Source of the DNA: Dyella sp. OK004
GTDB lineage: Bacteria; Pseudomonadota; Gammaproteobacteria; Xanthomonadales; Rhodanobacteraceae
Length of the DNA stretch: 64,000 nt
Direction of reading: 5' to 3'
NCBI RefSeq assembly: GCF_900114495.1
Contig: NZ_FOZI01000002.1
Span: 434,001-498,000 of the forward strand
In this document: positions 1 to 64,000 of the stretch, piece after piece
How positions within the stretch are numbered: the first letter of the stretch is position 1
Layout: each line of letters opens with the position of its first letter
The notes under the pieces: model-generated
Databases searched by the model: none
Told to the model about the DNA's origin: nothing
Seen by the model: the letters and a program-made list of their open reading frames with translations, nothing else
Made by a program: the position numbers and the translations under genes

Positions 1-25
1 AAAGCCCCGCATCGCGGGGCTTTTT
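1..25 (-). terminator. Rho-independent terminator downstream of purA
   Basis: A perfect 10-bp stem (1-10 with 14-23) closes a 3-nt loop and is flanked by T/A runs on both strands, so it could act in either direction. It lies 22 bases beyond the purA stop codon and most simply ends the hfq-hflX-hflKC-purA block. Confidence 0.8.
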
Positions 26-47
26 CATATCGCGCAACCGAACCGAC

Positions 48-1352
<1,305 letters not shown>

Positions 1353-1418
1353 TCATTTGACTAGGCCCCATCGGGAGGCCGGAGTGATGTGAAAACAAAA
1401 ACGTGTGGCGGCGGCGCG

Positions 1419-1604
1419 TCAATGCACCAGTTGCAGAAACAGCAGGCCAGCCACCATGGCTACCGCGCCGAAAATCCGCAGGCGGCGCGGCTCCATCTTC
1501 AGCGCCTCGCGCACCATGCTTTGCCAACCGCGCGGCGCGGCGAAGAGCACCAACCCTTCGATCACCAGCACCAGACACAAAGCAGCGGCGAGATCATGTG
1601 ACAT
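1419..1604 (-). CDS. DUF2065 (YjeT-like) small membrane protein
   Basis: A 61-residue protein made almost entirely of two hydrophobic helices (about residues 5-22 and 42-60) joined by a basic loop with the motif MEPRRLRIFG. The DUF2065/YjeT family has this length and sits between hflC and purA in many proteobacteria, as here. Its role is unknown; inner-membrane location is inferred from the helices. It starts 13 bases after the hflC stop, so it is probably cotranscribed with and translated after hflC. Confidence 0.85.
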   Translation of the reverse strand: MSHDLAAALCLVLVIEGLVLFAAPRGWQSMVREALKMEPRRLRIFGAVAMVAGLLFLQLVH

Positions 1605-1617
1605 CGACAGTGACCGT

Positions 1618-2484
1618 TTAGCGTTTGCTGTTGCCGTCGTTGAAATAACGCAGGAATTCCGAATCTGGCTTGAGCACCAGCACGCCCTTGCCGTCTTCGA
1701 ACGACTTACGGTACGCGCCCAGGCTTCGATAAAACGCGAAGAACTCCGGATCCTGTCCGTAGGCCTGCGCGTAGATCGCAGCGGCCTGAGCGTCGCCCTC
1801 GCCGCGCACCTTGGCGGCGTCGCGCTCAGCGTCGGCGATCAGCACCTGGCGCTGACGATCGGCGTCGGCCTGGATGGTTTCGGCGGCCTGCTGACCGGTG
1901 GAGCGCAGCTCGTTGGCCAGTTGCAGACGTTCGGCACGCATGCGCTTGTAGACGGACTCGCTCACCTCTTCCGGCAGATCGATGCGCTTGATACGCACGT
2001 CGACCACGGCAATGCCCAGGCTCTTGCGGGCGATAGCGTCGGTCTGCTTGCGCACACGCTCGGTGATGTCCTTGCGGCCGCCGGAGATCAGCTCCTGCAG
2101 GGTGCGCGTGTTGAACTCGAAGCGCAGCGCATCCTTCACGATGGGCGTGAGGCGGTTGGCAGCCTGCAGCTCAGAGCCGGCGGTGGCGCGGTAGTACTCG
2201 GCGTTGTCGGCAATGCGCCACTTCACATAGAAGTCGACGTTGACGCTCTTCTTCTCGGAGGTGAAGTAGCGCTCCGGCTGCGCCTCCAGGGTGAGGATAC
2301 GGTTGTCGAACAGCAGTGCCTGCTGGATCAGCGGCAGCTTGAAGTGCAGACCAGGGGTGTCGCCGGTGCGCACAATGCGGCCGAACTGCAGCACGAGGGC
2401 GCTCTGCCCTTCATGCACTACGAACATGCTGTTGTAGCCGAGCAGCACGGCCAGCACGACGAGAATGCCTGCGAAGAATTTCAT
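1618..2484 (-). CDS. hflC: HflC, SPFH-domain modulator of FtsH protease
   Basis: HflC forms with HflK a large periplasm-facing SPFH complex around the FtsH protease. The 288-residue protein has an N-terminal membrane anchor (about 4-24) and then the SPFH/band-7 domain with FGRIVRTGDTPGLHFKLP. A long helical segment rich in Arg, Glu and Ala follows (about 165-240, including RMRAERLQLANELRSTG). Its ATG overlaps the hflK stop by 4 bases (ATGA), so the two subunits are translationally coupled, which suits a fixed-ratio complex. Length and motifs are normal. Confidence 0.96.
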   Translation of the reverse strand: MKFFAGILVVLAVLLGYNSMFVVHEGQSALVLQFGRIVRTGDTPGLHFKLPLIQQALLFDNRILTLEAQPERYFTSEKKSVNVDFYVKWRIADNAEYYRATAGSELQAANRLTPIVKDALRFEFNTRTLQELISGGRKDITERVRKQTDAIARKSLGIAVVDVRIKRIDLPEEVSESVYKRMRAERLQLANELRSTGQQAAETIQADADRQRQVLIADAERDAAKVRGEGDAQAAAIYAQAYGQDPEFFAFYRSLGAYRKSFEDGKGVLVLKPDSEFLRYFNDGNSKR

Positions 2485-3647
2485 GGCTGCTTCTCCTTGC
2501 CGGTGGTGCTATCCACGTTGCCGGACGACTGCATCACGGCCGGCAGATCTTTGGCGGCGGCGCGGTCAAGCGGCAGGTAGATCATGTTGCGGCCGCCGGT
2601 GCCGTCCAGCACCTTGGGATTGTTGGACATCACATCCTCGACGGTTTCCAGCCACAGACGGCGGCGGGTGACCTCTGGTGCAGCGTGATACTCCTTGAGG
2701 ATCAGGTTGAAACGGCTGGCATCACCGGTGGAGCGGGCCACGCGCTCGGCGCTGTAGCCTTGGGCCTGCGCGGCGATGCGCGCGGCCTCACCACGAGCCA
2801 CCGGCACGACCTGACTGGCGTAGGCGCGGGCCTTGTTCTCGGTGCCCTGCTTGTCTTCGCGTGCGGCGTTGACGTCGTCGAAGGCGTCCTTCACTTCCTG
2901 CGGCGGCGACACGTTCTGGAAGCTCACGTCAGTGACGGAGAGACCGGAGTCGTAGCTGTTGAGCGTGGCCTGCAGGATTTCGCGCGTCTGCTGTTGCAGC
3001 GTGTCGCGGGTCTGCGCGGCGGCGGCGGTCTGGGCGACCGCGGCCTGAGCGGCAGCCACTGGAGCGGCGACGGTCGAGGCGGTGGCCGGTGTTGCGGTAA
3101 CCGCTTCCACGCCCGGGCTGGTGAGGATGTTATCCATCACGTTGGCGCCCACCACCGAGCGCACGGCGGCCTCGGCGGCCTGGCGCAGGGTGTCTTCCGG
3201 CGCACCGCTGACGGAGAACAGATATTTGCGCGCGTCGGAGACCTGATACTGCACGTTGAAGTCGACCGAGATGATGTTCTCGTCGCTGGTCAGCATGCGG
3301 ACCTTGTCAGAGACCGAACGGATCTCCGTCGTACTGACCTTGGCGACGGTCTCGATAGGACGCGGAAGCTTGAAATGGAAGCCCGGGCCCAACGTGCGCG
3401 AGTACTGCCCAAAGCGCAGCACCACGGCGGCCTGACGGGCATCGACGATCGTGTAGCTGCTCAGCAGCAGCGAGGCCAGCACCAAGGCGATGACGATGGT
3501 GAGTACGCCACCGGGGCCGCCGCCCAGTCTGGATAGGCGGGCTTTGATCTGCTTGAGCACATCGTCCAGACCCGGCTTGCCGCCGGTCGGGCGATTTTTG
3601 CCCCAGGGGTCGCGTTGCCCGTTATTACCGGGTTCGTTCCAGGCCAT
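2481..3647 (-). CDS. hflK: HflK, SPFH-domain modulator of FtsH protease
   Basis: HflK is the partner of HflC in the FtsH-regulating membrane complex. I start it at the ATG at 3647 (MAWNEPGNNGQRDPWG), which has an AAGGAG ribosome site and matches the family N-terminus; the open frame continues 40 codons upstream without family similarity. The 388-residue product has a Gly/Pro-rich cytoplasmic N-terminus, one membrane helix (about 48-68), the SPFH domain and a helical tail. It carries an Ala/Val/Thr-rich stretch (coded about 3010-3125) between the NILT and RDTLQQQTREIL segments, where enteric HflK has only a short loop. This reads as a low-complexity insertion. It overlaps hflC by 4 bases. Confidence 0.95.
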   Translation of the reverse strand: MAWNEPGNNGQRDPWGKNRPTGGKPGLDDVLKQIKARLSRLGGGPGGVLTIVIALVLASLLLSSYTIVDARQAAVVLRFGQYSRTLGPGFHFKLPRPIETVAKVSTTEIRSVSDKVRMLTSDENIISVDFNVQYQVSDARKYLFSVSGAPEDTLRQAAEAAVRSVVGANVMDNILTSPGVEAVTATPATASTVAAPVAAAQAAVAQTAAAAQTRDTLQQQTREILQATLNSYDSGLSVTDVSFQNVSPPQEVKDAFDDVNAAREDKQGTENKARAYASQVVPVARGEAARIAAQAQGYSAERVARSTGDASRFNLILKEYHAAPEVTRRRLWLETVEDVMSNNPKVLDGTGGRNMIYLPLDRAAAKDLPAVMQSSGNVDSTTGKEKQP

Positions 3648-4046
3648 TGTCAGTCTCCTTGGGGCCGCTGGGAGGCCGGCAACATTGGCCGGAAAACACC
3701 TTGGTCGGAATAGGACATGGTGGCGAGTCGTGTCGTGGCAAGGTGTCGCCCGGCACGGAAGCGGCACAAACAGCGGCCATTCTATCAGACGAGGCAGGGG
3801 GAGTCCTGTCGACTGGGCGGGGTTGGTGGTGTGATTGGGTGTGGGATGGAGGCTATTAGGTCGGTGATACCTGGACGGATTTCCACAAGGGCTTACCCCC
3901 TCCCAACCTCCCCCTGCTCGCAGGGGGAGGAGCTAAGAGCTTGCGCCTACTCCCTCCCCTGCTTGCGACGCAAAGCTAGTCCTGTGGGACAGGTGAGGGC
4001 TGGGGAGGGGTAAACCCTTGAGCCCCCAGTCCAAGCTTCAAACCAC
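3648..4046. repeat. Intergenic region with GC-rich palindromic repeat, copy 1
   Basis: This 399-base gap between hflK and hflX holds no credible gene. About 3886-4022 it carries a compound inverted repeat. Outer arms near 3888-3907 and 4000-4018 (CTTACCCCCTCCC against GGGGAGGGGTAAA type sequence) enclose a hairpin CTCCCCCTG-CTCG-CAGGGGGAG and a second, degenerate arm. Closely related elements lie at 39262-39380 and 52128-52262. It resembles REP/BIME-type dispersed palindromes. The remainder (3648-3885) should contain the hflK promoter, but I cannot identify it with confidence. Confidence 0.75.
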
Positions 4047-5354
4047 TTACACCTGCTCAACAGGCCCGAGTAACTCACTCAACAGCGCAGCCTCCGCCGG
4101 GCTGCCACCACTAAGTGGCGCAATCACACTGCGGGGCGCATCGATGCGCAGCAGCCAACCTTCTTCATCAACGTTCTCGCTGGCAATCGCACCAGCGGCT
4201 TTGAGACGAGCATGCAGGCGGCCAGCGGTGAGCGGCAAACGCAGCTCGGATTGCACGCGTTCGCCGCCAAGCAATTCGCCCAGGGCCTGGCGCAATAGAT
4301 CAAGGCCGACGCCAGTGGCGGCGGAGAGCCATACGGTGACCGGACGGCCCTCGGCATCGCGATCGATACGCGGCTCGGTGCCGGCGAGGTCGATCTTGTT
4401 CATCACGCGCAGCTGAGGCACGTCGCCGGCGTCGATTTCATCGAGCACTCGGTCGACCACGCGATGGAGATATTCCCGCTCGTCATCGGCGGCATCGCTG
4501 ACATGCAACAGCAGGTCGGCGTCGCGCGCTTCGGCGAGCGTGGCGCGGAACGCGGCGACGAGGTCATGCGGCAGTTCGCGGATGAAACCCACAGTGTCGG
4601 CCAGCACGGCCGGGCCGCAGCTGAGGTCGTCGAGCTTGCGCACGGTGGGATCGAGCGTGGCGAACAGCAGATTGGCGGCGAACACCTCACCGGAAGTCAG
4701 CGCATTGAACAGCGTGGACTTGCCGGCATTGGTGTAGCCCACCAGGGCCACACGCGGCACCGTGTTGCGCAGGCGTGCGCGACGTTGCTGGCCGCGCTGC
4801 ACCTGCACTTTCTCCAGGCGCTTGGTGAGCATCTTCACGCGCTCGGCGAGCAGGCGGCGGTCGGTTTCCAGCTGGGTTTCGCCGGGACCGCGGTTGCCGA
4901 TGGCACCGCCGCGCTGGGCGTCCAAGTGAGTCCAGCCACGCACCAGGCGGGTGGCGATGTGCTTGAGCTGGGCCAACTCCACTTCCAGCTTGCCTTCGTG
5001 CGAGCGGGCGCGCTGGGCGAAGATGTCCAGGATCAGGCCGGCGCGATCGACCACGCGGACTTTCAGATGTTTTTCGAGGTTGCGCTCCTGCACCGGTGAC
5101 AGGATGTGGTCGACCAGCACCAGGTCGGCCTCCAGCGCGCTCGCCATCTCGGCCACTTCGTTGGCCTTGCCGCTGCCGATGTAGTAGCGCGGATTGGGAT
5201 CTTCCACGCGGGCCGCAATGCTCCCCAGCACTTCGGCACCGGCGGATTTCACCAGCTCGGCGAATTCTTCGGCGCGGCGCGCGGTGTCGCCTTCGCCACG
5301 GGTATGCGGGAGCACGAGTACGGCGCGCTCGCCTTTCTTTTGTCTATCGAACAC
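4047..5354 (-). CDS. hflX: GTPase HflX, ribosome-splitting factor
   Basis: HflX is a GTPase that binds the 50S subunit and splits stalled ribosomes. The N-terminal HflX domain has LPHTRGEGDTARRAEEF, GSGKANEVAEM and the glycine-rich SHEGKLEVELAQLKHI and GPGETQLETDRRL segments. The G domain follows with P-loop GYTNAGKSTLFN, switch DTVGFIRELP and NKIDL. I prefer the GTG at 5354 (VFDRQKKGERAVLVLPH, 435 residues) because it matches the family start. In-frame GTG codons up to 5435 would give up to 462 residues. It lies 140 bases after hfq, the usual order. Confidence 0.95.
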   Translation of the reverse strand: MFDRQKKGERAVLVLPHTRGEGDTARRAEEFAELVKSAGAEVLGSIAARVEDPNPRYYIGSGKANEVAEMASALEADLVLVDHILSPVQERNLEKHLKVRVVDRAGLILDIFAQRARSHEGKLEVELAQLKHIATRLVRGWTHLDAQRGGAIGNRGPGETQLETDRRLLAERVKMLTKRLEKVQVQRGQQRRARLRNTVPRVALVGYTNAGKSTLFNALTSGEVFAANLLFATLDPTVRKLDDLSCGPAVLADTVGFIRELPHDLVAAFRATLAEARDADLLLHVSDAADDEREYLHRVVDRVLDEIDAGDVPQLRVMNKIDLAGTEPRIDRDAEGRPVTVWLSAATGVGLDLLRQALGELLGGERVQSELRLPLTAGRLHARLKAAGAIASENVDEEGWLLRIDAPRSVIAPLSGGSPAEAALLSELLGPVEQV

Positions 5355-5494
5355 TGCGCTGGGATGACCTATGCGAAGGGCCCCGGCATCGAACCGCGAG
5401 GCGGCCAAGGCGGAGCTGAAAGTGTAGTGGCACACGCCAAGCCGCAGGGCTTTCGCCCCGCGGCCTCTACCACATGGTCATTCCTGGCCCTGAA

Positions 5495-5761
5495 TCAACC
5501 TTCCGTATCGGAAGTGCCCGGGGCATCGACGTGTCCGTCGTGGCCGTTGCCCATCCGCACGTTGCGGCTAGGTACCACGGTGGAGATGGCGTGTTTGTAA
5601 ACCATCTGGCTGACCTGGTTGCGCAGCAGGACCACGAACTGGTCGAAGGACTCGATAGTCCCCTGCAGCTTGATGCCGTTAACCAGGTAGATGGCGACCG
5701 GGACGCGCTCGCGGCGCAATGCGTTCAGAAATGGATCTTGCAATGACTGCCCTTTGGACAT
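5495..5761 (-). CDS. hfq: RNA chaperone Hfq
   Basis: Hfq is the hexameric Sm-like RNA chaperone that pairs small RNAs with mRNAs. The ATG at 5761 follows a GGGGAGAA ribosome site and gives 88 residues. The Sm1 region ([19 protein letters not shown] through [13 protein letters not shown]) and Sm2 motif ([13 protein letters not shown]) are both intact, including the distal-face and proximal-face residues expected for the family. The C-terminal tail is short and polar (about residues 67-88, rich in His, Gly and Asp). It is placed 175 bases after miaA, as in many gammaproteobacteria. Confidence 0.98.
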
Positions 5762-5936
5762 TTTATGGTTCTCCCCTCGCAACGGACGGGCCGGAGAAAA
5801 GACGCAGCAGCGTCCCGGCCCAAGGCGCAGGAATATTAACCACTTTTAAATCGTTGATGAAAGGGCATTTGCATGGCGGAAAGCCGCTGTGCGACCGGTT
5901 TGTGAAGACGATGCAAAGACCCGAGCCATCGCCATC

Positions 5937-6887
5937 CTACAGGGGCTTTCCCAAGAACAGGCTCAACGCGTCGGTTGCGCGCTCCTCCAAACCCGGTCGG
6001 TCGGGATCGAATGTACGGGCGTCCAGCTCGCTGCGCAGCCACGTGATCTGGCGCTTGGCGAGCTGGCGGGTGGCGAACACGCCGCGGTCGCGAAATTCGG
6101 CGGTGCCGGTCAGGCCATCCAAATGTTCCCAGGCCTGGCGATAGCCCACGGCGCGGATGGCCGGCAGGTCGGCATGCAGATCGCCGCGCGCTCGCAGGCG
6201 GCGCACCTCGTCCAGAAAACCTTGCGCCAGCATCGCGTCAAAGCGATCAGCGATGCGCGCGTGCAGCGGCGCCCGGTCGGTCGGCAACAGCGCCAGCTTG
6301 AGCACTCGCCAGGGAAAGCGTTCGCCATTGCCGCCTTGTTGCTGCTCCGAGAGCGGGCGGCCGGTGAGTTCGATCACTTCGAGCGCGCGCTGGATGCGCT
6401 GGGCGTCGTTGGAACCGATGCGCGCAGCAGCAGCAGGGTCGTGCTGCCGGAGGCGCTCGTGCAGCGCCGACCAACCGAGTGTGCTCGCCTCTCCCGTCAG
6501 TCGCTCACGGATGGAGGCATCGGCCTCCGGCAGGCTCGAGAGCCCCCTATGCAGCGCGCGGAAATACAAACCCGTGCCGCCCACCAACAGCGGCACCCTG
6601 CCCCGCGCCGTGATGGCCTGCATCGCTGCCAGCGCGTCGATACGGAAATCCGCGGCCGAGTACGGCTCCGCCGGATCGCGGATATCGATCAGGGCGTGGG
6701 GATAGCGCGCCAGCGTGGCGGCATCCGGCTTGGCGGTGCCGATATTCATGCCGCGATAGACCAGCGCGGAATCCACGCTCACCAACTCCACCGGAAAGCG
6801 CTCGCTCAGCGCACAAGCCAATGCCGTCTTGCCCGAGGCGGTCGGTCCCATCAGGAAAATGGCGGGGTGACGCGAGTCGGCAGACAT
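5937..6887 (-). CDS. miaA: tRNA dimethylallyltransferase
   Basis: MiaA transfers a dimethylallyl group to N6 of adenosine 37 in tRNAs that read codons starting with U. The 316-residue protein begins with the P-loop [11 protein letters not shown] (about 14-24). It then has [19 protein letters not shown], the dimethylallyl-diphosphate/tRNA-binding [11 protein letters not shown], and the [20 protein letters not shown] segment typical of the family. The C-terminal [13 protein letters not shown] motif, which contacts tRNA, is intact. It is the first gene of the block leading to hfq. The 175-base gap to hfq leaves room for a separate hfq promoter. Confidence 0.97.
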
Positions 6888-7088
6888 CAGGGCTCTCGGA
6901 GGGGCTCAAGGTGACGCCGAGTGTCAGGCTGTCACAAAGGACGGAATCTAGATTTGGCTCAACCACGCCGCATAGGCGGAATGGGCACGTGCCTTGCTTC
7001 GTATTTTGAACGAGAATCCAGAGGTCTTCCACGACGACCCCGTGATTTGGTTGTCCGACGAAGCTGATTGAGGTTTTGGGGGAATGAA

Positions 7089-7286
7089 GTGAGCAGACGC
7101 AAGTACATGGCGGCCGACCCTGGCGAGCATACCGGCGCTCCGTCATCCGGGGCGGCGGTCAAGCACGCCAAAGACAGCGACGCCACCAAGCCGCCGATGT
7201 GGCACAAGGACAATCCGGGGTTCTGGCTGGCCGTGTGCGTCGCTCTGAGCGCGGTGTTCGCCGTGGTCTATACCGCGTTGCGCTGA
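7089..7286 (+). CDS. Small single-helix membrane protein, unknown function
   Basis: I do not recognise this gene. Starting at the GTG at 7089, which follows a GGGGGA ribosome-like site, it codes for 65 residues; an ATG at 7107 would give 59. The first part is polar and charged (KHAKDSDATKPPMWHKDN). The last third is one hydrophobic helix (FWLAVCVALSAVFAVVYTAL) ending in Arg, which suggests an inner-membrane protein with its N-terminus in the cytoplasm. It is divergent from miaA and followed by a hairpin at 7376-7396 (8-bp stem). Codon use looks like that of its neighbours. It could also be a chance open frame, but the clear helix argues for a real gene. Confidence 0.55.
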   Translation: MSRRKYMAADPGEHTGAPSSGAAVKHAKDSDATKPPMWHKDNPGFWLAVCVALSAVFAVVYTALR

Positions 7287-7416
7287 CCACGCCACATTTC
7301 ACAACCACCCGGGTGCTGCCGGGTGTGACAGTGCCGAATCTCCTGCGGCTTCACTGAGACAGTTTGCATACCGATGGCCTCGCTCTTCGCGAGGCCGTGC
7401 TGTTTATGGGCACAGG

Positions 7417-7445
7417 AAAAAAAGCAGGCCCTCGAAAGGGCCTGC
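7417..7445 (-). terminator. Rho-independent terminator of the S46 peptidase gene
   Basis: A 9-bp stem (7424-7432 with 7437-7445) with a CGAA loop is followed on the minus strand by a run of seven T residues. It lies 26 bases downstream of the peptidase stop codon. Confidence 0.9.
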
Positions 7446-7470
7446 CAGGGAACCTCACATCAGGCCCGGC

Positions 7471-9624
7471 TTACTTCGCCGGCACGCCCAGCTCTTTGAG
7501 CAGATGCGGCGCCGGGTAGACCTTGTCCATCAGCCAGCGCATGTAGCGCATGTCCACATGGATGGCGCGCTTGTAGCGTGGATCGAACATCCAGCTGGCG
7601 CTCACCGCCTCCCAGTTGCTATCGAAGTTGAGACCGACCAGCTCGCCCTTGGCGTTGAGCACCGGCGAACCTGAGTTGCCACCGGTGGTGTCGAGGTTGC
7701 TAAGGAAGTTGACCGGCATGACGCCGGACTTCGCGTCCAGATAACCCTTGTAGTCGCCCTTGGCGATGGCGTCGAGCAAGGGCTTAGGTGCGTCAAACGG
7801 TTCTTCGCCGGTGTTTTTCTCCACGATGCCTTCGGTGCTGGTCAGCGGCGCGTAGCTCACCGCATCGCGCGCCTTCAGCGGCGTGACCTTGCCGTAGCTC
7901 ACGCGCAGGGTGGAGTTGGCATCAGGATAGACCGCACGCCCCTGCTGCTCGCGGTAGGCGATCAGTGCTTGCATGTAAGCCGGGCGCAGGCGCAACAGAT
8001 CGCCCTCGCGCGATTTGCGTTGTTCGTCGATGCGCAGCAGCGCAGGCTGCAGCTGGGCGGCGAGCTTGAGTAGGGCGTCGTCGGACTTGGCCAGCTCGGC
8101 GGATGCCGCTTTCAGCCAGTACAGGCGTTGCGCTTCGTCACCGAGCTTGGTGGCGTCGTAGACGCGATCCAGCGTGGCGGCGAGTTCCGCCGGCGTGCGG
8201 CCGAAGGCAGCATCGAATTCGGGCAGACGCTGCGCATCAGGCAATTGCTGGTAGCGCATGAGCAACGCGGTCAACAGCCGCTTCTCCACCGTCGGGTCGT
8301 AGCGGCGCTGCACCTGACGCAGCATGCCGGCGATCAGGTCTTCGTCGCGCTGCTGGAAACCGGTTTCGCGCTGTGCGTCCGGCTTGGCGCGTTCGTAGGT
8401 GAGGCGCTGCAGGTTGATGGCCGAGCGCATCAGCTGTGTCTGCGATTGCATGAGTGCGAACAGCAGGTCGCGCTCGCGGGTCGCGTTGCCTTCAGCGATC
8501 ACTTTTGCGGCGGCCGCGATCTCGGGGTTCAACGTTTTCACACTGGGCTGCTTGTCGAGCCATGCAAGCATGGCCGCCTCGTCTTTGCGGCGGATGCTGA
8601 CTGCATCGCTGCGCTTGAGGCCGTCCAGTTCGCCGCTGAAGCGCTTGATGCCATTCTTCAGCGATTGCAGCTGAGAGGCGTAGCGGATCGAGGCCTGCTT
8701 GTCGGCCTTGCCGGCCTCCTCGATCACGCCCTGCAATTGCTTCATCACCTCCACCGATTTCGGCAGGCGCCACTGCACCTGGTCGGCAAACTCCGCCGCG
8801 GTGCGATGGCGATAAGTGATGCCGGGATAGCCGGCAAGCATGACGAAGTCACCTTCGCTCACGCCCTGGCTGGCGATCTGCAGATGCGCCGGCGGCGTGT
8901 AGGGCTTGTTGTCCTTGGAATAATCAGCCGGCTTGCCATCCGGCCCTACGTAGGCACGCAGCACGGTGAAGTCGCCGCTGTGACGCGGCCACACGAAGTT
9001 ATCGACTTCGTCGCCGTAATTGCCGATGGCGCGCGGCGGCGCGTAGACCAGGCGTACGTCGCGCAGCTCCAACTGCTTCACCAGATAGAAGTCGCCGCCA
9101 TAGAACATGTTGACCACACTGCAGCGATAGCCGGCCTCGCGCTCGCATTCGGCGACCAGTGATTTGCTGGCGGCATCAACGGCGTCGTAATAGGCGCGGC
9201 CAGTTTTGCCTTTGGCTTCTGCCAGCACTTTGTCGGTGACTTTGTCGAAGCCGGTGGTCACACGCAGGCGAAAGTCCGGATTGGCCGGCAGCTCTTGCGC
9301 GCGATCGGCAGCGACGTAGCCGTTCTGGATCAGGTCGCGCTGCGGATTGCTGTTGTATTGGATGACACCAAAGGCCACGTGGTGGTTGGTAAGCACCAGA
9401 CCTTCGTTGCTCACGAAGGCACCGGTGGCCCCGCCCATTTTGACCACCGCGCTGAGCGGCGGCTTGGTCAGGTCGGCCAGATCGTTGGGATTACCCTGGA
9501 AGCCAGCGGCACGCAGCTGCTTGGCAACGTCGGGCAGCTGGGACGGCATCCACATGCCCTCATCGGCTTGGGCGGCGGGCGCCATAGCCATCGCCACGGC
9601 CATCCACATCGTCTTCAATCGCAT
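7471..9624 (-). CDS. S46 family dipeptidyl-peptidase (DPP7/DPP11 type)
   Basis: S46 enzymes are periplasmic serine peptidases that remove dipeptides from peptide N-termini. I start at the ATG at 9624 with an AGGGGA ribosome site, giving 717 residues and a signal peptide (MRLKTMWMAVAMAMAPAAQA). The chymotrypsin-like halves are recognisable. The catalytic His is in TNHHVAFG (His81/82), the Asp is in NFVWPRHSGDFT, and the nucleophile Ser651 is in GGNSGSPV. The residue known to set P1 preference in the family (Gly in DPP7, Arg in DPP11) lies in the FDxNWE motif. Here that residue is Ser669 (FDSNWEA), so I cannot assign DPP7 or DPP11. The gene appears to stand alone with its own terminator. Confidence 0.93.
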   Translation of the reverse strand: MRLKTMWMAVAMAMAPAAQADEGMWMPSQLPDVAKQLRAAGFQGNPNDLADLTKPPLSAVVKMGGATGAFVSNEGLVLTNHHVAFGVIQYNSNPQRDLIQNGYVAADRAQELPANPDFRLRVTTGFDKVTDKVLAEAKGKTGRAYYDAVDAASKSLVAECEREAGYRCSVVNMFYGGDFYLVKQLELRDVRLVYAPPRAIGNYGDEVDNFVWPRHSGDFTVLRAYVGPDGKPADYSKDNKPYTPPAHLQIASQGVSEGDFVMLAGYPGITYRHRTAAEFADQVQWRLPKSVEVMKQLQGVIEEAGKADKQASIRYASQLQSLKNGIKRFSGELDGLKRSDAVSIRRKDEAAMLAWLDKQPSVKTLNPEIAAAAKVIAEGNATRERDLLFALMQSQTQLMRSAINLQRLTYERAKPDAQRETGFQQRDEDLIAGMLRQVQRRYDPTVEKRLLTALLMRYQQLPDAQRLPEFDAAFGRTPAELAATLDRVYDATKLGDEAQRLYWLKAASAELAKSDDALLKLAAQLQPALLRIDEQRKSREGDLLRLRPAYMQALIAYREQQGRAVYPDANSTLRVSYGKVTPLKARDAVSYAPLTSTEGIVEKNTGEEPFDAPKPLLDAIAKGDYKGYLDAKSGVMPVNFLSNLDTTGGNSGSPVLNAKGELVGLNFDSNWEAVSASWMFDPRYKRAIHVDMRYMRWLMDKVYPAPHLLKELGVPAK

Positions 9625-9779
9625 TCGTTTCCCCTGCGGGCTATCGCATAAACTTGCGACCATAGAACGAAGCCGCCGGGGCGGCAACGCTGCACTGCAC
9701 GAAGACGGCCGGCCCAGCGCCGCCTCTATAATTGGCGTTTCCCCGCCCCGTAACCGATGGACGTCCCATGCCGCAGACG

Positions 9780-10802
9780 ATGAAAGCCCTGGTCAAGCGT
9801 AAGCCCGAACAGGGCATCTGGATGGAAGAAGTGCCCGTACCGGAGGTCGGCCCTAATGAGGTGCTGATCAAGATGGAGAAGACCGCGATCTGCGGCACCG
9901 ATCTGCACATCTATAAGTGGGATGAGTGGAGCCAGCGCACCATCAAGCCGGGCCTGACCATCGGTCATGAGTTTGTCGGCCGCATCGTGGAGATCGGCCC
10001 CGGCGTCACCGGCTACAAGATCGGCGATCGCGTTTCTGCGGAAGGCCATATCGTGTGCGGCCACTGCCGCAACTGCCGTGCCGGCCGCCAGCACCTGTGC
10101 CCGAACACTGTCGGCATTGGCGTGAACCGCAACGGCGCGTTCGCCGAGTACATGACTATGCCGGCCTCGAACCTGTGGCCGATTCCGGACCAGATTCCGT
10201 CCGAGCTGGCTGCCTTCTTTGACCCCTATGGCAACGCCGCGCATTGCGCGCTGGAGTTCGACCTGATCGGCGAGGACGTGCTGATCACCGGCGCCGGCCC
10301 CATCGGCATCATCGCCGCCGGCATCGCCAAGCACGTGGGTGCGCGCAACGTGGTGGTCACCGACGTCAATGATTACCGCCTGAAGCTGGCCGCCGACATG
10401 GGCGCCACGCGCGTGGTGAACGTGGCCAATCAGTCGCTGAAGGATGTGGTGAAGGATCTGCACATCGAAGGTTTCGACGTAGGCCTGGAGATGAGCGGCA
10501 ACCCGCGCGCCTTCAACGACATGCTCGAGTGCATGTACCACGGCGGCAAGATCGCCATGCTCGGCATCATGCCGCGCGGCGCGGGTATCGACTGGGACAA
10601 GGTGATCTTCAAGGGTCTTACCCTGCAGGGCATCTACGGCCGCCGCATGTACGAGACCTGGTACAAGATGACCCAGATGGTGCTCACCGGCTTCCCGCTG
10701 CAGAAGGTGCTGACCCATCAGATTCATATCGACGACTTCCAGAAGGGCTTCGACCTGATGGATGCCGGGCATTGCGGCAAGGTCGTCTGTTCCTGGCTGT
10801 AA
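9780..10802 (+). CDS. tdh: L-threonine 3-dehydrogenase
   Basis: Tdh oxidises L-threonine with NAD+ to 2-amino-3-ketobutyrate. The 340-residue zinc alcohol dehydrogenase-type protein has catalytic-zinc residues Cys38 ([10 protein letters not shown]), His63 and Glu64 (IGHEFVG). The structural-zinc cysteines are at 93, 96, 99 and 107. The nucleotide-binding glycines are in [11 protein letters not shown]. These positions match the family when translation begins at 9780 (MKALVKRK); an ATG at 9768 would add four residues. The partner enzyme kbl lies 3.9 kb downstream on the same strand, separated by a large unrelated gene, so the usual tdh-kbl operon is interrupted here. Confidence 0.96.
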
Positions 10803-10820
10803 GCGCGGCCTGAATCAGTC

Positions 10821-10855
10821 CATGACTCCCCGCCGAAACCGCGCGGGGAGTCATG
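10821..10855 (+). terminator. Strong hairpin after tdh
   Basis: A perfect 13-bp inverted repeat (10821-10833 with 10843-10855) encloses a 9-base loop and starts 18 bases after the tdh stop codon. It has no clear T tract. It may terminate weakly or protect the tdh 3' end, and it separates tdh from the DUF748 gene. Confidence 0.6.
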
Positions 10856-10976
10856 CAGAAACGTCTCACGCACGAGTAAACTCGTCCCGCGGCCGGCAAA
10901 CAGGTCAGGGTCAGAGAGTATGCGGCTGGTGTAGCCGCATGCCGTCGGGTCGCAACATCGACGGAGCATCACCTGC

Positions 10977-13900
10977 ATGGCAGACCAAAGCCCCCCTGGC
11001 AATTCTCGGCTAGCCGCTGGGCGCGAACGCGCCCTCAAGGTCTATCGCTCCCACCGTGTGCGCAAGACGCTGCTGATCCTGTTGATCGTGCTGGTGGTGT
11101 TTGGACTGTTCGGCTTTTTCGCCGGGCCGTCGATCATCAAGAGCCAAGTGGAAACGCGCGCCACCGCCGCGCTGGGCCGCCCGGTGACGCTGGGCAAGGT
11201 GCACCTGAATCCCTATACATTGCGGCTGGATGTCGACCAGCTGCACATCGGCGAACCGGATGGCAAATCGCCCTTCGTCGACATCGACCGATTGACCGTG
11301 AATACGTCGTGGACGTCGCTGTTCCGGCTGGCGCCGGTGCTGGACGAGTTGAGCCTGCAGCATCCGCAGATCCACATCGCACGCACGGGCGAACAGAAGT
11401 TCAACTTCTCTGACTTGATCGATCGCTTCGCCTCGAAGCCCAGCGATCCGACTGCGCCACCGGCGCGTTTCGCGTTATCCAACATCAGCGTGCATAACGG
11501 CGACATCCAGTTCGACGATCAGGTGGCCCAGGCCAAGCACCGCATCGAACAGTTGGAGCTGGGTATTCCCTTCCTCGCCAACCTGCCGAGCAGCACCGAC
11601 GTCTTCGTGAAGCCACTGCTGGCCATGCGTGTGGACGGCAGCCAAGTACGCATCGAAGGCCAGACCAAGCCGTTCGCCAACAACCGCGAATCCACCATTG
11701 GCTTTCAGCTCGACCACTTCGACCTGCCGCGCTATCTGGGCTATGTACCCACGCAACTGCCGGTGGCGATTCCGCAAGGCCTGTTGAGCGGCAAACTGGA
11801 TCTGCATTTCGTGCAGGCGCAACCGACGTCGCTGGTGCAGCTCACCGGCAATTTGCAGCTGGACAACTTCACGCTCAACAGCAGTAAGCAGGAACCGATC
11901 GCCAAACTGGTTCGCGGCACTGCGGAACTGACCGACGTTCAACCACTGGTATCGCGCTACCACCTTGGCGCAATCAAGCTGGATCAGGCACAGCTGTACT
12001 ACACAGCGGCCGCTGGCGGACACAGCAACTTCGACACCCTGCTTGCGCCCTCCCCGGCCGCCGAGAAGGACAAGAAGGCGCCGCCGATGGATCTGCGCAT
12101 CGCATCCATGGCACTCAACGGCAGCACCATCCACTACACGGATGCCGAGCAGAACAAGCTCGATCTTGCCAACCTACATGGCAGCCTGCAGGGCCTGAGC
12201 ATGCTAGCCGCGCCGCCGGCCAAAATGGATCTTGCCGCGCAGCTCTTCGGTGGCGACATCAATGCCAAGGGCACACTAGATCTCGCCGCCAGCAAGCTCA
12301 ACGCGGCGCTGGGCCTGAAACAGGTCGACATGGTGCCGCTGCAGGCGATGGCCGGCTCGGCCATGGCGGCGCGCGCCGCTAAGGGCAAGTTGGATGCCAC
12401 CGGTCAGGTGCAGTTGGACTGGGGCAAGGTGGTCAATGTGCACCTCGCACCAGCGCACGCTACTGTCACCGATTTCGCATTGGCATCGTCAGGCAAGGCG
12501 CAGGCTGCACCGGTGGCCTGGAGCAAGCTGGAGGCTGACATCACGCAGATCGATCTGGCCGGCCGCCAGGCCCAGCTCGCCAGCCTTGTTGCGACAGGCA
12601 TGCAGCTGGATGTGCAGCGCAGCGCCAACAACGTCATCAGCCTGACTACCTTGTTCGCGCCGCCGAAGGGCGCGCCGCGCGCACCCGCCAAGGCTGACAG
12701 CGGCCCTGCGTGGCAGTGGAGCATCGCCCACCTGGGTATCGAAAATGGCTCGGTGCGTTTCACCGATCACGCGGCGGGTGGCGACAAACCAGCGCTGGTG
12801 GTGATCCAGTCGCTCAAGGCCGGCATCGACGATCTGAACGACAAGTTCAACCAGCAGCGCAACCTCAAGCTTGAAGGCAGTGTTGGCAAGGGCAGCTTTT
12901 CGACGGCGGGCAAGGTGCAACTCTCGCCGGCAATGGCCGACGTCGACTTGAGCACCAAACAACTGGATATCGCGACGTTCGCGCCCTACATCAGCGTGCC
13001 GCTGAATGTGGTGATCTCCAGCGCCCGCATCAGCAGCAAGGGCAAGCTGCACTTCGACGGCCGCAGCGCGCAACCCAAGATGACCTACAAGGGCAACGCC
13101 TCGCTAGAGCGTGTGCGGGTACAGGACAAGATCAGCGGAGACGACTTCATGCGGTGGAACTCGCTGGCCGGCTCCAATCTGGACGTGAGCTACGGCAGTG
13201 GGCCACCGCGTATGCACGTCGGTGCGCTGGTGCTGAATGCGTTCTATGCCCGCATGATCATCAACGCCAACGGCCGCCTCAACCTGTCCGATGTGGTGGC
13301 CAAGGGAGAAGCTGCGCCGGTGTCGGTGACCCGCGCGGAGAACAATGCCCCGGCAGCGCCCAAGCCACAAACGCCAACTCCCGCACAGACAGCCGTACCG
13401 ACAGCGCCAACGGCACCTGCTGCGGATATCCGCATCGGCCAGATCACTCTGGTGAACGGCCAGCTCAATTACACCGACAACTTCATCAAGCCGAACTACA
13501 CCGCCAACCTGACCAAGCTCACCGGCAAGATCGGCGCGTTTGGCACCGCCGCGGGCGGCCCGCCGGCCGACCTGGCAGTGCAAGCCGCGCTGGACGACAA
13601 CTCGCCGGTGGATATCAACGGCACCATCAACCCGCTGGCGCCGGTGGCCTTCCTCGATATCACCGGCAAGGCCAACGAGGTGGAGCTGACCCGGCTCAGC
13701 GCCTATTCCAGCAAGTACACCGGCTACCCGATCACCCAGGGCAAGCTCACAGTCGACGTCCACTACCTGCTGGACCAGGCCAAGCTCAACGCTGACAACC
13801 ATATCTTCATCACCCAGCTGACTTTCGGTGATCGCATCGAAAGCCCAGGCATCTCGCATCTGCCAGTGAAACTGGCGGTGGCTCTGCTCAAGGACACCGA

Positions 13901-14624
13901 CGGCAATATCGATGTGAACGTGCCTGTGTCGGGTTCACTGGACGATCCACAGTTCAGCATGGGCGGATTGATCTGGCGTGCCATCGGCAACCTGATCGTA
14001 AAGGCCGTGACTTCCCCGTTCCGGCTGCTCGGCTCCGCCTTTGGCGGCGGTAGCCATGAGGACCTGGGTTATGTGGAGTTCGAGCCCGGCTCAGCCGTGC
14101 TCACCGCCGCGGACAAGGAAAAGCTGACCAAGGTCATCGATGTACTCAACAAAAAACCGGCGCTCACCCTCGACATCATCGGCCGTACCGATCCTTCCAA
14201 GGATGAGGCTGGCCTGCGCAAAGTCACCGTAGACAACATGGTTCGCCGCGAGAAGGTTCTCGATGACGGCGGCAAGAATGCCGACACCTCGGACGAGGCA
14301 CTGGCCGCGGCATCGATCACACCCGACCAGTATGAGCGTTACCTGCGGCGCGCCTACAAGCATGCCGACGTCACCAAGCCGAAGGACTTCATCGGATTGA
14401 GCAAGTCGCTCGAACCCGACGACATGCGCAGCCTGCTGGAGACCAACGTAAAAACCGACGAAGCCGCCATGCGAGAACTGGCCCAGCATCGCGCCGCCGC
14501 CGTGCAGGCCTGGCTCAAGGGCAAGCTCGATGACAAACGTTATGGGCTGAAGGATCCCAAGCTCACCGCCGAAGGCATCGACGACAAGGGCAAGACGACG
14601 CGAGTGGATTTCGGCTTGCATTGA
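10977..14624 (+). CDS. DUF748 domain protein (AsmA/YhdP-like envelope protein)
   Basis: A 1215-residue protein with one N-terminal membrane helix (about residues 34-54, LLILLIVLVVFGLFGFFAG). The rest is predicted to lie in the periplasm and is built of repeating beta-rich segments such as GSVRFTDHAAGG and GQLNYTDNFIKPNYTANL. The DITGKANEVELTRLSAYS through GKLTVDVHYLLD segment and the C-terminal YVEFEPGSAVLTAADKEKL segment are typical of the DUF748 family, which belongs to the AsmA-like/bridge-like lipid-transfer group. By family analogy it may help move phospholipid between the membranes, but that is inference. A Pro/Ala/Thr-rich linker lies around residues 785-815. It sits between tdh and kbl with its own terminator. 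Confidence 0.85.
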   Translation: MADQSPPGNSRLAAGRERALKVYRSHRVRKTLLILLIVLVVFGLFGFFAGPSIIKSQVETRATAALGRPVTLGKVHLNPYTLRLDVDQLHIGEPDGKSPFVDIDRLTVNTSWTSLFRLAPVLDELSLQHPQIHIARTGEQKFNFSDLIDRFASKPSDPTAPPARFALSNISVHNGDIQFDDQVAQAKHRIEQLELGIPFLANLPSSTDVFVKPLLAMRVDGSQVRIEGQTKPFANNRESTIGFQLDHFDLPRYLGYVPTQLPVAIPQGLLSGKLDLHFVQAQPTSLVQLTGNLQLDNFTLNSSKQEPIAKLVRGTAELTDVQPLVSRYHLGAIKLDQAQLYYTAAAGGHSNFDTLLAPSPAAEKDKKAPPMDLRIASMALNGSTIHYTDAEQNKLDLANLHGSLQGLSMLAAPPAKMDLAAQLFGGDINAKGTLDLAASKLNAALGLKQVDMVPLQAMAGSAMAARAAKGKLDATGQVQLDWGKVVNVHLAPAHATVTDFALASSGKAQAAPVAWSKLEADITQIDLAGRQAQLASLVATGMQLDVQRSANNVISLTTLFAPPKGAPRAPAKADSGPAWQWSIAHLGIENGSVRFTDHAAGGDKPALVVIQSLKAGIDDLNDKFNQQRNLKLEGSVGKGSFSTAGKVQLSPAMADVDLSTKQLDIATFAPYISVPLNVVISSARISSKGKLHFDGRSAQPKMTYKGNASLERVRVQDKISGDDFMRWNSLAGSNLDVSYGSGPPRMHVGALVLNAFYARMIINANGRLNLSDVVAKGEAAPVSVTRAENNAPAAPKPQTPTPAQTAVPTAPTAPAADIRIGQITLVNGQLNYTDNFIKPNYTANLTKLTGKIGAFGTAAGGPPADLAVQAALDDNSPVDINGTINPLAPVAFLDITGKANEVELTRLSAYSSKYTGYPITQGKLTVDVHYLLDQAKLNADNHIFITQLTFGDRIESPGISHLPVKLAVALLKDTDGNIDVNVPVSGSLDDPQFSMGGLIWRAIGNLIVKAVTSPFRLLGSAFGGGSHEDLGYVEFEPGSAVLTAADKEKLTKVIDVLNKKPALTLDIIGRTDPSKDEAGLRKVTVDNMVRREKVLDDGGKNADTSDEALAAASITPDQYERYLRRAYKHADVTKPKDFIGLSKSLEPDDMRSLLETNVKTDEAAMRELAQHRAAAVQAWLKGKLDDKRYGLKDPKLTAEGIDDKGKTTRVDFGLH

Positions 14625-14636
14625 GGATCGGCAAGC

Positions 14637-14671
14637 AGCCCCTCCTGACCCAGGAGGGGCTCAGACGGTTT
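14637..14671 (+). terminator. Terminator after the DUF748 gene
   Basis: An 11-bp stem (14637-14647 with 14651-14661) with a 3-base loop begins 12 bases after the stop codon, and a TTTT run follows shortly after. It separates the DUF748 gene from kbl, so kbl probably has its own promoter. Confidence 0.75.
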
Positions 14672-14727
14672 TCTGATCGCCCGTAAAAGCTCACAATCGG
14701 CACTTTCCTTCCCAGGGCCGAATCTTC

Positions 14728-15924
14728 ATGAGCTACTCCGCCAAGGCACGCTACGCCGCCGAACTCGAATCCATCCGCGAGCAGGGTCTGTTCAAGGCCG
14801 AACGCGTGATCACCTCGCCGCAGTCGGCTGAGATCGAGTTGGAGGGCGGGCGCAAGGTGCTCAACTTCTGCGCGAACAACTACCTTGGCCTGGCTGACCA
14901 TCCCGAGGTAATCCAGGCGGCGAAGGACGCGCTGGACAGCCATGGTTTCGGTATGGCGTCGGTACGCTTCATCTGCGGCACCCAGGATCTGCACAAGCAG
15001 CTGGAGAAAAAGATCGCCGAGTTCTTCGGCACCGAGGACACCATCCTCTACGCCGCCTGCTTCGACGCCAACGGCGGCCTGTACGAGCCGTTGCTGGGTG
15101 AGGAGGACGCGATCATTTCCGACGCGCTCAACCACGCATCCATCATCGACGGCATCCGCCTGTGCAAGGCCAAGCGCTTCCGTTACGCCAACTGCGACGT
15201 GGCGGACCTGGAGAAGCAGTTGCAGGACGCCGATGCGGCTGGTGTGCGCACCAAGCTGATCACCTCCGACGGTGCGTTCTCGATGGACGGCTTTATCGCT
15301 CCGCTGGACCAGATCACGGCTCTGGCGAAGAAGTACAACGCGATGGTGCATATCGACGAATGCCACTGCACCGGCTTTCTCGGCGAAACCGGCCGTGGCT
15401 CGGCCGAGGTCAACGGCGTGATGGACAAGATCGACATCTTCACCGGCACGCTGGGTAAAGCACTGGGTGGCGCACTCGGCGGCTTCACCACGGGCCGTGC
15501 CGAAGTGATCGAGATGCTGCGCCAGCGCTCGCGCCCGTACCTGTTCTCCAACTCGCTGCCGCCGCATGTGGTGGCAGCGGCGATCAAGGTATTCGACATG
15601 CTCGCCAGCGCGGGTGACCTGCGTCAGCGTGTGCAGGAGAACACCCGCTACTTCCGCGAGCAGATGACCAAGGCGGGTTTCGACATCAAGCCTGGCGTGC
15701 ATCCGATCGTGCCGGTGATGGTCTACGACGCCAAGAAGGCGCAGGCGATGGCCACCGCGCTGCTGGACGAAGGTATCTATGTCACAGGCTTCTTCTATCC
15801 CGTGGTGCCGCAAGGCCAGGCGCGCATCCGTACGCAGATGAGCGCCGCGCATACACGTGAGCATCTGGATCACGCCATCGCTGCGTTCACCAAGGTCGGG
15901 CGAGCGCTTGGGGTGATTGGCTAA
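14728..15924 (+). CDS. kbl: Glycine C-acetyltransferase (2-amino-3-ketobutyrate CoA ligase)
   Basis: Kbl cleaves 2-amino-3-ketobutyrate with CoA to glycine and acetyl-CoA, completing threonine breakdown begun by Tdh. The 398-residue alpha-oxoamine synthase fold has [14 protein letters not shown] (about 46-59), the PLP-stacking His region [10 protein letters not shown], and [11 protein letters not shown] with the PLP-ring Asp. The Schiff-base Lys244 is in [14 protein letters not shown], the same position as in the E. coli enzyme. Length is normal. It is separated from tdh by the DUF748 gene and followed by its own hairpin. Confidence 0.97.
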
Positions 15925-15936
15925 AGCAGGAGGCGG

Positions 15937-15971
15937 GGAACGGACACGCGTCGCGCATCCCGTCCGTTCCC
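15937..15971 (+). terminator. Hairpin terminator between kbl and the convergent secreted-protein gene
   Basis: A GGGAACGGAC/GTCCGTTCCC stem (10 bp) with a 16-base loop begins 12 bases after kbl. It lies 14 bases from the stop codon of the convergent gene and may serve both. Confidence 0.65.
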
Positions 15972-15984
15972 TGCTTCCGTGTTT

Positions 15985-16710
15985 TCAGGGCAGTCGGCTC
16001 AATTCCTGCCGGTAGCGCCAGCTCTCGGTGGTCGACGACTGCACTGCATCGGCGAAGTCGCGCAGCGCGGCTTCGTCGCTAGATAGCAAAGTAGCGATAT
16101 CGTGTTCGAAGCGGCCATAGCTGGCCCAGTTCTCGCGCGACACCATCAGCATGTACTGCGGCGTGTCGCCACCGGTGACCAACCGGTACCAGGTATGTAC
16201 CGGTGCACCGGCGTTGGCGGCCAGCGCCTTATGCATGGCCTGGATCGCATGCTCGAAACGCGGCTCCATACCGGGACGCACATGGAAATGGGTGACCTGC
16301 ACGACGGCACTCGGCTTACGGTCTTCAAGCGGCGTGCCGGAACTGCCGTTGCGTAGCAGGACGTAGGTGGGCAGCCCCACGGGAGTTGCATAGGGTGCAA
16401 CCGTGGCGCGGAAATCGGCGCCGTCTTCCGCTACATCGACCCGGTGGTCGAAGGCTGCAAACGGTTCGCCCACGTTGGCATCGACGAAATAGCCGTCGCG
16501 CTCACCATCCTCGATGGTCCAGCCATACCAGACCAGGGGGTCATGATGCGCCTTGTGCCAACCCAGGTGCCGGCGATAACCGTCCTCGAACTGAGTCGTC
16601 GCGCCAGGAGCCATACGATAGACGAAGAAATGGGCGGCGTTGCCCTGCTGAGCCCGGACCGGCGATACCAACAGCAGGGTCAGCGCAAACATGAGCGAGC
16701 GATAAGACAT
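15985..16710 (-). CDS. Secreted protein with two ferredoxin-like (ABM-type) repeats, unknown function
   Basis: I do not recognise a named family. The 241-residue product has a clear signal peptide (MSYRSLMFALTLLLVSPVRA). It then has two related halves, one starting HFFVYRMAPGATTQFEDGY (about 27-95) and one starting VTHFHVRPGMEPRFEHA (about 138-205). Each has a beta strand, a helix that begins near a Phe-Glu pair, and a Trp-Tyr strand (LVWYGW and HTWYRL). This is the pattern of tandem dimeric alpha/beta-barrel (monooxygenase-like) domains. Periplasmic location is inferred. It is divergent from the LysR gene across a 116-base gap, so the regulator may control it. Confidence 0.7.
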   Translation of the reverse strand: MSYRSLMFALTLLLVSPVRAQQGNAAHFFVYRMAPGATTQFEDGYRRHLGWHKAHHDPLVWYGWTIEDGERDGYFVDANVGEPFAAFDHRVDVAEDGADFRATVAPYATPVGLPTYVLLRNGSSGTPLEDRKPSAVVQVTHFHVRPGMEPRFEHAIQAMHKALAANAGAPVHTWYRLVTGGDTPQYMLMVSRENWASYGRFEHDIATLLSSDEAALRDFADAVQSSTTESWRYRQELSRLP

Positions 16711-16826
16711 GGCAATCCTGATGAGGTGCGTTGAGCCGGGATTCTCGACTTGCTGCCCCGGGCACCGCCATGCGAATCTTTTTCACTCCCCGACAAATCT
16801 TTTTTGTCTCCCCCAAGGCGCGGCGC

Positions 16827-17708
16827 ATGAACGTGGAACTGCGTTACCTGCATGCCTTTCGTGCGGTCTGCGAAGCCGGCAGCCTGCGCGCCGCGGCGGC
16901 GACCCTGCACCGCACTGAGCAGGCAGTGAGTTACCAGTTGCGCAAGCTGGAAGAAGCGCTGGGTATGCCGCTATTTCACCGCGGTAGCGGCCGCCTCGTT
17001 CCGAATCCGGCTGGCGAGCGGTTGTTGCTGTTCTGTCGCGACATGGGGCGCGACTGGGCCAGGTTGCATGAGGAGATCCGCGACGCCGCGCTGCCGATGG
17101 AGCCGCTGCGTATCAGCGCAGTGAGTGGGTATGGACGTTACGAATTGCTGCCATTGTTTCGCGACGGTCCGCTCGCGGATATCCCCATCCATATGCGCTA
17201 TCCCGCGGCTGACGAGGTCATGCGCCATGTGGAGTCGGGCGCCTGCGATCTGGGTTTTGTTCACCTGATGCGGCCGCACGAACGCCTTAGCCTGATACCG
17301 GTCGCGATGGAGGAAATCGTGCTCGTTACGGCGGCAAGGAACCCGCTTCCCCGACTCGATGCGGCGGCGCTTGGAGAGCTTGCCTACATCACCTACGAGG
17401 AAAGCGATTACGTCTTCGCTACCTGGTTCACTCAGATACTTTGCGTGAGTCCGGGCCGGCTGGCCGTCGCCGCTCATTTCGAGGAACTGGAGGAAGTGCT
17501 GGACTGGGTGGCGTCCGGTCGCGGCGTTTCCATAGTGCCTGCTGCCTGTGCTCTCGATTATGAGCAGCATGGCGAGATCATTGCGGTGCGCAAGCCCGAC
17601 GTTCGATGCCACAACAAGATTTACGCGGTGATGGATCCGCTGCATCGCCACCCCGCTGTGGAACGGACGCTGGCTGCGGTAAGAGAACGGACGTCTATTT
17701 ACGAGTGA
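16827..17708 (+). CDS. LysR-family transcriptional regulator
   Basis: The N-terminal winged helix-turn-helix (about residues 1-60; LRYLHAFRAVCEAGSLRAA and TEQAVSYQLRKLEEALG) and the effector-binding domain that follows are typical of LysR regulators. I choose the ATG at 16827, which follows AAGGCG at a proper distance and gives 293 residues; the open frame upstream adds 32 residues without family likeness. The effector cannot be named. Its most likely target is the divergent secreted-protein gene. The 3' end overlaps the convergent pseudouridine synthase gene by 14 bases. Confidence 0.9.
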   Translation: MNVELRYLHAFRAVCEAGSLRAAAATLHRTEQAVSYQLRKLEEALGMPLFHRGSGRLVPNPAGERLLLFCRDMGRDWARLHEEIRDAALPMEPLRISAVSGYGRYELLPLFRDGPLADIPIHMRYPAADEVMRHVESGACDLGFVHLMRPHERLSLIPVAMEEIVLVTAARNPLPRLDAAALGELAYITYEESDYVFATWFTQILCVSPGRLAVAAHFEELEEVLDWVASGRGVSIVPAACALDYEQHGEIIAVRKPDVRCHNKIYAVMDPLHRHPAVERTLAAVRERTSIYE

Positions 17709-18453
17709 GGTTTGCCACTTCCTCGGGGAGCAAATGGCGCCACTGTCCCTTCGCCAGATCGCCCAGGGGCAAATCGCCCATGGCGACGCGAATCAACCTC
17801 AGGACACCGATACCGTGTGCGGCCAGCAAGCGGCGGATGTGACGATTGCGACCTTCATCGAGCACGACTTCCAGCCATGCGTTTTTTTCACCGCTGCGCA
17901 GCAGCGTGACGCGCTTGGCGGCCAATCGCTCACCCTCTTCCATCACGCCTTCGATCAGGCGATCCAGCACAGCTTGATCGGGAATGGCGTCGATCTGCAC
18001 GTGATAGGTCTTGTCCACGTGGTGCCGAGGCTCGGTCAGCTGCGCCGCCCATACGCTGTCGTTGCTGAGTAGCAGCAAGCCCTCGCTCGCTTTGTCCAGC
18101 CGACCTACCGGGCCGAGCCAGGGCAGGCCCGCGGCCTTGAGCAGGTCGTATACGGTATCGCGCCCGCGCTCGTCAGCAGCACTAACCACGATGCCGCGCG
18201 GCTTGTTCATCGCCACATAGACTCGTTGCGCCGCGCCTACCGTCTCGCCATCCAGAAGGATGCGTTGATGCGCCGGATCGGCAGGCCGCTCGGGATCGAG
18301 TACGACGCGCCCGTCTACGCTCACCCTGCCCTCGCGAATCGCCTTCTCGGCCTGGCTGCGCGAACAGACACCCAGCTTGCTGAGTACGCGCGCCAACCCA
18401 TATCGCCGCGTGGCGCCAGATGAACCCGCCGAAGAGGGACGGAGCGGACGCAT
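17695..18453 (-). CDS. RsuA/RluB/RluE-type pseudouridine synthase
   Basis: This enzyme isomerises a uridine in rRNA. The 252-residue protein has an N-terminal S4 RNA-binding domain (LARVLSKLGVCSRSQAEKA through GRVVLDP). The catalytic domain follows with MNKPRGIVVS, the catalytic Asp in GRLDKASEGLLLLSND, KTYHVQI and EGRNRHIRRLLAAHG. These place it in the RsuA/RluB/E/F branch. Which rRNA position it modifies cannot be decided from sequence alone. I prefer the ATG at 18453 over the TTG at 18462. The tail overlaps the end of the LysR gene on the other strand. Confidence 0.88.
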   Translation of the reverse strand: MRPLRPSSAGSSGATRRYGLARVLSKLGVCSRSQAEKAIREGRVSVDGRVVLDPERPADPAHQRILLDGETVGAAQRVYVAMNKPRGIVVSAADERGRDTVYDLLKAAGLPWLGPVGRLDKASEGLLLLSNDSVWAAQLTEPRHHVDKTYHVQIDAIPDQAVLDRLIEGVMEEGERLAAKRVTLLRSGEKNAWLEVVLDEGRNRHIRRLLAAHGIGVLRLIRVAMGDLPLGDLAKGQWRHLLPEEVANLTRK

Positions 18454-18516
18454 GCTCAACAACCTGCCTCAAGTTTCGTGGGGGCTATCGTGCCCGATTT
18501 ATGCGTTGGCACAAAA

Positions 18517-18544
18517 GAAAAGCCCGGCTTGCGCCGGGCTTTTC
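18517..18544 (-). terminator. Terminator of OmpA gene 1
   Basis: An AGCCCGGC/GCCGGGCT hairpin (18521-18540) is flanked by A and T runs and lies 20 bases past the stop codon on the minus strand. A nearly identical copy follows the paralogous OmpA gene at 19937-19963, showing that the duplication unit included the terminator. Confidence 0.9.
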
Positions 18545-18563
18545 AGGACGACCTTGCGGTCGA

Positions 18564-19664
18564 TTACTGCTGGACCTGCAGCTCGGTGCGACGGTTGCGG
18601 GCGCGGCCTGCATCCGTGTCGTTGCTGTCGATCGGGTCGCTCTTGCCGTGACCGATCGGGCCTTCCAGGCGGCTGGCAGCCACACCGTGGGAGGTCAGGT
18701 AGTCGTACACGATCTGAGCGCGACGCTCGGACAGGCTCTGGTTGTAGGCGTCCTTACCGACCGAGTCGGTGAAGCCGGCAACCATGACCTTGACCTGCGG
18801 GTAGCGGTTCAGGGTGTCCACAGCCTGGTCGAGGATGGCGATCGAGTCGGCGCTGGGCTCAGCCAGGGCCTTCTTGATGTCCTTCTCGCCCTTCTTCGGA
18901 CGGTCGAACTTGAAGTTCACACCACGCAGGTCGATCACGACCTTCTGCGGGCAGCCATCCGGACCGACGATGGTGCCAGCCGGGGTGTTCGGGCACTTGT
19001 CGTCGCAATCGTTCACGCCGTCGCCGTCGCTGTCCAGCTTGGAGCAGTCAGGAGCGACCGGCGGCGGAGCCACGACCGGCGCGGCCGGCGGAGCACCGAA
19101 GCGCGAGACCACACTGAAGCCCAGGAACCAGTCGCCGTAACCGTTCTTCTTGGGCTGACTCTTGTCGTCCCAGTCGTAGCGGTAGCCAGCTTCGGCACGG
19201 ATGTCGGAGCTGTCGGTGATCGACTTGGACACGCCCACGCCCAGCTCTGCAGCCGGCGCCCAGCCCTTGTTGAAGCGGTTCTTGTGGTAGCTGCCCATCA
19301 CACCGGCGAGCAGGTACGGACGCCATGCATCCGCCGCGCCGAAGTAGTAACGAGCGGCCACGCCAATGTTGTTGCTCGCCCAGTTGCCGCCACCGATCTT
19401 GCTGTCGATGTCGCGCTTGGTGCGGTCAATGAACAGGTCGATCGAGGTGTTCGGAGCAATGAACTTGCCCACGCCCAGGCCGTAGTAGACCTGACGGCTG
19501 TTGGTGTTGCGGTCCGTGTCATTGTAGTAGCCGCCCACGGTCGGCGCGATGTACCAGCGACCGTCGTAGCTCGGCGTGGTCGCACCGGCAGTGTCCTGCG
19601 CGTGAACGGCACCCACGCCGCCCAGGGCCAGGGCAATCAGAAAATACAAGCCCTTACGATTCAT
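18564..19664 (-). CDS. OmpA-family outer-membrane protein with TSP3 repeat, copy 1
   Basis: The 366-residue protein has a signal peptide ending VHAQD and an N-terminal beta-barrel region (about 30-205, rich in alternating aromatic residues). A Pro/Ala linker and a calcium-binding thrombospondin type 3 segment (DSDGDGVNDCDDKCPNTPAG) follow. The C-terminal OmpA domain has FTDSVGKDAYNQSLSERRA and DAGRARNRRTEL, the peptidoglycan-binding region. It should anchor the outer membrane to the cell wall. The start has a GAGGAGAC ribosome site. It is the downstream copy of a tandem pair whose coding, leader and terminator sequences are highly alike, which points to recent duplication or gene conversion. 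Confidence 0.93.
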   Translation of the reverse strand: MNRKGLYFLIALALGGVGAVHAQDTAGATTPSYDGRWYIAPTVGGYYNDTDRNTNSRQVYYGLGVGKFIAPNTSIDLFIDRTKRDIDSKIGGGNWASNNIGVAARYYFGAADAWRPYLLAGVMGSYHKNRFNKGWAPAAELGVGVSKSITDSSDIRAEAGYRYDWDDKSQPKKNGYGDWFLGFSVVSRFGAPPAAPVVAPPPVAPDCSKLDSDGDGVNDCDDKCPNTPAGTIVGPDGCPQKVVIDLRGVNFKFDRPKKGEKDIKKALAEPSADSIAILDQAVDTLNRYPQVKVMVAGFTDSVGKDAYNQSLSERRAQIVYDYLTSHGVAASRLEGPIGHGKSDPIDSNDTDAGRARNRRTELQVQQ

Positions 19665-19983
19665 CAGGTGTCTCCTCGTTTATTGGTTTTCGCGTCCGTT
19701 CCACCCCAGACGGAAATCGCGCGTCAGAACTTCATGGTTCGACATACAGGGACCTTCAATGTCCCTTGCTTGACGTTCCTAACAGCAAGCGCGGCAGAGT
19801 GTAGCAAAACCGTTAAGTGATACGCACGCCCCCGAACATATAAACATGACAGCTTAAGTTTTTGGTGGGGTCTCGTTCAGGCAAAAAACCCTTGAGGAGC
19901 AAGGCTCAACCTCGCCATGCCGCCTAATTCCTAAAAGAAAAGCCCGGCTTGCGCCGGGCTCTTCAGGACGACCTTCCGGTCGA
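19665..19983 (-). promoter_or_regulatory. Intergenic region between OmpA paralogues: leader of copy 1, terminator of copy 2
   Basis: No gene is seen in these 319 bases. The part next to OmpA 1 (about 19665-19720) repeats the 5' leader of OmpA 2 (21100-21150), including the ribosome site and the block TTTTCGCGTCCGTTCCA. About 19937-19963 is the duplicated AGCCCGGC/GCCGGGCT terminator of OmpA 2. The middle is relatively AT-rich and should contain the promoter of copy 1; no clear -35/-10 pair was assigned. Confidence 0.7.
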
Positions 19984-21099
19984 TTACTGCTGGACCTGCA
20001 GCTCGGTGCGACGGTTGCGGGCGCGGCCTGCATCCGTGTCGTTGCTGTCGATCGGGTCGTTCTTGCCGTGCCCGATCGGGCCTTCCAGACGGCTCGCGTC
20101 GACGCCGTGCGAGGTCAGGTAGTTGTACACGATCTGAGCGCGACGCTCGGACAGGCTCTGGTTGTAGGCGTCCTTACCGACCGAGTCGGTGTAGCCAGCA
20201 ACCATGATCTTGACCTGCGGGTAGCGCTGCAAGGTGTCCACGGCCTGGTCGAGGATGGCGATCGAGTCGGCGCTGGGCTCAGCCAACGACTTCTTGATGT
20301 CCTTCTCGCCCTTCTTCGGACGGTCGAACTTGAAGTTCACACCGCGCAGGTCGATCACGACCTTCTGCGGGCAGCCGTCCGGACCGACGATGGTGCCAGG
20401 CGGAGTGTTCGGGCACTTGTCGTCGCAGTCGTTCACGCCGTCGCCGTCGCTGTCCAGCTTGGAGCAGTCAGGAGCCGGCGGCGGAGCGGCCACCGCCGCG
20501 GCAGCCGGGGCACCAAAGCGCGAGACCACGCTGAAGCCCAGGAACCAGTCGCCGTAACCGTTCTTCTTGGGCTGGCTCTTGTCGTCCCAGTCGTAGCGGT
20601 AACCCGCCTCGGCGCGGATGTCCGCGCTGTCGGTAATGGTCTTGGACACACCCACGCCCAACTCGGCGGCTGGCGCCCAGTCATTGTCGAAGCGGTTCTT
20701 GTGATAGCTGCCCATCACGCCACCCAACAGATACGGACGCCACGAGTCCCACGCGCCGAAGTAGTAACGCGCGGCAACGCCGTAATTGTTGCTCGCCCAC
20801 TTGCCGCCACCGATCTTGTTGTCGATGTCGCGCTTGGTGCGGTCGATGAACAGGTCGACCGACAGGTTCGGGGCGAAGAAACGGCCCACACCCAGCCCGT
20901 AATAGACCTGCCGGCTGTTGGTGTTGCGGTCGGTGTCGTTGTAGTAGCCGCCTACGGTCGGCGCGATATACCAGCGGTCGTCGTAGGAGGACGTGGAAGT
21001 CGAGGGGGTCGAAGCGCCAGCGGTACTGTCTTGCGCATGAGCGGCACCTACACCACCCAGGGCCAGCGCGATCAGGAAGTACAAGCCCTTACGTTTCAT
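19984..21099 (-). CDS. OmpA-family outer-membrane protein with TSP3 repeat, copy 2
   Basis: The 371-residue paralogue of the downstream gene has the same order: signal peptide (MKRKGLYFLIALALGGVGAA), beta-barrel domain, TSP3 calcium-binding segment and C-terminal peptidoglycan-binding OmpA domain ending RNRRTELQVQQ. I start at the ATG at 21099 with a GAGGAGAC ribosome site; the frame extends five codons upstream. The two proteins differ mainly just after the signal peptide, where this copy has a longer Ser/Thr stretch (STPSTSTSSYDDRW), and at scattered barrel positions. The C-terminal halves are almost the same. Each copy has its own leader and terminator, so they may be expressed separately. 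Confidence 0.93.
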   Translation of the reverse strand: MKRKGLYFLIALALGGVGAAHAQDSTAGASTPSTSTSSYDDRWYIAPTVGGYYNDTDRNTNSRQVYYGLGVGRFFAPNLSVDLFIDRTKRDIDNKIGGGKWASNNYGVAARYYFGAWDSWRPYLLGGVMGSYHKNRFDNDWAPAAELGVGVSKTITDSADIRAEAGYRYDWDDKSQPKKNGYGDWFLGFSVVSRFGAPAAAAVAAPPPAPDCSKLDSDGDGVNDCDDKCPNTPPGTIVGPDGCPQKVVIDLRGVNFKFDRPKKGEKDIKKSLAEPSADSIAILDQAVDTLQRYPQVKIMVAGYTDSVGKDAYNQSLSERRAQIVYNYLTSHGVDASRLEGPIGHGKNDPIDSNDTDAGRARNRRTELQVQQ

Positions 21100-21293
21100 C
21101 AGGTGTCTCCTCAATTATTGGTTTTCGCGTCCGTTCCATCCCAGACGGGTACCAACGTCACAGAACCCGCCTTGAAGTCCGTGCCAGATCAAACCTGAAA
21201 CTTGCCACCCGAAACGGGCGCGGAGAGTTTAGCAAAAAATAAACAATTGCCGCCCAACCCCAAACGCCCGTTCATTTTCAACTCACGCCGTCT

Positions 21294-22745
21294 TTACAAC
21301 GTGAAGAGCCCCAGGAATTGCTGTACAGGCATGGCGTCGAGCTTGGCCGGGTCCGCCGTGGCGTCGAGGATGGCCTTGACCTGATTTACCGGCAAGTGCC
21401 CGCGCAGGGCGGCCTCAAACTTCTTCAGCAACACCGGGATGCCTTCGGCACGGCGCTTGCGGTGGCCAATCGGGAAATCAATCGATACCTTTTCCGTGCT
21501 GGTGCCGTCCTTGAAGAACACTTGCACCGAATTGCCGATATAGCGCTTTTCGGGGTCGAAATAATCCTTGGTGAACTGCGGATTCTCGCTGACCACCATT
21601 TTCTCGCGCAGCGCATCGATACGCGGATCGGCCGCCACGTCATCGTTATAGTCGTCGGCAGTCAGGCGGCCGAAGATCAGGGGCACCGCCACCATGTACT
21701 GAATGCAATGATCGCGGTCGGCATAGTTCGCCAGCGGACCGGTCTTGTCGATGATGCGCGCGCCCGCCTCCTGCGTCTGGATCACCACCTTCTCGATCTG
21801 ATCGATCTTGCCTGCCACCTGGCCATGCAGCTTCATCGCGCACTCCACTGCGGTTTGCGCATGAAACTCGGCCGGGAAACTGATCTTGAACAGCACGTTC
21901 TCCATCACATAGCTGCCAAACGGACGCTCGAACTCGAACGCCTTGCCCTTGAAGGCCACGTCGTAATAACCCCAGGTCTTCGCACTGAGCGCCGACGGAT
22001 AACCCACCACGCCGCGATACACCGCGTTGATCGCATGAGTCACCGCACGACGGCAGGCATCACCGGCCGCCCAGCTCTTGCGCGGACCGGTGTTCGGCGC
22101 GTGGCGGTAGGTGCGCAGCGCGCCGTTGTCGATCCAGCTATGTGAGACAGCCGTGGTGATCTGCTCCTTGTTGCCACCCAGCATCGCCGTGGCGACAGCC
22201 GTGGATGCCAAACGCACCAGGATCACATGGTCCTGGCCCACGCGATTGAAGCTGTTGAGCAGCGCGTAGCAGCCCTGGATTTCGTGCGCCTTGATCGCGT
22301 AGGTCAGCACGTCGCGCACGGTCAGCGCCTTGCCACCTTCGCGCTCGGCCTTGCGGCTGAGGTAGTCGGCCACGGCGAGGATCGCACCGAGATTGTCCGA
22401 CGGATGGCCCCACTCGGCCGCCAGCCAGGTGTCGTTGAAATCCAGCCAGCGGATCTGCGTACCGATCGAAAACGCAGCCTGCACCGGATCCAGCTCATGG
22501 CTGGTACCCGGTACGCGCACGCCACCCGGCAGCGTGGCGCCCGGCACGACCGGGCCGAGATGCTTCACGCACTCAGGGAACTTCATCGCCAGCATCGACG
22601 TGCTCAGCGAATCCAGCAGCACGTAGCGCGCGGTGTCATACGCCTCGGCCGAATCGATCTTGTAATCGACCACATAGTTGGCAATGTCGACCAGCGGCTG
22701 GTCGGGGTCTGGACGCTTGGCGGAGCGGATGTCATGCGCACTCAT
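21294..22745 (-). CDS. prpD: 2-methylcitrate dehydratase
   Basis: PrpD belongs to the MmgE/PrpD family and acts on 2-methylcitrate in propionate breakdown. The 483-residue length fits. Recognisable segments are IRWLDFNDTWLAAEWGHPSDN near residue 100, containing conserved acidic and His residues, then RKSWAAGDACRRAVTHA, and the C-terminal domain with GNSVQVFFKDG. It has a GGAGACGAG ribosome site. It is the last gene of acnD-prpF-prpD. In organisms with AcnD and PrpF, those two proteins take over the dehydration and isomerisation steps, so PrpD here may be partly redundant. Confidence 0.95.
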   Translation of the reverse strand: MSAHDIRSAKRPDPDQPLVDIANYVVDYKIDSAEAYDTARYVLLDSLSTSMLAMKFPECVKHLGPVVPGATLPGGVRVPGTSHELDPVQAAFSIGTQIRWLDFNDTWLAAEWGHPSDNLGAILAVADYLSRKAEREGGKALTVRDVLTYAIKAHEIQGCYALLNSFNRVGQDHVILVRLASTAVATAMLGGNKEQITTAVSHSWIDNGALRTYRHAPNTGPRKSWAAGDACRRAVTHAINAVYRGVVGYPSALSAKTWGYYDVAFKGKAFEFERPFGSYVMENVLFKISFPAEFHAQTAVECAMKLHGQVAGKIDQIEKVVIQTQEAGARIIDKTGPLANYADRDHCIQYMVAVPLIFGRLTADDYNDDVAADPRIDALREKMVVSENPQFTKDYFDPEKRYIGNSVQVFFKDGTSTEKVSIDFPIGHRKRRAEGIPVLLKKFEAALRGHLPVNQVKAILDATADPAKLDAMPVQQFLGLFTL

Positions 22746-22881
22746 GAGTGCTCGTCTCCTGGCAACAGGGAAACCGCCATGATGTCGGGATGGTTTAACC
22801 CTTTCGGTTGACGTAAACCTTGTCGAGATTACCTAACCATATCGCTGTGGCAGAAGGGAGTCAGTGCCCATCCTTGCGAGC

Positions 22882-24066
22882 TCACCCCGCAGGTACACGC
22901 ACCCAGCCTTCCATCAGCACACGCGCGCTTCGGCTCATGACTGCCTTGGTGACGGTCCACGTACCGTCAACCAGCCTCGCCTCGGCGCCCACCCGCAACG
23001 TCCCCGACGGATGGCCAAAGCGCACCGCATGGCGCTCACCACCGCCAGCTGCACTATTCACCAGCGTGCCTGGAATGGCCGCCGCGGTGCCGATAGCTAC
23101 AGCCGCCGTACCCATCATGGCGTGATGCAGCTTGCCCATCGACATCGCGCGCACGAGCAGGTCGACGTCGCCCGCCGTCACGGGCTTGCCACTCGACGCG
23201 ACGTAATCGGCCGGCCTGGCGACGAAGGCCACTTTGGGCGTGTGCTGGCGCGTGGCGATCTCGTCGAGTGACTTGATCAAACCCATGTGCAACGCACCGT
23301 GCGCGCGAATGGTCTCGAACATCGCCAGTGCCTTGGCATCGCTGTTGATGGCGTCCTGCAGCTCCGTGCCGGTGTAGCCGATCGCGGAGGCCTCGACAAA
23401 GATCGTGGGAATGCCAGCGTTGATCATGGTCACCTTGAGCGTGCCAACGCCCGGCACCTCCAGGTCGTCGACGAGGTTCCCAGTGGGAAACATGGCCCCA
23501 CCCGCGCCATCTTCGTCGGCGGCCGGATCCATGAATTCCAGCTGCACTTCGGCGGCAGGGAAAGTCACGCCGTCCAACTCGAAATCACCGGTTTCCTGCA
23601 CCGCGCCATCGGTCATCGGCACATAAGCAATGATCGTCTTGCCGATGTTGGCCTGCCAGATGCGCACGGTGGCAATGCCGTCGCGCGGTACGCGCGCGGG
23701 ATCGACCAGCCCCCCCGCGATGGCGAATGGGCCGACTGCCGCCGACAGGTTTCCGCAGTTGCCGCTCCAGTCGACGAAGGCCTTGTCGATGGCTACCTGA
23801 CCGAACAGGTAATCCACGTCATGGTCTGGGTGGCCACTCCTGGATACGATCACCGTCTTGCTGGTGCTGGACGTAGCGCCGCCCATGCCGTCGATCTGCT
23901 TGCCGTAGGGATCGGGACTACCGATCACGCGCTGCAGCAGCGCATCGCGCGCGGCGCCCGGCACCTGCGCTGCTTCGGGCAGGTCCTGCAGGCGGAAGAA
24001 CACGCCCTTGCTGGTGCCGCCGCGCAGGTAAGTAGCGGGAATCCGGATCTGGGGAAGCTGTGCCAT
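22882..24066 (-). CDS. prpF: 2-methylaconitate cis-trans isomerase
   Basis: PrpF isomerises the 2-methylaconitate made by AcnD to the cis form that re-enters the methylcitrate cycle. The ATG at 24066 begins MAQLPQIRIPATYLRGGTSK, where RGGTSKG is the family N-terminal motif, and gives 394 residues. The fold is diaminopimelate epimerase-like, with GNCGNLSAAVGPFAI (about 100-114) and the GGER segment near the C-terminus. It lies 106 bases after acnD and 136 bases before prpD, and all three are probably one transcript. No upstream start is needed. Confidence 0.95.
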   Translation of the reverse strand: MAQLPQIRIPATYLRGGTSKGVFFRLQDLPEAAQVPGAARDALLQRVIGSPDPYGKQIDGMGGATSSTSKTVIVSRSGHPDHDVDYLFGQVAIDKAFVDWSGNCGNLSAAVGPFAIAGGLVDPARVPRDGIATVRIWQANIGKTIIAYVPMTDGAVQETGDFELDGVTFPAAEVQLEFMDPAADEDGAGGAMFPTGNLVDDLEVPGVGTLKVTMINAGIPTIFVEASAIGYTGTELQDAINSDAKALAMFETIRAHGALHMGLIKSLDEIATRQHTPKVAFVARPADYVASSGKPVTAGDVDLLVRAMSMGKLHHAMMGTAAVAIGTAAAIPGTLVNSAAGGGERHAVRFGHPSGTLRVGAEARLVDGTWTVTKAVMSRSARVLMEGWVRVPAG

Positions 24067-24172
24067 GCGTGTGTTGTCCTGTGGTGACTGGACTTCGCTC
24101 GCGTCGCACACGAGCGGAGTCTCTAACCGCAGGACCATGCCGCGTGGCGTGGTCCTGCGGATCAGCGCGCGA

Positions 24173-26767
24173 TCACGCCGCCTGCGAAGCCTCGAGGAAG
24201 TCCTGCGCGAAGCGCTGCAGCACGCCGCCAGCTTCGTAGATCGACACTTCCTCGGCGGTGTCCAGGCGGCAGGTCACCGGTACCTCGACGCGCTCGCCGT
24301 TCTTGCGATGGATGACCAGCGTGAGATCCGCGCGTGGCGTGCGTGCGCCAACCACGTCAAAGGTTTCGGTGCCGTCGATGCCCAGCGCATTGCGGTTGCT
24401 GCCTGCGTTGAACTCCAGCGGCAGCACGCCCATGCCGATCAGGTTGGTGCGGTGGATGCGCTCGAAGCCTTCGGCCGCAATCGCCTCCACGCCCGCCAGG
24501 CGAACACCCTTCGCGGCCCAGTCGCGCGACGAGCCCTGACCGTAGTCGGCACCGGCGATCACGATCAGCGGCTGCTTGCGCTCCATGTAAGTCTCGATGG
24601 CTTCCCACATGCGCATGACCTTGCCTTCCGGCTCCACGCGAGCAAGCGAGCCCTTCTTCACTTCGCCATCGACCACGGCCATCTCGTTGATCAGAGTGGG
24701 GTTGGCGAAGGTGGCGCGCTGCGCGGTGAGGTGATCGCCGCGATGGGTCGCGTACGAATTGAAGTCTTCTTCCGGCAGGCCCATCTTGGCGAGGTACTCG
24801 CCCGCCGCGCTGTTGAGCATGATCGCGTTGGACGGCGACAAGTGGTCGGTGGTGATGTTGTCGCCGAGCACCGCCAGCGGACGCATGCCCTTGAGCGTGC
24901 GCTCGCCCGCGAGGGCGCCCTCCCAGTACGGCGGACGGCGGATGTAGGTGCTCTGCGGGCGCCAGTCATACAGCGGCGCGGCGCTCGTGCCAGTGTGGCC
25001 GGTGCGCGCGAACATCGGCTCGTAGACCTTGCGGAACTGCTCAGGCTTCACGCTCGAGGACACGATCGCGTCGATCTCTTCGTCGGTGGGCCAGATGTCC
25101 TTGAGCGTCACTGGTTGGCCGTTGGCGTCGACGCCAAGCACGTCCTTCTCGATGTCGAAACGGATGGTGCCGGCGATGGCGTAGGCCACCACCAGCGGCG
25201 GCGAGGCCAGGAAGGCCTGCTTGGCATACGGATGGATGCGCCCGTCGAAGTTGCGGTTGCCGGACAGCACGGCAGTCGCATACAAGTCGCGATCGATGAT
25301 CTCCTGCTGAATCGCCGGATCGAGCGCGCCGGACATGCCGTTGCAGGTGGTGCAAGCGAACGCGACGATACCGAAGCCGAGCTTCTCCAGATCCGGCAGC
25401 AGGTTCGCCTCCTTCAGGTACAGCTCCACCGCCTTGGAGCCGGGCGCGAGCGAGCTCTTCACCCACGGCTTGCGCGTCAGACCGCGCGCGTTCGCGTTGC
25501 GCGCCAGCAAGGCCGCCGCGATCACATTACGCGGGTTGCTGGTGTTGGTGCAGCTGGTAATGGCGGCGATGATCACGGCGCCATCAGGCATCTGCCCCGG
25601 CTGCTCTTCCCATTGGCCGGCGATGCCGCGCGCAGCGAGATCGGAGGTGGGCAGGCGCTTGTGCGGGTTGGACGGGCCCGCCATGTTGCGCACCACCGAG
25701 GACAGGTCGAACGTCAGCGTGCGCTCGTATTGCGCATGCGCGAGTGTGTCGGCCCACAGGCCGGCGACCTTGGCGTAGGTTTCCACCAGCTTGACCTGCT
25801 CCTCGCTGCGGCCGGTCAGGCGCAAGTAGTCGATGGTCTGGCCGTCGATGAAGAACATCGCGGCGGTGGCACCGTACTCCGGCGCCATGTTGGAGATGGT
25901 GGCGCGATCGCCCAGCGTGAGACTGGCCGCGCCTTCGCCACGGAATTCCAGGTACGCGCCGACCACCTTCTGCTTGCGCAGGAACTCGGTGAGCTCAAGC
26001 ACGATGTCGGTGGCGGTGATGCCGGGCTGTCGCTTGCCGGTGAGTTCCACGCCCACGATGTCGGGCAGGCGCATCCACGAGGCACGGCCGAGCATCACGT
26101 TTTCGGCCTCCAGGCCGCCCACGCCGATGGCGATGACGCCGAGCGCATCCACGTGCGGTGTATGGCTGTCGGTGCCCACGCAGGTATCGGGATAGGCCAC
26201 GCTGTCCTGCACCTGGATCACCGGCGACATCTTCTCCAGATTGATCTGGTGCATGATGCCGTTGCCCGGCGGAATGACGTCGACGTTCTCGAACGCCTTC
26301 TTGGTCCAGTTGATGAAGTGGAAGCGGTCTTCGTTGCGGCGATCTTCAATGGCGCGATTCTTCGCGAACGCGTTCGGATCGAAACCACCGCACTCCACCG
26401 CCAGCGAGTGGTCGACAATCAGCTGCACCGGCACCACCGGGTTCACCTTGGCCGGGTCGCCGCCGCGATCGGCAATCGCATCGCGCAGGCCGGCCAGATC
26501 CACCAATGCCGTCTGGCCGAGGATGTCATGGCACACCACGCGCGCCGGGAACCACGGAAAATCGCGCTCGCGCTTGCGCTCGATGATCTGCTTGAGCGAC
26601 TCGGTGAGGATCGCCGGGTCACAACGGCGCACCAGGTTCTCGGCGAGCACGCGCGAGGTATAGGGCAGCGCGTCATAGGCGCCCGGCTGGATCGCCTCCA
26701 CGGCGGCACGCGCATCGAAATAATCCAGCGACGTGCCGGGAAGGGATTGGCGGTAGACGGTATTCAT
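24173..26767 (-). CDS. acnD: Fe/S-dependent 2-methylisocitrate dehydratase AcnD
   Basis: AcnD is an aconitase-type enzyme that dehydrates 2-methylcitrate in the methylcitrate cycle. The 864-residue protein starts at the ATG at 26767. It contains the cluster-ligating cysteine in TSCTNTSNPRN and the pair in ACTTCNGMSG, the VGTDSHTPHVDALGV substrate loop, and the C-terminal swivel domain with GADYGQGSSRDWAAKG. The short N-terminus and the prpF-prpD neighbourhood favour AcnD over housekeeping AcnA. It is the promoter-proximal gene of acnD-prpF-prpD. No PrpR-type regulator is present in the window. Confidence 0.95.
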   Translation of the reverse strand: MNTVYRQSLPGTSLDYFDARAAVEAIQPGAYDALPYTSRVLAENLVRRCDPAILTESLKQIIERKRERDFPWFPARVVCHDILGQTALVDLAGLRDAIADRGGDPAKVNPVVPVQLIVDHSLAVECGGFDPNAFAKNRAIEDRRNEDRFHFINWTKKAFENVDVIPPGNGIMHQINLEKMSPVIQVQDSVAYPDTCVGTDSHTPHVDALGVIAIGVGGLEAENVMLGRASWMRLPDIVGVELTGKRQPGITATDIVLELTEFLRKQKVVGAYLEFRGEGAASLTLGDRATISNMAPEYGATAAMFFIDGQTIDYLRLTGRSEEQVKLVETYAKVAGLWADTLAHAQYERTLTFDLSSVVRNMAGPSNPHKRLPTSDLAARGIAGQWEEQPGQMPDGAVIIAAITSCTNTSNPRNVIAAALLARNANARGLTRKPWVKSSLAPGSKAVELYLKEANLLPDLEKLGFGIVAFACTTCNGMSGALDPAIQQEIIDRDLYATAVLSGNRNFDGRIHPYAKQAFLASPPLVVAYAIAGTIRFDIEKDVLGVDANGQPVTLKDIWPTDEEIDAIVSSSVKPEQFRKVYEPMFARTGHTGTSAAPLYDWRPQSTYIRRPPYWEGALAGERTLKGMRPLAVLGDNITTDHLSPSNAIMLNSAAGEYLAKMGLPEEDFNSYATHRGDHLTAQRATFANPTLINEMAVVDGEVKKGSLARVEPEGKVMRMWEAIETYMERKQPLIVIAGADYGQGSSRDWAAKGVRLAGVEAIAAEGFERIHRTNLIGMGVLPLEFNAGSNRNALGIDGTETFDVVGARTPRADLTLVIHRKNGERVEVPVTCRLDTAEEVSIYEAGGVLQRFAQDFLEASQAA

Positions 26768-26952
26768 AAGTATCAAGAACCCTGGAGATAAACACCCGGC
26801 TGACCGCAGGCCGACACCCGGTCCGCGTTCGCCACCCGGCGGCCGCTCATTTCGTTGCAAAACCGGCACATTGTAGCGAGAGAAAGCCTTTTCCTTAAGG
26901 ACCTTGGCTTGACTGGTATGCATGACGGCATCGACAATGACTGGTACTGATC

Positions 26953-27072
26953 CCAAAGGGGAGTAGTTCCGGACGCCGCTTCATCAGGCGTCCGTGCAGT
27001 GGTCGTCATCACGAGCGGAGCACCGCTCCGGTCACTGCGGCGGTTCTTCCGCGAACGAGACTTTTGCGGTAA
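26953..27072 (+). ncRNA. yybP-ykoY family manganese riboswitch
   Basis: The leader of the terC-like gene begins with AAAGGGGAGTAG (26955-26966). It continues through a GGACGCC/GGCGTCC stem (26971-26993), has GGTCGTCATCACG (27001-27013) and closes with GCGAACGAGAC (27051-27061). GGGGAGTAG, GTCGTCA and the final AACGAGAC are the conserved blocks of the yybP-ykoY/mntP aptamer, which senses Mn2+. The gene it precedes belongs to the TerC/YjbE membrane family that this riboswitch often controls. I recognised the motif by eye; a covariance-model search would settle the limits. Confidence 0.85.
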
Positions 27073-27098
27073 TCACGGGGCAGCGTGCGCCCGTGGTT
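27071..27098 (+). promoter_or_regulatory. Stem-loop, candidate riboswitch expression platform
   Basis: A 9-bp stem (27071-27079 with 27090-27098, one G-U pair) follows directly after the aptamer and ends 34 bases before the terC start codon. It has no T run, so it more likely acts on transcript stability, Rho access or translation than as an intrinsic terminator. Confidence 0.45.
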
Positions 27099-27132
27099 GC
27101 TGCATTTGTCCCGCGCGCAGGAATCGAACCAC

Positions 27133-27819
27133 ATGGATTTTCTCACCCCCGAATTTTTCTCCGGCCTGATGGCCATCGTTCTGCTGGACTTGGTGCTGGC
27201 GGGCGACAACGCCATCGTCATCGCCCTTGCCGCGCGCAACCTGCCCAAGCATCTGCAAAAGAAGGCGGTGTTCTGGGGCAGCTTCGGCGCGGTGGCGGTG
27301 CGCGTCGCGCTGACCGCCGTAGTGGTCTACCTGCTTAAGCTGCCGGGCCTCATGCTGGCCGGCGGCCTGCTATTGCTGCCGATCGCCTGGAAGCTGCTGC
27401 GCACCGATGACGGCGACGGACACAACATCAGTGCCGCCGCCGGCTTCGGAGCTGCCATACGCACCATCGTGGTCGCAGACGCACTGATGGGTTTGGACAA
27501 CGTGCTGGCCATCGCCGGCGCCTCAGGCGGGCACATGACCCTGGTGATCGTCGGCCTGGCGATCAGCGTGCCGCTGGTGGTGTGGGGCTCGACCCTCATC
27601 CTCAAGCTGATCGAGCGCTTCCCCGTCATCGTCTACATCGGTGCCGGCGCCATCGCCTGGACCGCCGCGCGCATGATTGCGCACGACCATCTGCTGGCGC
27701 CCTGGTTCGACGCCCACGGCTGGGCCAAGTACGCGCTCGACGCGCTGCTGGTCGCCGCCGTCTGCGGCGGTGGCTGGCTGATGCAACGCCGGCGCCAGCG
27801 TCTCGCCAGCGCGGCTTGA
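27133..27819 (+). CDS. TerC/YjbE-family integral membrane protein, probable Mn2+ exporter
   Basis: The 228-residue protein from the ATG at 27133 has about seven membrane helices. It carries the two family motifs, VLAGDNAIVIALAARNLP near residues 19-36 and ADALMGLDNVLAIAG near 115-130; the acidic residues in these helices are thought to bind metal. Members of this YjbE group work in metal, especially manganese, homeostasis or in loading metal onto secreted proteins. The Mn riboswitch just upstream strongly supports a role in removing excess Mn2+. Upstream in-frame codons to 27085 overlap the riboswitch region and are not used. Confidence 0.9.
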   Translation: MDFLTPEFFSGLMAIVLLDLVLAGDNAIVIALAARNLPKHLQKKAVFWGSFGAVAVRVALTAVVVYLLKLPGLMLAGGLLLLPIAWKLLRTDDGDGHNISAAAGFGAAIRTIVVADALMGLDNVLAIAGASGGHMTLVIVGLAISVPLVVWGSTLILKLIERFPVIVYIGAGAIAWTAARMIAHDHLLAPWFDAHGWAKYALDALLVAAVCGGGWLMQRRRQRLASAA

Positions 27820-27872
27820 GGCGAATCGGGCGGCGCGCCACACTGCGCCGCCCTTTTCCACCGAGGAACCCC

Positions 27873-28481
27873 ATGAAGCTCTACTACCTGCCGGGCGCCT
27901 GCTCGCTGGCCGACCACATCGTGCTCGAATGGATCGGCCAGCCCTATGAAGCCTACGCCGTGCCGCGCGACCAGCTCCGCTCGCCGGAGTACCTGAAGAT
28001 CAGTCCGAACGGCATGGTGCCCGTGCTGCAGGAAGACGACGGCTGGGTGCTGACCGAGAACGTCGCCATCCTCAACTATCTCGCCGAACGTTTTCCCGAA
28101 GCGAAGCTCGCTGGTGAAGGCGCGCGCGGCCAGGCTGAAGCGCTGCGCTGGTTGTGCTTCCTCAACTCCGATGTGCATCCGGCCTTCAAACCGCTGTTCG
28201 GTCCGGCCCGCTTCGTGAGCGACGAGGCCACGCATGCCGAGCTGCAGGAAAACGCCCGCACCCGCCTGCGCGGCATGTTCGAGCGACTCGACACCCAGCT
28301 CACCGGACGCGACTGGCTGACCGGCACGCGCTCGATTGCCGATCCCTACCTGTTTGTCGTGCTGCGCTGGGCCAAGGGTAAAAGCGTGAATCTCGCTGGC
28401 TTCGACCAGCTCGAACGCTTCTCCGCACGCATGCGCGAAGACGCAGGCGTGCAGGCCGCGATGAAGGCCGAAGGTCTCTAA
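27873..28481 (+). CDS. Glutathione S-transferase family protein
   Basis: The 202-residue protein starts at the ATG at 27873 after a GAGGAA ribosome site. It has the N-terminal thioredoxin-like domain MKLYYLPGACSLADHI (active-site Cys10/Ser11 region), then PNGMVPVLQEDDGWVLTENVAIL with the cis-Pro and the Glu-Asn pair that bind glutathione. The C-terminal helical domain has GRDWLTGTRSIADPYLF. It looks like a bacterial beta-class GST. The substrate is unknown. It lies 53 bases after the terC gene and may be cotranscribed with it. A bidirectional terminator follows. Confidence 0.9.
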   Translation: MKLYYLPGACSLADHIVLEWIGQPYEAYAVPRDQLRSPEYLKISPNGMVPVLQEDDGWVLTENVAILNYLAERFPEAKLAGEGARGQAEALRWLCFLNSDVHPAFKPLFGPARFVSDEATHAELQENARTRLRGMFERLDTQLTGRDWLTGTRSIADPYLFVVLRWAKGKSVNLAGFDQLERFSARMREDAGVQAAMKAEGL

Positions 28482-28503
28482 GCCCGGAAAAGAAGCAAGG
28501 ACG

Positions 28504-28540
28504 TAAGAAGTAGGTGACTGTGTAGTGCACCTACTTCTTA
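28504..28540. terminator. Bidirectional terminator between the GST gene and the fibre operon
   Basis: A perfect 13-bp inverted repeat (28504-28516 with 28528-28540; TAAGAAGTAGGTG and its complement) has an 11-base loop. It lies between the convergent ends of the GST gene and the exporter gene of the fibre operon. Confidence 0.85.
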
Positions 28541-28559
28541 CATCTCGCCGCTTGCCGCC

Positions 28560-29987
28560 TCAGTACGTCATCGGCACACGCACAGTCACCGTCGCATCCG
28601 GCGTGTCGCGCGTTACGCCGACACCGAGCGTGAAGTTCAAGGTGCGCTTCTCGTTCAAGCGATACGAGCCGCCGATCAGCAAGGTGCCCAGCACCGTCTT
28701 GGCGGAACCAGGCACCGTCTTGCCGTTCTGCTTGGTCACGCCAACCCAGCTCTGGTCATAGCCAATGCTGAAAGAAGCTTTCTCGTTCAGCGCCAGGCCC
28801 ATGCCGACGCTCACATCCACGATGTTGCCCACCTTCACCTTACCCAGCTGCTCCTTGCCCGCCAGCAATAGCGTGCGGCTGACATTGCTGCGCTCGAAGT
28901 TGTACAGGTAGCTCACATTGCCAAAGAACACCACTGGGTCGGACGGATACAGCCAGGTCACGCCCGGCTGCAGCGAATAGAAGCCAGTGCCCGTCGGCAA
29001 CTCCAACGGCAGACCAGTACCCGTCGCGTTCTGCACACAACGTTGCACACAGTCCGTGGTGACTTCAAAAGGATCGCGGCCGGTGCGCGATTTGAAACGC
29101 AGCCACGCGATGTAATACGCCTTGTCCGCGCCACCGTCGTTGAGCTGGTAACGCGCAGTGGCCTCCACATCGCCGATGCCATGGCCGCTTGCACCGAACA
29201 CGCGATCGGTCGCCGTACCGGTAAAAATTTCGCGGCTTATCGTATCGGTATGTCCGTAAACGTACGGAATGCGCACTTCTGCTTCGAGGCGGTTGGTGAT
29301 GCCATAGCGCAGCGCCACCGCGCCGGTCTGCGTGGTGGTCTTCACCTGCCTGACATCGATCAGGCCGATCAGGATCGCCGGAATGACGGTATAGCCCACC
29401 AGGGCCACACGATCCGCGGAGGAATAGCCGAACTGATACGAAGGCTCCACGATCAACTTCCCGCGTGGCGTCAGCACGCCGGGCTGGTCGAAGATCGGCG
29501 CCACCTCGGGCGGCCGCGTATCCTGCTGCGGCGCCTGCCCCACCGGCTTGGTATCCACATCGCTGGTTCCGCCAGCTGCAAGCGAATCGGCCGCGGACAT
29601 CGGCAAGGCCGACACACCCGCACCCGCCGCACGGATATTGCCGGCGCGCTGCTTATCCAGCACATCCATGCCAACGGCGTGCCGCAAGGCTCTGTAATCG
29701 GCTTCCTGCGCAGCCAGTGCGCGCTTCATCGATTCGAGCTGCTCGACTTGCGCGGTGATCTGGCTGCGCATCGCGTCAAGGCGTTCGCCTTGCTCGAGCA
29801 CTTGCTTGCGAATCGTTGTGGAGACATCGCCTGATGCCGGCGGCGTCTGCGTACCAGGCGCCGGTGTGTTGGGCGCCGGCACGCTGGATACCGGTGTTTG
29901 CTGCGCCGCGCAGATGCCGCTAAGCAAGACCAGCCCGGCGCAACCCGCCGAGCGTGCATACCACCATGGCTTTCGTCCGATGCTCAT
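28560..29987 (-). CDS. FapF-like outer-membrane exporter (coiled coil plus beta-barrel)
   Basis: The 475-residue protein has a signal peptide (cut near Ala28), a Pro/Thr-rich stretch and a coiled coil (about 58-103, IRKQVLEQGERLDAM through LAAQEADYRALR). A Gly/Ala linker follows. From about residue 172 the protein is a beta-barrel of alternating strands ending in the aromatic terminus VRVPMTY. This order, periplasmic coiled coil then transmembrane barrel, is that of FapF, the channel that exports Pseudomonas Fap amyloid subunits. The C39 peptidase and secreted proteins of the same operon support that reading. It is the last gene, 37 bases after its neighbour. Similarity to FapF is by architecture; direct homology was not tested. 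Confidence 0.65.
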   Translation of the reverse strand: MSIGRKPWWYARSAGCAGLVLLSGICAAQQTPVSSVPAPNTPAPGTQTPPASGDVSTTIRKQVLEQGERLDAMRSQITAQVEQLESMKRALAAQEADYRALRHAVGMDVLDKQRAGNIRAAGAGVSALPMSAADSLAAGGTSDVDTKPVGQAPQQDTRPPEVAPIFDQPGVLTPRGKLIVEPSYQFGYSSADRVALVGYTVIPAILIGLIDVRQVKTTTQTGAVALRYGITNRLEAEVRIPYVYGHTDTISREIFTGTATDRVFGASGHGIGDVEATARYQLNDGGADKAYYIAWLRFKSRTGRDPFEVTTDCVQRCVQNATGTGLPLELPTGTGFYSLQPGVTWLYPSDPVVFFGNVSYLYNFERSNVSRTLLLAGKEQLGKVKVGNIVDVSVGMGLALNEKASFSIGYDQSWVGVTKQNGKTVPGSAKTVLGTLLIGGSYRLNEKRTLNFTLGVGVTRDTPDATVTVRVPMTY

Positions 29988-30024
29988 CTCGCATTCCTTT
30001 CGCGCCGCCCAATGGCTTGGCGCG

Positions 30025-30600
30025 TCAACGTCCCAGTGGGTTGGCCGCTACGGATTGCAGGCTCTGCTGCAGGTTGAGCCCGCGGAACATGGTCAGGTTG
30101 TTCACCGAGATACTCATCGTGGTCACGGTGCTGATGTTCTGGTTGTTGAGGGTGTTCTGTACCACCGTGGCCGCCACGGTGTGACTGAAAGCGGACGGAT
30201 CGAAACTGTTGCCCGGACCGTTCTGCACCACCGTCGTGGCACCTGTCGCCGAAGCCAGCGCACTGGCTTGCGCGGTGGTGATATGAGCGATGTCAGGAAT
30301 ATCGATCTTGGTCGAAGTGACTAGCGCGCCATTGATGTACACCGCGCGATCGATCCCCAGCGAGGCGACCAGCCCATTGCCGAGATCGAAACCGCCGCGC
30401 ATGTCATCCAGGCGTCCGGCGCTCACCGGCGACCATTGCGCCACTTCCGAGGCATCGCTGATGCCTCCCGAGGCCGCCGACAATCCTTCACTGAAAGCAA
30501 AGTCATGGGCGTGCGCAGTACGCGCCCCCAGCCCAGCCGTGGCCGCCAACAGACAGACCAGAATCACGCGCGGGCGCGTCGACGGCAACAAGACTTTCAT
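30025..30600 (-). CDS. Secreted fibre-operon protein (FapE-like position)
   Basis: The 191-residue product starts at the ATG at 30600, which overlaps the C39 peptidase stop by 3 bases, so translation is coupled. It has a signal peptide ending ARTAHAHD. The middle has LDDMRGGFDLGNGLVASLG and a short INGALVTSTKIDIPD strand region. The C-terminal half is rich in Gln, Asn, Ser and Thr and includes ATVVQNTLNNQNISTV. The VVQN motif and the following alternating hydrophobic/polar pattern resemble the tails of the other two secreted proteins of the operon. A minor subunit or nucleator role is inferred. No database family is recalled with certainty. Confidence 0.65.
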   Translation of the reverse strand: MKVLLPSTRPRVILVCLLAATAGLGARTAHAHDFAFSEGLSAASGGISDASEVAQWSPVSAGRLDDMRGGFDLGNGLVASLGIDRAVYINGALVTSTKIDIPDIAHITTAQASALASATGATTVVQNGPGNSFDPSAFSHTVAATVVQNTLNNQNISTVTTMSISVNNLTMFRGLNLQQSLQSVAANPLGR

Positions 30601-31286
30601 ATGTCCCCCGGACCACGCTTGGGCATGGTGATACCGTCCAGCCCGCGCCGGTCGACGCCGGAGCTGAGCGGCGCCATTGGCGCGGCACGCCAGTCGCTGG
30701 GGCTGTTGAACACCGCCAGCGAGCGTCGGTTGTGAATGACGAAAACAAGATGGTTCTTCCACAGCGCATCGAACCGCGAACGTGGCAGCGAGCGCGTACC
30801 CAGCGCCGGATCACCCACCAGCACGCGACCGTTGCGCATGCCCTTGATCACCACAAAGTGGTGGTAGCCGCGCTCGTCGATCAGCACGATCGCCGGGAGA
30901 TTTTCCTGCTCGAGTTTTTCCAGTGGTACATCAAAACCATCCGCATCGAACCCATTCGCCTGCAGGTACGTTTTGATGTCGAGCATGGAGAAACCCTCCT
31001 TGCTGATCTTCGCGCGGTCGCCATGGGCATACATCTGTTCGAACGCGGCCTGCTCATTGACCGGATAGCCGTACTGATAGGTCAACAGCGTCGCGACCGC
31101 GGCGGAGCCGCAGCTGAAGTCGTACTTCTGCCGGATGGTGTTCCTGAAACGAGCTTCCTTGAGGCTGGTGAGGTGCAGCGTGTAGTTCTGGCCTTGCGCG
31201 CCAGCGGGCACCGGCACCGATGCCGCCTGCAGCGAGCCCGCAAGCAGCAGCGATGGAAGCACCAGCAGCGGCAGCCATCGCTTCAT
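30597..31286 (-). CDS. C39-family cysteine peptidase, periplasmic (FapD-like)
   Basis: The 229-residue protein has a signal peptide (MKRWLPLLVLPSLLLAGSLQ) and a papain-like C39 domain. The oxyanion Gln and catalytic Cys59 lie in QKYDFSCGSAAVATLL, the His in GYHHFVVIKG (His142/143), and the Asp in VGDPALG (Asp159). It is a stand-alone periplasmic form, not fused to an ABC transporter as in bacteriocin exporters. FapD of the Fap amyloid system is of this kind. It overlaps both neighbours by a few bases (ATGA at 31283-31286), which couples it to the secreted proteins before and after it. It may process a secreted subunit, which is an inference from context. Confidence 0.85.
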   Translation of the reverse strand: MKRWLPLLVLPSLLLAGSLQAASVPVPAGAQGQNYTLHLTSLKEARFRNTIRQKYDFSCGSAAVATLLTYQYGYPVNEQAAFEQMYAHGDRAKISKEGFSMLDIKTYLQANGFDADGFDVPLEKLEQENLPAIVLIDERGYHHFVVIKGMRNGRVLVGDPALGTRSLPRSRFDALWKNHLVFVIHNRRSLAVFNSPSDWRAAPMAPLSSGVDRRGLDGITMPKRGPGDI

Positions 31287-31705
31287 GGCTTGAACTGCAC
31301 GTTGATGATGGTCGCGTTCTGGATCAGCACGTTGTTGCCGGTGTTCTGGATCACCATCGGCACACCCGACGCGCCCGCGAACGAACCGGCGCTGATTGAA
31401 TTGAACCCCGTGACCACATGGTCGGCGTCGTTGTTGCTCACCGTGCCGTTGAGCGTCATCCGCTCACTCACATCGGCGCCGCCGCTCATGCCGTCGAGCA
31501 CGCCAGCATCCACACCATGGCCGAATCCGTCGACATATACCGCGCGGCCACTGTTGGCCGCCACAATATAGGCCGCCACCGGCGAGCCGGCGGTACTCGC
31601 GAAGTACGACGCTACCGTTGGACGCCCGTCGGCCATCGCCGCCGCTGACACCAGTGCGAACAAACATCCCATTCCCAACACGCACGTAGGTCTGTTGATC
31701 TGCAT
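31283..31705 (-). CDS. Small secreted fibre-operon protein with QN-type tail
   Basis: The 140-residue product starts at the ATG at 31705 after GGGAGA, with a signal peptide ending AAAMADG. The mature part contains LDGMSGGADVSERM, comparable to LDDMRGGFD in the third secreted protein. It ends SISAGSFAGASG followed by VPMVIQNTGNNVLIQNATI. That tail closely parallels the C-terminus of the large Gly-rich protein encoded upstream (VNAGSF, then VLAQNSGASSLIQQSV). The shared tail suggests a common assembly or export unit. It overlaps the C39 gene by 4 bases. Function is not known. Confidence 0.65.
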   Translation of the reverse strand: MQINRPTCVLGMGCLFALVSAAAMADGRPTVASYFASTAGSPVAAYIVAANSGRAVYVDGFGHGVDAGVLDGMSGGADVSERMTLNGTVSNNDADHVVTGFNSISAGSFAGASGVPMVIQNTGNNVLIQNATIINVQFKP

Positions 31706-31794
31706 GACACCGTCTCCCGTTGTGCCTGCAGCCGCCCTGCTCCGCTGCCTGTGCGTTTCCTGCAACAAGCCTTCCGAACCGGCCGGACACAAGC

Positions 31795-31825
31795 TGTCGT
31801 GGAGCGCGCAAGGCGCTCCACGACA
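31795..31825 (-). promoter_or_regulatory. Intra-operon hairpin after the Gly-rich subunit gene
   Basis: A perfect 13-bp stem (31795-31807 with 31813-31825) with a 5-base loop lies 12 bases after the stop codon of the first gene of the fibre operon. There is no T tract. Such a hairpin can lower read-through or stabilise the upstream message, so the first gene would be made in excess of the export genes. Confidence 0.65.
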
Positions 31826-31837
31826 TGGGTTTGCCTA

Positions 31838-32797
31838 TCAATGACCGACGGTCAGATTCGCCTGCACGTTCACGCTCTGCTGAATCAGCGAGCTCGCGCC
31901 GCTGTTCTGCGCAAGCACGGACACGCCAGCCGCCGCCGCTGCAGCACCACTCATGCTGTTGGCCATGTCGAAGCTGCCGGCATTGACACTGTTGCTGCCG
32001 CCCGCTCCGCCGTTGCCGCCGCTGCCGCCCATACCTGAGCCGCCGGTGCCCGAACCACCCGAACCGCCCGCCGCGCCGTTGCCGGCCACCGCGTCAGCCG
32101 CACCACTGGTTCCGCCTGTCGCGGAGGAACTGCCGCTGGTTGAAGTGGAGGTACCACCAGTAGCCGCACCACCTGCCCACGAGCCATTACCACCGGTCGC
32201 GGTGCTGGTATTGGTGCCACTGCCGCGCGCGCGCGAATGCGCATTGGCGTAGTTGTCGCCATCGCTGCTGCCGCCCCATGCGCCGGCGCCAGCCAACGCA
32301 TCACCGCTGGAGCTGCCGCTACCACCGGCATGGCCGCTACGCGCATGCGCATTGCCACCGTCACCGCCCGAACCACCGCGTCCGCCACGGCCGTCGCCGC
32401 CATAACCTTCACCACCGGCGCCGCCCTTGCCACCGTTCGCATTGCCGTTGTTGGTGGCGTAATTGCCGATGTTGGAGACGATGTTGTTCGTTACGGTGCC
32501 GTCGAGACGGCTTACGGCAACTGCTTTGCTGGTATCGAACGAACTGGTAATTGCTGAAGAGGCCGTACCGCCATTATTGGCCGATGAGCTGCCCTGGCCG
32601 TTGGCATAAGCGTCGCCCATGTTGCCGCGATCATTGCCATTGTGCTGACTGGAATTGCTGTGCGTACTGGAATTGCTGTGGGTACTAGAGTTCGAGTTGC
32701 TCTGAATACCGGAGTTGTTGCTGTTGTCGTCTGCCAGTGCAGGGACGGCCAATCCCATTCCCAGCAGGATAGCTACTGCGATAAGAGTCTTTCGCAT
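31838..32797 (-). CDS. Gly/Ser/Asn-rich secreted protein, candidate major fibre subunit
   Basis: The 319-residue product starts at the ATG at 32797 after GGAGAAA and has a signal peptide ending VPALADD. The mature protein is low in complexity: an Asn/Ser/His repeat (SSTHSNSSTHSNSS, about 30-50), a Val-rich segment (VAVSRLDGTVTNNIVSNIGN), and a long Gly/Ser/Ala/Asn region. The C-terminus runs VNAGSFDMANSMSG, a poly-Ala stretch, then VSVLAQNSGASSLIQQSVN. Apart from the initiator Met there are few charged or bulky residues. Composition and position fit a polymerising extracellular subunit like FapB/FapC, although I do not see the exact Fap repeat. It is the first gene of the operon. Confidence 0.6.
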   Translation of the reverse strand: MRKTLIAVAILLGMGLAVPALADDNSNNSGIQSNSNSSTHSNSSTHSNSSQHNGNDRGNMGDAYANGQGSSSANNGGTASSAITSSFDTSKAVAVSRLDGTVTNNIVSNIGNYATNNGNANGGKGGAGGEGYGGDGRGGRGGSGGDGGNAHARSGHAGGSGSSSGDALAGAGAWGGSSDGDNYANAHSRARGSGTNTSTATGGNGSWAGGAATGGTSTSTSGSSSATGGTSGAADAVAGNGAAGGSGGSGTGGSGMGGSGGNGGAGGSNSVNAGSFDMANSMSGAAAAAAGVSVLAQNSGASSLIQQSVNVQANLTVGH

Positions 32798-33176
32798 GGT
32801 ATTTCTCCAAGCACGATCCGTTGCCCCCTGCTTGCCTGCGTTTGCGGCACGGATACGTCGCAACATGCATGCCACGTCGGGCATTTGCTGGAGAAAGAAA
32901 AGATCGCTATAAAAAACAGTGACTTGAAAAACGATCTCAAATCATCGTCTGATCATCGCCGCGCTACAGGAGCGCGATCTGTATCCCGGGTGTTACACCC
33001 GGTATCGCAGCGCTCAAGAGAGCATCCGCGCGACGAAAAAACACTGCTTGCATTCCAACGAGTTGCGATAGATCGAAGCTTGCAGCGCACCATGTTGAAG
33101 ATGTAACACCGTCGATACACCTGTGCCGACGAATGGCTAACAATGCATGCACGTCACGCCCACAGACCGGCTACAA
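32798..33176 (-). promoter_or_regulatory. Upstream region of the fibre operon
   Basis: These 379 bases contain no gene I can support. They are more AT-rich than their surroundings around 32890-32960, as expected for a promoter. A short inverted repeat CCGGGTG-TTA-CACCCGG lies at about 32986-33002 and could be a regulator site or part of a leader RNA. No sigma factor or regulator motif was assigned. Confidence 0.4.
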
Positions 33177-33207
33177 CAAAAAAAGGGAGCCTTGCGGCTC
33201 CCTTTTT
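33177..33207 (-). terminator. Terminator of prpC
   Basis: An 11-bp stem (33181-33191 with 33196-33206), loop TTGC, has a long A/T run on each side. It lies just past the prpC stop codon on the minus strand and separates the prpBC transcript from the fibre operon promoter. Confidence 0.9.
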
Positions 33208-33224
33208 CGGTGTCAAACGACAGC

Positions 33225-34370
33225 TCAGCGCTTTTCGATCGGCACGTAGACCTGATCTTCCGGACCGGTGTAGTTCGCACTCGGGCGGATGATCTTGCCG
33301 TCCTCGCGCTGCTCGATCACATGCGCGCTCCAGCCGGAGGTACGCGCGATCACGAACAGCGGCGTGAACATCGCCGTCGGCACGCCCATCATGTGGTACG
33401 CGCTGGCCGAGAACCAGTCGAGGTTGGGGAACATCTTCTTGAGTTCCCACATCAGCTTCTCGATGCGCTCGGAGACGTCGAACAGCGTCGGGTTGCCACC
33501 CTCCGTGCACAGCTTGCGCGAGACCTCCTTGATGATCTCGTTGCGCGGATCAGACACCGTGTACACCGGGTGGCCGAAACCAATGATGATCTCCTTGCGC
33601 TCAACGCGGGCGCGAATGTCCGCTTCTGCATCGGCCGGGTTGCGATAGCGCGCGATGATCTCCATCGCTACTTCATTCGCGCCGCCGTGCTTCGGGCCAC
33701 GCAGCGCACCGATCGCGCCGGTGATCGCCGAATACATGTCCGAACCGGTGCCGGCAATCACTCGCGCGGTGAAGGTCGACGCATTGAACTCGTGCTCGGC
33801 GTACAGCACCAGCGACTTGTCCAGCGCATGCGCATGCAGCTCGCTCGGCTTCTTGCCGTGCAGCAGGTGCAGGAAATGCGCGGCGATCGACTCGTCGTCG
33901 GTCTCAGTCTCGATGCGCTTGCCGTTGTGGCTGAAGTGGTACCAGTACAGCAGCATGGAGCCGAAGCTGGCCATCAGGCGGTCGGCGATGTCGCGCGCGC
34001 CGGTGACGTTATGGTCGTCCTTCTCCGGCAACACCGTGCCGAGCACCGAGCAACCGGTGCGCATCACGTCCATCGGATGAGTGGAGGCAGGCAGCAGCTC
34101 CATAGCGCTCTTCACCGGCGCCGGCAGGCCACGCAAGCGCTTCAGCTTGGCGCGATAGGCATTCAGCTCAGCCCAGTTCGGCAGCACACCGTGCACCAGC
34201 AGATAGGCGACTTCCTCGAAGCAGCCCTTGGCCGCCAGATCATGGATGTCATAGCCGCGGTAATGCAGATCGTTGCCGCTGCGGCCGACCGTGCACAGCG
34301 CGGTATTGCCTGCAGCCACGCCGGATAGGGCGACGGACTTCTTGGCCTTGGGAAGGACTTGCTCGCTCAT
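33225..34370 (-). CDS. prpC: 2-methylcitrate synthase
   Basis: PrpC condenses propionyl-CoA with oxaloacetate to 2-methylcitrate. The 381-residue protein is a citrate-synthase fold enzyme of the short type. It shows [15 protein letters not shown], the catalytic His region [16 protein letters not shown], and [17 protein letters not shown] with the second active-site His. The Asp-containing [20 protein letters not shown] follows near the C-terminus. The wording of these motifs fits methylcitrate synthase better than GltA. The start has a GAGGAGAAG ribosome site. It lies 75 bases after prpB and ends at a terminator. Confidence 0.96.
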
Positions 34371-34445
34371 CGGGTACTTCTCCTCATTGCATGCAACTGG
34401 CCGACCGCCTCGAACGTGTCGCGGTACGGCGTGAATTGGGGCCGA

Positions 34446-35333
34446 TCAGGACTTATGGTCGGCAAACAACGCGTCGAGCTTGTCTTCATAGGCGTGGTAG
34501 CCGAGGAAGTCATACAGCTGGTCGCGCGTCTGCAGCGTGTCGATGATGTTCTTCTGGGTGCCTTCGCGGCGCACCGTCTCGTAGAAATTCAGCGCGGCCT
34601 TGTTCATCGCGCGATAGGCACCGCAGCAATACAGGGCAATATCGACGTTGGCGTCGCGCAACTCGTCCGTGGTGAAGAACGGCGTCGAGCCAAACTCGGT
34701 GAGATTGGCCAGAATCGGCACCTTCACTGCGGCCTTGAAACGACGATAGTCGTCCAGCGTCTTCATCGCTTCCGGAAAGATCATGTCAGCGCCCGCCTCG
34801 ACATAGGCGCAGGCGCGGTCGATGGCCGCATCGATGCCCTCCACGGCAGCGGCATCGGTGCGCGCCATGATCACGAAGCCTGGATCGGTACGTGCGTCGA
34901 CGGCTGCCTTGACGCGGTCGACCATCTCTTCCTTCGGCACCACTTCCTTGCCGGGACGGTGGCCGCAGCGCTTCTGGCCGACCTGGTCCTCCATATGCAC
35001 CGCGGCAACGCCCACATTGATAAACGAGCGGATCGTACGGGCGATGTTGAAAGCGCCACCCCAACCGGTGTCGATATCGACCAGCAACGGCAGCTGGGTA
35101 GCGTCCACGATACGGCGGGCGTCCGTGAGCACGTCTTCCATGGTGGAAATGCCGAGGTCCGGCACGCCGAGCGAATTGGCGGCCACGCCACCACCAGAGA
35201 GATAGAGCGCTTTGTAACCCACCCGCTTGGCCATCAGGCCGGCGTAGGCGGTGATGGCGCCCATGACCTGCAAGGGTTGCTCGGCGGCGACGGCGGCGCG
35301 GAAACGCGCGCCCGAGGATGCGATCTGGGTCAT
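34446..35333 (-). CDS. prpB: 2-methylisocitrate lyase
   Basis: PrpB splits 2-methylisocitrate into pyruvate and succinate, the last step of the methylcitrate cycle. I start at the ATG at 35333 after a perfect GGAGG; the long open frame upstream to 36230 is antisense to the symporter gene and is not used. The 295-residue product has [16 protein letters not shown], the metal-binding VDIDTGWGG and the signature loop [11 protein letters not shown], where KRCGH separates this group from KKCGH isocitrate lyases. It also has IMARTDA. It is followed by prpC. This two-gene block is separated from acnD-prpF-prpD by about 6.5 kb. Confidence 0.96.
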
Positions 35334-35450
35334 GAAGCCTCCACGTAAAGCGGTGATTTTAGCGCGCCGGGCGTCGCAATCCCGTGCTGCGGGGCAGCAA
35401 ACGTAAATTCTTGCGTGACCCGGACAAGGCCGGTCACGTACATTCGGTGG

Positions 35451-36764
35451 GTGAGTACACCTACCCGTCTTGCTACGCGCATCCTCTGGGGCCTGCTGAT
35501 CGGCGTGATCGCCGCCGTGGTCACCCTCGGCATCGGCCAATTCCACCCCGACACGCTGAAAACCATGCGGGCGATCTCCACCGCGGTATTCGATCCGCTG
35601 GGCCAGATCTTCCTGCGCATGCTGTTCTTCGTCGTGATCCCGCTGGTGTTCGCCTCGCTCGCCTCTGGCGTCGTGCAATTGGGAAGGCTCGACAAACTCG
35701 GGCCGTTGGCGGGCCGCACCTTTGCGCTGTTCTTCGCCAACATGGCAATCGCCGTGTTCATCGGCCTGGTGATGATGAACCTGCTGCAGCCCGGCCATCA
35801 CCTCGACCCTGCCTCGAAAGACCTGCTGATGCAGGAATACGGCGGCAGCGCCCGCGCCGCGGTGGAGCGCCAGCACCAGCAACCGGGCATGAGCTTCGCC
35901 ACGCTGGTGGAGATGTTTATGCCGCGCAATCTGTTCGGCGCCTTCGTTGGCAACGATCCCGGCAAGCTGGGTGATGTGCTGCCGCTGATCCTGTTCGCCA
36001 TCCTGGTCGGCGCAGCGGGCACACAGCTCAGTGAGGACAAGCGCCAGAAGCTGCAAGCCGGGCTGGATCTGATCAGCGAAGTGATGACCGGCATCGTCGG
36101 CTTCGCGCTGAAACTCGCGCCCTATGCCGTACCCGCGATGATCTATAGCGTGATCGTGAAAGTCGGCGTGGACATTCTGCTGACCCTCGCGGTGTTCGTG
36201 GTCGGTTGCGCCACGGCGCTGGCCCTGCATTTGTTCGGCACCATGTCGCTATGGCTGCGCCTGTTGGCCGGCCGCTCGCCCCTGGCCTACTTCAAACAGA
36301 TCCGCCCGCTGCTGATCACCGCGTTCTCCACCAGTTCCAGCAGCGCCTCGCTGCCCGCCTCGCTGGCGGTGGCCAAAGACGATTTGAAGCTGGCCCCCAG
36401 CACCGCGGGTTTCGTACTGCCGCTGGGCGCCACCATGAATATGAGCGGCACCGCGCTATTCGAAGGCTGCGTAGTGCTGTTCGTGGCGCAGGCCTTCGGC
36501 GTGGATCTGGCATTGGGCCAGCAATGCGTACTGATGCTCCTGTCGGTACTCAGCGCAGTAGCCGTGGCCGGCATTCCCGGTGGCTCGATGCCGCTGATCG
36601 CCGGCCTGCTGGCAACCTTCGGCGTGCCGCCGGAAGGCATCGGCATCGTGCTGGGCGTGGACCGCATCCTGGACATGCTGCGCACCACCGTGAATGTGGG
36701 CAGCGACATCGTCACCGCCACGGTGGTCGATGCCCGCGTGAAAGCTGCCGCTACCGCGTCGTAG
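35451..36764 (+). CDS. Dicarboxylate/amino acid:cation symporter (DAACS family)
   Basis: The 437-residue membrane protein (GTG start at 35451) belongs to the glutamate/dicarboxylate:Na+ or H+ symporter family. It has eight hydrophobic segments, the serine-rich hairpin-1 tip [10 protein letters not shown], the helix-7 motif [15 protein letters not shown], and the helix-8 region [19 protein letters not shown]. Hairpin-2 is [17 protein letters not shown]. The family transports C4-dicarboxylates, glutamate or aspartate; which one cannot be told here. It is divergent from prpB across 117 bases. It may supply oxaloacetate precursors for the methylcitrate cycle, which is inference. A second, DctA-type member lies at 45344. 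Confidence 0.92.
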
Positions 36765-36846
36765 CGCGGGTGCGGCTGTCATCAGCGGTCGCCAAGCTGC
36801 GTCCGGCTCGATGACGGCGGCGGCGACCCATAGCCGCTGCCAATCA

Positions 36847-36893
36847 AGACGATCCCTACAATCAATTAGAGTTATCGCGATACGCGCGGTATC
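36847..36893 (+). promoter_or_regulatory. Candidate OxyR-type site and promoter of ahpC
   Basis: Two dyads of the form GAT-N7-ATC occur here: 36851-36863 (GATCCCTACAATC) and 36879-36893 (GATACGCGCGGTATC). The latter matches the OxyR half-site GATA-N7-TATC. They lie 39-82 bases upstream of the ahpC start codon. The spacing between them is not the ideal OxyR arrangement, so the assignment is tentative. Confidence 0.4.
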
Positions 36894-36931
36894 TTTGTCG
36901 TTCCACAACCAACCCCACGGGAAAACAACAG

Positions 36932-37495
36932 ATGTCGTTGATCAATACCGCAGTCAAGCCGTTCAAGGCTCAGGCTTACAAGAACGGCCAGTTCATCGAA
37001 GTGACGGACGCCTCGCTCAAGGGCAAGTGGTCCGTCGTGGTGTTCTACCCCGCCGACTTCACCTTCGTGTGCCCGACCGAGCTGGAAGACCTGGCCGATC
37101 ATTACGCCGAATTCCAGAAGCTGGGCGTTGAGATTTACTCGGTCTCGACCGACACCCATTTCTCTCACAAGGCATGGCACGACACCTCTGACGCCATTGG
37201 CAAGGTCAAGTACACCATGCTCGCCGACCCGACCGGCACCATCACCCGCAACTTCGACGTGATGATCGAAGAAGAGGGCCTGGCGCTGCGCGGTACCTTC
37301 GTGATCAACCCGGAAGGCCAGATCAAGCTGTGCGAAATCCACGACAACGGCATCGGCCGTGACGCGTCGGAGCTGTTGCGCAAGGTCAAGGCTGCTCAGT
37401 ACGTCGCCTCCCACCCGGGTGAAGTGTGCCCGGCCAAGTGGAAGGAAGGCGAGAAGACCCTGAAGCCGTCGCTCGACCTGGTTGGCAAGATCTAA
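36932..37495 (+). CDS. ahpC: Alkyl hydroperoxide reductase subunit C (peroxiredoxin)
   Basis: AhpC reduces H2O2, organic peroxides and peroxynitrite in the cytoplasm. The 187-residue typical 2-Cys peroxiredoxin has the peroxidatic Cys47 in [10 protein letters not shown] and the resolving Cys166 in GEVCPAKW, the same spacing as the enteric enzyme. The GGLG-type loop region reads [10 protein letters not shown] here, and the C-terminal helix with [13 protein letters not shown] makes it a sensitive, easily hyperoxidised type. It is followed by ahpF after 157 bases containing two hairpins. Regulation by OxyR is likely by family knowledge and a weak upstream motif. Confidence 0.97.
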
Positions 37496-37516
37496 GTTCC
37501 AGCTTTCCCGTGACTT

Positions 37517-37564
37517 GCGGCTCGCCCTTTCGAGCCGCCCCGGACCCGGCGTCCTGCCGGGTCC
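37517..37564 (+). terminator. Two hairpins between ahpC and ahpF
   Basis: An 8-bp stem (37517-37524 with 37531-37538) is followed at once by a 9-bp stem (37542-37550 with 37556-37564), 21 bases after the ahpC stop. Neither has a T run. They could attenuate transcription into ahpF or protect ahpC mRNA, making more AhpC than AhpF. Confidence 0.6.
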
Positions 37565-37652
37565 GACTTCCGAGAATCAAAGGTGTCAGCAACGCCCGGC
37601 CACACCGGGTGCTGGTGATGCTTACCCTGAATAAACCGACGGAGCTCCCACC

Positions 37653-39239
37653 ATGTTGGATGCCGATCTGAAGACCCAATTGCAGGCCTACCTCGAAAAG
37701 GTCACTCACCCGATCGAGCTCGTGGCCTCCCTCGACGACAGCGCCAAGTCGCAGGAGCTCCTTGAGCTGCTGCAGGACATTGCCTCGCTGTCCGACCAGG
37801 TCAGCCTCGACCGCCACGGCACCGACGCGCGCAAGCCCTCCTTCGCGATCAATCGCGTGGGCACGGATGTCGGCGTGCGCTTCGCCGGCATTCCGCTGGG
37901 CCACGAGTTCACCTCGCTGGTGCTGGCTCTGTTGCAGGTCGGCGGGCATCCGTCCAAGGCTTCGCAGGACGTGATCGAGCAGGTGCGCAATCTCGAGGGC
38001 GAGTTCCGTTTCGAGACCTTCATGTCGCTCTCCTGCCATAGCTGCCCGGACACCGTGCAGGCGCTGAACCTGATGAGCGTGATCAATCCCAACATCAAAC
38101 ATGTGGCGATCGATGGTGCGCTGTTCCAGGACGAAGTGAACGAACGCCAGGTGATGTCGGTGCCCACCGTGTTCCTCAACGGCGAACCCTTCGACCAGGG
38201 CCGCATGACCATCGAGCAGATCGCCGCGCGCCTGGATACCGGCGCAGCGCAGCGCGCCGCCGAGCAGATCAAGACCAAGGCCGCGTTCGACGTGCTCGTG
38301 ATCGGCGGCGGCCCGGCCGGCGCCGCGGCGGCGATCTACGCCGCACGCAAAGGCATCCGCACTGGCGTGGCGGCCGAGCGCTTCGGCGGCCAGGTGCTGG
38401 ACACTATGGCGATCGAGAACTTCATCTCGGTGCCTTACACCGAAGGCCCGAAGCTGGCGGCGTCGCTGGAGCAGCACGTGCACGAGTACGACGTGGACGT
38501 GATGAACCTGCAGCGCGCCGAACAACTGATTCCGCCCGCCGATCCGAACGGCCTGATCGAAGTGAAGCTCGCCAACGGCGCCTCGCTGAAGTCCAAGACG
38601 GTGATCCTTTCCACCGGCGCACGCTGGCGCAACATGAACGTGCCGGGCGAGCAGGAGTTCCGCAACAAGGGCGTCACCTACTGCCCGCATTGCGACGGCC
38701 CGCTGTTCAAGGGCAAGCGCGTGGCGGTGATCGGCGGCGGCAACTCCGGCGTGGAAGCTGCTATCGACTTGGCCGGCATAGTGGGCCATGTCACCCTGCT
38801 TGAGTTCGACAGCAAGCTGCGCGCCGATGAAGTCCTGCAACGCAAGCTGCGCAGCATGCCGAACGTCAAGGTGATCGTCAGCGCGCAGACCACCGAAGTG
38901 CTTGGCGACGACAAGGTCACCGGCCTGGCCTACACCGACCGCACCACCGGCGACAGCCATCGCGTAGAACTCGAAGGCATCTTCGTGCAGATCGGCCTGC
39001 TACCGAACACCGAATGGCTGAAGGGCACGCTGAAGCTGTCGCCGCGCGGCGAGATCGAAGTGGATGCGCGTGGCGAGACCTCGATCCCCGGCGTATTCGC
39101 GGCCGGCGACGTCACCACCGTGCCGTTCAAGCAGATCGTGATTGCGATGGGCGAAGGCGCGAAGGCATCGCTGAGTGCCTTCGATCATCTGATCCGTATG
39201 CCGGTGGCGGTGGAGCAGGAAGCTGAGGTAGCTGCGTAG
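37653..39239 (+). CDS. ahpF: Alkyl hydroperoxide reductase subunit F
   Basis: AhpF is the NADH-dependent flavoprotein disulfide reductase that reduces AhpC. The 528-residue protein has the N-terminal double-thioredoxin domain with redox Cys128 and Cys131 ([10 protein letters not shown]). The FAD-binding domain has [11 protein letters not shown] (about 217-227), the second redox pair is Cys344/Cys347 (TYCPHCDG), and the NAD-binding motif is [11 protein letters not shown]. The C-terminal FAD motif is [12 protein letters not shown]. Length is normal. It probably shares the ahpC promoter, with two hairpins between the genes. Confidence 0.97.
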
Positions 39240-39261
39240 AGCGCGGGCAAGGCCCCCCCAA

Positions 39262-39380
39262 GAGCGTCACCCCTCCCCAGCCCTCCCCTGCAAGCAGGGG
39301 AGGGAGCAAGGCATCGCCAGCTTTTGGCTCCTCCCCCTGCAAGCAGGGGGAGGCTGGGAGGGGGTGAGCTCTTGAGACAG
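39262..39380. repeat. GC-rich palindromic repeat, copy 2 (Y-shaped)
   Basis: Outer arms 39269-39283 and 39352-39366 (CACCCCTCCCCAGCC against GGCTGGGAGGGGGTG) enclose two hairpins. One is 39281-39290 with 39295-39304 (loop CAAG) and the other is 39331-39339 with 39344-39352 (same loop). The element sits between the convergent ends of ahpF and prpE and is the most regular of the three copies in the window. Confidence 0.85.
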
Positions 39381-39406
39381 CCTCACCCGGAAGCTCTTGC
39401 AAAGCC

Positions 39407-41305
39407 TCAACTCCCCTGATCCGGCCCGCGCTCCAGCGCCTTGCGAATTTCTTCCAGCGCACCCGGATCATCCAGCGTCGAAAGGTCCCCTGGATCGCGA
39501 TGCTCAGCTAACGCCTGCAGCGAACGCCGCAACAACTTTCCCGAGCGCGTCTTGGGCAAAGCATTCACCACGTAAACACGTGACGGCTTCGCCACACCGC
39601 CGAGCTGCTCGACAACACGCTGCTGCATCGCCTGCGCCACACCGCTGGCACCCGCCGCGCCCGCATCCTGTTTCAGCGTGGCGAACACCACGGGCACCTG
39701 CCCCTTCAACTCGTCATGCACACCGATCACCGCGGCTTCGGCCACGGCCGGATGGGTCGCTACCGATTCCTCGATCTCGCGTGTACCCAAGCGATGCCCG
39801 GCCACGTTGATCACATCATCGGTACGGCCAAGAATCGTGGTGTAGCCGTTCTCGTCGCGGATGGCCCAGTCCAGCGAGCTGTACAGCAGCTCGTTGAAGT
39901 GGCTGAAGTAGCTGCTGAGATAACGCTCATCGTCACCCCACACTGTGGTGAGGCAACCCGGCGGCAGCGGCGGCTCGAACACCAGCACGCCCTTCTCACC
40001 CGGCGCGGCTTCGAGACCAGTGGCTTCGTCGATCACCTTCATCTTGTAGCCGGGTGCCGGTAACCCGGGCGAGCCGAATTTCACCGGCTTCAGTTCCAGC
40101 CCGGGCATCAGTGTGATCGCCGGCCAGCCGGTCTCGGTCTGCCAGTAGTTATCAATCACCGGCACGCCGAGGCCATCAGTGATCCAGTGTGCGGTCGGCT
40201 CGTCCAGCGGCTCGCCGGCCAGGAACAACCACTTCAGCTTTGACAGGTCGTACTTCTTCAGCCACGCCGCATCCTGCTTCTTCAGCACGCGGATACCCGT
40301 GGGAGAAGAGAACATGGTGTGCACGCCATAGCGCTCGCATAGCTGCCACCAGATGCCGGGATCGGGCCGTGTCGGCAGGCCTTCGTACAACAGCGAAGTC
40401 GCGCCACCGATCAGCGGTCCGTACACGTTGTACGAATGTCCCACCGCCCAACCTACGTCAGAGGTGGAAAACATCACCTGTCCCGGTGCAATGTCGAACA
40501 CGTAGCGAATCGACATTGCCATCGCCACCGCATAGCCGCCCACATCGCGCTGAATGCCCTTGGGCTTGCCGGTAGTACCGGAGGTATAGAGCAGATAGCT
40601 CGGCTCATTGGACTCCAGCCAAGCCACCGGCACCTCGGCGTGCTCGTGCGCGCCGCGCAAACTGGAATAATCCAGATCGCGGCCGGCGACGCGCGTCATC
40701 TGCGGATCGAGTCCGCGATCCACGATCAACACCCGCGGCGGCGCGAACGCAGCTTCGGCCAACGCGGCATCCACCAGTGGCTTGTAAGGAATCACTTTGC
40801 CGCCGCGCATACCGGCATCCGCGGCGATCAGCAGCTTGGGCTGCGCATCGTCGATACGCAGCGCGAGGTTATGCGCGGCAAAGCCACCGAACACGACGGA
40901 ATGAACCGCACCGATGCGTGCGCAGGCCAGCATCGCGAATACCGCCTCGGCGATATTCGGCAGATAGATCACCACGCGATCGCCCTTGCCCACACCCAGC
41001 GATCCCAACACCGCGGCAAACGCATTCACTTCGCGATGCAAAGCGCGATACGTCAGTTCGCGCGCGATACCGGTTTCGCTGGAGATGGCTACCAGCGCCA
41101 GCTGCTCGCCGCGTTCCGCCAGATGCCGGTCCAGTGCGTTGTAGCAAAGGTTGGTGGTGCCGCCGACGAACCAGCGGCGAAACGGCGGACGCGGCTGATC
41201 GAGTATCTGCTGTGGCGGCGTGTGCCAGTGAATCAACCTCGCCTGTTCTGCCCAGAACGCTTCCGGTTCGTCGATCGAGCGTCGGTAGAAATCCTCATAA
41301 CGCAT
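39407..41305 (-). CDS. prpE: Propionate--CoA ligase
   Basis: PrpE activates propionate to propionyl-CoA through an acyl-adenylate, feeding the methylcitrate cycle. The 632-residue protein starts at the ATG at 41305. It has the AMP-binding motif YTSGTTGKPKGIQRDVGGY; the QRDVGGY wording is typical of PrpE rather than acetyl-CoA synthetase. It also has SVVFGGFAAHNLALRIDDA, YWQTETGWP, and the catalytic C-terminal lysine in LPKTRSGKLLRR. The frame extends to 41446 without family similarity. It lies apart from the other prp genes, 4 kb from prpB, with its own upstream region. Confidence 0.94.
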   Translation of the reverse strand: MRYEDFYRRSIDEPEAFWAEQARLIHWHTPPQQILDQPRPPFRRWFVGGTTNLCYNALDRHLAERGEQLALVAISSETGIARELTYRALHREVNAFAAVLGSLGVGKGDRVVIYLPNIAEAVFAMLACARIGAVHSVVFGGFAAHNLALRIDDAQPKLLIAADAGMRGGKVIPYKPLVDAALAEAAFAPPRVLIVDRGLDPQMTRVAGRDLDYSSLRGAHEHAEVPVAWLESNEPSYLLYTSGTTGKPKGIQRDVGGYAVAMAMSIRYVFDIAPGQVMFSTSDVGWAVGHSYNVYGPLIGGATSLLYEGLPTRPDPGIWWQLCERYGVHTMFSSPTGIRVLKKQDAAWLKKYDLSKLKWLFLAGEPLDEPTAHWITDGLGVPVIDNYWQTETGWPAITLMPGLELKPVKFGSPGLPAPGYKMKVIDEATGLEAAPGEKGVLVFEPPLPPGCLTTVWGDDERYLSSYFSHFNELLYSSLDWAIRDENGYTTILGRTDDVINVAGHRLGTREIEESVATHPAVAEAAVIGVHDELKGQVPVVFATLKQDAGAAGASGVAQAMQQRVVEQLGGVAKPSRVYVVNALPKTRSGKLLRRSLQALAEHRDPGDLSTLDDPGALEEIRKALERGPDQGS

Positions 41306-41799
41306 AACTGCACCCGCGCCGGACCTGATGCTGGCAAGACTGGACCAAGCGCCAGCGGACCTCGCACTAGACCTTGGTCGTACCGGCGCCGGCCGGATAA
41401 TCAACCTGCCGCGCCAAAAACAGGGGCTGATTAATAAATACTGCAAGCATTAAAAATGCCAGCTTTTGCATTTTCACAAAACCACCACTAATGCATTTTC
41501 GCTATTACCAATGGCGTCACAACAGAAGCGGCATAAAGCACCGCAGACATCAAAAAAACATCCGTTTAGATACGCGGTTTTCACATTTAATCGCTAACTA
41601 TGACTTCACCCAGTAAGGCGCCCCGGATGCTCTTTCCCGGCAGGGTGACCGACGCGCACCGCCACTGGGACAGGGGGGTGGCTGAATTTTCCCGAGCACC
41701 CTTATTTCTCCCTGCCCGATTTATCGGACAGGGGGATTTATGTGTTCTTCGCAGCCGCACTTGGACCACTCGGAAGCATTTCCCAGGAGAGAAATAGCC
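41306..41799. promoter_or_regulatory. Divergent intergenic region between prpE and the collagen-like gene
   Basis: No gene is supported in these 494 bases. The part from 41400 to 41600 is clearly more AT-rich than its surroundings and should hold the two divergent promoters. Near the collagen-like gene there is a long, GC-rich leader with a stem-loop (about 41711-41735, CCCTG-CCGA type arms, one mismatch) and runs of G, suggesting a structured 5' untranslated region. I do not recognise a known riboswitch class in it. Confidence 0.45.
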
Positions 41800-43386
41800 A
41801 TGAGTAAGCGTCGTGTATATACCGCTCTAAAACAGACCCTACTCGTTACCTGCATGCTCGCCGCCGGCATCTCGCTTACGGCTTGCTCGGGTCACAGTTC
41901 CTACAAATCTTCCGCGGGCGGCAGCGCAGTCAGCCCAGGCGGCGCCGGCTCAGGAGACGGCGGCAGTGGTAGCGGCAGTGGTGGCAGTGGTTCGGGCGGA
42001 AGCGGCTCCGGTTCGGGTAGCGGTTCCGGTGGTTCGGGTTCCGGTGGTTCGGGCAGCGGCGGCTCCGGGAGTGGTTCCGGCTCCGGTGGCGGCTCGGGTA
42101 GCGGTTCCGGCTCGGGCGGTGGCTCGGGTTCCGGCTCCGGCGGCGGTACCGGTTCGGGCGGCGGCGGCACGGGCGGCGGCACGGGTTCGGGCGGCGGCAC
42201 ACCTGCGCCTTCGGGCGTGGTGGGCGCCGTGGCCACCGGCGGCGGCAATATCGTCTCCAGTGTCGGCGGTGCCGTATCCGGCATCGGCCAGCAGATCCCC
42301 AATCAGGGTTTGCTTGGCGGCAACAACGGTGTGACCCAGGGCCTATCGGGCGTCGTCGTCAACACCGGCGATGCGGTCAGCTCGCTCGGCGCGGGCGTCA
42401 CTAACGGGCTCGGCCAGGTGGGCAATACCGCCAACCCGGTCGGCATTACGGCCCAGGGCGCAGGCAATGCCGTAGTCGATACGGGCGAGGCCGTGAGCAG
42501 TCTGGGTCAAACAGTGACCGCGGTGGGCGCATTCCAGGGCTCGCCGATCACGCCGATCACCTCGCTGTTAGGTAGCACGGTAACCACGGTGGGTAACAAC
42601 GTCAGCGGCCTTGGCACCGGACTGAACTCGGCGCTTGGTCAGGGTCCGGGTAATCAGCTGACGCAGACGCTCAGCAACGTGGTGACTCCGCTTGCCACGC
42701 TCGGCCAGACCAGCGGCACCGGCACCGGTCCGAACAACCTGGTCGCCGATGTGTCGCGCGCGGCCGGTGCGACCGGCACCGGGTTGAGCACTAGCGTCAC
42801 CGCGCTGGGCGCAACGCTCGCTGGTAGTTCATTGCCAGGTGGTCTGAACAACGGCACCGCGCAGGCTCTGGGCAATACCGTGCAGAACGTTGGTGGTGTG
42901 CTCGGCACTATCAGCAGTGGCGTCACCAACGGCCCCGGCCAGTCCCCCACCATCAGCAATCCAGTGGGCGTGGCTTTGACCAGTGTCGGCAGCGGCGTTA
43001 TCGGCACCGGGACAACCGTAGGCAGCGTGGGAGCGGTAGTGAACAGTCTTAGCGGTGGACAGTTAGCGCCGCTCAGTCCGCTCACTAATACCGTGGCTGG
43101 TGTGACCACTGCGGTGGGCGCCACCGTGTCCAATGTCGGCACTGGCGTGACCAGCGCCGTCAACGGTCCGCTGCAGCCGATTACGCAAACGCTGAGCAAC
43201 GTCGTGAATGGCGTGGCGAATGCGACCACCACCAATGCGGGCACTTCCGGCTTGTCCGGCGTGACCGGATTGCTTGGCGGTGTGACCGGCACCCTGGGCG
43301 GCACCTCGCTGACCGGAGGCTCAAGCAGTTCCGGCAGCAATAGCGACGGCGGCCTGCTCGGATTGGGCCTGTTGCGCAAACGGTAA
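41800..43386 (+). CDS. Collagen-like Gly/Ser-rich lipoprotein, probable TpsB substrate
   Basis: The 528-residue protein starts at the ATG at 41800 after GGAGAG. The N-terminus is a lipoprotein signal with lipobox LTAC (Cys29). A Ser/Gly-only linker of about 85 residues follows (about 48-138). A long region of degenerate repeats then gives glycine roughly every few residues with Val, Leu, Asn and Thr between (for example VVNTGDAVSSLGAGV and VVDTGEAVSSLGQTV). It ends DGGLLGLGLLRKR. It lacks the usual TPS/haemagglutinin domain. The TpsB transporter gene follows after 139 bases, so this protein is the likely exported partner. Surface adhesin function is inferred. Confidence 0.75.
   Translation: MSKRRVYTALKQTLLVTCMLAAGISLTACSGHSSYKSSAGGSAVSPGGAGSGDGGSGSGSGGSGSGGSGSGSGSGSGGSGSGGSGSGGSGSGSGSGGGSGSGSGSGGGSGSGSGGGTGSGGGGTGGGTGSGGGTPAPSGVVGAVATGGGNIVSSVGGAVSGIGQQIPNQGLLGGNNGVTQGLSGVVVNTGDAVSSLGAGVTNGLGQVGNTANPVGITAQGAGNAVVDTGEAVSSLGQTVTAVGAFQGSPITPITSLLGSTVTTVGNNVSGLGTGLNSALGQGPGNQLTQTLSNVVTPLATLGQTSGTGTGPNNLVADVSRAAGATGTGLSTSVTALGATLAGSSLPGGLNNGTAQALGNTVQNVGGVLGTISSGVTNGPGQSPTISNPVGVALTSVGSGVIGTGTTVGSVGAVVNSLSGGQLAPLSPLTNTVAGVTTAVGATVSNVGTGVTSAVNGPLQPITQTLSNVVNGVANATTTNAGTSGLSGVTGLLGGVTGTLGGTSLTGGSSSSGSNSDGGLLGLGLLRKR
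41955..42205 (+). repeat. Low-complexity coding repeat (Ser-Gly linker)
   Basis: Short in-frame units such as GGTTCGGGT, GGCTCCGGT and GGCAGCGGT follow one another without spacers, coding for Ser-Gly runs of the lipoprotein. Length is likely to vary between strains by slippage or recombination. There is no repeat-spacer pattern, so it is not a CRISPR array. Confidence 0.85.
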
Positions 43387-43394
43387 GTCGATGC

Positions 43395-43422
43395 AGAGAG
43401 GCGGCCGCAAGGCCGCCTCTCT
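43395..43422 (+). terminator. Hairpin between the collagen-like gene and tpsB
   Basis: A perfect 12-bp stem (43395-43406 with 43411-43422) with a GCAA tetraloop lies 8 bases after the stop codon. There is no T run. It may only partly stop transcription, giving more substrate than transporter. Confidence 0.7.
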
Positions 43423-43525
43423 CTATGCACGCCGGCTTCTTCGATGACCGACGCGTCTGCTGCTGTGCGCCACGCGCAAAGTAGAAGCCGGTCGCCGCAC
43501 GGGACAACACACAGGAGCATCAGGC

Positions 43526-45202
43526 ATGAGGAGATGGGTGGTTCTCGCCACAACCGCGATGACGTCCGCCGTCAGCTGGGCACAGACACGCCCACCGGTC
43601 GCCAACCCACTACAAACCCTGCCGCGCGTCGAAGCACCGGCGCAACCCCGCGTCACGCTCAACGTGGAGCAACAGCGCAACGACCAGATGGCCGCGCTGA
43701 TGGCCATCACGCTCACACCGTCGCGCGTCGACATCGGCGGGGTGCATTCGATTCCGTTCGAGCAGGTCGCCGCGCTGTTCAAACCGCTAACCGGCAAAAA
43801 CGTACGCGTCGCCGATCTGGTAGCTGCGGCGGATGCCTGCACCAAGCTGTACCAGAAACACGATTACGCGCTCTCTTTTTGCTATATACCCGCACAGTCG
43901 TTCCAGAACGGCGTAGTCGTGGTCAATGTGGTCGAAGGCTATGTCGCTGCCGTCGAGGTGAGCGGCGACGCCGGCAACATGGAGCGCAAGATCCGCGCGA
44001 TCGCGAGCCACATCACCAAGGATCGCCCCCTGCGCCGCAGCACTTTCGAGCGCTACATCCAGATACTCGGCATGCTGCCCGGCGCGGAGATCAAGGCCGA
44101 CGTGCCGGCGCCGACCACTACCGATGGCGCCACGCACCTCAAGCTTTCGGTGAAGCGCAAGCGCTACAACATGAGCACCGGCATCGACACCAACCATCCC
44201 GGCGTGCAGGGCCTGTTCTCCGGCTCGCTCAGCGGAATGACACCACTGGCGGAACAGCTCAACGCCTCCGTGCTGTACCCACCCGGCCGCGGCTCGCAGA
44301 ACTACTACGACGCCGGCTACGCGCAGATGGTCGGCTCCACTGGCCTGATGGGCCGGCTCAGCGGTTCGCACTACCACGGCAATCCCGATATCGATCAGCA
44401 GCTGCCTTCGTACCTGCGCCACCGGCTGACCCAGGACCGCGTCGACCTGAGCTTCAGTTATCCGCTGCTGCTGAGCTCCACACGCAGCCTGATGGCCAGC
44501 GCAGGCATCTACGGATCGAACCAGAGCGACAACTACTTCAACCGCATCAACGGCGCATCGCTGGTGCTGAAAACCGACGTGCGCGTGCTGCACGCGGAAG
44601 TGGATTTCACTCAGGCCGCAGTCAAACGCACTCGCAAGCTTGGCTTCGGCATCGCGCAGGGCCTGGACATGTGGGGCGCTGGCGCCACTTCGACCACCAA
44701 TATCCCCGGCGCCATCGTGCTCAACCCGACCGACGTGCGCTTCACCCGCTACAACCTCAACGCGCTGCAGGCCGACACCTGGGGCGCACATGTCGGCACC
44801 GTGGTTTCGCTGGTCGGCCAGTACAGCCATTACCGCCTGCCGACCACCGAACAGATCAGCTTCGGCGGCCCGCGCTTCGGCCTCGGCTACGATCCGGGCG
44901 CGGTCTCCGGCGACAGCGGCTGGGGGGCGGCGCTGGAGGTCAACCGGCCATTCACGGTCAGCGCCAAATGGGTGAAAACCCTCACGCCCTACGTGCTTGG
45001 GCAGACCGCCCGCGTCTACGTCAACGGCAGCCATCTGCCCACCGATTCGCTGGGTACGGCGGCAGTCGGTCTGCGCCTCACCGATAGCAAGCACTACACC
45101 GTCGACATCTCCGCCGCGCAGCCGGTGGGCGACCGGCCACCCAACGACCGCTCGCGCAAGGTGCGCTACGACCTAGCGTTCTCCTATCAGCTGTTCCAGT
45201 AA
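43526..45202 (+). CDS. TpsB-type outer-membrane transporter (ShlB/FhaC/HecB family)
   Basis: TpsB proteins export a large partner protein across the outer membrane in two-partner secretion. The 558-residue product has a signal peptide ending AVSWAQT. A periplasmic region with POTRA features follows (about 70-210; DYALSFCYIPAQSFQNGVVVVNVVEGYV is the strand core, split here as ALSFCYIPAQ and VVVVNVVEGYV). The 16-stranded barrel has the conserved motif ISFGGPRFGLGYDPGAVSGD in the L6-loop region. The protein ends with the strand DLAFSYQLFQ, a proper C-terminal aromatic signal. The start has an AGGAGC ribosome site. A 17-bp terminator hairpin follows. The only candidate substrate nearby is the lipoprotein just upstream. 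Confidence 0.9.
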   Translation: MRRWVVLATTAMTSAVSWAQTRPPVANPLQTLPRVEAPAQPRVTLNVEQQRNDQMAALMAITLTPSRVDIGGVHSIPFEQVAALFKPLTGKNVRVADLVAAADACTKLYQKHDYALSFCYIPAQSFQNGVVVVNVVEGYVAAVEVSGDAGNMERKIRAIASHITKDRPLRRSTFERYIQILGMLPGAEIKADVPAPTTTDGATHLKLSVKRKRYNMSTGIDTNHPGVQGLFSGSLSGMTPLAEQLNASVLYPPGRGSQNYYDAGYAQMVGSTGLMGRLSGSHYHGNPDIDQQLPSYLRHRLTQDRVDLSFSYPLLLSSTRSLMASAGIYGSNQSDNYFNRINGASLVLKTDVRVLHAEVDFTQAAVKRTRKLGFGIAQGLDMWGAGATSTTNIPGAIVLNPTDVRFTRYNLNALQADTWGAHVGTVVSLVGQYSHYRLPTTEQISFGGPRFGLGYDPGAVSGDSGWGAALEVNRPFTVSAKWVKTLTPYVLGQTARVYVNGSHLPTDSLGTAAVGLRLTDSKHYTVDISAAQPVGDRPPNDRSRKVRYDLAFSYQLFQ

Positions 45203-45215
45203 TCCGCCCCGAAGA

Positions 45216-45254
45216 GAAGCAGGAAGGGCGGCCATGAGCCGCCCTTCCTGCTTC
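45216..45254 (+). terminator. Terminator after tpsB
   Basis: A perfect 17-bp inverted repeat (45216-45232 with 45238-45254) with a 5-base loop begins 13 bases past the tpsB stop. It divides the adhesin locus from the dicarboxylate operon. Confidence 0.85.
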
Positions 45255-45343
45255 CGTTACCCCGGCCGACTAGCCGGTATGTGTTATTTGCCCCCCGCCG
45301 CCCGGCTGACAAGCTCCCGGACCATATCGATCCGGGAACTGTC

Positions 45344-46642
45344 ATGCGCGCCTTCTACCGCCACTTCTATTTCTGGGTGCTGGTCGCCATCGCCACGGGC
45401 GGGTTGATCGGCCACTACTTTCCGGACACCGGCGTGGCGCTCAAGCCGCTGGGCGACGGCTTTATCGCGCTGGTGAAGATGCTGATCGGGCCGATCATCT
45501 TCCTCACCGTGGTACTCGGCATTGCCGGCGTATCGGACGTGAAGAAGGTCGGCCGCGTCGGCGCCAAGGCGATTCTCTATTTCGAGGTGGTCTCCAGCTT
45601 TGCGCTGGTGATCGGCCTGGTGGTGGTCAACACGCTCAAGCCCGGCGCCGGCTTCAACGCCACACCGGCTTCGCTCGACGCCGCCGCGGTGAGCAAGTAC
45701 GCCAACGCCGCGCACGAGCAAGGCACCGTGCAGTTCCTGCTGCACCTGATCCCCAAGACCTTCACCGATGCCTTCAGCGGCGACGGCGATCTGCTGCAGG
45801 TGTTGCTGCTGGCCTTGCTGTTCGGCTTTGCCATGATCCATGTCGGCGAACGCGCCAAGCCGGTACTGAATCTGCTGGAAGCACTATCGAAAGTGTTCTT
45901 CCGCATCATGGGCATGATCATGCGTCTGGCGCCACTCGGTGCGATGGGCGCCATGGCCTTCACCATCGGCAAGTACGGCGTGCACAGCCTGGGCCCGCTG
46001 CTGAAGCTGATGGGCAGCTTCTATCTCGCCTGCATCCTGTTCGTGGTGATCGTGCTGGGCGCGATCGCGCGCGCCACCGGCTTCAGCATCTTCAAATTCC
46101 TGCGCTACATCCGCGACGAACTGCTGCTGGTGCTCGGCACCTCGTCGTCGGAATCCGCGCTGGTGCCGCTGATGCAGAAGCTCGAACGCCTCGGCTGCTC
46201 CAAGTCGGTGGTCGGCCTAGTGGTGCCCAGCGGCTATTCGTTCAACCTGGACGGCACCAACATCTACCTGACCATGGCCGCGATCTTCGTGGCGCAGGCG
46301 CTCAACGTGGAGCTGACGCTGACGCAGGAACTCACCCTGCTCGCGGTCGCCATGCTTACCTCGAAGGGTGCATCCGGCGTGACCGGTGCCGGCTTTATCA
46401 CGCTAGCAGCGACCCTGGCCGTGGTGCCTTCAGTACCGGTGGCCGGGCTGTCGCTGATCCTCGGCATCGACCGCTTCATGAGCGAAGCGCGCGCGCTCAC
46501 CAACATCATCGGCAACGGCGTGGCCACCGTGGTGGTCTCGCACTGGGAGAAGGAACTCGACCACGCCAGCCTGCAGGCCGCGCTCAACGGCCGCCCGCTT
46601 TCGCCCACCGACGAACCTTCCTTGATCGCCGACGCCAGCTGA
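45344..46642 (+). CDS. dctA: C4-dicarboxylate transport protein DctA
   Basis: DctA takes up succinate, fumarate and malate with protons or Na+ across the inner membrane. The 432-residue product starts at the ATG at 45344 after GGGAA. It has the family signatures [16 protein letters not shown] (hairpin 1), [18 protein letters not shown] (helix 7), [20 protein letters not shown] (hairpin 2) and [20 protein letters not shown] (helix 8). These are typical of DctA itself rather than of general DAACS proteins. It is the first gene of a run with a porin, an MFS transporter and a hybrid sensor kinase, all on the plus strand with short gaps, so likely one operon. Confidence 0.95.
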
Positions 46643-46673
46643 GCGCCGGTCTCTTTCCCATACCGAGGCTGCT

Positions 46674-47846
46674 ATGAAATCCATCCACGGGATCATGTTG
46701 TGCACGCTGGGCTTGAGCCTGACCGTCGGCGCGCAGGCCGCCGACATCAACAACTGGCCGATCAAATACACCACGTCCGATGGCACCGAATGGAGCCTCT
46801 ACGGCAACTATCAGTACGACATGACCGATGTGCGCCATAGCAACGCTATCGAGGATTCGAGCACCAACCGGCGCAAGGAATTCGGTTTTACCGTACGCAA
46901 GAAAGGCGAGTGGGACGCCATCGTCTATTTCGATTTCCAGTCGAAGCTGTGGCTGGATGCGTACTGGCGCGTGGATAGCAAATGGCTGTTCGGCGAGGAC
47001 TACGGCAAGTTCCGCTTCGGCTACAGCAAGATGCCCGTCGGCTTCGAAGGTGTCACCGTCTCCCGCGCAGACAGCTTCATCGAGCTCGCGCTGCCGCTGG
47101 GCGCGTTCTACGAAACGCGCCGCACCGGCGTCGACTGGGCGCTGGAGCGTCCGCAGTATCTGATCAACGTGGGTTACTACTTCGGCCAGGATCTGCAGGG
47201 CGACAACCACGGCACGACCACCGCTGCACGCGTCGCGTGGACGCCACTCAAAGCCGAAGGTAACGTCGTGCATCTGGGTGTCTCCGCTTCGCTCGAACGT
47301 CCGCAGGGCAGCACCGATGGGCGCGACGTGTATCACCCGCCCGCTGCACGCTGGCGCGCACGCCCCGAGGACGGACTGACCGATGTGCGGCTGGTCGATA
47401 CCGGAACGCTGAGCCACGTCGACAGCAATCGCCGCCTCGGCCTGGAAGGGCTGTGGATCCATGGCCCGCTCTCCGTGCAAGGCGAATACCTGCAGGCGCA
47501 TACCGAGCGCAGTGAAGGCTTGCCCAGCTACGCCGCGGATGGCTACTACGTGTTCGGCAGCTATGTGCTGACTGGCGAATCGCGCCCCTACGCCGCCGGC
47601 AACGTCAACAACCTCAAGCCGCGCAACCTGTGGGGAGCGGTGGAACTGCTGGTGCGTTACAGCTCGCTCGACCTGGATCACGGCACCGTCCACGGCGGCC
47701 GCGAGCACGACCTGACCTTCGGTGCCAACTGGTACCTCACCCAGCACCTCAAGTTCCAGGCGAACTACGTGCAGGTGCATGCCACCCGTCTCGGCAAACG
47801 GCAGGACCCGGACATCATGGAACTGCGCGCGCAGGTCTACTTCTAA
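46674..47846 (+). CDS. Outer-membrane porin (OprO/OprP family)
   Basis: The 390-residue product has a signal peptide (MKSIHGIMLCTLGLSLTVGAQA cut near Ala22) and a barrel of alternating strands ending in the aromatic terminus LRAQVYF. Segments such as WSLYGNYQYDMTD, KEFGFTVRKKGEWDAIVYFDF and FGANWYLTQHLKFQANYVQ fit phosphate-selective-porin-like (OprP/OprO) proteins; these names cover a broad family whose substrates vary. Position 31 bases after dctA and 25 bases before the MFS gene suggests it lets dicarboxylates through the outer membrane. That role is inference from context. Confidence 0.88.
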   Translation: MKSIHGIMLCTLGLSLTVGAQAADINNWPIKYTTSDGTEWSLYGNYQYDMTDVRHSNAIEDSSTNRRKEFGFTVRKKGEWDAIVYFDFQSKLWLDAYWRVDSKWLFGEDYGKFRFGYSKMPVGFEGVTVSRADSFIELALPLGAFYETRRTGVDWALERPQYLINVGYYFGQDLQGDNHGTTTAARVAWTPLKAEGNVVHLGVSASLERPQGSTDGRDVYHPPAARWRARPEDGLTDVRLVDTGTLSHVDSNRRLGLEGLWIHGPLSVQGEYLQAHTERSEGLPSYAADGYYVFGSYVLTGESRPYAAGNVNNLKPRNLWGAVELLVRYSSLDLDHGTVHGGREHDLTFGANWYLTQHLKFQANYVQVHATRLGKRQDPDIMELRAQVYF

Positions 47847-47871
47847 GTCGCGCAGCTAACGGAGCAAGCCC

Positions 47872-49182
47872 ATGAGCAGCACTACTTCGGACGCCGTCGC
47901 TGCACGCGCACCCGCCATGTCGGCCGGCAAGCGCCTGCGCTCGATCTTCAGCGGCTCGGTCGGCAACCTGGTCGAGTGGTACGACTGGTACGTGTACTCG
48001 GCGTTCTCGCTGTACTTCGCCCATGCGTTCTTTCCCGAGGGAGACCAGACCACGCAATTGCTCAATACCTCAGCGATCTTTGCCGTGGGTTTCCTGATGC
48101 GCCCACTTGGCGGCTGGCTGCTGGGCACCTTCGCCGACCGCCGGGGACGCAAGGCGGCGCTGTTGCTTTCGGTGTTCATGATGAGCCTGGGCTCGCTGAT
48201 CATCGGCCTTACACCGAGCTATCAACACATCGGCATGGCCGCACCGGTTCTGCTGATCGTCGCGCGTCTGTTGCAGGGTTTGTCGATCGGTGGCGAATAC
48301 GGCACCTCGGCCACGTATCTGAGCGAGATGGCGCCGCGCGAGAGCCGCGGTTTCTGGTCGAGCATCCAGTACGTAACCCTGGTGGCCGGCCAGTTGATCG
48401 CGCTGGCGCTGCTGATGGTGCTGCAGCAATTCGTACTTACGCCCGAGCAGTTGCATAGCTGGGGCTGGCGCATCCCGTTCCTGATCGGCGCGCTGCTCGC
48501 GGTGATCGCCGTACTGATCCGCCGCAGCATGGACGAGACCGCCTCGTTCAAGAAAACAAAACCGCTGGAAAGCCCGCTGCGCACCTTGCTGCGGCATCCG
48601 CGCCAGGTACTGACGGTGATCGGCCTGACCATGGGCGGTACACTGGCCTTCTATACCTACACCACCTACATGCAGAAGTACCTGGTGAATTCGGTAGGCA
48701 TGAGCAAGGACGACGCCACTTCGGTGTCTACCGCGGCGCTGTTCGTCTATGCGTTGCTGCAGCCGGTGTTCGGTGCGCTATCGGATCGCATCGGTCGCCG
48801 TCCGCTCTTGATCGGCTTCGGCGTACTTGGCTCGCTGCTCACCTATCCCATCCTGTCCACATTGAAAGAGGCTCACGACTGGTGGCAGGCGTTCGGCCTG
48901 ATCATGGTGGCGCTGGTGATCGTGAGCGGGTACACCTCGATCAACGCGGTGGTAAAGGCCGAGCTGTTCCCCACCGAGATCCGCGCGATCGGCGTCGGCC
49001 TGCCCTACGCACTGGCCCTGTCGGTATTCGGCGGCACCGCCGAGTACGTGGCGCTGTGGTTCAAGAAGATCGGCCACGAGGATTACTTCTACTGGTACGT
49101 GACGGCCTGCATCGCCTGCTCCCTGCTGGTATACATTGGCATGCGCGATACCCGGCGGCATTCGCGCATCGTCGAGGACTGA
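47872..49182 (+). CDS. MFS transporter, metabolite:H+ symporter (KgtP-like)
   Basis: The 436-residue protein has twelve membrane segments and the markers of the MHS group: SGSVGNLVEWYDWYVYSAF at helix 1, FADRRGRKAALLLSV in the first cytoplasmic loop, LQGLSIGGEYGTSATYLSEM at helix 4, and SDRIGRRPLL in the middle loop. The wording is closest to the 2-oxoglutarate permease KgtP that I recall. Substrates of the group include 2-oxoglutarate, citrate, shikimate and proline/betaine. The dctA-porin neighbours favour a dicarboxylate. The sensor-kinase gene begins immediately after its stop codon. Confidence 0.9.
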   Translation: MSSTTSDAVAARAPAMSAGKRLRSIFSGSVGNLVEWYDWYVYSAFSLYFAHAFFPEGDQTTQLLNTSAIFAVGFLMRPLGGWLLGTFADRRGRKAALLLSVFMMSLGSLIIGLTPSYQHIGMAAPVLLIVARLLQGLSIGGEYGTSATYLSEMAPRESRGFWSSIQYVTLVAGQLIALALLMVLQQFVLTPEQLHSWGWRIPFLIGALLAVIAVLIRRSMDETASFKKTKPLESPLRTLLRHPRQVLTVIGLTMGGTLAFYTYTTYMQKYLVNSVGMSKDDATSVSTAALFVYALLQPVFGALSDRIGRRPLLIGFGVLGSLLTYPILSTLKEAHDWWQAFGLIMVALVIVSGYTSINAVVKAELFPTEIRAIGVGLPYALALSVFGGTAEYVALWFKKIGHEDYFYWYVTACIACSLLVYIGMRDTRRHSRIVED

Positions 49183-51897
49183 ATGCGCCACCGGCGCACG
49201 GTGGGAAAGGAAGCCAACCCGCCAGAGTTTGCGCAGGCGCCTTTCCCTTTTCCCATGGCCATCACGTTCCGTCACGGCAAGACCGTCGCTATCGCCGCGT
49301 TGCTCGCCGCGGTCATGGCGCTGTCGGCATGGCTGGCCTACCGCATCGCGCTGCGCTACACGCTGGGTAATCTGGCCAGCGAGAACAGCCAGCAGTTGCA
49401 ACTTCATTCGCTGGCCCTGCAACGGCTGATCGACCGCTATCGCGTGCTGCCCGGCACGCTCGCGCTCGATCCTGAATTACGCGATGCGCTGATTCACCCG
49501 CCGAACGCTACGGGGGTGCAGTACCTCAACCTGAAGCTCGAGCACGCCAACGGCATCACCCACGCTTCCACACTGACGTTGCTGGATCGCAACGGTCTGG
49601 CTATTGCCGCCAACAACTGGCGCGAGCCGGGCAGCAATGTCGGGCATCGCTACGATTTCCGTCCGTACTTCCAGCAGGCCATCGCCAACGGTACCGGCAC
49701 CTTCTACGCCATCGGCGTATCCACCCATGTGGCCGGGTACTTCATCGCCGAGGCGGTGAAGGATGCCAAAGGCGACACGCTCGGCGTGGTCTCGGTCAAG
49801 GTGCCGCTGGGCGAGTTGGCGCGCGAATGGCTGCGCGGCCAGGGCACGCTGCTACTGAGCGACAGTGCCGATGTCGTCTTCCTCAGCAGCAAGCACGAGT
49901 GGGATTACCGCGAACTGGCCCCTTTAAAACAGACCGATGCCGCGCGCCTGGAGAGCACCCGGCAATACGAAGGCGAGCATCTGCAGCCCGCCCACTATCG
50001 AACCTTGCGTACGCTGGACGACGGCGGCCGGCTGGTGCGGGTCGATGCACCGGCGACGCGGCCGCCGATGCTGTGGAGTTCGCTAAAGCTGCCGCTGGAA
50101 GGCTGGACCCTGCATCTGCTGCGCGATGCCTCAGGCAGCCTTGCCGCTGCCCGCGTTGCCGCCGCGCTGGCCGCCGCCGGCTGGGCGCCATTGATCTTGC
50201 TCGGCCTGTTTTTGCAGCAGCGTCGTCGCCTAGTGCAACACCGCATGCAGAGCCGCGCTGAATTGGAACGGTTGGTCACCCACTACACCGGCGAGCTGCG
50301 CTCGGCGCAGGACAGTGTGGTGCAAGCGGCGCAGGCGGCGGCCGGCCACAACGCCAGTCTGGAACATCTGCCACAAGGCGTCAGCGTGGTGGATGCGGAC
50401 CTGCACCTAGTTGCATGGAACAGCCGCTACGAGGAGATCTTCAAATTTCCTCCGGGCCTGCTCAAGGTCGGCAAACCGATCGAGGACGTGCTGCGCTACA
50501 ACGCGCGCCGCGGCCTGCTCGGCCCCGGTTCGGTGGAGGAAGCGATCCAGCGCCGCCTCGATCACATGCGCGGCGGCTCGGCGCACATGTTCGAGCGCGA
50601 ACGGCCGGACGGCAGCGTGCTGGAGATCCGCGGCAATCCGTTGCCCGGCGGCGGTTTCGTCACCAGCTTCGCCGACATCACCGCCTACAAGGCAGCGGCG
50701 CGCGACCTGCGCAACCTCGCTACCACGCTGGAACAGCGCATCGAAGAACGCACGCGCGATCTCGAAGCGGCCAAGGCCGAAGCGGAACGCGCCAACCGCA
50801 GCAAGACCCGCTTCGTTGCCGCCGCCGTGCATGACTTGCTGCAACCGCTGAATGCCGCACGCATGTACGTCGGCGCACTACGCGGCCGTCTTACGCAGAA
50901 CGATAGCCGCGAACTTGCCGATCGCGTGGAGCGCGCACTGGAAGCGCAGGACGATCTGCTGGCCAGCCTGCTCGATATCGCCCAACTCGAAGCCGGTGCA
51001 CTGCAAGCCAAGCCCGTCGACCTGCCATTGGAGCCGCTGCTGACCGGTCTGGCACGCCAGTTCGGCATTCTCGCGCAGGCACGCGGCCTCACCCTGCGCT
51101 ATGTACCGGCACACATGGTGGTGCACAGCGATCCGCTGCTGCTGCGGCGGATCCTGCAGAACTTCCTTTCCAACGCGATTCATTACACGCCGCAAGGGCA
51201 CGTATTGCTGGGCTGCCGCCGCGACGGCGATCAGGTGCGTATCGAAGTGTGGGATACCGGCGTGGGCATTCCGCCGGCCAAGCAGCAAGCAATCTTCGAG
51301 GAGTTCCGCCGGCTGGATACGGGTATCGATCGCGATGGCCGCAGCGCTGGCCTCGGCCTGTCGATCGTCGACCGTATCGCGCGCCTGCTCGGCCATCGGA
51401 TTGGCCTGCGGTCGCAGCCGGATCGTGGCAGCGTGTTTTCGGTGAGCGTGCCGCTTGGTGATCCGGCTGGCGTGGCGGCGCGCGAACCAGTCGCCACCGC
51501 GACCGATGATGAATCGCCGCTGCGCGGCTGCCGCGTGTGGTGCATCGACGATGCTCCGCAGGTGCGCGACGCCACCCTGGCACTGTTGCGTCACTGGGGT
51601 TGCGAAGCCACCCTGGCCGATGGGTCCGCGCAAGCGCTGCTACTCGCACGCGAAGGTGAGCCACCGGATCTTCTGCTGCTCGACTATCAGCTCGGCGATA
51701 GCACGGGTCTGGAATTATTGCCGCGACTGACCGAATGCTGGGGCAGCCAACCGCCGACCATTGTGCTGTCGGCGCAGAAGGATGCGGATACCCGTGCGCG
51801 TGTGCAGGCTGCTGGTCTGCGCTTTTTGCCCAAGCCGGCGACGCCGGCGGCATTGCGCGCGTTGATGTCGCAGTTGTTGTTGGCGAGTGCGCGTTGA
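49183..51897 (+). CDS. Hybrid sensor histidine kinase with DctB-like periplasmic sensor, PAS and receiver
   Basis: The 904-residue protein starts with an ATG directly after the MFS gene stop, with GAGGAC upstream. Domains in order are: membrane helix (about 33-53); periplasmic double-Cache-like sensor (about 55-315, with DFRPYFQQAIANGTGTFYAIG typical of DctB-type dicarboxylate sensors); second helix (about 322-346); PAS (about 392-500); coiled-coil linker; and HisKA with His550 (AVHDLLQPLNAAR). The ATPase domain follows (DTGVGIPPAK, GLGLSIV). The receiver has Asp789/790, phospho-acceptor Asp834 and Lys884. It most likely senses an outside C4-dicarboxylate and controls its own operon. The convergent NarL-type gene at 52276 is the probable partner. 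Confidence 0.92.
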   Translation: MRHRRTVGKEANPPEFAQAPFPFPMAITFRHGKTVAIAALLAAVMALSAWLAYRIALRYTLGNLASENSQQLQLHSLALQRLIDRYRVLPGTLALDPELRDALIHPPNATGVQYLNLKLEHANGITHASTLTLLDRNGLAIAANNWREPGSNVGHRYDFRPYFQQAIANGTGTFYAIGVSTHVAGYFIAEAVKDAKGDTLGVVSVKVPLGELAREWLRGQGTLLLSDSADVVFLSSKHEWDYRELAPLKQTDAARLESTRQYEGEHLQPAHYRTLRTLDDGGRLVRVDAPATRPPMLWSSLKLPLEGWTLHLLRDASGSLAAARVAAALAAAGWAPLILLGLFLQQRRRLVQHRMQSRAELERLVTHYTGELRSAQDSVVQAAQAAAGHNASLEHLPQGVSVVDADLHLVAWNSRYEEIFKFPPGLLKVGKPIEDVLRYNARRGLLGPGSVEEAIQRRLDHMRGGSAHMFERERPDGSVLEIRGNPLPGGGFVTSFADITAYKAAARDLRNLATTLEQRIEERTRDLEAAKAEAERANRSKTRFVAAAVHDLLQPLNAARMYVGALRGRLTQNDSRELADRVERALEAQDDLLASLLDIAQLEAGALQAKPVDLPLEPLLTGLARQFGILAQARGLTLRYVPAHMVVHSDPLLLRRILQNFLSNAIHYTPQGHVLLGCRRDGDQVRIEVWDTGVGIPPAKQQAIFEEFRRLDTGIDRDGRSAGLGLSIVDRIARLLGHRIGLRSQPDRGSVFSVSVPLGDPAGVAAREPVATATDDESPLRGCRVWCIDDAPQVRDATLALLRHWGCEATLADGSAQALLLAREGEPPDLLLLDYQLGDSTGLELLPRLTECWGSQPPTIVLSAQKDADTRARVQAAGLRFLPKPATPAALRALMSQLLLASAR

Positions 51898-52275
51898 CGA
51901 AGCACCGTTTCTGCCATTTTGGCCGGCGAGTTCAGATGCATGATTTGTCGCTCGGCAATCGACGCGTTACTGCGGCCTGGCCGCTTATGCAGCGGGCATT
52001 TCGGACGCCTGCCGGCGCCCGAGTCACTTTCTCTTTGCTGACCCAAAGAGAAAGTAACCAAAGAGAAATGGTCGAAAGAGCGCGACGTGCTTTGTAGCTA
52101 CGCATCCCCCAGTGTCAGACGTCGGGTTTGCTCTTGCCCCCTCCCCTGCTCGCAGGGGAGGGTTGGGGAGGGGTGAGTACTTGAGAAAGCGTATCGGGAG
52201 AGGTTTTCTCAAGGGCTTACCCCCTCCCAACCTCCCTCTGCTTGCAGGGGGAGGAGAAACCCATCAGGCAGCCAT
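51898..52275. repeat. Intergenic repeats: AGAGAAAGTAACC element and GC-rich palindrome copy 3
   Basis: These 378 bases lie between convergent genes and hold no gene. At about 52022-52070 a palindrome CTTTCTCTTTG-ctgacc-CAAAGAGAAAG is followed by TAACCAAAGAGAAA, an element type I recall as common between genes of Xanthomonadales. From about 52128 to 52262 lie two hairpins of the GC-rich family (CCCTCCCCTG-CTCG-CAGGGGAGGG and a related CTCCCTCTG-CTTG arm) framed by GAGGGGTGAG and GGCTTACCCCCTCCC. This is the third copy after 3886-4022 and 39262-39380. Confidence 0.8.
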
Positions 52276-52923
52276 TCAATCCAACCCACTACTCGGCGAC
52301 TCATCCAGATCCAGCGACTTCACCAACACTGCCGCCTGCGTCCGCGAACGGCAATCGAGTTTGCGCAGCACCGCGGTGACGTGAATCTTCACCGTGTTCT
52401 CGGCCAGCCCCAGCTGATCGGCAATCTGCTTGTTGAGCAAACCTTCGGCGAGCAGCATCAGTACTCGCAATTGCTGCGGCGTGAGTTGCGCCAGCTTGGC
52501 CGCGAGTGCAGCGTCCTGTTCACTGCGTTCCGCCTTCTCGGCGGCGAACCAGCTGCCGCCCGCCAGCACTTCGCGCACGGCGTCGCCGAGCGTCCCCACC
52601 GGCGCCGATTTGGAAACGAAACCGGTCGCGCCGAACTGCTGCGCGCGGCGCACCGTGCGCGGATGGTCGTTGGAGGAAATCACAATGACCGGCACTTCGG
52701 GGCGTTCGCCGCGCAACAGCACCAGCGAGGAAAAGCCCATCGCGCCCGGCATGGCCAGATCCAGCAGCACCAGGTCGATATCGGGTTGTTCGGCCAGCAC
52801 GTTTTCGACAGCGCTCTGGCTCGCCGCTTCGATCATCCGTGCGCCGGGCAGCGCTTCGCGCAGCGCCTGCAGCATGGCTGCGCGGAACATCGGATGATCG
52901 TCGGCGACAAGAATGGTTTGCAC
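52276..52923 (-). CDS. NarL/FixJ-family response regulator (LuxR-type output)
   Basis: The 215-residue protein (GTG start at 52923) has a receiver domain with Asp8/Asp9, phospho-acceptor Asp55 (LVLLDLAMPG) and Lys105 (FVSKSAP). The LuxR-type helix-turn-helix follows (about 148-205; LTPQQLRVLMLLAEGLLNKQIADQLGLAENTVKIHVTAV in shorter pieces). It faces the hybrid kinase gene at 49183 and is the likely DNA-binding partner of that system. It is clearly paralogous to the regulator at 60214, with the key residues at the same numbers. Confidence 0.92.
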   Translation of the reverse strand: MQTILVADDHPMFRAAMLQALREALPGARMIEAASQSAVENVLAEQPDIDLVLLDLAMPGAMGFSSLVLLRGERPEVPVIVISSNDHPRTVRRAQQFGATGFVSKSAPVGTLGDAVREVLAGGSWFAAEKAERSEQDAALAAKLAQLTPQQLRVLMLLAEGLLNKQIADQLGLAENTVKIHVTAVLRKLDCRSRTQAAVLVKSLDLDESPSSGLD

Positions 52924-53041
52924 GGTTTATCCCATCGGATCGAGTAGATCGATCGCCATCGGCAGCCCGTTGCCCGTCGCGTTCGGCTGGATGCGATCAG
53001 CGTGTTTTAGCAGAGGCTCGCATCCACGGCTATCGGGATGC

Positions 53042-53072
53042 TTGACCCTTACGTAACGTAAGGCCCCAGTGT
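53042..53072 (+). promoter_or_regulatory. MerR-type operator/promoter of the TipA-like regulator
   Basis: A -35 box TTGACC (53042-53047) is followed by a perfect 17-bp palindrome CCTTACGTAACGTAAGG (53047-53063). The spacer to the expected, poorly matching -10 region near 53067-53072 is unusually long, about 19 bases. This layout, a palindrome inside a long spacer, is the hallmark of MerR-regulated promoters. It lies 27 bases upstream of the MerR-type start codon, so autoregulation is likely. Confidence 0.8.
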
Positions 53073-53098
53073 CCCATCCCGCACCGAAGGAGAACCCC

Positions 53099-54127
53099 AT
53101 GCAGCTGACCGTTGGCGAACTTGCGCGGCGTTCCGGGCTGACTGTCCGCACGCTGCATCACTACGACGCCATCGGCCTGCTGAAGCCCTCGGTGCGCTCC
53201 GCCGCCGGTTATCGACTTTACGATCGGGCGAACATCGAACGCCTGCATCGTATCCAGGCCCTGCGCCAATTGGGGCTGTCGCTGACCGATATCGGAGACG
53301 CCCTGTCCGGGCCGCAAGCGCCGCTTCCCGAGGTGATCGATCGCCAGATCGCCCACCTCGATCGCGAGCTGGCCAAAGCCGCGCTGCTGCGCGAGCGGCT
53401 GCATCGGCTGCGCGCGCAGCTGATCGCCGGACAGTCCCCCGACCTGGCCGATTGGCTGGACACGCTCGAGACCATGACCATGTACGAGAAGTATTTTTCT
53501 CCCGACGAACTGAAGACCCTGCCACTGCACACCGACCCCGACGTACTGCCCGAATGGAGTGCGCTGATCACTGCAGTGCAAGCGGCGATGGACCGTGGCG
53601 CGACCGCGCACGACGCCGACGTGCAACTGCTGGCACTGAGTTGGATGACGATGGTAGGGCGCGCCACTGGCAATAATCCCGCCTTCCTGATGCGGCTTCA
53701 CGCCATTAACGAACAAGAACCGACCATGCGTGCGCGCAGCGGCATTACCCAGGAGCTGGAACGGTTCGTGGAACGGGCGGTGATCGCAGCGCGGCTGACC
53801 ATCTTCGCCCGCTATCTGGATGCGCAGGAAATGGAACGCATGCATGCGCACTACGGTGCGCAGATGTACGCCTGGCCGGCGCTGATCGCCGAATTGCGCG
53901 GCGCCATGGCTGACGCGCTCCCTCCCGACCATCCACACGTACAGGCCAAGGCACGGCGTTGGATGGAGTTGTTTCGCGCGTACGCCGGGGACGATCCGGT
54001 CACGCATGCGCGCATCCGCGAGGCCTACGCGAAGGAGCCGGACCTGCGTGGCGGCAGCGCGGTAGACGACCAGCTACTGGCCTATGTCCGCAACGCGTGG
54101 GAAAGCTCGCAGCGCGCAACTCATTGA
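53099..54127 (+). CDS. MerR-family regulator with TipAS-like effector domain
   Basis: The 342-residue product starts at the ATG at 53099 after AAGGAGA. The N-terminal MerR domain (about 1-70) has LTVGELARRSGLTVRTLHHY, GLLKPSVRSAAGYRLY and LRQLGLSLTDIGDAL, followed by the dimerising helix. The C-terminal 200 residues are helical and contain YEKYFSPDELKTLP, the start of a TipAS-type domain that binds amphipathic drug-like molecules in known relatives. A second similar helical block may form a tandem copy. No target gene is adjacent apart from itself; the palindromic operator just upstream indicates autoregulation. The natural ligand is unknown. Confidence 0.88.
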   Translation: MQLTVGELARRSGLTVRTLHHYDAIGLLKPSVRSAAGYRLYDRANIERLHRIQALRQLGLSLTDIGDALSGPQAPLPEVIDRQIAHLDRELAKAALLRERLHRLRAQLIAGQSPDLADWLDTLETMTMYEKYFSPDELKTLPLHTDPDVLPEWSALITAVQAAMDRGATAHDADVQLLALSWMTMVGRATGNNPAFLMRLHAINEQEPTMRARSGITQELERFVERAVIAARLTIFARYLDAQEMERMHAHYGAQMYAWPALIAELRGAMADALPPDHPHVQAKARRWMELFRAYAGDDPVTHARIREAYAKEPDLRGGSAVDDQLLAYVRNAWESSQRATH

Positions 54128-54151
54128 GCCGCTGCTGGGTGGCCCAAACGA

Positions 54152-54177
54152 AGAAGGGCGGCCAAAGCCGCCCTTCT
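54152..54177. terminator. Hairpin terminator between the MerR gene and mdh
   Basis: A perfect 11-bp stem (54152-54162 with 54167-54177) with a 4-base loop lies between the convergent ends of the MerR-type gene and mdh. It probably ends both transcripts. Confidence 0.75.
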
Positions 54178-54198
54178 CTACTTCGAGGCCGAAGCGGC

Positions 54199-55185
54199 TT
54201 ACTTCTTGGCGAACAGGTGCTCGACGCCGGCGCGCTCTTCGCGCAGTTCCTTGTCGGTGGCGTCCATGCGGACGCGCGAGAAGTCGTTGATCGCCAGGCC
54301 CTGCACGATTTCGTACTTACCGTTCTTCACCGTCACCGGGTAGCCGTAGATCACGCCTGCGGCGATGCCATATGAACCGTCGGACGGGATGCCCATCGAC
54401 GCCCAATCGCCTTCCGCCGTACCCAGTGCCCAGGTGCGCATGTGATCGATGGCGGCCGATGCGGCCGACGCGGCCGAGGAAGCACCGCGCGCTTTGATGA
54501 TCGCGGCGCCACGCTGCTGCACGGTCGGAATGAAGTCACTCTCATACCAGGCCTGGTCGACCAGCGACAGCGCCGCCTTGCCGTCGACGGTGGCGTGGTG
54601 CAGGTCCGGATACTGGGTGGAGCTGTGGTTGCCCCAGATGGTCATCTTCTTAATGTCGGTGGAATGCTTGCCGGTCTTCTCGGCCAGCTGCGACAGCGCG
54701 CGATTGTGGTCGAGGCGGACCATCGCGGTGAAGCACTTCGGATCGAGGTCCGGAGCGTTCTGCTGCGCGATCAGCGCATTGGTGTTGGCCGGGTTGCCGA
54801 CCACCAGCACCTTGACGTCACGCTTGGCGTGATCGTTCAGTGCCTTGCCCTGTGGGCCGAAGATGGCGCCGTTGGCTTCGAGCAGATCCTTGCGCTCCAT
54901 GCCCGGGCCGCGCGGACGCGCGCCGACCAGCAGTGCGTAGTCGACATCCTTGAAGGCAACGTTGACGTCGTCGGTGGCGACCACGCCGGCCAGCGTCGGG
55001 AATGCGCAGTCATTGAGCTCCATCACCACGCCCTGCAGCGACGGCAGCGCCGGGGTGATTTCGAGCAGGTGCAGGATCACCGGCTGGTCCGAGCCGAGCA
55101 TGTCGCCGGCGGCAATGCGGAACAGCAGGGCATAACCGATCTGGCCGGCTGCGCCGGTAACGGCAACGCGAACGGGGGCTTTCAT
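54199..55185 (-). CDS. mdh: Malate dehydrogenase
   Basis: Mdh interconverts malate and oxaloacetate with NAD+ in the TCA cycle. The 328-residue protein starts at the ATG at 55185 with GGAGTGGAAG. It has the NAD-binding [17 protein letters not shown] (about 9-25), the substrate loop [13 protein letters not shown] with Arg92 and Arg98, [11 protein letters not shown], and the catalytic His187 in [12 protein letters not shown]. The wording is that of the group found in Xanthomonas, Burkholderia and plant cytosol rather than the E. coli type. It follows the aminotransferase gene by 82 bases, and the two may be cotranscribed. Confidence 0.97.
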
Positions 55186-55267
55186 CACTTCCACTCCTTC
55201 AGAGACAAGGTGGGCCTTGCCCACCGAATGTTGTTGGGCGGGCCGTGAGACCCACCGTTGCAATGGA

Positions 55268-56467
55268 TCAGGTCAGTTCGGCAAAGAAGGCCTGAATGCG
55301 CTTCAGACCAGGCTCCAACTGTGCCGTGGGACAGGTATAGGAAATGCGCATGGCGCGCGGCTCACCGAAGGCCGAGCCCGGCACGCAGGCCACGCCGGTG
55401 GCTTCCAGCAGCGCCGCGCAGAACTCCACGTCGTTGCCGATCTTCACGCCGTTGTGGCTCTTGCCGAAGGCCACCGAAATATCCGGGAACGCATAGAACG
55501 CACCCTGCGGACGCGGACACACCACGCCGGGGATCGCGCTGAGCGCGGCCACCACGATGTCGCGCTTGCCGGCGAACTCCTTGCACTTGGCCTGCGGTAC
55601 ATCCTGCGGACCGCCGAACGCCGCCACTGCCGCGGCCGTGATCACTTCCGGCACGCTGGTGATGTGGTTGGAGTTGAGCGTGGTGATGGCCTTCGCCACC
55701 GCTTCGGGACCAGCGATCAAACCCACTCGCCAACCCGGCATGCCGTAGGTCTTGGACACGGAGTCGACAAAGATCAAGCGATCACGCAGCTCGGGGCGCG
55801 CGAACACGAAGTTGTGATAACCGATGCCATCGAACACCATCGAGTTGTAGATGTCGTCGGTGACGATCCAGGTCTCGGGATACTTCGCCAGCACATCGGC
55901 CAGCGCCGCGATTTCTTCGCGCGTGTACACCATGCCCGTCGGGTTGGATGGGTTGTTGAACAGGAACACCTTGGGCTTGCGCTGCAGCGCGTCTTCGAGC
56001 TGCGCGGTGGTGAGCTTGTAGTGCTGCTCCGGCCCGCAATGCATCACGTTGACCTTGGCGCCAACGATGTCCGCGATGTCGTGATATGTGGTCCAGTACG
56101 GCGCGGCGAAGCAGATCTCGTCGCCTTCGTTGAGCAGCGCCTCGGCCAGGTTGTACAGCACCTGCTTGGCGCCGATGCCTATGGAGAGGTTGTTGCGGCC
56201 ATAACCACTGAAACCGAGCGCTTCGATGTGCTTCAGAAACGCATCCAACAGCGGCTCCGCACCGCGGTTGCTGCCGTACTGACCGGAATCGTGCGAGAGC
56301 GCTTCGCGCGCCGCGGCGTACACATGTTCGCCGGGAAGAAAATTGGGAACGCCGATCGAGAAGCTGATGATGTCGCGACCGGCAGCCTTGAGCTGCTTGG
56401 CCTTTTCGGCGATGACCATGATCGCGCTGGGCTTGGCGCGACCGACACGCTGGGCGAGCTGGGGCAT
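55268..56467 (-). CDS. Class I pyridoxal-phosphate aminotransferase (aspartate aminotransferase type)
   Basis: The 399-residue enzyme from the ATG at 56467 has the class I aminotransferase layout. It shows [59 protein letters not shown] with the PLP-N1 Asp, the Schiff-base Lys239 in [15 protein letters not shown], and the substrate Arg in AMRISYTCP. It most likely moves the amino group between aspartate and 2-oxoglutarate (aspC type), which fits its place next to mdh, as oxaloacetate links the two. Specificity cannot be settled from sequence alone. Confidence 0.93.
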
Positions 56468-56720
56468 GACTTCCTCTGGTTCGGGGGACGGAGGTAGCAA
56501 ACCTCACGATTTTAGCATGCGGCGGCGCGTCATCCGGCAGGGCCGCAAAACCTTGCGCGACAAGGGAATACCCGGTGCATTCCATGCGCGGGCCATGCAT
56601 GATGCGCACACTGCCGGTGGCTCCGGATCGATCGGGACCGGGGGTAGCGGGCCAACAGGATGCCGGGCCCGCCAGTCGTACTCAGGAGACCTTCCCAACG
56701 CTCACAGAGGACACACGGAT

Positions 56721-56978
56721 ATGCATTGGCTCTGGGTATTAATCGTCGGTCTGGTTGTAGGTCTGATTGCCAAGGCCATCATGCCGGGCAAGGATCCGGG
56801 CGGCTTCATCATTACCGCCATCCTCGGCATCGTCGGCTCCATCCTCTCCACCTTCATCGGTGAGAAGCTCGGCCTCTGGGGAGAGACGGGCTTGGTGCAT
56901 TTCCTCGGGTCGATCGCAGGCGCCATCGTGCTGCTGCTGATCTATCACTTCTTCAAGCGCAATTCCGCGTCGTCCTGA
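56721..56978 (+). CDS. GlsB/YeaQ/YmgE family small membrane protein
   Basis: The 85-residue protein starts at the ATG at 56721 after GAGGACAC. It has three glycine-rich hydrophobic helices. Motifs are LIVGLVVGLIAKAIMPGKDPGG in the first third, FIITAILGIVGSILST in the second, and FLGSIAGAIVLLLIYHFF in the third. This is the transglycosylase-associated (GlsB/YeaQ/YmgE) family, often induced by envelope stress, with no proven enzymatic role. Longer open frames upstream to 56343 cross the aminotransferase promoter and are not used. An 11-bp hairpin follows. Confidence 0.93.
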   Translation: MHWLWVLIVGLVVGLIAKAIMPGKDPGGFIITAILGIVGSILSTFIGEKLGLWGETGLVHFLGSIAGAIVLLLIYHFFKRNSASS

Positions 56979-56989
56979 CAACGCGCGAT

Positions 56990-57016
56990 GTCGGCGGAGC
57001 CTTGCGCTCCGCCGAC
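56990..57016. terminator. Terminator between the YeaQ-like and YidB-like genes
   Basis: A perfect 11-bp stem (56990-57000 with 57006-57016) with a 5-base loop lies between two convergent genes. There is no T run, so its efficiency is uncertain. Confidence 0.65.
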
Positions 57017-57035
57017 TGTCATCCGTTCCGGCAGT

Positions 57036-57473
57036 TCAGGCCGTCTTGCCGCCGAACAACTTGCCGGCGAGTCCGATCAGCGAACCCACGTCGAGGCCGC
57101 TACCGGCCTGCGGCACTTGGCCGTCCGGCGTCATATGGTCCACCGCGTGCGGCAGTACCTGCGCCAGGCCACCCAACAGCTGGCCCGGGTCCACGCCGAG
57201 CTTGCCGGCGGCGTCCTGCAGGACCGAGCCGAGGCCGCCGTTCTGCAGCGCCTGACCAAGCTGGTCGCCTGACACCGGCTGATTCGCCCCGGTACCTACC
57301 CAGGACTGCACCGCATCGCCCAGCCCATGCTGCTGGAGTGTGCTGACCAGCCCGCCCACACCGCCCGCCTGTTGGATCAGCTGGCCTGCAATCTCGATGA
57401 GCTGGTTGCCGCCCTGCGCGCTTTGTCCCTGACCCTGGCCCAAGAGGCCGCCTAACGTATCGAGCAACGACAT
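57036..57473 (-). CDS. YidB-like DUF937 protein
   Basis: The 145-residue protein starts at the ATG at 57473 after TAGGAGAA. It begins SLLDTLGGLLGQGQGQSAQGG and has the family blocks GGLVSTLQQHGLGDAVQSWVG, VSGDQLGQALQ and KLGVDPGQLLGGLAQVLPHAVD. These fit the YidB/DUF937 family of small helical proteins of unknown function. There is no signal peptide and no membrane helix, so it is probably cytoplasmic. Gln and Gly are unusually frequent near the N-terminus. The frame continues 28 codons upstream without likeness to the family. Confidence 0.9.
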   Translation of the reverse strand: MSLLDTLGGLLGQGQGQSAQGGNQLIEIAGQLIQQAGGVGGLVSTLQQHGLGDAVQSWVGTGANQPVSGDQLGQALQNGGLGSVLQDAAGKLGVDPGQLLGGLAQVLPHAVDHMTPDGQVPQAGSGLDVGSLIGLAGKLFGGKTA

Positions 57474-57577
57474 ACGTGTTCTCCTAGAAAAGTGATGACC
57501 CCACGGCGCATCGCTTGCGCAGCCGCGCGATTCTAGGCCAGCCACCTGCATCCACATGTGACGGCACCGTTAACGAA

Positions 57578-57609
57578 AAAAGCCGCCGTCCTCGCGGACA
57601 GCGGCTTTT
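57578..57609 (-). terminator. Terminator of ppiB
   Basis: A 9-bp stem (57578-57586 with 57601-57609) continues into an inner GTCC/GGAC stem and is followed on the minus strand by a T run. It lies just after the ppiB stop codon. Confidence 0.9.
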
Positions 57610-57629
57610 CAGCCTTGCAGCGCTCAGCC

Positions 57630-58139
57630 TTAGCCGCGCTGGTCGAGCACCGTGTTCCATTCCTTGACGCGATCGACCTGGGCAGCCAGCAGCGCGTCCA
57701 CATCGCCCTCGACGACGACCTTCTCGATCACGTCGCCCTGGTGGATTGCATTCACCACGGCCAGGTCGCCCTCGCTCAGCACTTCGCCGAACACGCTGTG
57801 CTTGCCGTCCAGCCACGGCGTGGCGCCATGGGTGATGAAGAACTGGCTGCCGTTGGTGCGCGGACCGGCATTGGCCATCGACAGCACGCCCGGCTTGTCA
57901 TGGCGCAGCGACGGGTTGAACTCGTCCTCGAACTTGTAGCCCGGACCACCGCGGCCGCTGCCCTCCGGGCACCCCCCCTGGATCATGAAGTCGTTGATCA
58001 CGCGATGGAACGACAGGCCGTCGTAATAGCCGCGGCGCGCGAGGTTCACAAAGCTGGCCACCGTCACCGGCACCTTGTCGTCATGCAGGCGCAGGTGAAT
58101 CGGACCCTTGGTGGTGTTGAGGGTAACGTTGATGCTCAT
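57630..58139 (-). CDS. ppiB: Peptidyl-prolyl cis-trans isomerase, cyclophilin type
   Basis: This cyclophilin speeds proline isomerisation during protein folding. The ATG at 58139 follows AAGGAAG and gives 169 residues without a signal peptide, so it is cytoplasmic (PpiB-like). The active-site segments are present: the catalytic Arg in [14 protein letters not shown], the [16 protein letters not shown] block, and [12 protein letters not shown] with the usual Leu. The longer open frame to 58658 is antisense to the neighbouring hydrolase and is not used. A strong terminator follows. Confidence 0.95.
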
Positions 58140-58224
58140 CGGACTTCCTTCGGCTATCGGAACGGCGCGACGCCAGCGAGCGCCACACGGGGGCCGCAAA
58201 GGATACCCCAGCAAGCCACACCGC

Positions 58225-58252
58225 TGTAGGAGCGCACCCTGTGCGCCCCTAC
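58225..58252. repeat. Short palindromic repeat GTAGGAGCGCAC, copy 1
   Basis: The unit TGTAGGAGCGCACCCTGTGCG (58225-58245) and its imperfect complement CCCCTAC form a REP-like hairpin between ppiB and the hydrolase gene, next to the hydrolase stop. A better-preserved copy is at 60863-60891. Confidence 0.8.
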
Positions 58253-60096
58253 GGCAACCCCAGGATCTTGCGCTCCAACGTGCCAGCGCCGCGCGGCTGG
58301 GACACCGGCGTGGGCCATGCATCCGACCACTGCCCGCCTTCATAGAGGTGCGCCCACAACCGGTCCAGCGCCAGGTAGCCATAAGGCAGCAGTGGCACAT
58401 GCCGCTCGCCGAAACCGGGCAAGGCCAGGAAGGCGTCGAAATGTTGCGCGTGCGGCACCTTCCAATACAGCGGCTGCCGCCCCTGCTGGCGTAGCCAGTC
58501 CACGTAGGGTTCGGAGGTGAACGCGGTGGGCAGCAAGCCATCATCCGCACCATGCACCACCCACAACGGCAACCCGCTGCGCGGTAGATGTGCCGTGGTT
58601 GCCTTGACGCCCGCATGCAAGGCCGCCGCCTGCGCATCCGTGCCTTCCCACAACGCACGCAGACAACGCAGGCCGCTCAGCGTGGGATCGTCCGTGGCAT
58701 CGGTGCCGCCGTACAGGCCAACGCCATTGCCCGGCGGGATGCCCGCCGCGTCGGCCCACCAGCCGGCGCGCAACGCTGGATTCGTTGGCCCTAGTGCTCC
58801 GCCCGCGCCCATCGCCGCGTAATGGAAACCACATGGCATGTTCTGCACGCCACGCCGCAGATACGCCGACGCGTAACCGGCGCCGATCGCGCGCCACAAA
58901 TCGAAACTGGTCGATGTGGCCGCTACCGCCATCGCCGCATCGCTCCAGCCCTTGGCGCGCAGGAATTCATACGCCTGCGCCGCCTGTCCGCTGACATGGT
59001 CAGCGCTGACCATGCCGAGCGCGTGCAGACTGGCGCAGCGCAACGGCCATGCCGGCGGCGGCTGTCCGTTCGGCCCGCGTGCGAACGGCGCCGTTGCGAA
59101 GCGCGCATCAGCCAAGGCGCACGGCAGCCACACGCCCGCTTCGGTGACGTAGTCGTAGAGCGCGCGCCCCTGCCCTTCGACGTGCACGTTCGGCTCCAGC
59201 GCCACCACGCCGGCGAGCATGCCTTCGTCGTCCAGCCCGGCGGCTTGCAACACCGCGCCGCCACCGTTGGAAAGACCGGTGGCGATGATGCGCGTGTTCT
59301 GCGGCGTGAACGGCGCCTGCTGCGGAAACGCGCGATCGAGCATGGCCAGACCGAAGCGCGCTGCCTGCAATACATGACGGCCCCAATCCGCCTCCGGGTT
59401 GTCGCCCGAATGCACATGCTTGATGGCGATGCCCGCATCCGCCGGTGCTGGCGCGGGCTCGAACTCCAATGCCCGCTCGCCGCGTTTCGCGCGCGTTCCA
59501 TCCAGCGCGACACCGCTGTCGTCTGCGTAGTCGAAGTAACCCCCACCAGTGCCCTTGTCGGTATAGACCACCGCGCATCCGCGCGGCAGTCCCCACGCGC
59601 CGGCCAGCGCGATCGCGCCATAGATGCCACGCGAACCCGAGGAAGCCGTCACCACCAGACAGCGATGCGCCTGATCGAACTGATCGGGCACCTGCGCCAG
59701 CACCCGGTGCGGCGCATGCGCGCCGGGAATGCGCGTGAACGCCTGATATTCGCGACCCGGTATGGAGGGCGCGCCGCCATAGACGCTGCCGTAGCCGCCC
59801 AGTGGACCGAGATCGGCGATGCCCTTCCAACTGGTCTGGATCGCACGCCGACGCAACTCTTCCGCCGTCGGATGCAAGGGATCGGCGAACGGCGTGAGCG
59901 CCCCCGCCAACCCTTGCAGACCAAGACCCGCGCTGAGCAGGTCATCGCCTTCCCGATGTTCGGTGACGCGCACGTCGCCTTGTACGAAATCGGTCTGCAT
60001 GGAGCGCCCTGATGAGTGGTGCACAGAAGGATCGGCGGCGCAGGCCGCCAGCCAAGGCGCGAGCAACAGACTGATATGGCGAAGGGAGACTTTCAT
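58249..60096 (-). CDS. D-(-)-3-hydroxybutyrate oligomer hydrolase, lipoprotein form
   Basis: Members of this family cleave 3-hydroxybutyrate oligomers released from polyhydroxybutyrate. The 615-residue product starts at the ATG at 60096 and has a lipoprotein signal ([10 protein letters not shown], Cys19), so it is predicted to be membrane-anchored in the envelope. Family segments are [49 protein letters not shown] and the nucleophile Ser276 in [15 protein letters not shown]. The C-terminal [14 protein letters not shown] and [16 protein letters not shown] supply the probable Asp and His. The frame upstream of 60096 is antisense to the regulator gene. It is divergent from the regulator at 60214. 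Confidence 0.88.
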
Positions 60097-60213
60097 CCAG
60101 ACACCATAGCAACCGCGCGTCCGGCCGCCATCGTACGAAGGTCCAGTGGGAATGTGCGAGTGGGCTACGCGCCATCTACGCAAAGACCGTGAACAGGCTC
60201 TACAGTCAGCGGC

Positions 60214-60867
60214 ATGACCCGCCTGCTGATTGCCGACGACCATCCCTTGTTCCGCGCCGCGCTGCGCCAGGCTGTCGGCGAGAGCCTGGGCGCATGCGTC
60301 ATCCATGAAGCCGCCGACATGCCCGGTGTACTGACGGCCTTGGCGGAAGACACCGACATCGATCTGATCCTGCTCGATCTCAACATGCCTGGCAGCCATG
60401 GCCTTTCCGGGCTGGCCGCCGTGCGCGGACAGCATCCCGGCGTCGCCGTGCTGGTGGTGTCCGCGCATGACGAAGCGCGCGTCGTGCGCCGCGTGCTCGA
60501 TCACGGCGCTGCTGGTTTTATCGCCAAAAGCGCGAGCCCCGCCGAAATCGGCGAGGCGGTGCGCACCGTGCTCGACTGCGGCACCTGGCTGCCGCCCGCC
60601 CTCGCGCAGGCGGTCGCTGCCCTGCCCGCCGACCCAACCGATACCGACCTCGCCTCGCGCCTCGCCCGCCTGACCGAGCAGCAATACCGCGTGCTCAGCC
60701 TGCTCGGCGAAGGCCTGCTCAACAAACAGATCGCCGATCGCCTGACTATCCAGGAGCGCACAGTGAAGGCGCACGTCACGGCGATCTTCGAGAAACTGGG
60801 CGTGCGAAATCGCACGCAAGCCAGCCTACTGCTGCGCTCACTCGCACTCATAGAGCCGGCCCTGTAG
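60214..60867 (+). CDS. NarL/FixJ-family response regulator (CrbR/ErdR-like)
   Basis: The 217-residue protein has a receiver domain (Asp8/Asp9, phospho-acceptor Asp55 in LILLDLNMPG, Lys105 in FIAKSAS) and a LuxR-type helix-turn-helix (about 148-205). It is convergent with the SLC5-STAC hybrid kinase gene and separated by only 25 bases. In Vibrio and Pseudomonas this pairing is CrbS/CrbR (MxtR/ErdR), which controls acetate use through acs. A similar role here, for acetate or related acids, is inferred. Its stop codon lies inside a REP-like repeat. It is a paralogue of the regulator at 52276. Confidence 0.88.
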   Translation: MTRLLIADDHPLFRAALRQAVGESLGACVIHEAADMPGVLTALAEDTDIDLILLDLNMPGSHGLSGLAAVRGQHPGVAVLVVSAHDEARVVRRVLDHGAAGFIAKSASPAEIGEAVRTVLDCGTWLPPALAQAVAALPADPTDTDLASRLARLTEQQYRVLSLLGEGLLNKQIADRLTIQERTVKAHVTAIFEKLGVRNRTQASLLLRSLALIEPAL

Positions 60868-60891
60868 GAGCGCACCCTGTGCGCTCCTACG
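60863..60891. repeat. Short palindromic repeat GTAGGAGCGCAC, copy 2
   Basis: A perfect 12-bp arm GTAGGAGCGCAC and its complement GTGCGCTCCTAC enclose CCT. The repeat begins within the last codons of the response-regulator gene, so its TAG stop codon is part of the repeat, and it ends 2 bases before the kinase stop codon on the other strand. It may also act as the shared terminator. Confidence 0.85.
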
Positions 60892-60892
60892 A

Positions 60893-63800
60893 TCAGCTTC
60901 GTGCGGTCGCCATGCGCTGCAGTACCTGTTTCAGCGCCAGGGGCTTCAGCGGTTTGTAGAGCACCGCGAGGCCATGATCGAGCAACCGCTGGCGCAGTTC
61001 GCTGTCGCGGTCCGCGGTAAGAATCACGGTAGGGATTGCGGCGGCATGGACGTCCAATTCGCTCAGTGCATCGAGACCCGTGCGTCCCGCGTCGAGGTGA
61101 TAGTCAAAAATATGCAGGTCCGCGGGCCATGGCACCGCTCTGGCTTGTTCGACCGTGCGCGCGGCGTGCACTTGCCAGCCCCATCCAACCAGGAGGGTAC
61201 TGAGCGCCGCCAGCGCGGCGGGCTCGTTGTCGAGCACCAGCGCGCGACCCACAGGCAGCGACTGGCGCAGATCCGCTAACGCCGGTGGCGACACGGTAGC
61301 CTCCGCATGCGGCACGCGTATGCCAAACACACTGCCCTGCCCCGGCCACGAACGCAGTTCCAGTGGATGGCCCAGCAGGCCAGCCATGCGTTGTGCGATG
61401 GAAAGCCCCAGCCCCATGCCTTGCCCGCCTGCCGTACTGCCGCGACGGAATTCGTCGAAGATCAACTGGCGTTCTTCCGGTGCAATGCCCGGCCCGTTGT
61501 CCCACACCTCCAGCCGCAGCTGCCCTTGGGCATGCCGCGCACCGAGCAGCACGCGACCGTGCTCCGCATAGCGCAGCGCGTTGGAAAGAAAATTCTGCAG
61601 TACGCGCCGCAGCAGTTGCGGATCGGTATGCACCCATGCGCGCGTGCGCACTACGTCGAAACGGATGCCACGCTCGTCGGCCAGCGCGCGGAACTCCGCC
61701 GCCAACGGATCGAACACTTCCGCCAGCGGAAAATCGCGCGGCTGCGGATGCAGGCGGCCGCCTTCCAGCCGCGCTATATCGAGCAGCCCGGCCAGCAAAC
61801 CCTCGGTCGCCGCCAGCGCACCATTGAGATGCCGCACTGTCGACGGCTCGCCGCCGCGCTCGGCCAGCGCATGCGCGAACAACTGCGCCGCGTGCAGCGG
61901 TTGCATCAGATCGTGACTGACCGCAGCGAGAAAACGGCTCTTGGCTGCGTTCGCGTGCTGTGCCTCGTCAGTGGCTTCGGCGAGCGCGCGCGTGCGTTCT
62001 TCCACACGCAACTCCAGCGTCTCGTTGGCGCGCTTGAGCGCATCCTCAGCCTGCCGGAACGCGGTGACGTCGGTAAAGGTCGCCACGAAGCCGCCACCCG
62101 GCATCGGATTGCCGCGGATCTCCACCACCGTGCCATCCGGAAAGCGGCGTTCCGAAAGATGTCGCGTGCCGGCGCGCATATGCGTCAGCCGGCGCTGCAC
62201 GCGCAGCTCCAGCTCACCGGTGCCGATCATGCCGCGCTCGATGTTGTAGCGGGTCAGATCGGCCACCGGCCGTCCAACTTGCAACAGTTCCGACGGATAC
62301 GCGAACAGGCTGGCGTAGCGGCGATTCCATGCCACCAGACGCAATTCCGCATCGACCACGCAGATGCCCTGGCTCATGTTCTCCAGCGCCGCTTCCAGCA
62401 CGCGCTGATTGAAACGCAGATCCTGCGCCGCTTCGCCGACGATAGCCGCGACCGTATCCAGTTCGTCGCGACGCTGCTGGCGTACCACTTCAAGCAGCAG
62501 GCGCGCCGACGCAGCACCTATCACCGCCGCCAGCTCATGCTCCACTTCCGCCGCGCGCGCCGGACTGGCGAGGCCCTGTGTCGGTGCGCCATCGAACAAA
62601 TGCGTCACCCGCTCCGCAGGAAGAAAGCGCGATGCAAGCGCGCGCAACTCCGCCGCACCGATGCCACCCACGCGGGCCGGCTGGCGCGTCTGTCCGAAGC
62701 GCGACCCGGCCACCGCCAGCATCACGATCACATTGATCGCAAGGCTCGCTACCACCGCGCGACCGAGCCGGCTCCAATCGCTAAGCCCCAGCAGGCCATC
62801 CGGCGACAAGCCATGCAGCCCGAACGGGCCGACATGCAACCAAGCCGGCCCCTGCGGAATCAGCGCGGGCAGCAGCACGTACAACCAAGTCAACGTGCCG
62901 GCAGCCAGCCCCGCCGCCACCGCGCGCGGCCCCAGCTGCGGTCGATACACCGCCGCGAGCAGCGCCGGCGCCAGACCGGCCAGCGCGGAAAATGAAATCG
63001 CGCCGATATCCGCCAGCGCATCGTTGCGTGCCAGCACCCGGCTATAAGCCCAGGCCAGCAAAATCACCGCCACGATCGCCGCGCGACGCTGATTGATCAC
63101 CTCGCCGCGCAAGTCGCCGTGCTCGTCGCGCCCCCAACCCGCCTGCACTCGCAGCGGCGCGATGAAATGATTCACCACCATCAAGCTAAGCGCGAGCGTC
63201 GCCACCACCACCATGCTGGTCGCGGCACTGAGCCCACCGAGAAACGCCAGCAGCGCCAGCCCGTGCTGACCACGCGCCATCGGCAAGGCCAGCACATAAA
63301 GATCGGAGGGCACGCCGCTTGGCCCGAGCCAGGCATCGCCCAGCCGCGCCAGCGGCAGGATCGGCAGCGCGATCAGCAGCATGTACAGCGGAAACAGCCA
63401 GCGCGCCGTGCGCAGATGTGCCCCATCCCGACACTCCACCACGCCGGCATGGAACTGATGCGGCAAGGTGAACATCGCCAGCGCACCAAGCAGAATCATC
63501 GCCGGAAAACCCGAGCTGTCATGTGGCGGCGACGCACCTGCCACTACACCCTCCGGCATTGGCGCGAACAACAACGAACCCAACGCCAGCATCGCCGCCA
63601 GCTTGAACAGCGACTCAAACGCCATCGCCAAAACCAGCCCGCGATTGTGCGCCATCGTCGACGCTCGCCGCGTACCGAACAGCATCGCGAACAACGCCAT
63701 CAGCAATGCGACATACAGCGCACTGTCCTGCCACGGCGCCGACTCCGCCACCTGCCCGCGGCTGAGCATGGCGAAACTCATCGCCACCGCCTTCAACTGC

Positions 63801-64000
63801 AGCGCGATGTAGGGCACGATGCCCACCAACATCACCGCCGTCACCAACGCGGCCAACCCCGAATGCCGTCCCAAGCGCACCGCGATCAGATCCGCCAGCG
63901 AACCCGCGTTGTAATCCCGCGCCAACTGCACCAGCCGCCGCAACACTGCAATCCCGAACAGATACATCAGGATCGCCCCCACAAACGTCGGCGGCAGCCA
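60893..64000 (-). CDS. SLC5-STAC hybrid sensor histidine kinase (CrbS/MxtR-like), partial
   Basis: The open frame continues beyond the right edge, so the N-terminus is missing; at least 1035 residues are visible. Domains in order are: sodium:solute symporter-like part with many membrane helices (about 64000-62700); STAC segment (about 62690-62460, AAELRALASRFLPAERV); PAS (about 62390-62070, LENMSQGICVVDAELRLVAW); coiled coil; and HisKA with the His codon at 61913-61915 (AAVSHDLMQPLHAAQL). The ATPase domain (DNGPGIAPEERQ, GLGLSIAQR) and a receiver (FDYHLDAGRTGLD, LYKPLKP) complete it. This is the CrbS layout. It faces the regulator at 60214, its likely partner. The receiver acid pocket reads LVLDNEP. 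Confidence 0.9.
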   Translation of the reverse strand, partial: WLPPTFVGAILMYLFGIAVLRRLVQLARDYNAGSLADLIAVRLGRHSGLAALVTAVMLVGIVPYIALQLKAVAMSFAMLSRGQVAESAPWQDSALYVALLMALFAMLFGTRRASTMAHNRGLVLAMAFESLFKLAAMLALGSLLFAPMPEGVVAGASPPHDSSGFPAMILLGALAMFTLPHQFHAGVVECRDGAHLRTARWLFPLYMLLIALPILPLARLGDAWLGPSGVPSDLYVLALPMARGQHGLALLAFLGGLSAATSMVVVATLALSLMVVNHFIAPLRVQAGWGRDEHGDLRGEVINQRRAAIVAVILLAWAYSRVLARNDALADIGAISFSALAGLAPALLAAVYRPQLGPRAVAAGLAAGTLTWLYVLLPALIPQGPAWLHVGPFGLHGLSPDGLLGLSDWSRLGRAVVASLAINVIVMLAVAGSRFGQTRQPARVGGIGAAELRALASRFLPAERVTHLFDGAPTQGLASPARAAEVEHELAAVIGAASARLLLEVVRQQRRDELDTVAAIVGEAAQDLRFNQRVLEAALENMSQGICVVDAELRLVAWNRRYASLFAYPSELLQVGRPVADLTRYNIERGMIGTGELELRVQRRLTHMRAGTRHLSERRFPDGTVVEIRGNPMPGGGFVATFTDVTAFRQAEDALKRANETLELRVEERTRALAEATDEAQHANAAKSRFLAAVSHDLMQPLHAAQLFAHALAERGGEPSTVRHLNGALAATEGLLAGLLDIARLEGGRLHPQPRDFPLAEVFDPLAAEFRALADERGIRFDVVRTRAWVHTDPQLLRRVLQNFLSNALRYAEHGRVLLGARHAQGQLRLEVWDNGPGIAPEERQLIFDEFRRGSTAGGQGMGLGLSIAQRMAGLLGHPLELRSWPGQGSVFGIRVPHAEATVSPPALADLRQSLPVGRALVLDNEPAALAALSTLLVGWGWQVHAARTVEQARAVPWPADLHIFDYHLDAGRTGLDALSELDVHAAAIPTVILTADRDSELRQRLLDHGLAVLYKPLKPLALKQVLQRMATARS

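Follow-up and report, generated by a model that had tools for sequence, protein, structure and literature searches.

The window analysed here is a 64,000-nucleotide stretch of the genome of Dyella sp. OK004. Between positions 28560 and 32797 it carries five minus-strand genes, called A, B, D, E and F in their order on that strand (Table 1). They lie where the first-pass annotation had placed them, and the two overlapping junctions that it described were found at B/D and D/E, each of 4 bases. Two subunit genes are followed by D, E and F, which is the arrangement of fapB-C-D-E-F with fapA missing, so the earlier statement that the gene order differs from that of the Pseudomonas functional amyloid (Fap) operon has to be dropped. 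All five genes are present in 108 of the 110 loci fetched, which is beyond chance; in the two exceptions, L092 and L105, the contig stops short of A and F, and in one short locus (L001) F is cut by the locus edge. F is on the opposite strand to the other genes in 21 of the 110. The inverted repeat 3' of F is absent from the output of the automated scan, and a promoter scan found none.

Table 1. Genes and elements of the operon (positions in the window)
Feature	Position	Strand	Description
Inverted repeat	28503..28541	-	3' of F, between convergent genes; possible terminator; read by eye
Gene F	28560..29987	-	475 aa; outer-membrane exporter, FapF homologue; periplasmic helix predicted at residues 55-105
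Gene E	30025..30600	-	191 aa; Sec-exported FapE homologue with double-glycine leader
E leader	30391..30426	-	Double-glycine leader, residues 59-70 (-12 to -1); predicted cut after residue 70
Gene D	30597..31286	-	229 aa; periplasmic C39 peptidase, FapD homologue
Gene B	31283..31705	-	140 aa; Sec-exported, double-glycine leader, one faint Fap-repeat-like unit; FapB/FapC-type subunit
B leader	31478..31513	-	Double-glycine leader, residues 65-76 (-12 to -1); predicted cut after residue 76
Hairpin	31795..31825	-	13 bp, directly 3' of the A stop; proposed transcript-end or attenuator element
Gene A	31838..32797	-	319 aa; Sec-exported, Gly/Ser/Asn-rich; proposed major secreted subunit

The relatives of A are rich in Gly (25.7%) and Ala (16.4%), vary in length (reading frames of 237-639 aa) and are conserved in a short C-terminus. 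A C-terminal unit related to the core of B was detected in 52 of 101 distinct A frames, compared with none of 200 decoys; one of the A frames (L082) is fused to B. The A of the window itself is unmatched by the B core and shows no listed domain of the Fap repeat model. The hairpin behind its stop codon is more stable than expected (z -2.9; 0 of 200 shuffles equally low), and a stem of at least 8 pairs follows A in 87 of 88 distinct relatives; after the E stop such a stem is present in 56 of 109, a count that is not deduplicated. The hairpin after A would raise A relative to the downstream genes.

The subunits had been said to lack the known Fap repeats. FapB and FapC carry three repeats each, of 38-39 residues, according to the GTDB survey of Fap operons (PMC12392863), and neither A nor B has three such repeats. 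The B family does contain a single diverged C-terminal unit in register with the FapB/FapC repeats (hhalign E 2.7e-4, probability 42%), although reciprocal HMM matches barely exceed decoys, and the B of the window reaches only 5.7 bits over 13 positions of the repeat model, under the best decoy at 7.7. The earlier statement is thus too sweeping for the family. Motifs of the QN(S/T)GxN type are common to the B core, E and the Fap repeats. The predicted structure of B has a mean pLDDT of 59.7, so no fold was derived from it, and no PDB entry matched the B alignment in a profile search up to E 10.

Relationship of D and F to FapD and FapF

D is a C39 peptidase (Pfam C39, E 2.6e-22) and matches the NCBIfam FapD model with 142.7 bits (E 1e-41), far below the equivalog cut-off of 330 bits. 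Residues Q53, C59, H143 and D159 are invariant in all 159 rows; we take them to be the oxyanion Gln and the catalytic Cys, His and Asp. The closest solved chain is a double-glycine-motif protease. F matches the FapF model with 153.5 bits (E 7e-45), again far under the equivalog cut-off (700 bits), which only 7 of 398 sampled genomes pass, all from one family (f168). It also matches the FapF crystal sequences (E 7.7e-28), and 18 FapF chains head the structure ranking of its predicted fold. The COG4313 outer-membrane channels (4rl8), which have a related barrel fold, come at ranks 19-20; their identity to F is 13%, compared with 24-26% for FapF, and a C39 partner is not reported for them in the available part of PMC6173800. 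Profile, sequence and predicted fold thus agree, and the possibility that the barrel is an unrelated porin is refuted. The F of the window combines a barrel with a periplasmic coiled coil, as in FapF-type exporters. Conservation of that coiled coil, as first proposed, holds in part: the helix is present in all 33 aligned relatives, but the stretch before the barrel is shorter than 100 residues in 9 of 23 wider loci, where the coiled coil may be short or missing.

Within the family, D and B occur in an identical set of 80 of 197 genomes, with E in all 80, and 12 of the 80 also hold a canonical Fap operon. Secreted proteins occurring apart from the peptidase, which had been named as counter-evidence to a Fap-like system, did not appear: in the 197 genomes B and E were always accompanied by D, save for weak E matches that are canonical FapE. 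That survey covered B, D and E; F adjoins them in 108 of 110 loci. In phylogenetic trees built from 76 rows for D and 72 for F, a single split parts the operon loci from canonical Fap (support 100/97 and 100/98, respectively), and members of a second class of the phylum are found on either side of it. The system was found in Variovorax, Cupriavidus, Croceicoccus, Photobacterium, Dechloromonas and others, and the suggestion of a fibre system peculiar to this lineage was therefore too narrow. A FapA model built from 11 canonical FapA-like genes, which has matches at E <1e-3 in 30 canonical loci with the training genes excluded, found nothing below E 0.1 in 104 loci of the operon's branch or in positions 24001-38000 of the window.

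Leaders of B and E and their counterpart in FapE

Leaders cut by C39 peptidases have hydrophobic residues at -12, -7 and -4 and a glycine pair at -2 and -1. B and E both carry such a leader behind the Sec signal peptide, with L at -7, G at -2 and -1 and mostly V at -12; position -4 is hydrophobic in most rows, with some exceptions. The pattern L..x[STRC]GG is present in 108 of 109 relatives of B, L70 and G75 being invariant in the alignment and G76 present in at least 90%. In E, the pattern is L..xRGG in all 109 relatives, and L64, R68, G69 and G70 are invariant in 40 alignment rows. In wider loci the E leader persists wherever E was found (23 of 23); the B leader was unseen in 6 of 24 and ends in G-R or G-K in another 6. 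No double-glycine leader was found in A; export of A as the putative bulk product would thus proceed without such a cut.

The family of E is related to FapE: in a single hhalign comparison the two aligned with E 2.4e-6 and a probability of 89% along 43 columns, the leader among them. Once the leader columns are removed, the match falls to E 0.0096 and 4%. Twelve further weak matches to the E profile (E 3.8e-6 to 9e-4) each lie directly 3' of a canonical or canonical-like fapD, the surroundings having been read in 7 of the 12. In the alignment, the leader of E coincides with a leader in canonical FapE. Among 45 leader windows from 44 of 47 canonical loci the final residue is R in 40, K in 5 and G in none, although the search pattern permitted G there, so the canonical leader ends in G-R or G-K where E has G-G. 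Judged from this alignment, FapD probably cuts canonical FapE at the G-R/G-K leader.

A score matrix made from leaders of the operon's branch only, with the last position neutral, gives the five best places to canonical FapE and finds 74 windows above 4 bits, compared with 12 in shuffles. The best shuffled window (15.1 bits) is outscored by these five and outscores all remaining FapE, three Pseudomonas-like FapE windows score 1.0-1.4 and one (L199) scores -3.0. As one shuffle beats the later FapE windows and some FapE lie near or below zero, the matrix was rejected as a general detector. A charge pairing between D and the leader was likewise rejected as a rule. At position 116 of D, 110 of 112 rows of the operon's branch carry an acidic residue (Asp or Glu) and 44 of 47 canonical FapD a basic one (Arg, Lys or His), and leader position -8 is Glu in most canonical FapE and in none of 81 distinct E windows of the operon's branch; several wider relatives of the branch, however, have Glu at -8, yet position 116 scarcely departs from Asp/Glu.

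A probable second branch of Fap secretion

The operon is best read as a sister branch of Fap that lies outside Fap in the strict sense. It shares with canonical fapABCDEF of Pseudomonas the homologous D, E and F, Sec export and two subunit genes ahead of D, E and F; it differs in having no fapA and no threefold repeats, in the separate branch of D and F and in the glycine pair of the E leader. The Fap-like logic first proposed is upheld for the machinery, D, E and F being homologous to FapD, FapE and FapF; a fibre or amyloid product is putative. Gene content, these homologies, co-occurrence, the two-branch trees and leader conservation make it likely that the operon is a second branch of Fap secretion in which D cuts the leaders of B and E and F exports the subunits. 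A, B and E would reach the periplasm via Sec, where D would cut B and E at the double glycine, and cutting would license export. The F barrel would then carry the subunits across the outer membrane. A, being Gly-rich, variable in length and followed by the hairpin, would be the bulk subunit of a putative fibre, B a small FapB/FapC-type subunit and E an accessory of FapE type with a role in starting or anchoring export.

A canonical Fap operon that has diverged and lost fapA, with no separate branch, would also account for the D, E and F homologies and the order after fapA, and fapA loss is called a common deviation in PMC3792158 and PMC12392863. We regard this as improbable: D and F each split into two well-supported sets, both kinds of operon coexist in 12 of the 197 genomes, the subunits lack the three 38-39-residue repeats, and all 109 relatives have G-G at the end of the E leader, where the 45 canonical windows all have G-R or G-K. 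Less probable again, though marginally ahead of the Fil reading below, is that B and E mature to small peptides acting on other cells, with F as their exit pore. Bacteriocin exporters cut the same kind of double-glycine site, in the cytosol, and their C39 domains (PCAT and ComA type ABC exporters) share with D the fold, the catalytic residues and partners with double-glycine leaders. D, however, is a free Sec-exported protein whose partners carry Sec-type signal peptides and cross the inner membrane by Sec first; among the five genes there is no ABC transporter and none recognised as an immunity gene; mature E, at ~120 residues, would contain Asn/Gln-rich motifs, F resembles FapF, and A is long and Gly-rich.

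The Acinetobacter Fil system, a putative pilus or adhesin system, has a related C39 peptidase and barrel; the FilB model scores 128.9 bits against D and the FilC model 46.9 bits against F. Both scores are far under the cut-offs (475 and 630), and the FapD and FapF models are matched better; no further Fil model in the same library is matched by any of the five genes, and in both trees the lone Fil-like row (L229) stands apart from the operon's branch on long branches, its placement being unsure. A Fil-like system is the least probable of the readings. A larger, though still minor, chance attaches to Fap-like machinery that exports a non-amyloid matrix, with A disordered or polyglycine II-like and forming no cross-beta fibres. 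The composition of the A relatives, their short conserved C-terminus and the scarcely recognisable Fap repeats point that way; the QN(S/T)GxN-type motifs in the B core and in E, as in the Fap repeats, point the other way.

The sister-branch reading bears on what FapD cuts. According to PMC5557850, its proteolytic activity is required for amyloid export and its active-site Cys for FapC secretion, its target is undetermined, Fap proteins have no canonical C39 sites, and FapF too is a suspected target. The same source reports that in tryptic mass spectrometry FapE alone lacked N-terminal peptides, with peptides of FapA-D seen throughout. A cut after R or K would, we infer, resemble a tryptic end, which fits the FapE gap, as does the need for the active-site Cys; the absence of canonical C39 sites, the peptides seen throughout FapA-D and the suspicion that falls on FapF speak against the proposed cutting. 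As for earlier surveys, the GTDB survey demanded Fap repeats and lists two fap clusters in only three genomes (PMC12392863); with repeats scarcely recognisable in this branch, it is likely to have missed it. Co-located fapD and fapF homologues were previously noted in five more phyla (PMC6173800). Among the matches listed for the open-access literature no paper names the sister branch or a FapD cut at the leader, although this leaves such absence unproven.

What is new here is the C39 double-glycine leader after a Sec signal in B and E, while the FapD, FapE and FapF homologies tie the operon to known Fap. Since the G-G leaders align with the G-R/G-K leader of canonical FapE, they provide a concrete candidate cut residue for FapD. 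Slightly the better bet, in our view, is that FapD/FapF systems in general are a form of periplasmic leader-peptide secretion, in which a C39 cut (G-G, G-R or G-K) in FapE and small partners would switch FapF export, the operon described here being an ancient second branch that has the textbook G-G in two proteins.

The operon and its Fap-type machinery

The five genes, lettered A, B, D, E and F after the Fap genes of like position, encode proteins of 319, 140, 229, 191 and 475 aa, and 4-base overlaps join B to D and D to E; the layout read in the first-pass annotation is borne out by the sequence. All five genes lie together in 108 of the 110 loci fetched via the peptidase (sets of 30 and 80 that share some genomes), a contig end cutting off A and F in the other two; the set is therefore no chance grouping. 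Leaving out locus L001, the remaining 109 give 90 distinct sequences for B and 90 for E. In the window, a citrate-synthase/PEP-mutase-like pair flanks the operon on one side and genes for TerC, GST and aconitase on the other. Of the 56 loci L031–L086, nearly all labelled as genera of the window's family, 55 have the citrate-synthase gene in their flanks, 54 the PEP-mutase-like gene next to it and 54 terC; none of the three was found in the available flanks of L087–L110.

Features and their coordinates
Feature	Locus	Coordinates	Strand	Remark
Operon A-B-D-E-F	Window	28560-32797	minus	Sequence read
Operon with flanks	Window	24173-35360
Tandem peptidase copies	L217	1317-2009 and 4181-4873		One genome, each copy with its own E and B
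A and B apparently in one frame	L082 (Dyella solisilvae)	4460-6001		B core at residues 452-514
Canonical FapF	L201	5085-6500		Leader-like motif
Canonical FapF	L209	1564-2898		Leader-like motif
Small secreted protein	L198	1410-1754		Upstream, canonical locus
Small secreted protein	L202	8001-8444		Upstream, canonical locus
Small secreted protein	L208	7767-8081		Upstream, canonical locus
FapA-like gene	L191	5840-6292		Leader-like motif

The peptidase D and the exporter F match the NCBIfam FapD and FapF models at 142.7 bits (E 1e-41) and 153.5 bits (E 7.2e-45), both below the curated cut-offs of 330 and 700. The C39 residues Q53, C59, H143 and D159 of D are invariant in 159/159 aligned D proteins from both branches. 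Among solved structures, D is closest to a 'Double Glycine Motif Protease domain' (E 1.2e-8). F matches the FapF crystal chains on sequence alone (E 7.7e-28). Its AlphaFold model (33 sequences, mean pLDDT 71.3) combines a long helix (residues 55–105) with a barrel, and FapF chains fill the first 18 ranks of a Foldseek search with it (best E 1.7e-19, target TM 0.75–0.84), so that family model, crystal-chain sequence and structure comparison agree on a FapF-type barrel. The predicted order of coiled coil then barrel holds for the window's F, whose helix region is conserved across the 33 aligned rows, but probably not throughout the branch: among 23 wider loci of the branch, the barrel match begins at residue 44–175, signal peptide counted, and before residue 100 in nine (L127, L210, L211, L214, L216, L217, L218, L224 and L225). 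These nine exporters may lack the periplasmic coiled coil, which is considered vital in FapF.

A leader in E and B and a possible target of FapD

Double-glycine leaders cut by C39 peptidases follow a position rule. Both E and B are hypervariable from the signal peptide to a short motif and conserved again after it. L64, R68, G69 and G70 are invariant in E (40 rows), as are L70 and G75 in B, with G76 nearly so (38 rows); counted back from the predicted cut site, position -12 is mostly Val, Ile or Leu and -4 mostly hydrophobic. Judged from its residues, this motif, present in 109/109 fetched relatives of E and 108/109 of B (the exception being L058), is a double-glycine leader of the kind cut by C39 peptidases. 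E was located in 23 of 25 wider loci, with R-G-G in 23/23, and B in 24, ending in G-G in 12 and in G-R or G-K in six, with no leader seen in six.

Canonical FapE carries the same aligned motif but ends in G-R or G-K where E ends in G-G. A pattern with G fixed at -2, one of R, T and S at -3, and G allowed at the last place, gave 27 windows in 26/27 canonical loci and 18 in 18/20 further loci; the last residue over all of these was R in 40, K in five and G in none, and the canonical loci L204, L239 and L242 had no match. With a score matrix built from this branch alone, canonical FapE took the top five places among all reading frames of the 27 canonical loci, although some canonical FapE sites scored poorly and one shuffle highly. 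Profile–profile alignment, as single comparisons rather than a database search, matched E to FapE over 43 columns including the leader (E 2.4e-6, probability 89%) and, without the leader, gave 0.0096 (probability 4%). Together with the genome-wide profile hits described below, these alignments make E a FapE homologue.

According to PMC5557850, secretion of FapC needs the active-site cysteine of FapD, the target of FapD is described as unclear, and Fap proteins are said to be without canonical C39 sequences. After trypsin digestion, only FapE was missing its N-terminus (about 70 residues), and FapF was also proposed as a possible target. Peptides of FapA–D were seen throughout the proteins, which argues against cleavage of FapA, FapB and FapC; the leader is not present in A either. 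Because trypsin itself would produce the end left by cleavage behind R-G-R or R-G-K, we infer that the published experiment would hardly pin such a cut.

Similar motifs occur elsewhere in canonical loci. FapF in L201 and L209 has one before the barrel (LAPDDLVTMRGR and VPDSELERLAGR), in the stretch for which PMC5557850 raised cleavage by FapD. In L198, L202 and L208, small secreted proteins encoded upstream have a leader whose last residues are G-R or G-K, share a V(I/L)LWDE stretch, and are possibly an additional FapD substrate. By pattern match, FapA-like genes of 12/27 canonical loci, such as L191, carry an ELSDxDFxxVxSG-type leader-like motif, ending G-G in L197; FapA processing was not seen in the published tryptic data.

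Candidate subunits

In its mature part, the B family aligns in register with the FapB/FapC repeat (hhalign E 2.7e-4, probability 42%). In reciprocal HMM searches, with both reversed and shuffled sequences as decoys, the real cross-hits barely exceed the decoys: the repeat model has six such hits here (12.4 to 10.3 bits versus 7.7 for the best decoy), and the B model has three in canonical loci (13.8, 11.9 and 9.1 versus 8.6). Among the matches listed for the repeat model, those in this branch are all B-slot genes, none from the window's own family. Against that model the window's B reaches 5.7 bits over 13 positions and E -0.6, and A has no match among those listed. The first impression that Fap repeats are not recognizable stands for the window's subunits, whereas the B family has one faint, diverged unit.

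Relatives of A contain 25.7% Gly and have a conserved C-terminus. The B core is matched at >8 bits by 52/101 distinct A frames (one fused to B) versus 0/200 decoys, and was not found in the window's own A; the single frame in L082 is a possible natural A–B fusion. A strong hairpin directly follows A, with a stem of at least eight pairs in 87/88 distinct relatives versus 56/109 after E, a pattern consistent with, but no proof of, A being made at a higher level than the other genes. FapA is absent: a FapA model that has hits in 30 canonical loci besides the genes it was trained on has none below E 0.1 in 104 loci of this branch or in positions 24001–38000 of the window.

Two branches

Wider loci of this branch were compared with canonical Fap loci, including seven with FapF above the curated cut-off, all from family f168, which is taken for Pseudomonas-like. 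A single split divides canonical Fap from this branch both in the tree of D (76 rows; 27 versus 45 rows, support 100/97) and in that of F (72 rows; 26 versus 44 rows, 100/98), and it is present in 100% of 200 bootstrap trees. In loci having both, peptidase and barrel favour the same reference except in L126 (Polymorphobacter), where the peptidase is near even (146 to 141 bits) and the barrel closer to this branch, and L229 (Fil-like), where the peptidase scores even. Confinement to the window's lineage proved too narrow a reading: members include Dyella, Rhodanobacter, Luteibacter, Variovorax, Cupriavidus, Polaromonas, Rhodoferax, Dechloromonas, Povalibacter, Croceicoccus and Photobacterium, and both branches contain rows from a second class of the phylum (family f220).

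Across 197 genomes of the window's family, surveyed for D, B and E, a peptidase of this branch (≥60% identity) occurs in 80, a canonical-like one (37–45% identity) in 39 and both in 12. Among the 39, the gene surroundings were read in 27 genomes, the 12 double ones among them, and hold canonical D and F in 27/27. B, with at most 20 first-look candidates scored per genome, occurs in exactly the 80 peptidase genomes, and E (at most 17) in all 80. The E profile gave 12 extra weak matches (E 3.8e-6 to 9e-4), all inside model positions 5–73 and, by coordinates, directly downstream of canonical or canonical-like fapD, the surroundings being read for seven. No canonical peptidase copy was seen in the window's own genome, which has a single peptidase hit. 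One genome of the family carries two canonical Fap operons in tandem (L121).

The operon lacks FapA and the three repeats of canonical Fap subunits, scores below the curated cut-offs and lies outside the canonical branch, and so is not Fap in the strict sense; we regard it as belonging to a sister branch. The earlier guess of a Fap-like logic was right at its core, in the homology of D, E and F with FapD, FapE and FapF. The operon most likely works like Fap, with cutting by D at the leader as a predicted step and an amyloid or fibre as its putative product.
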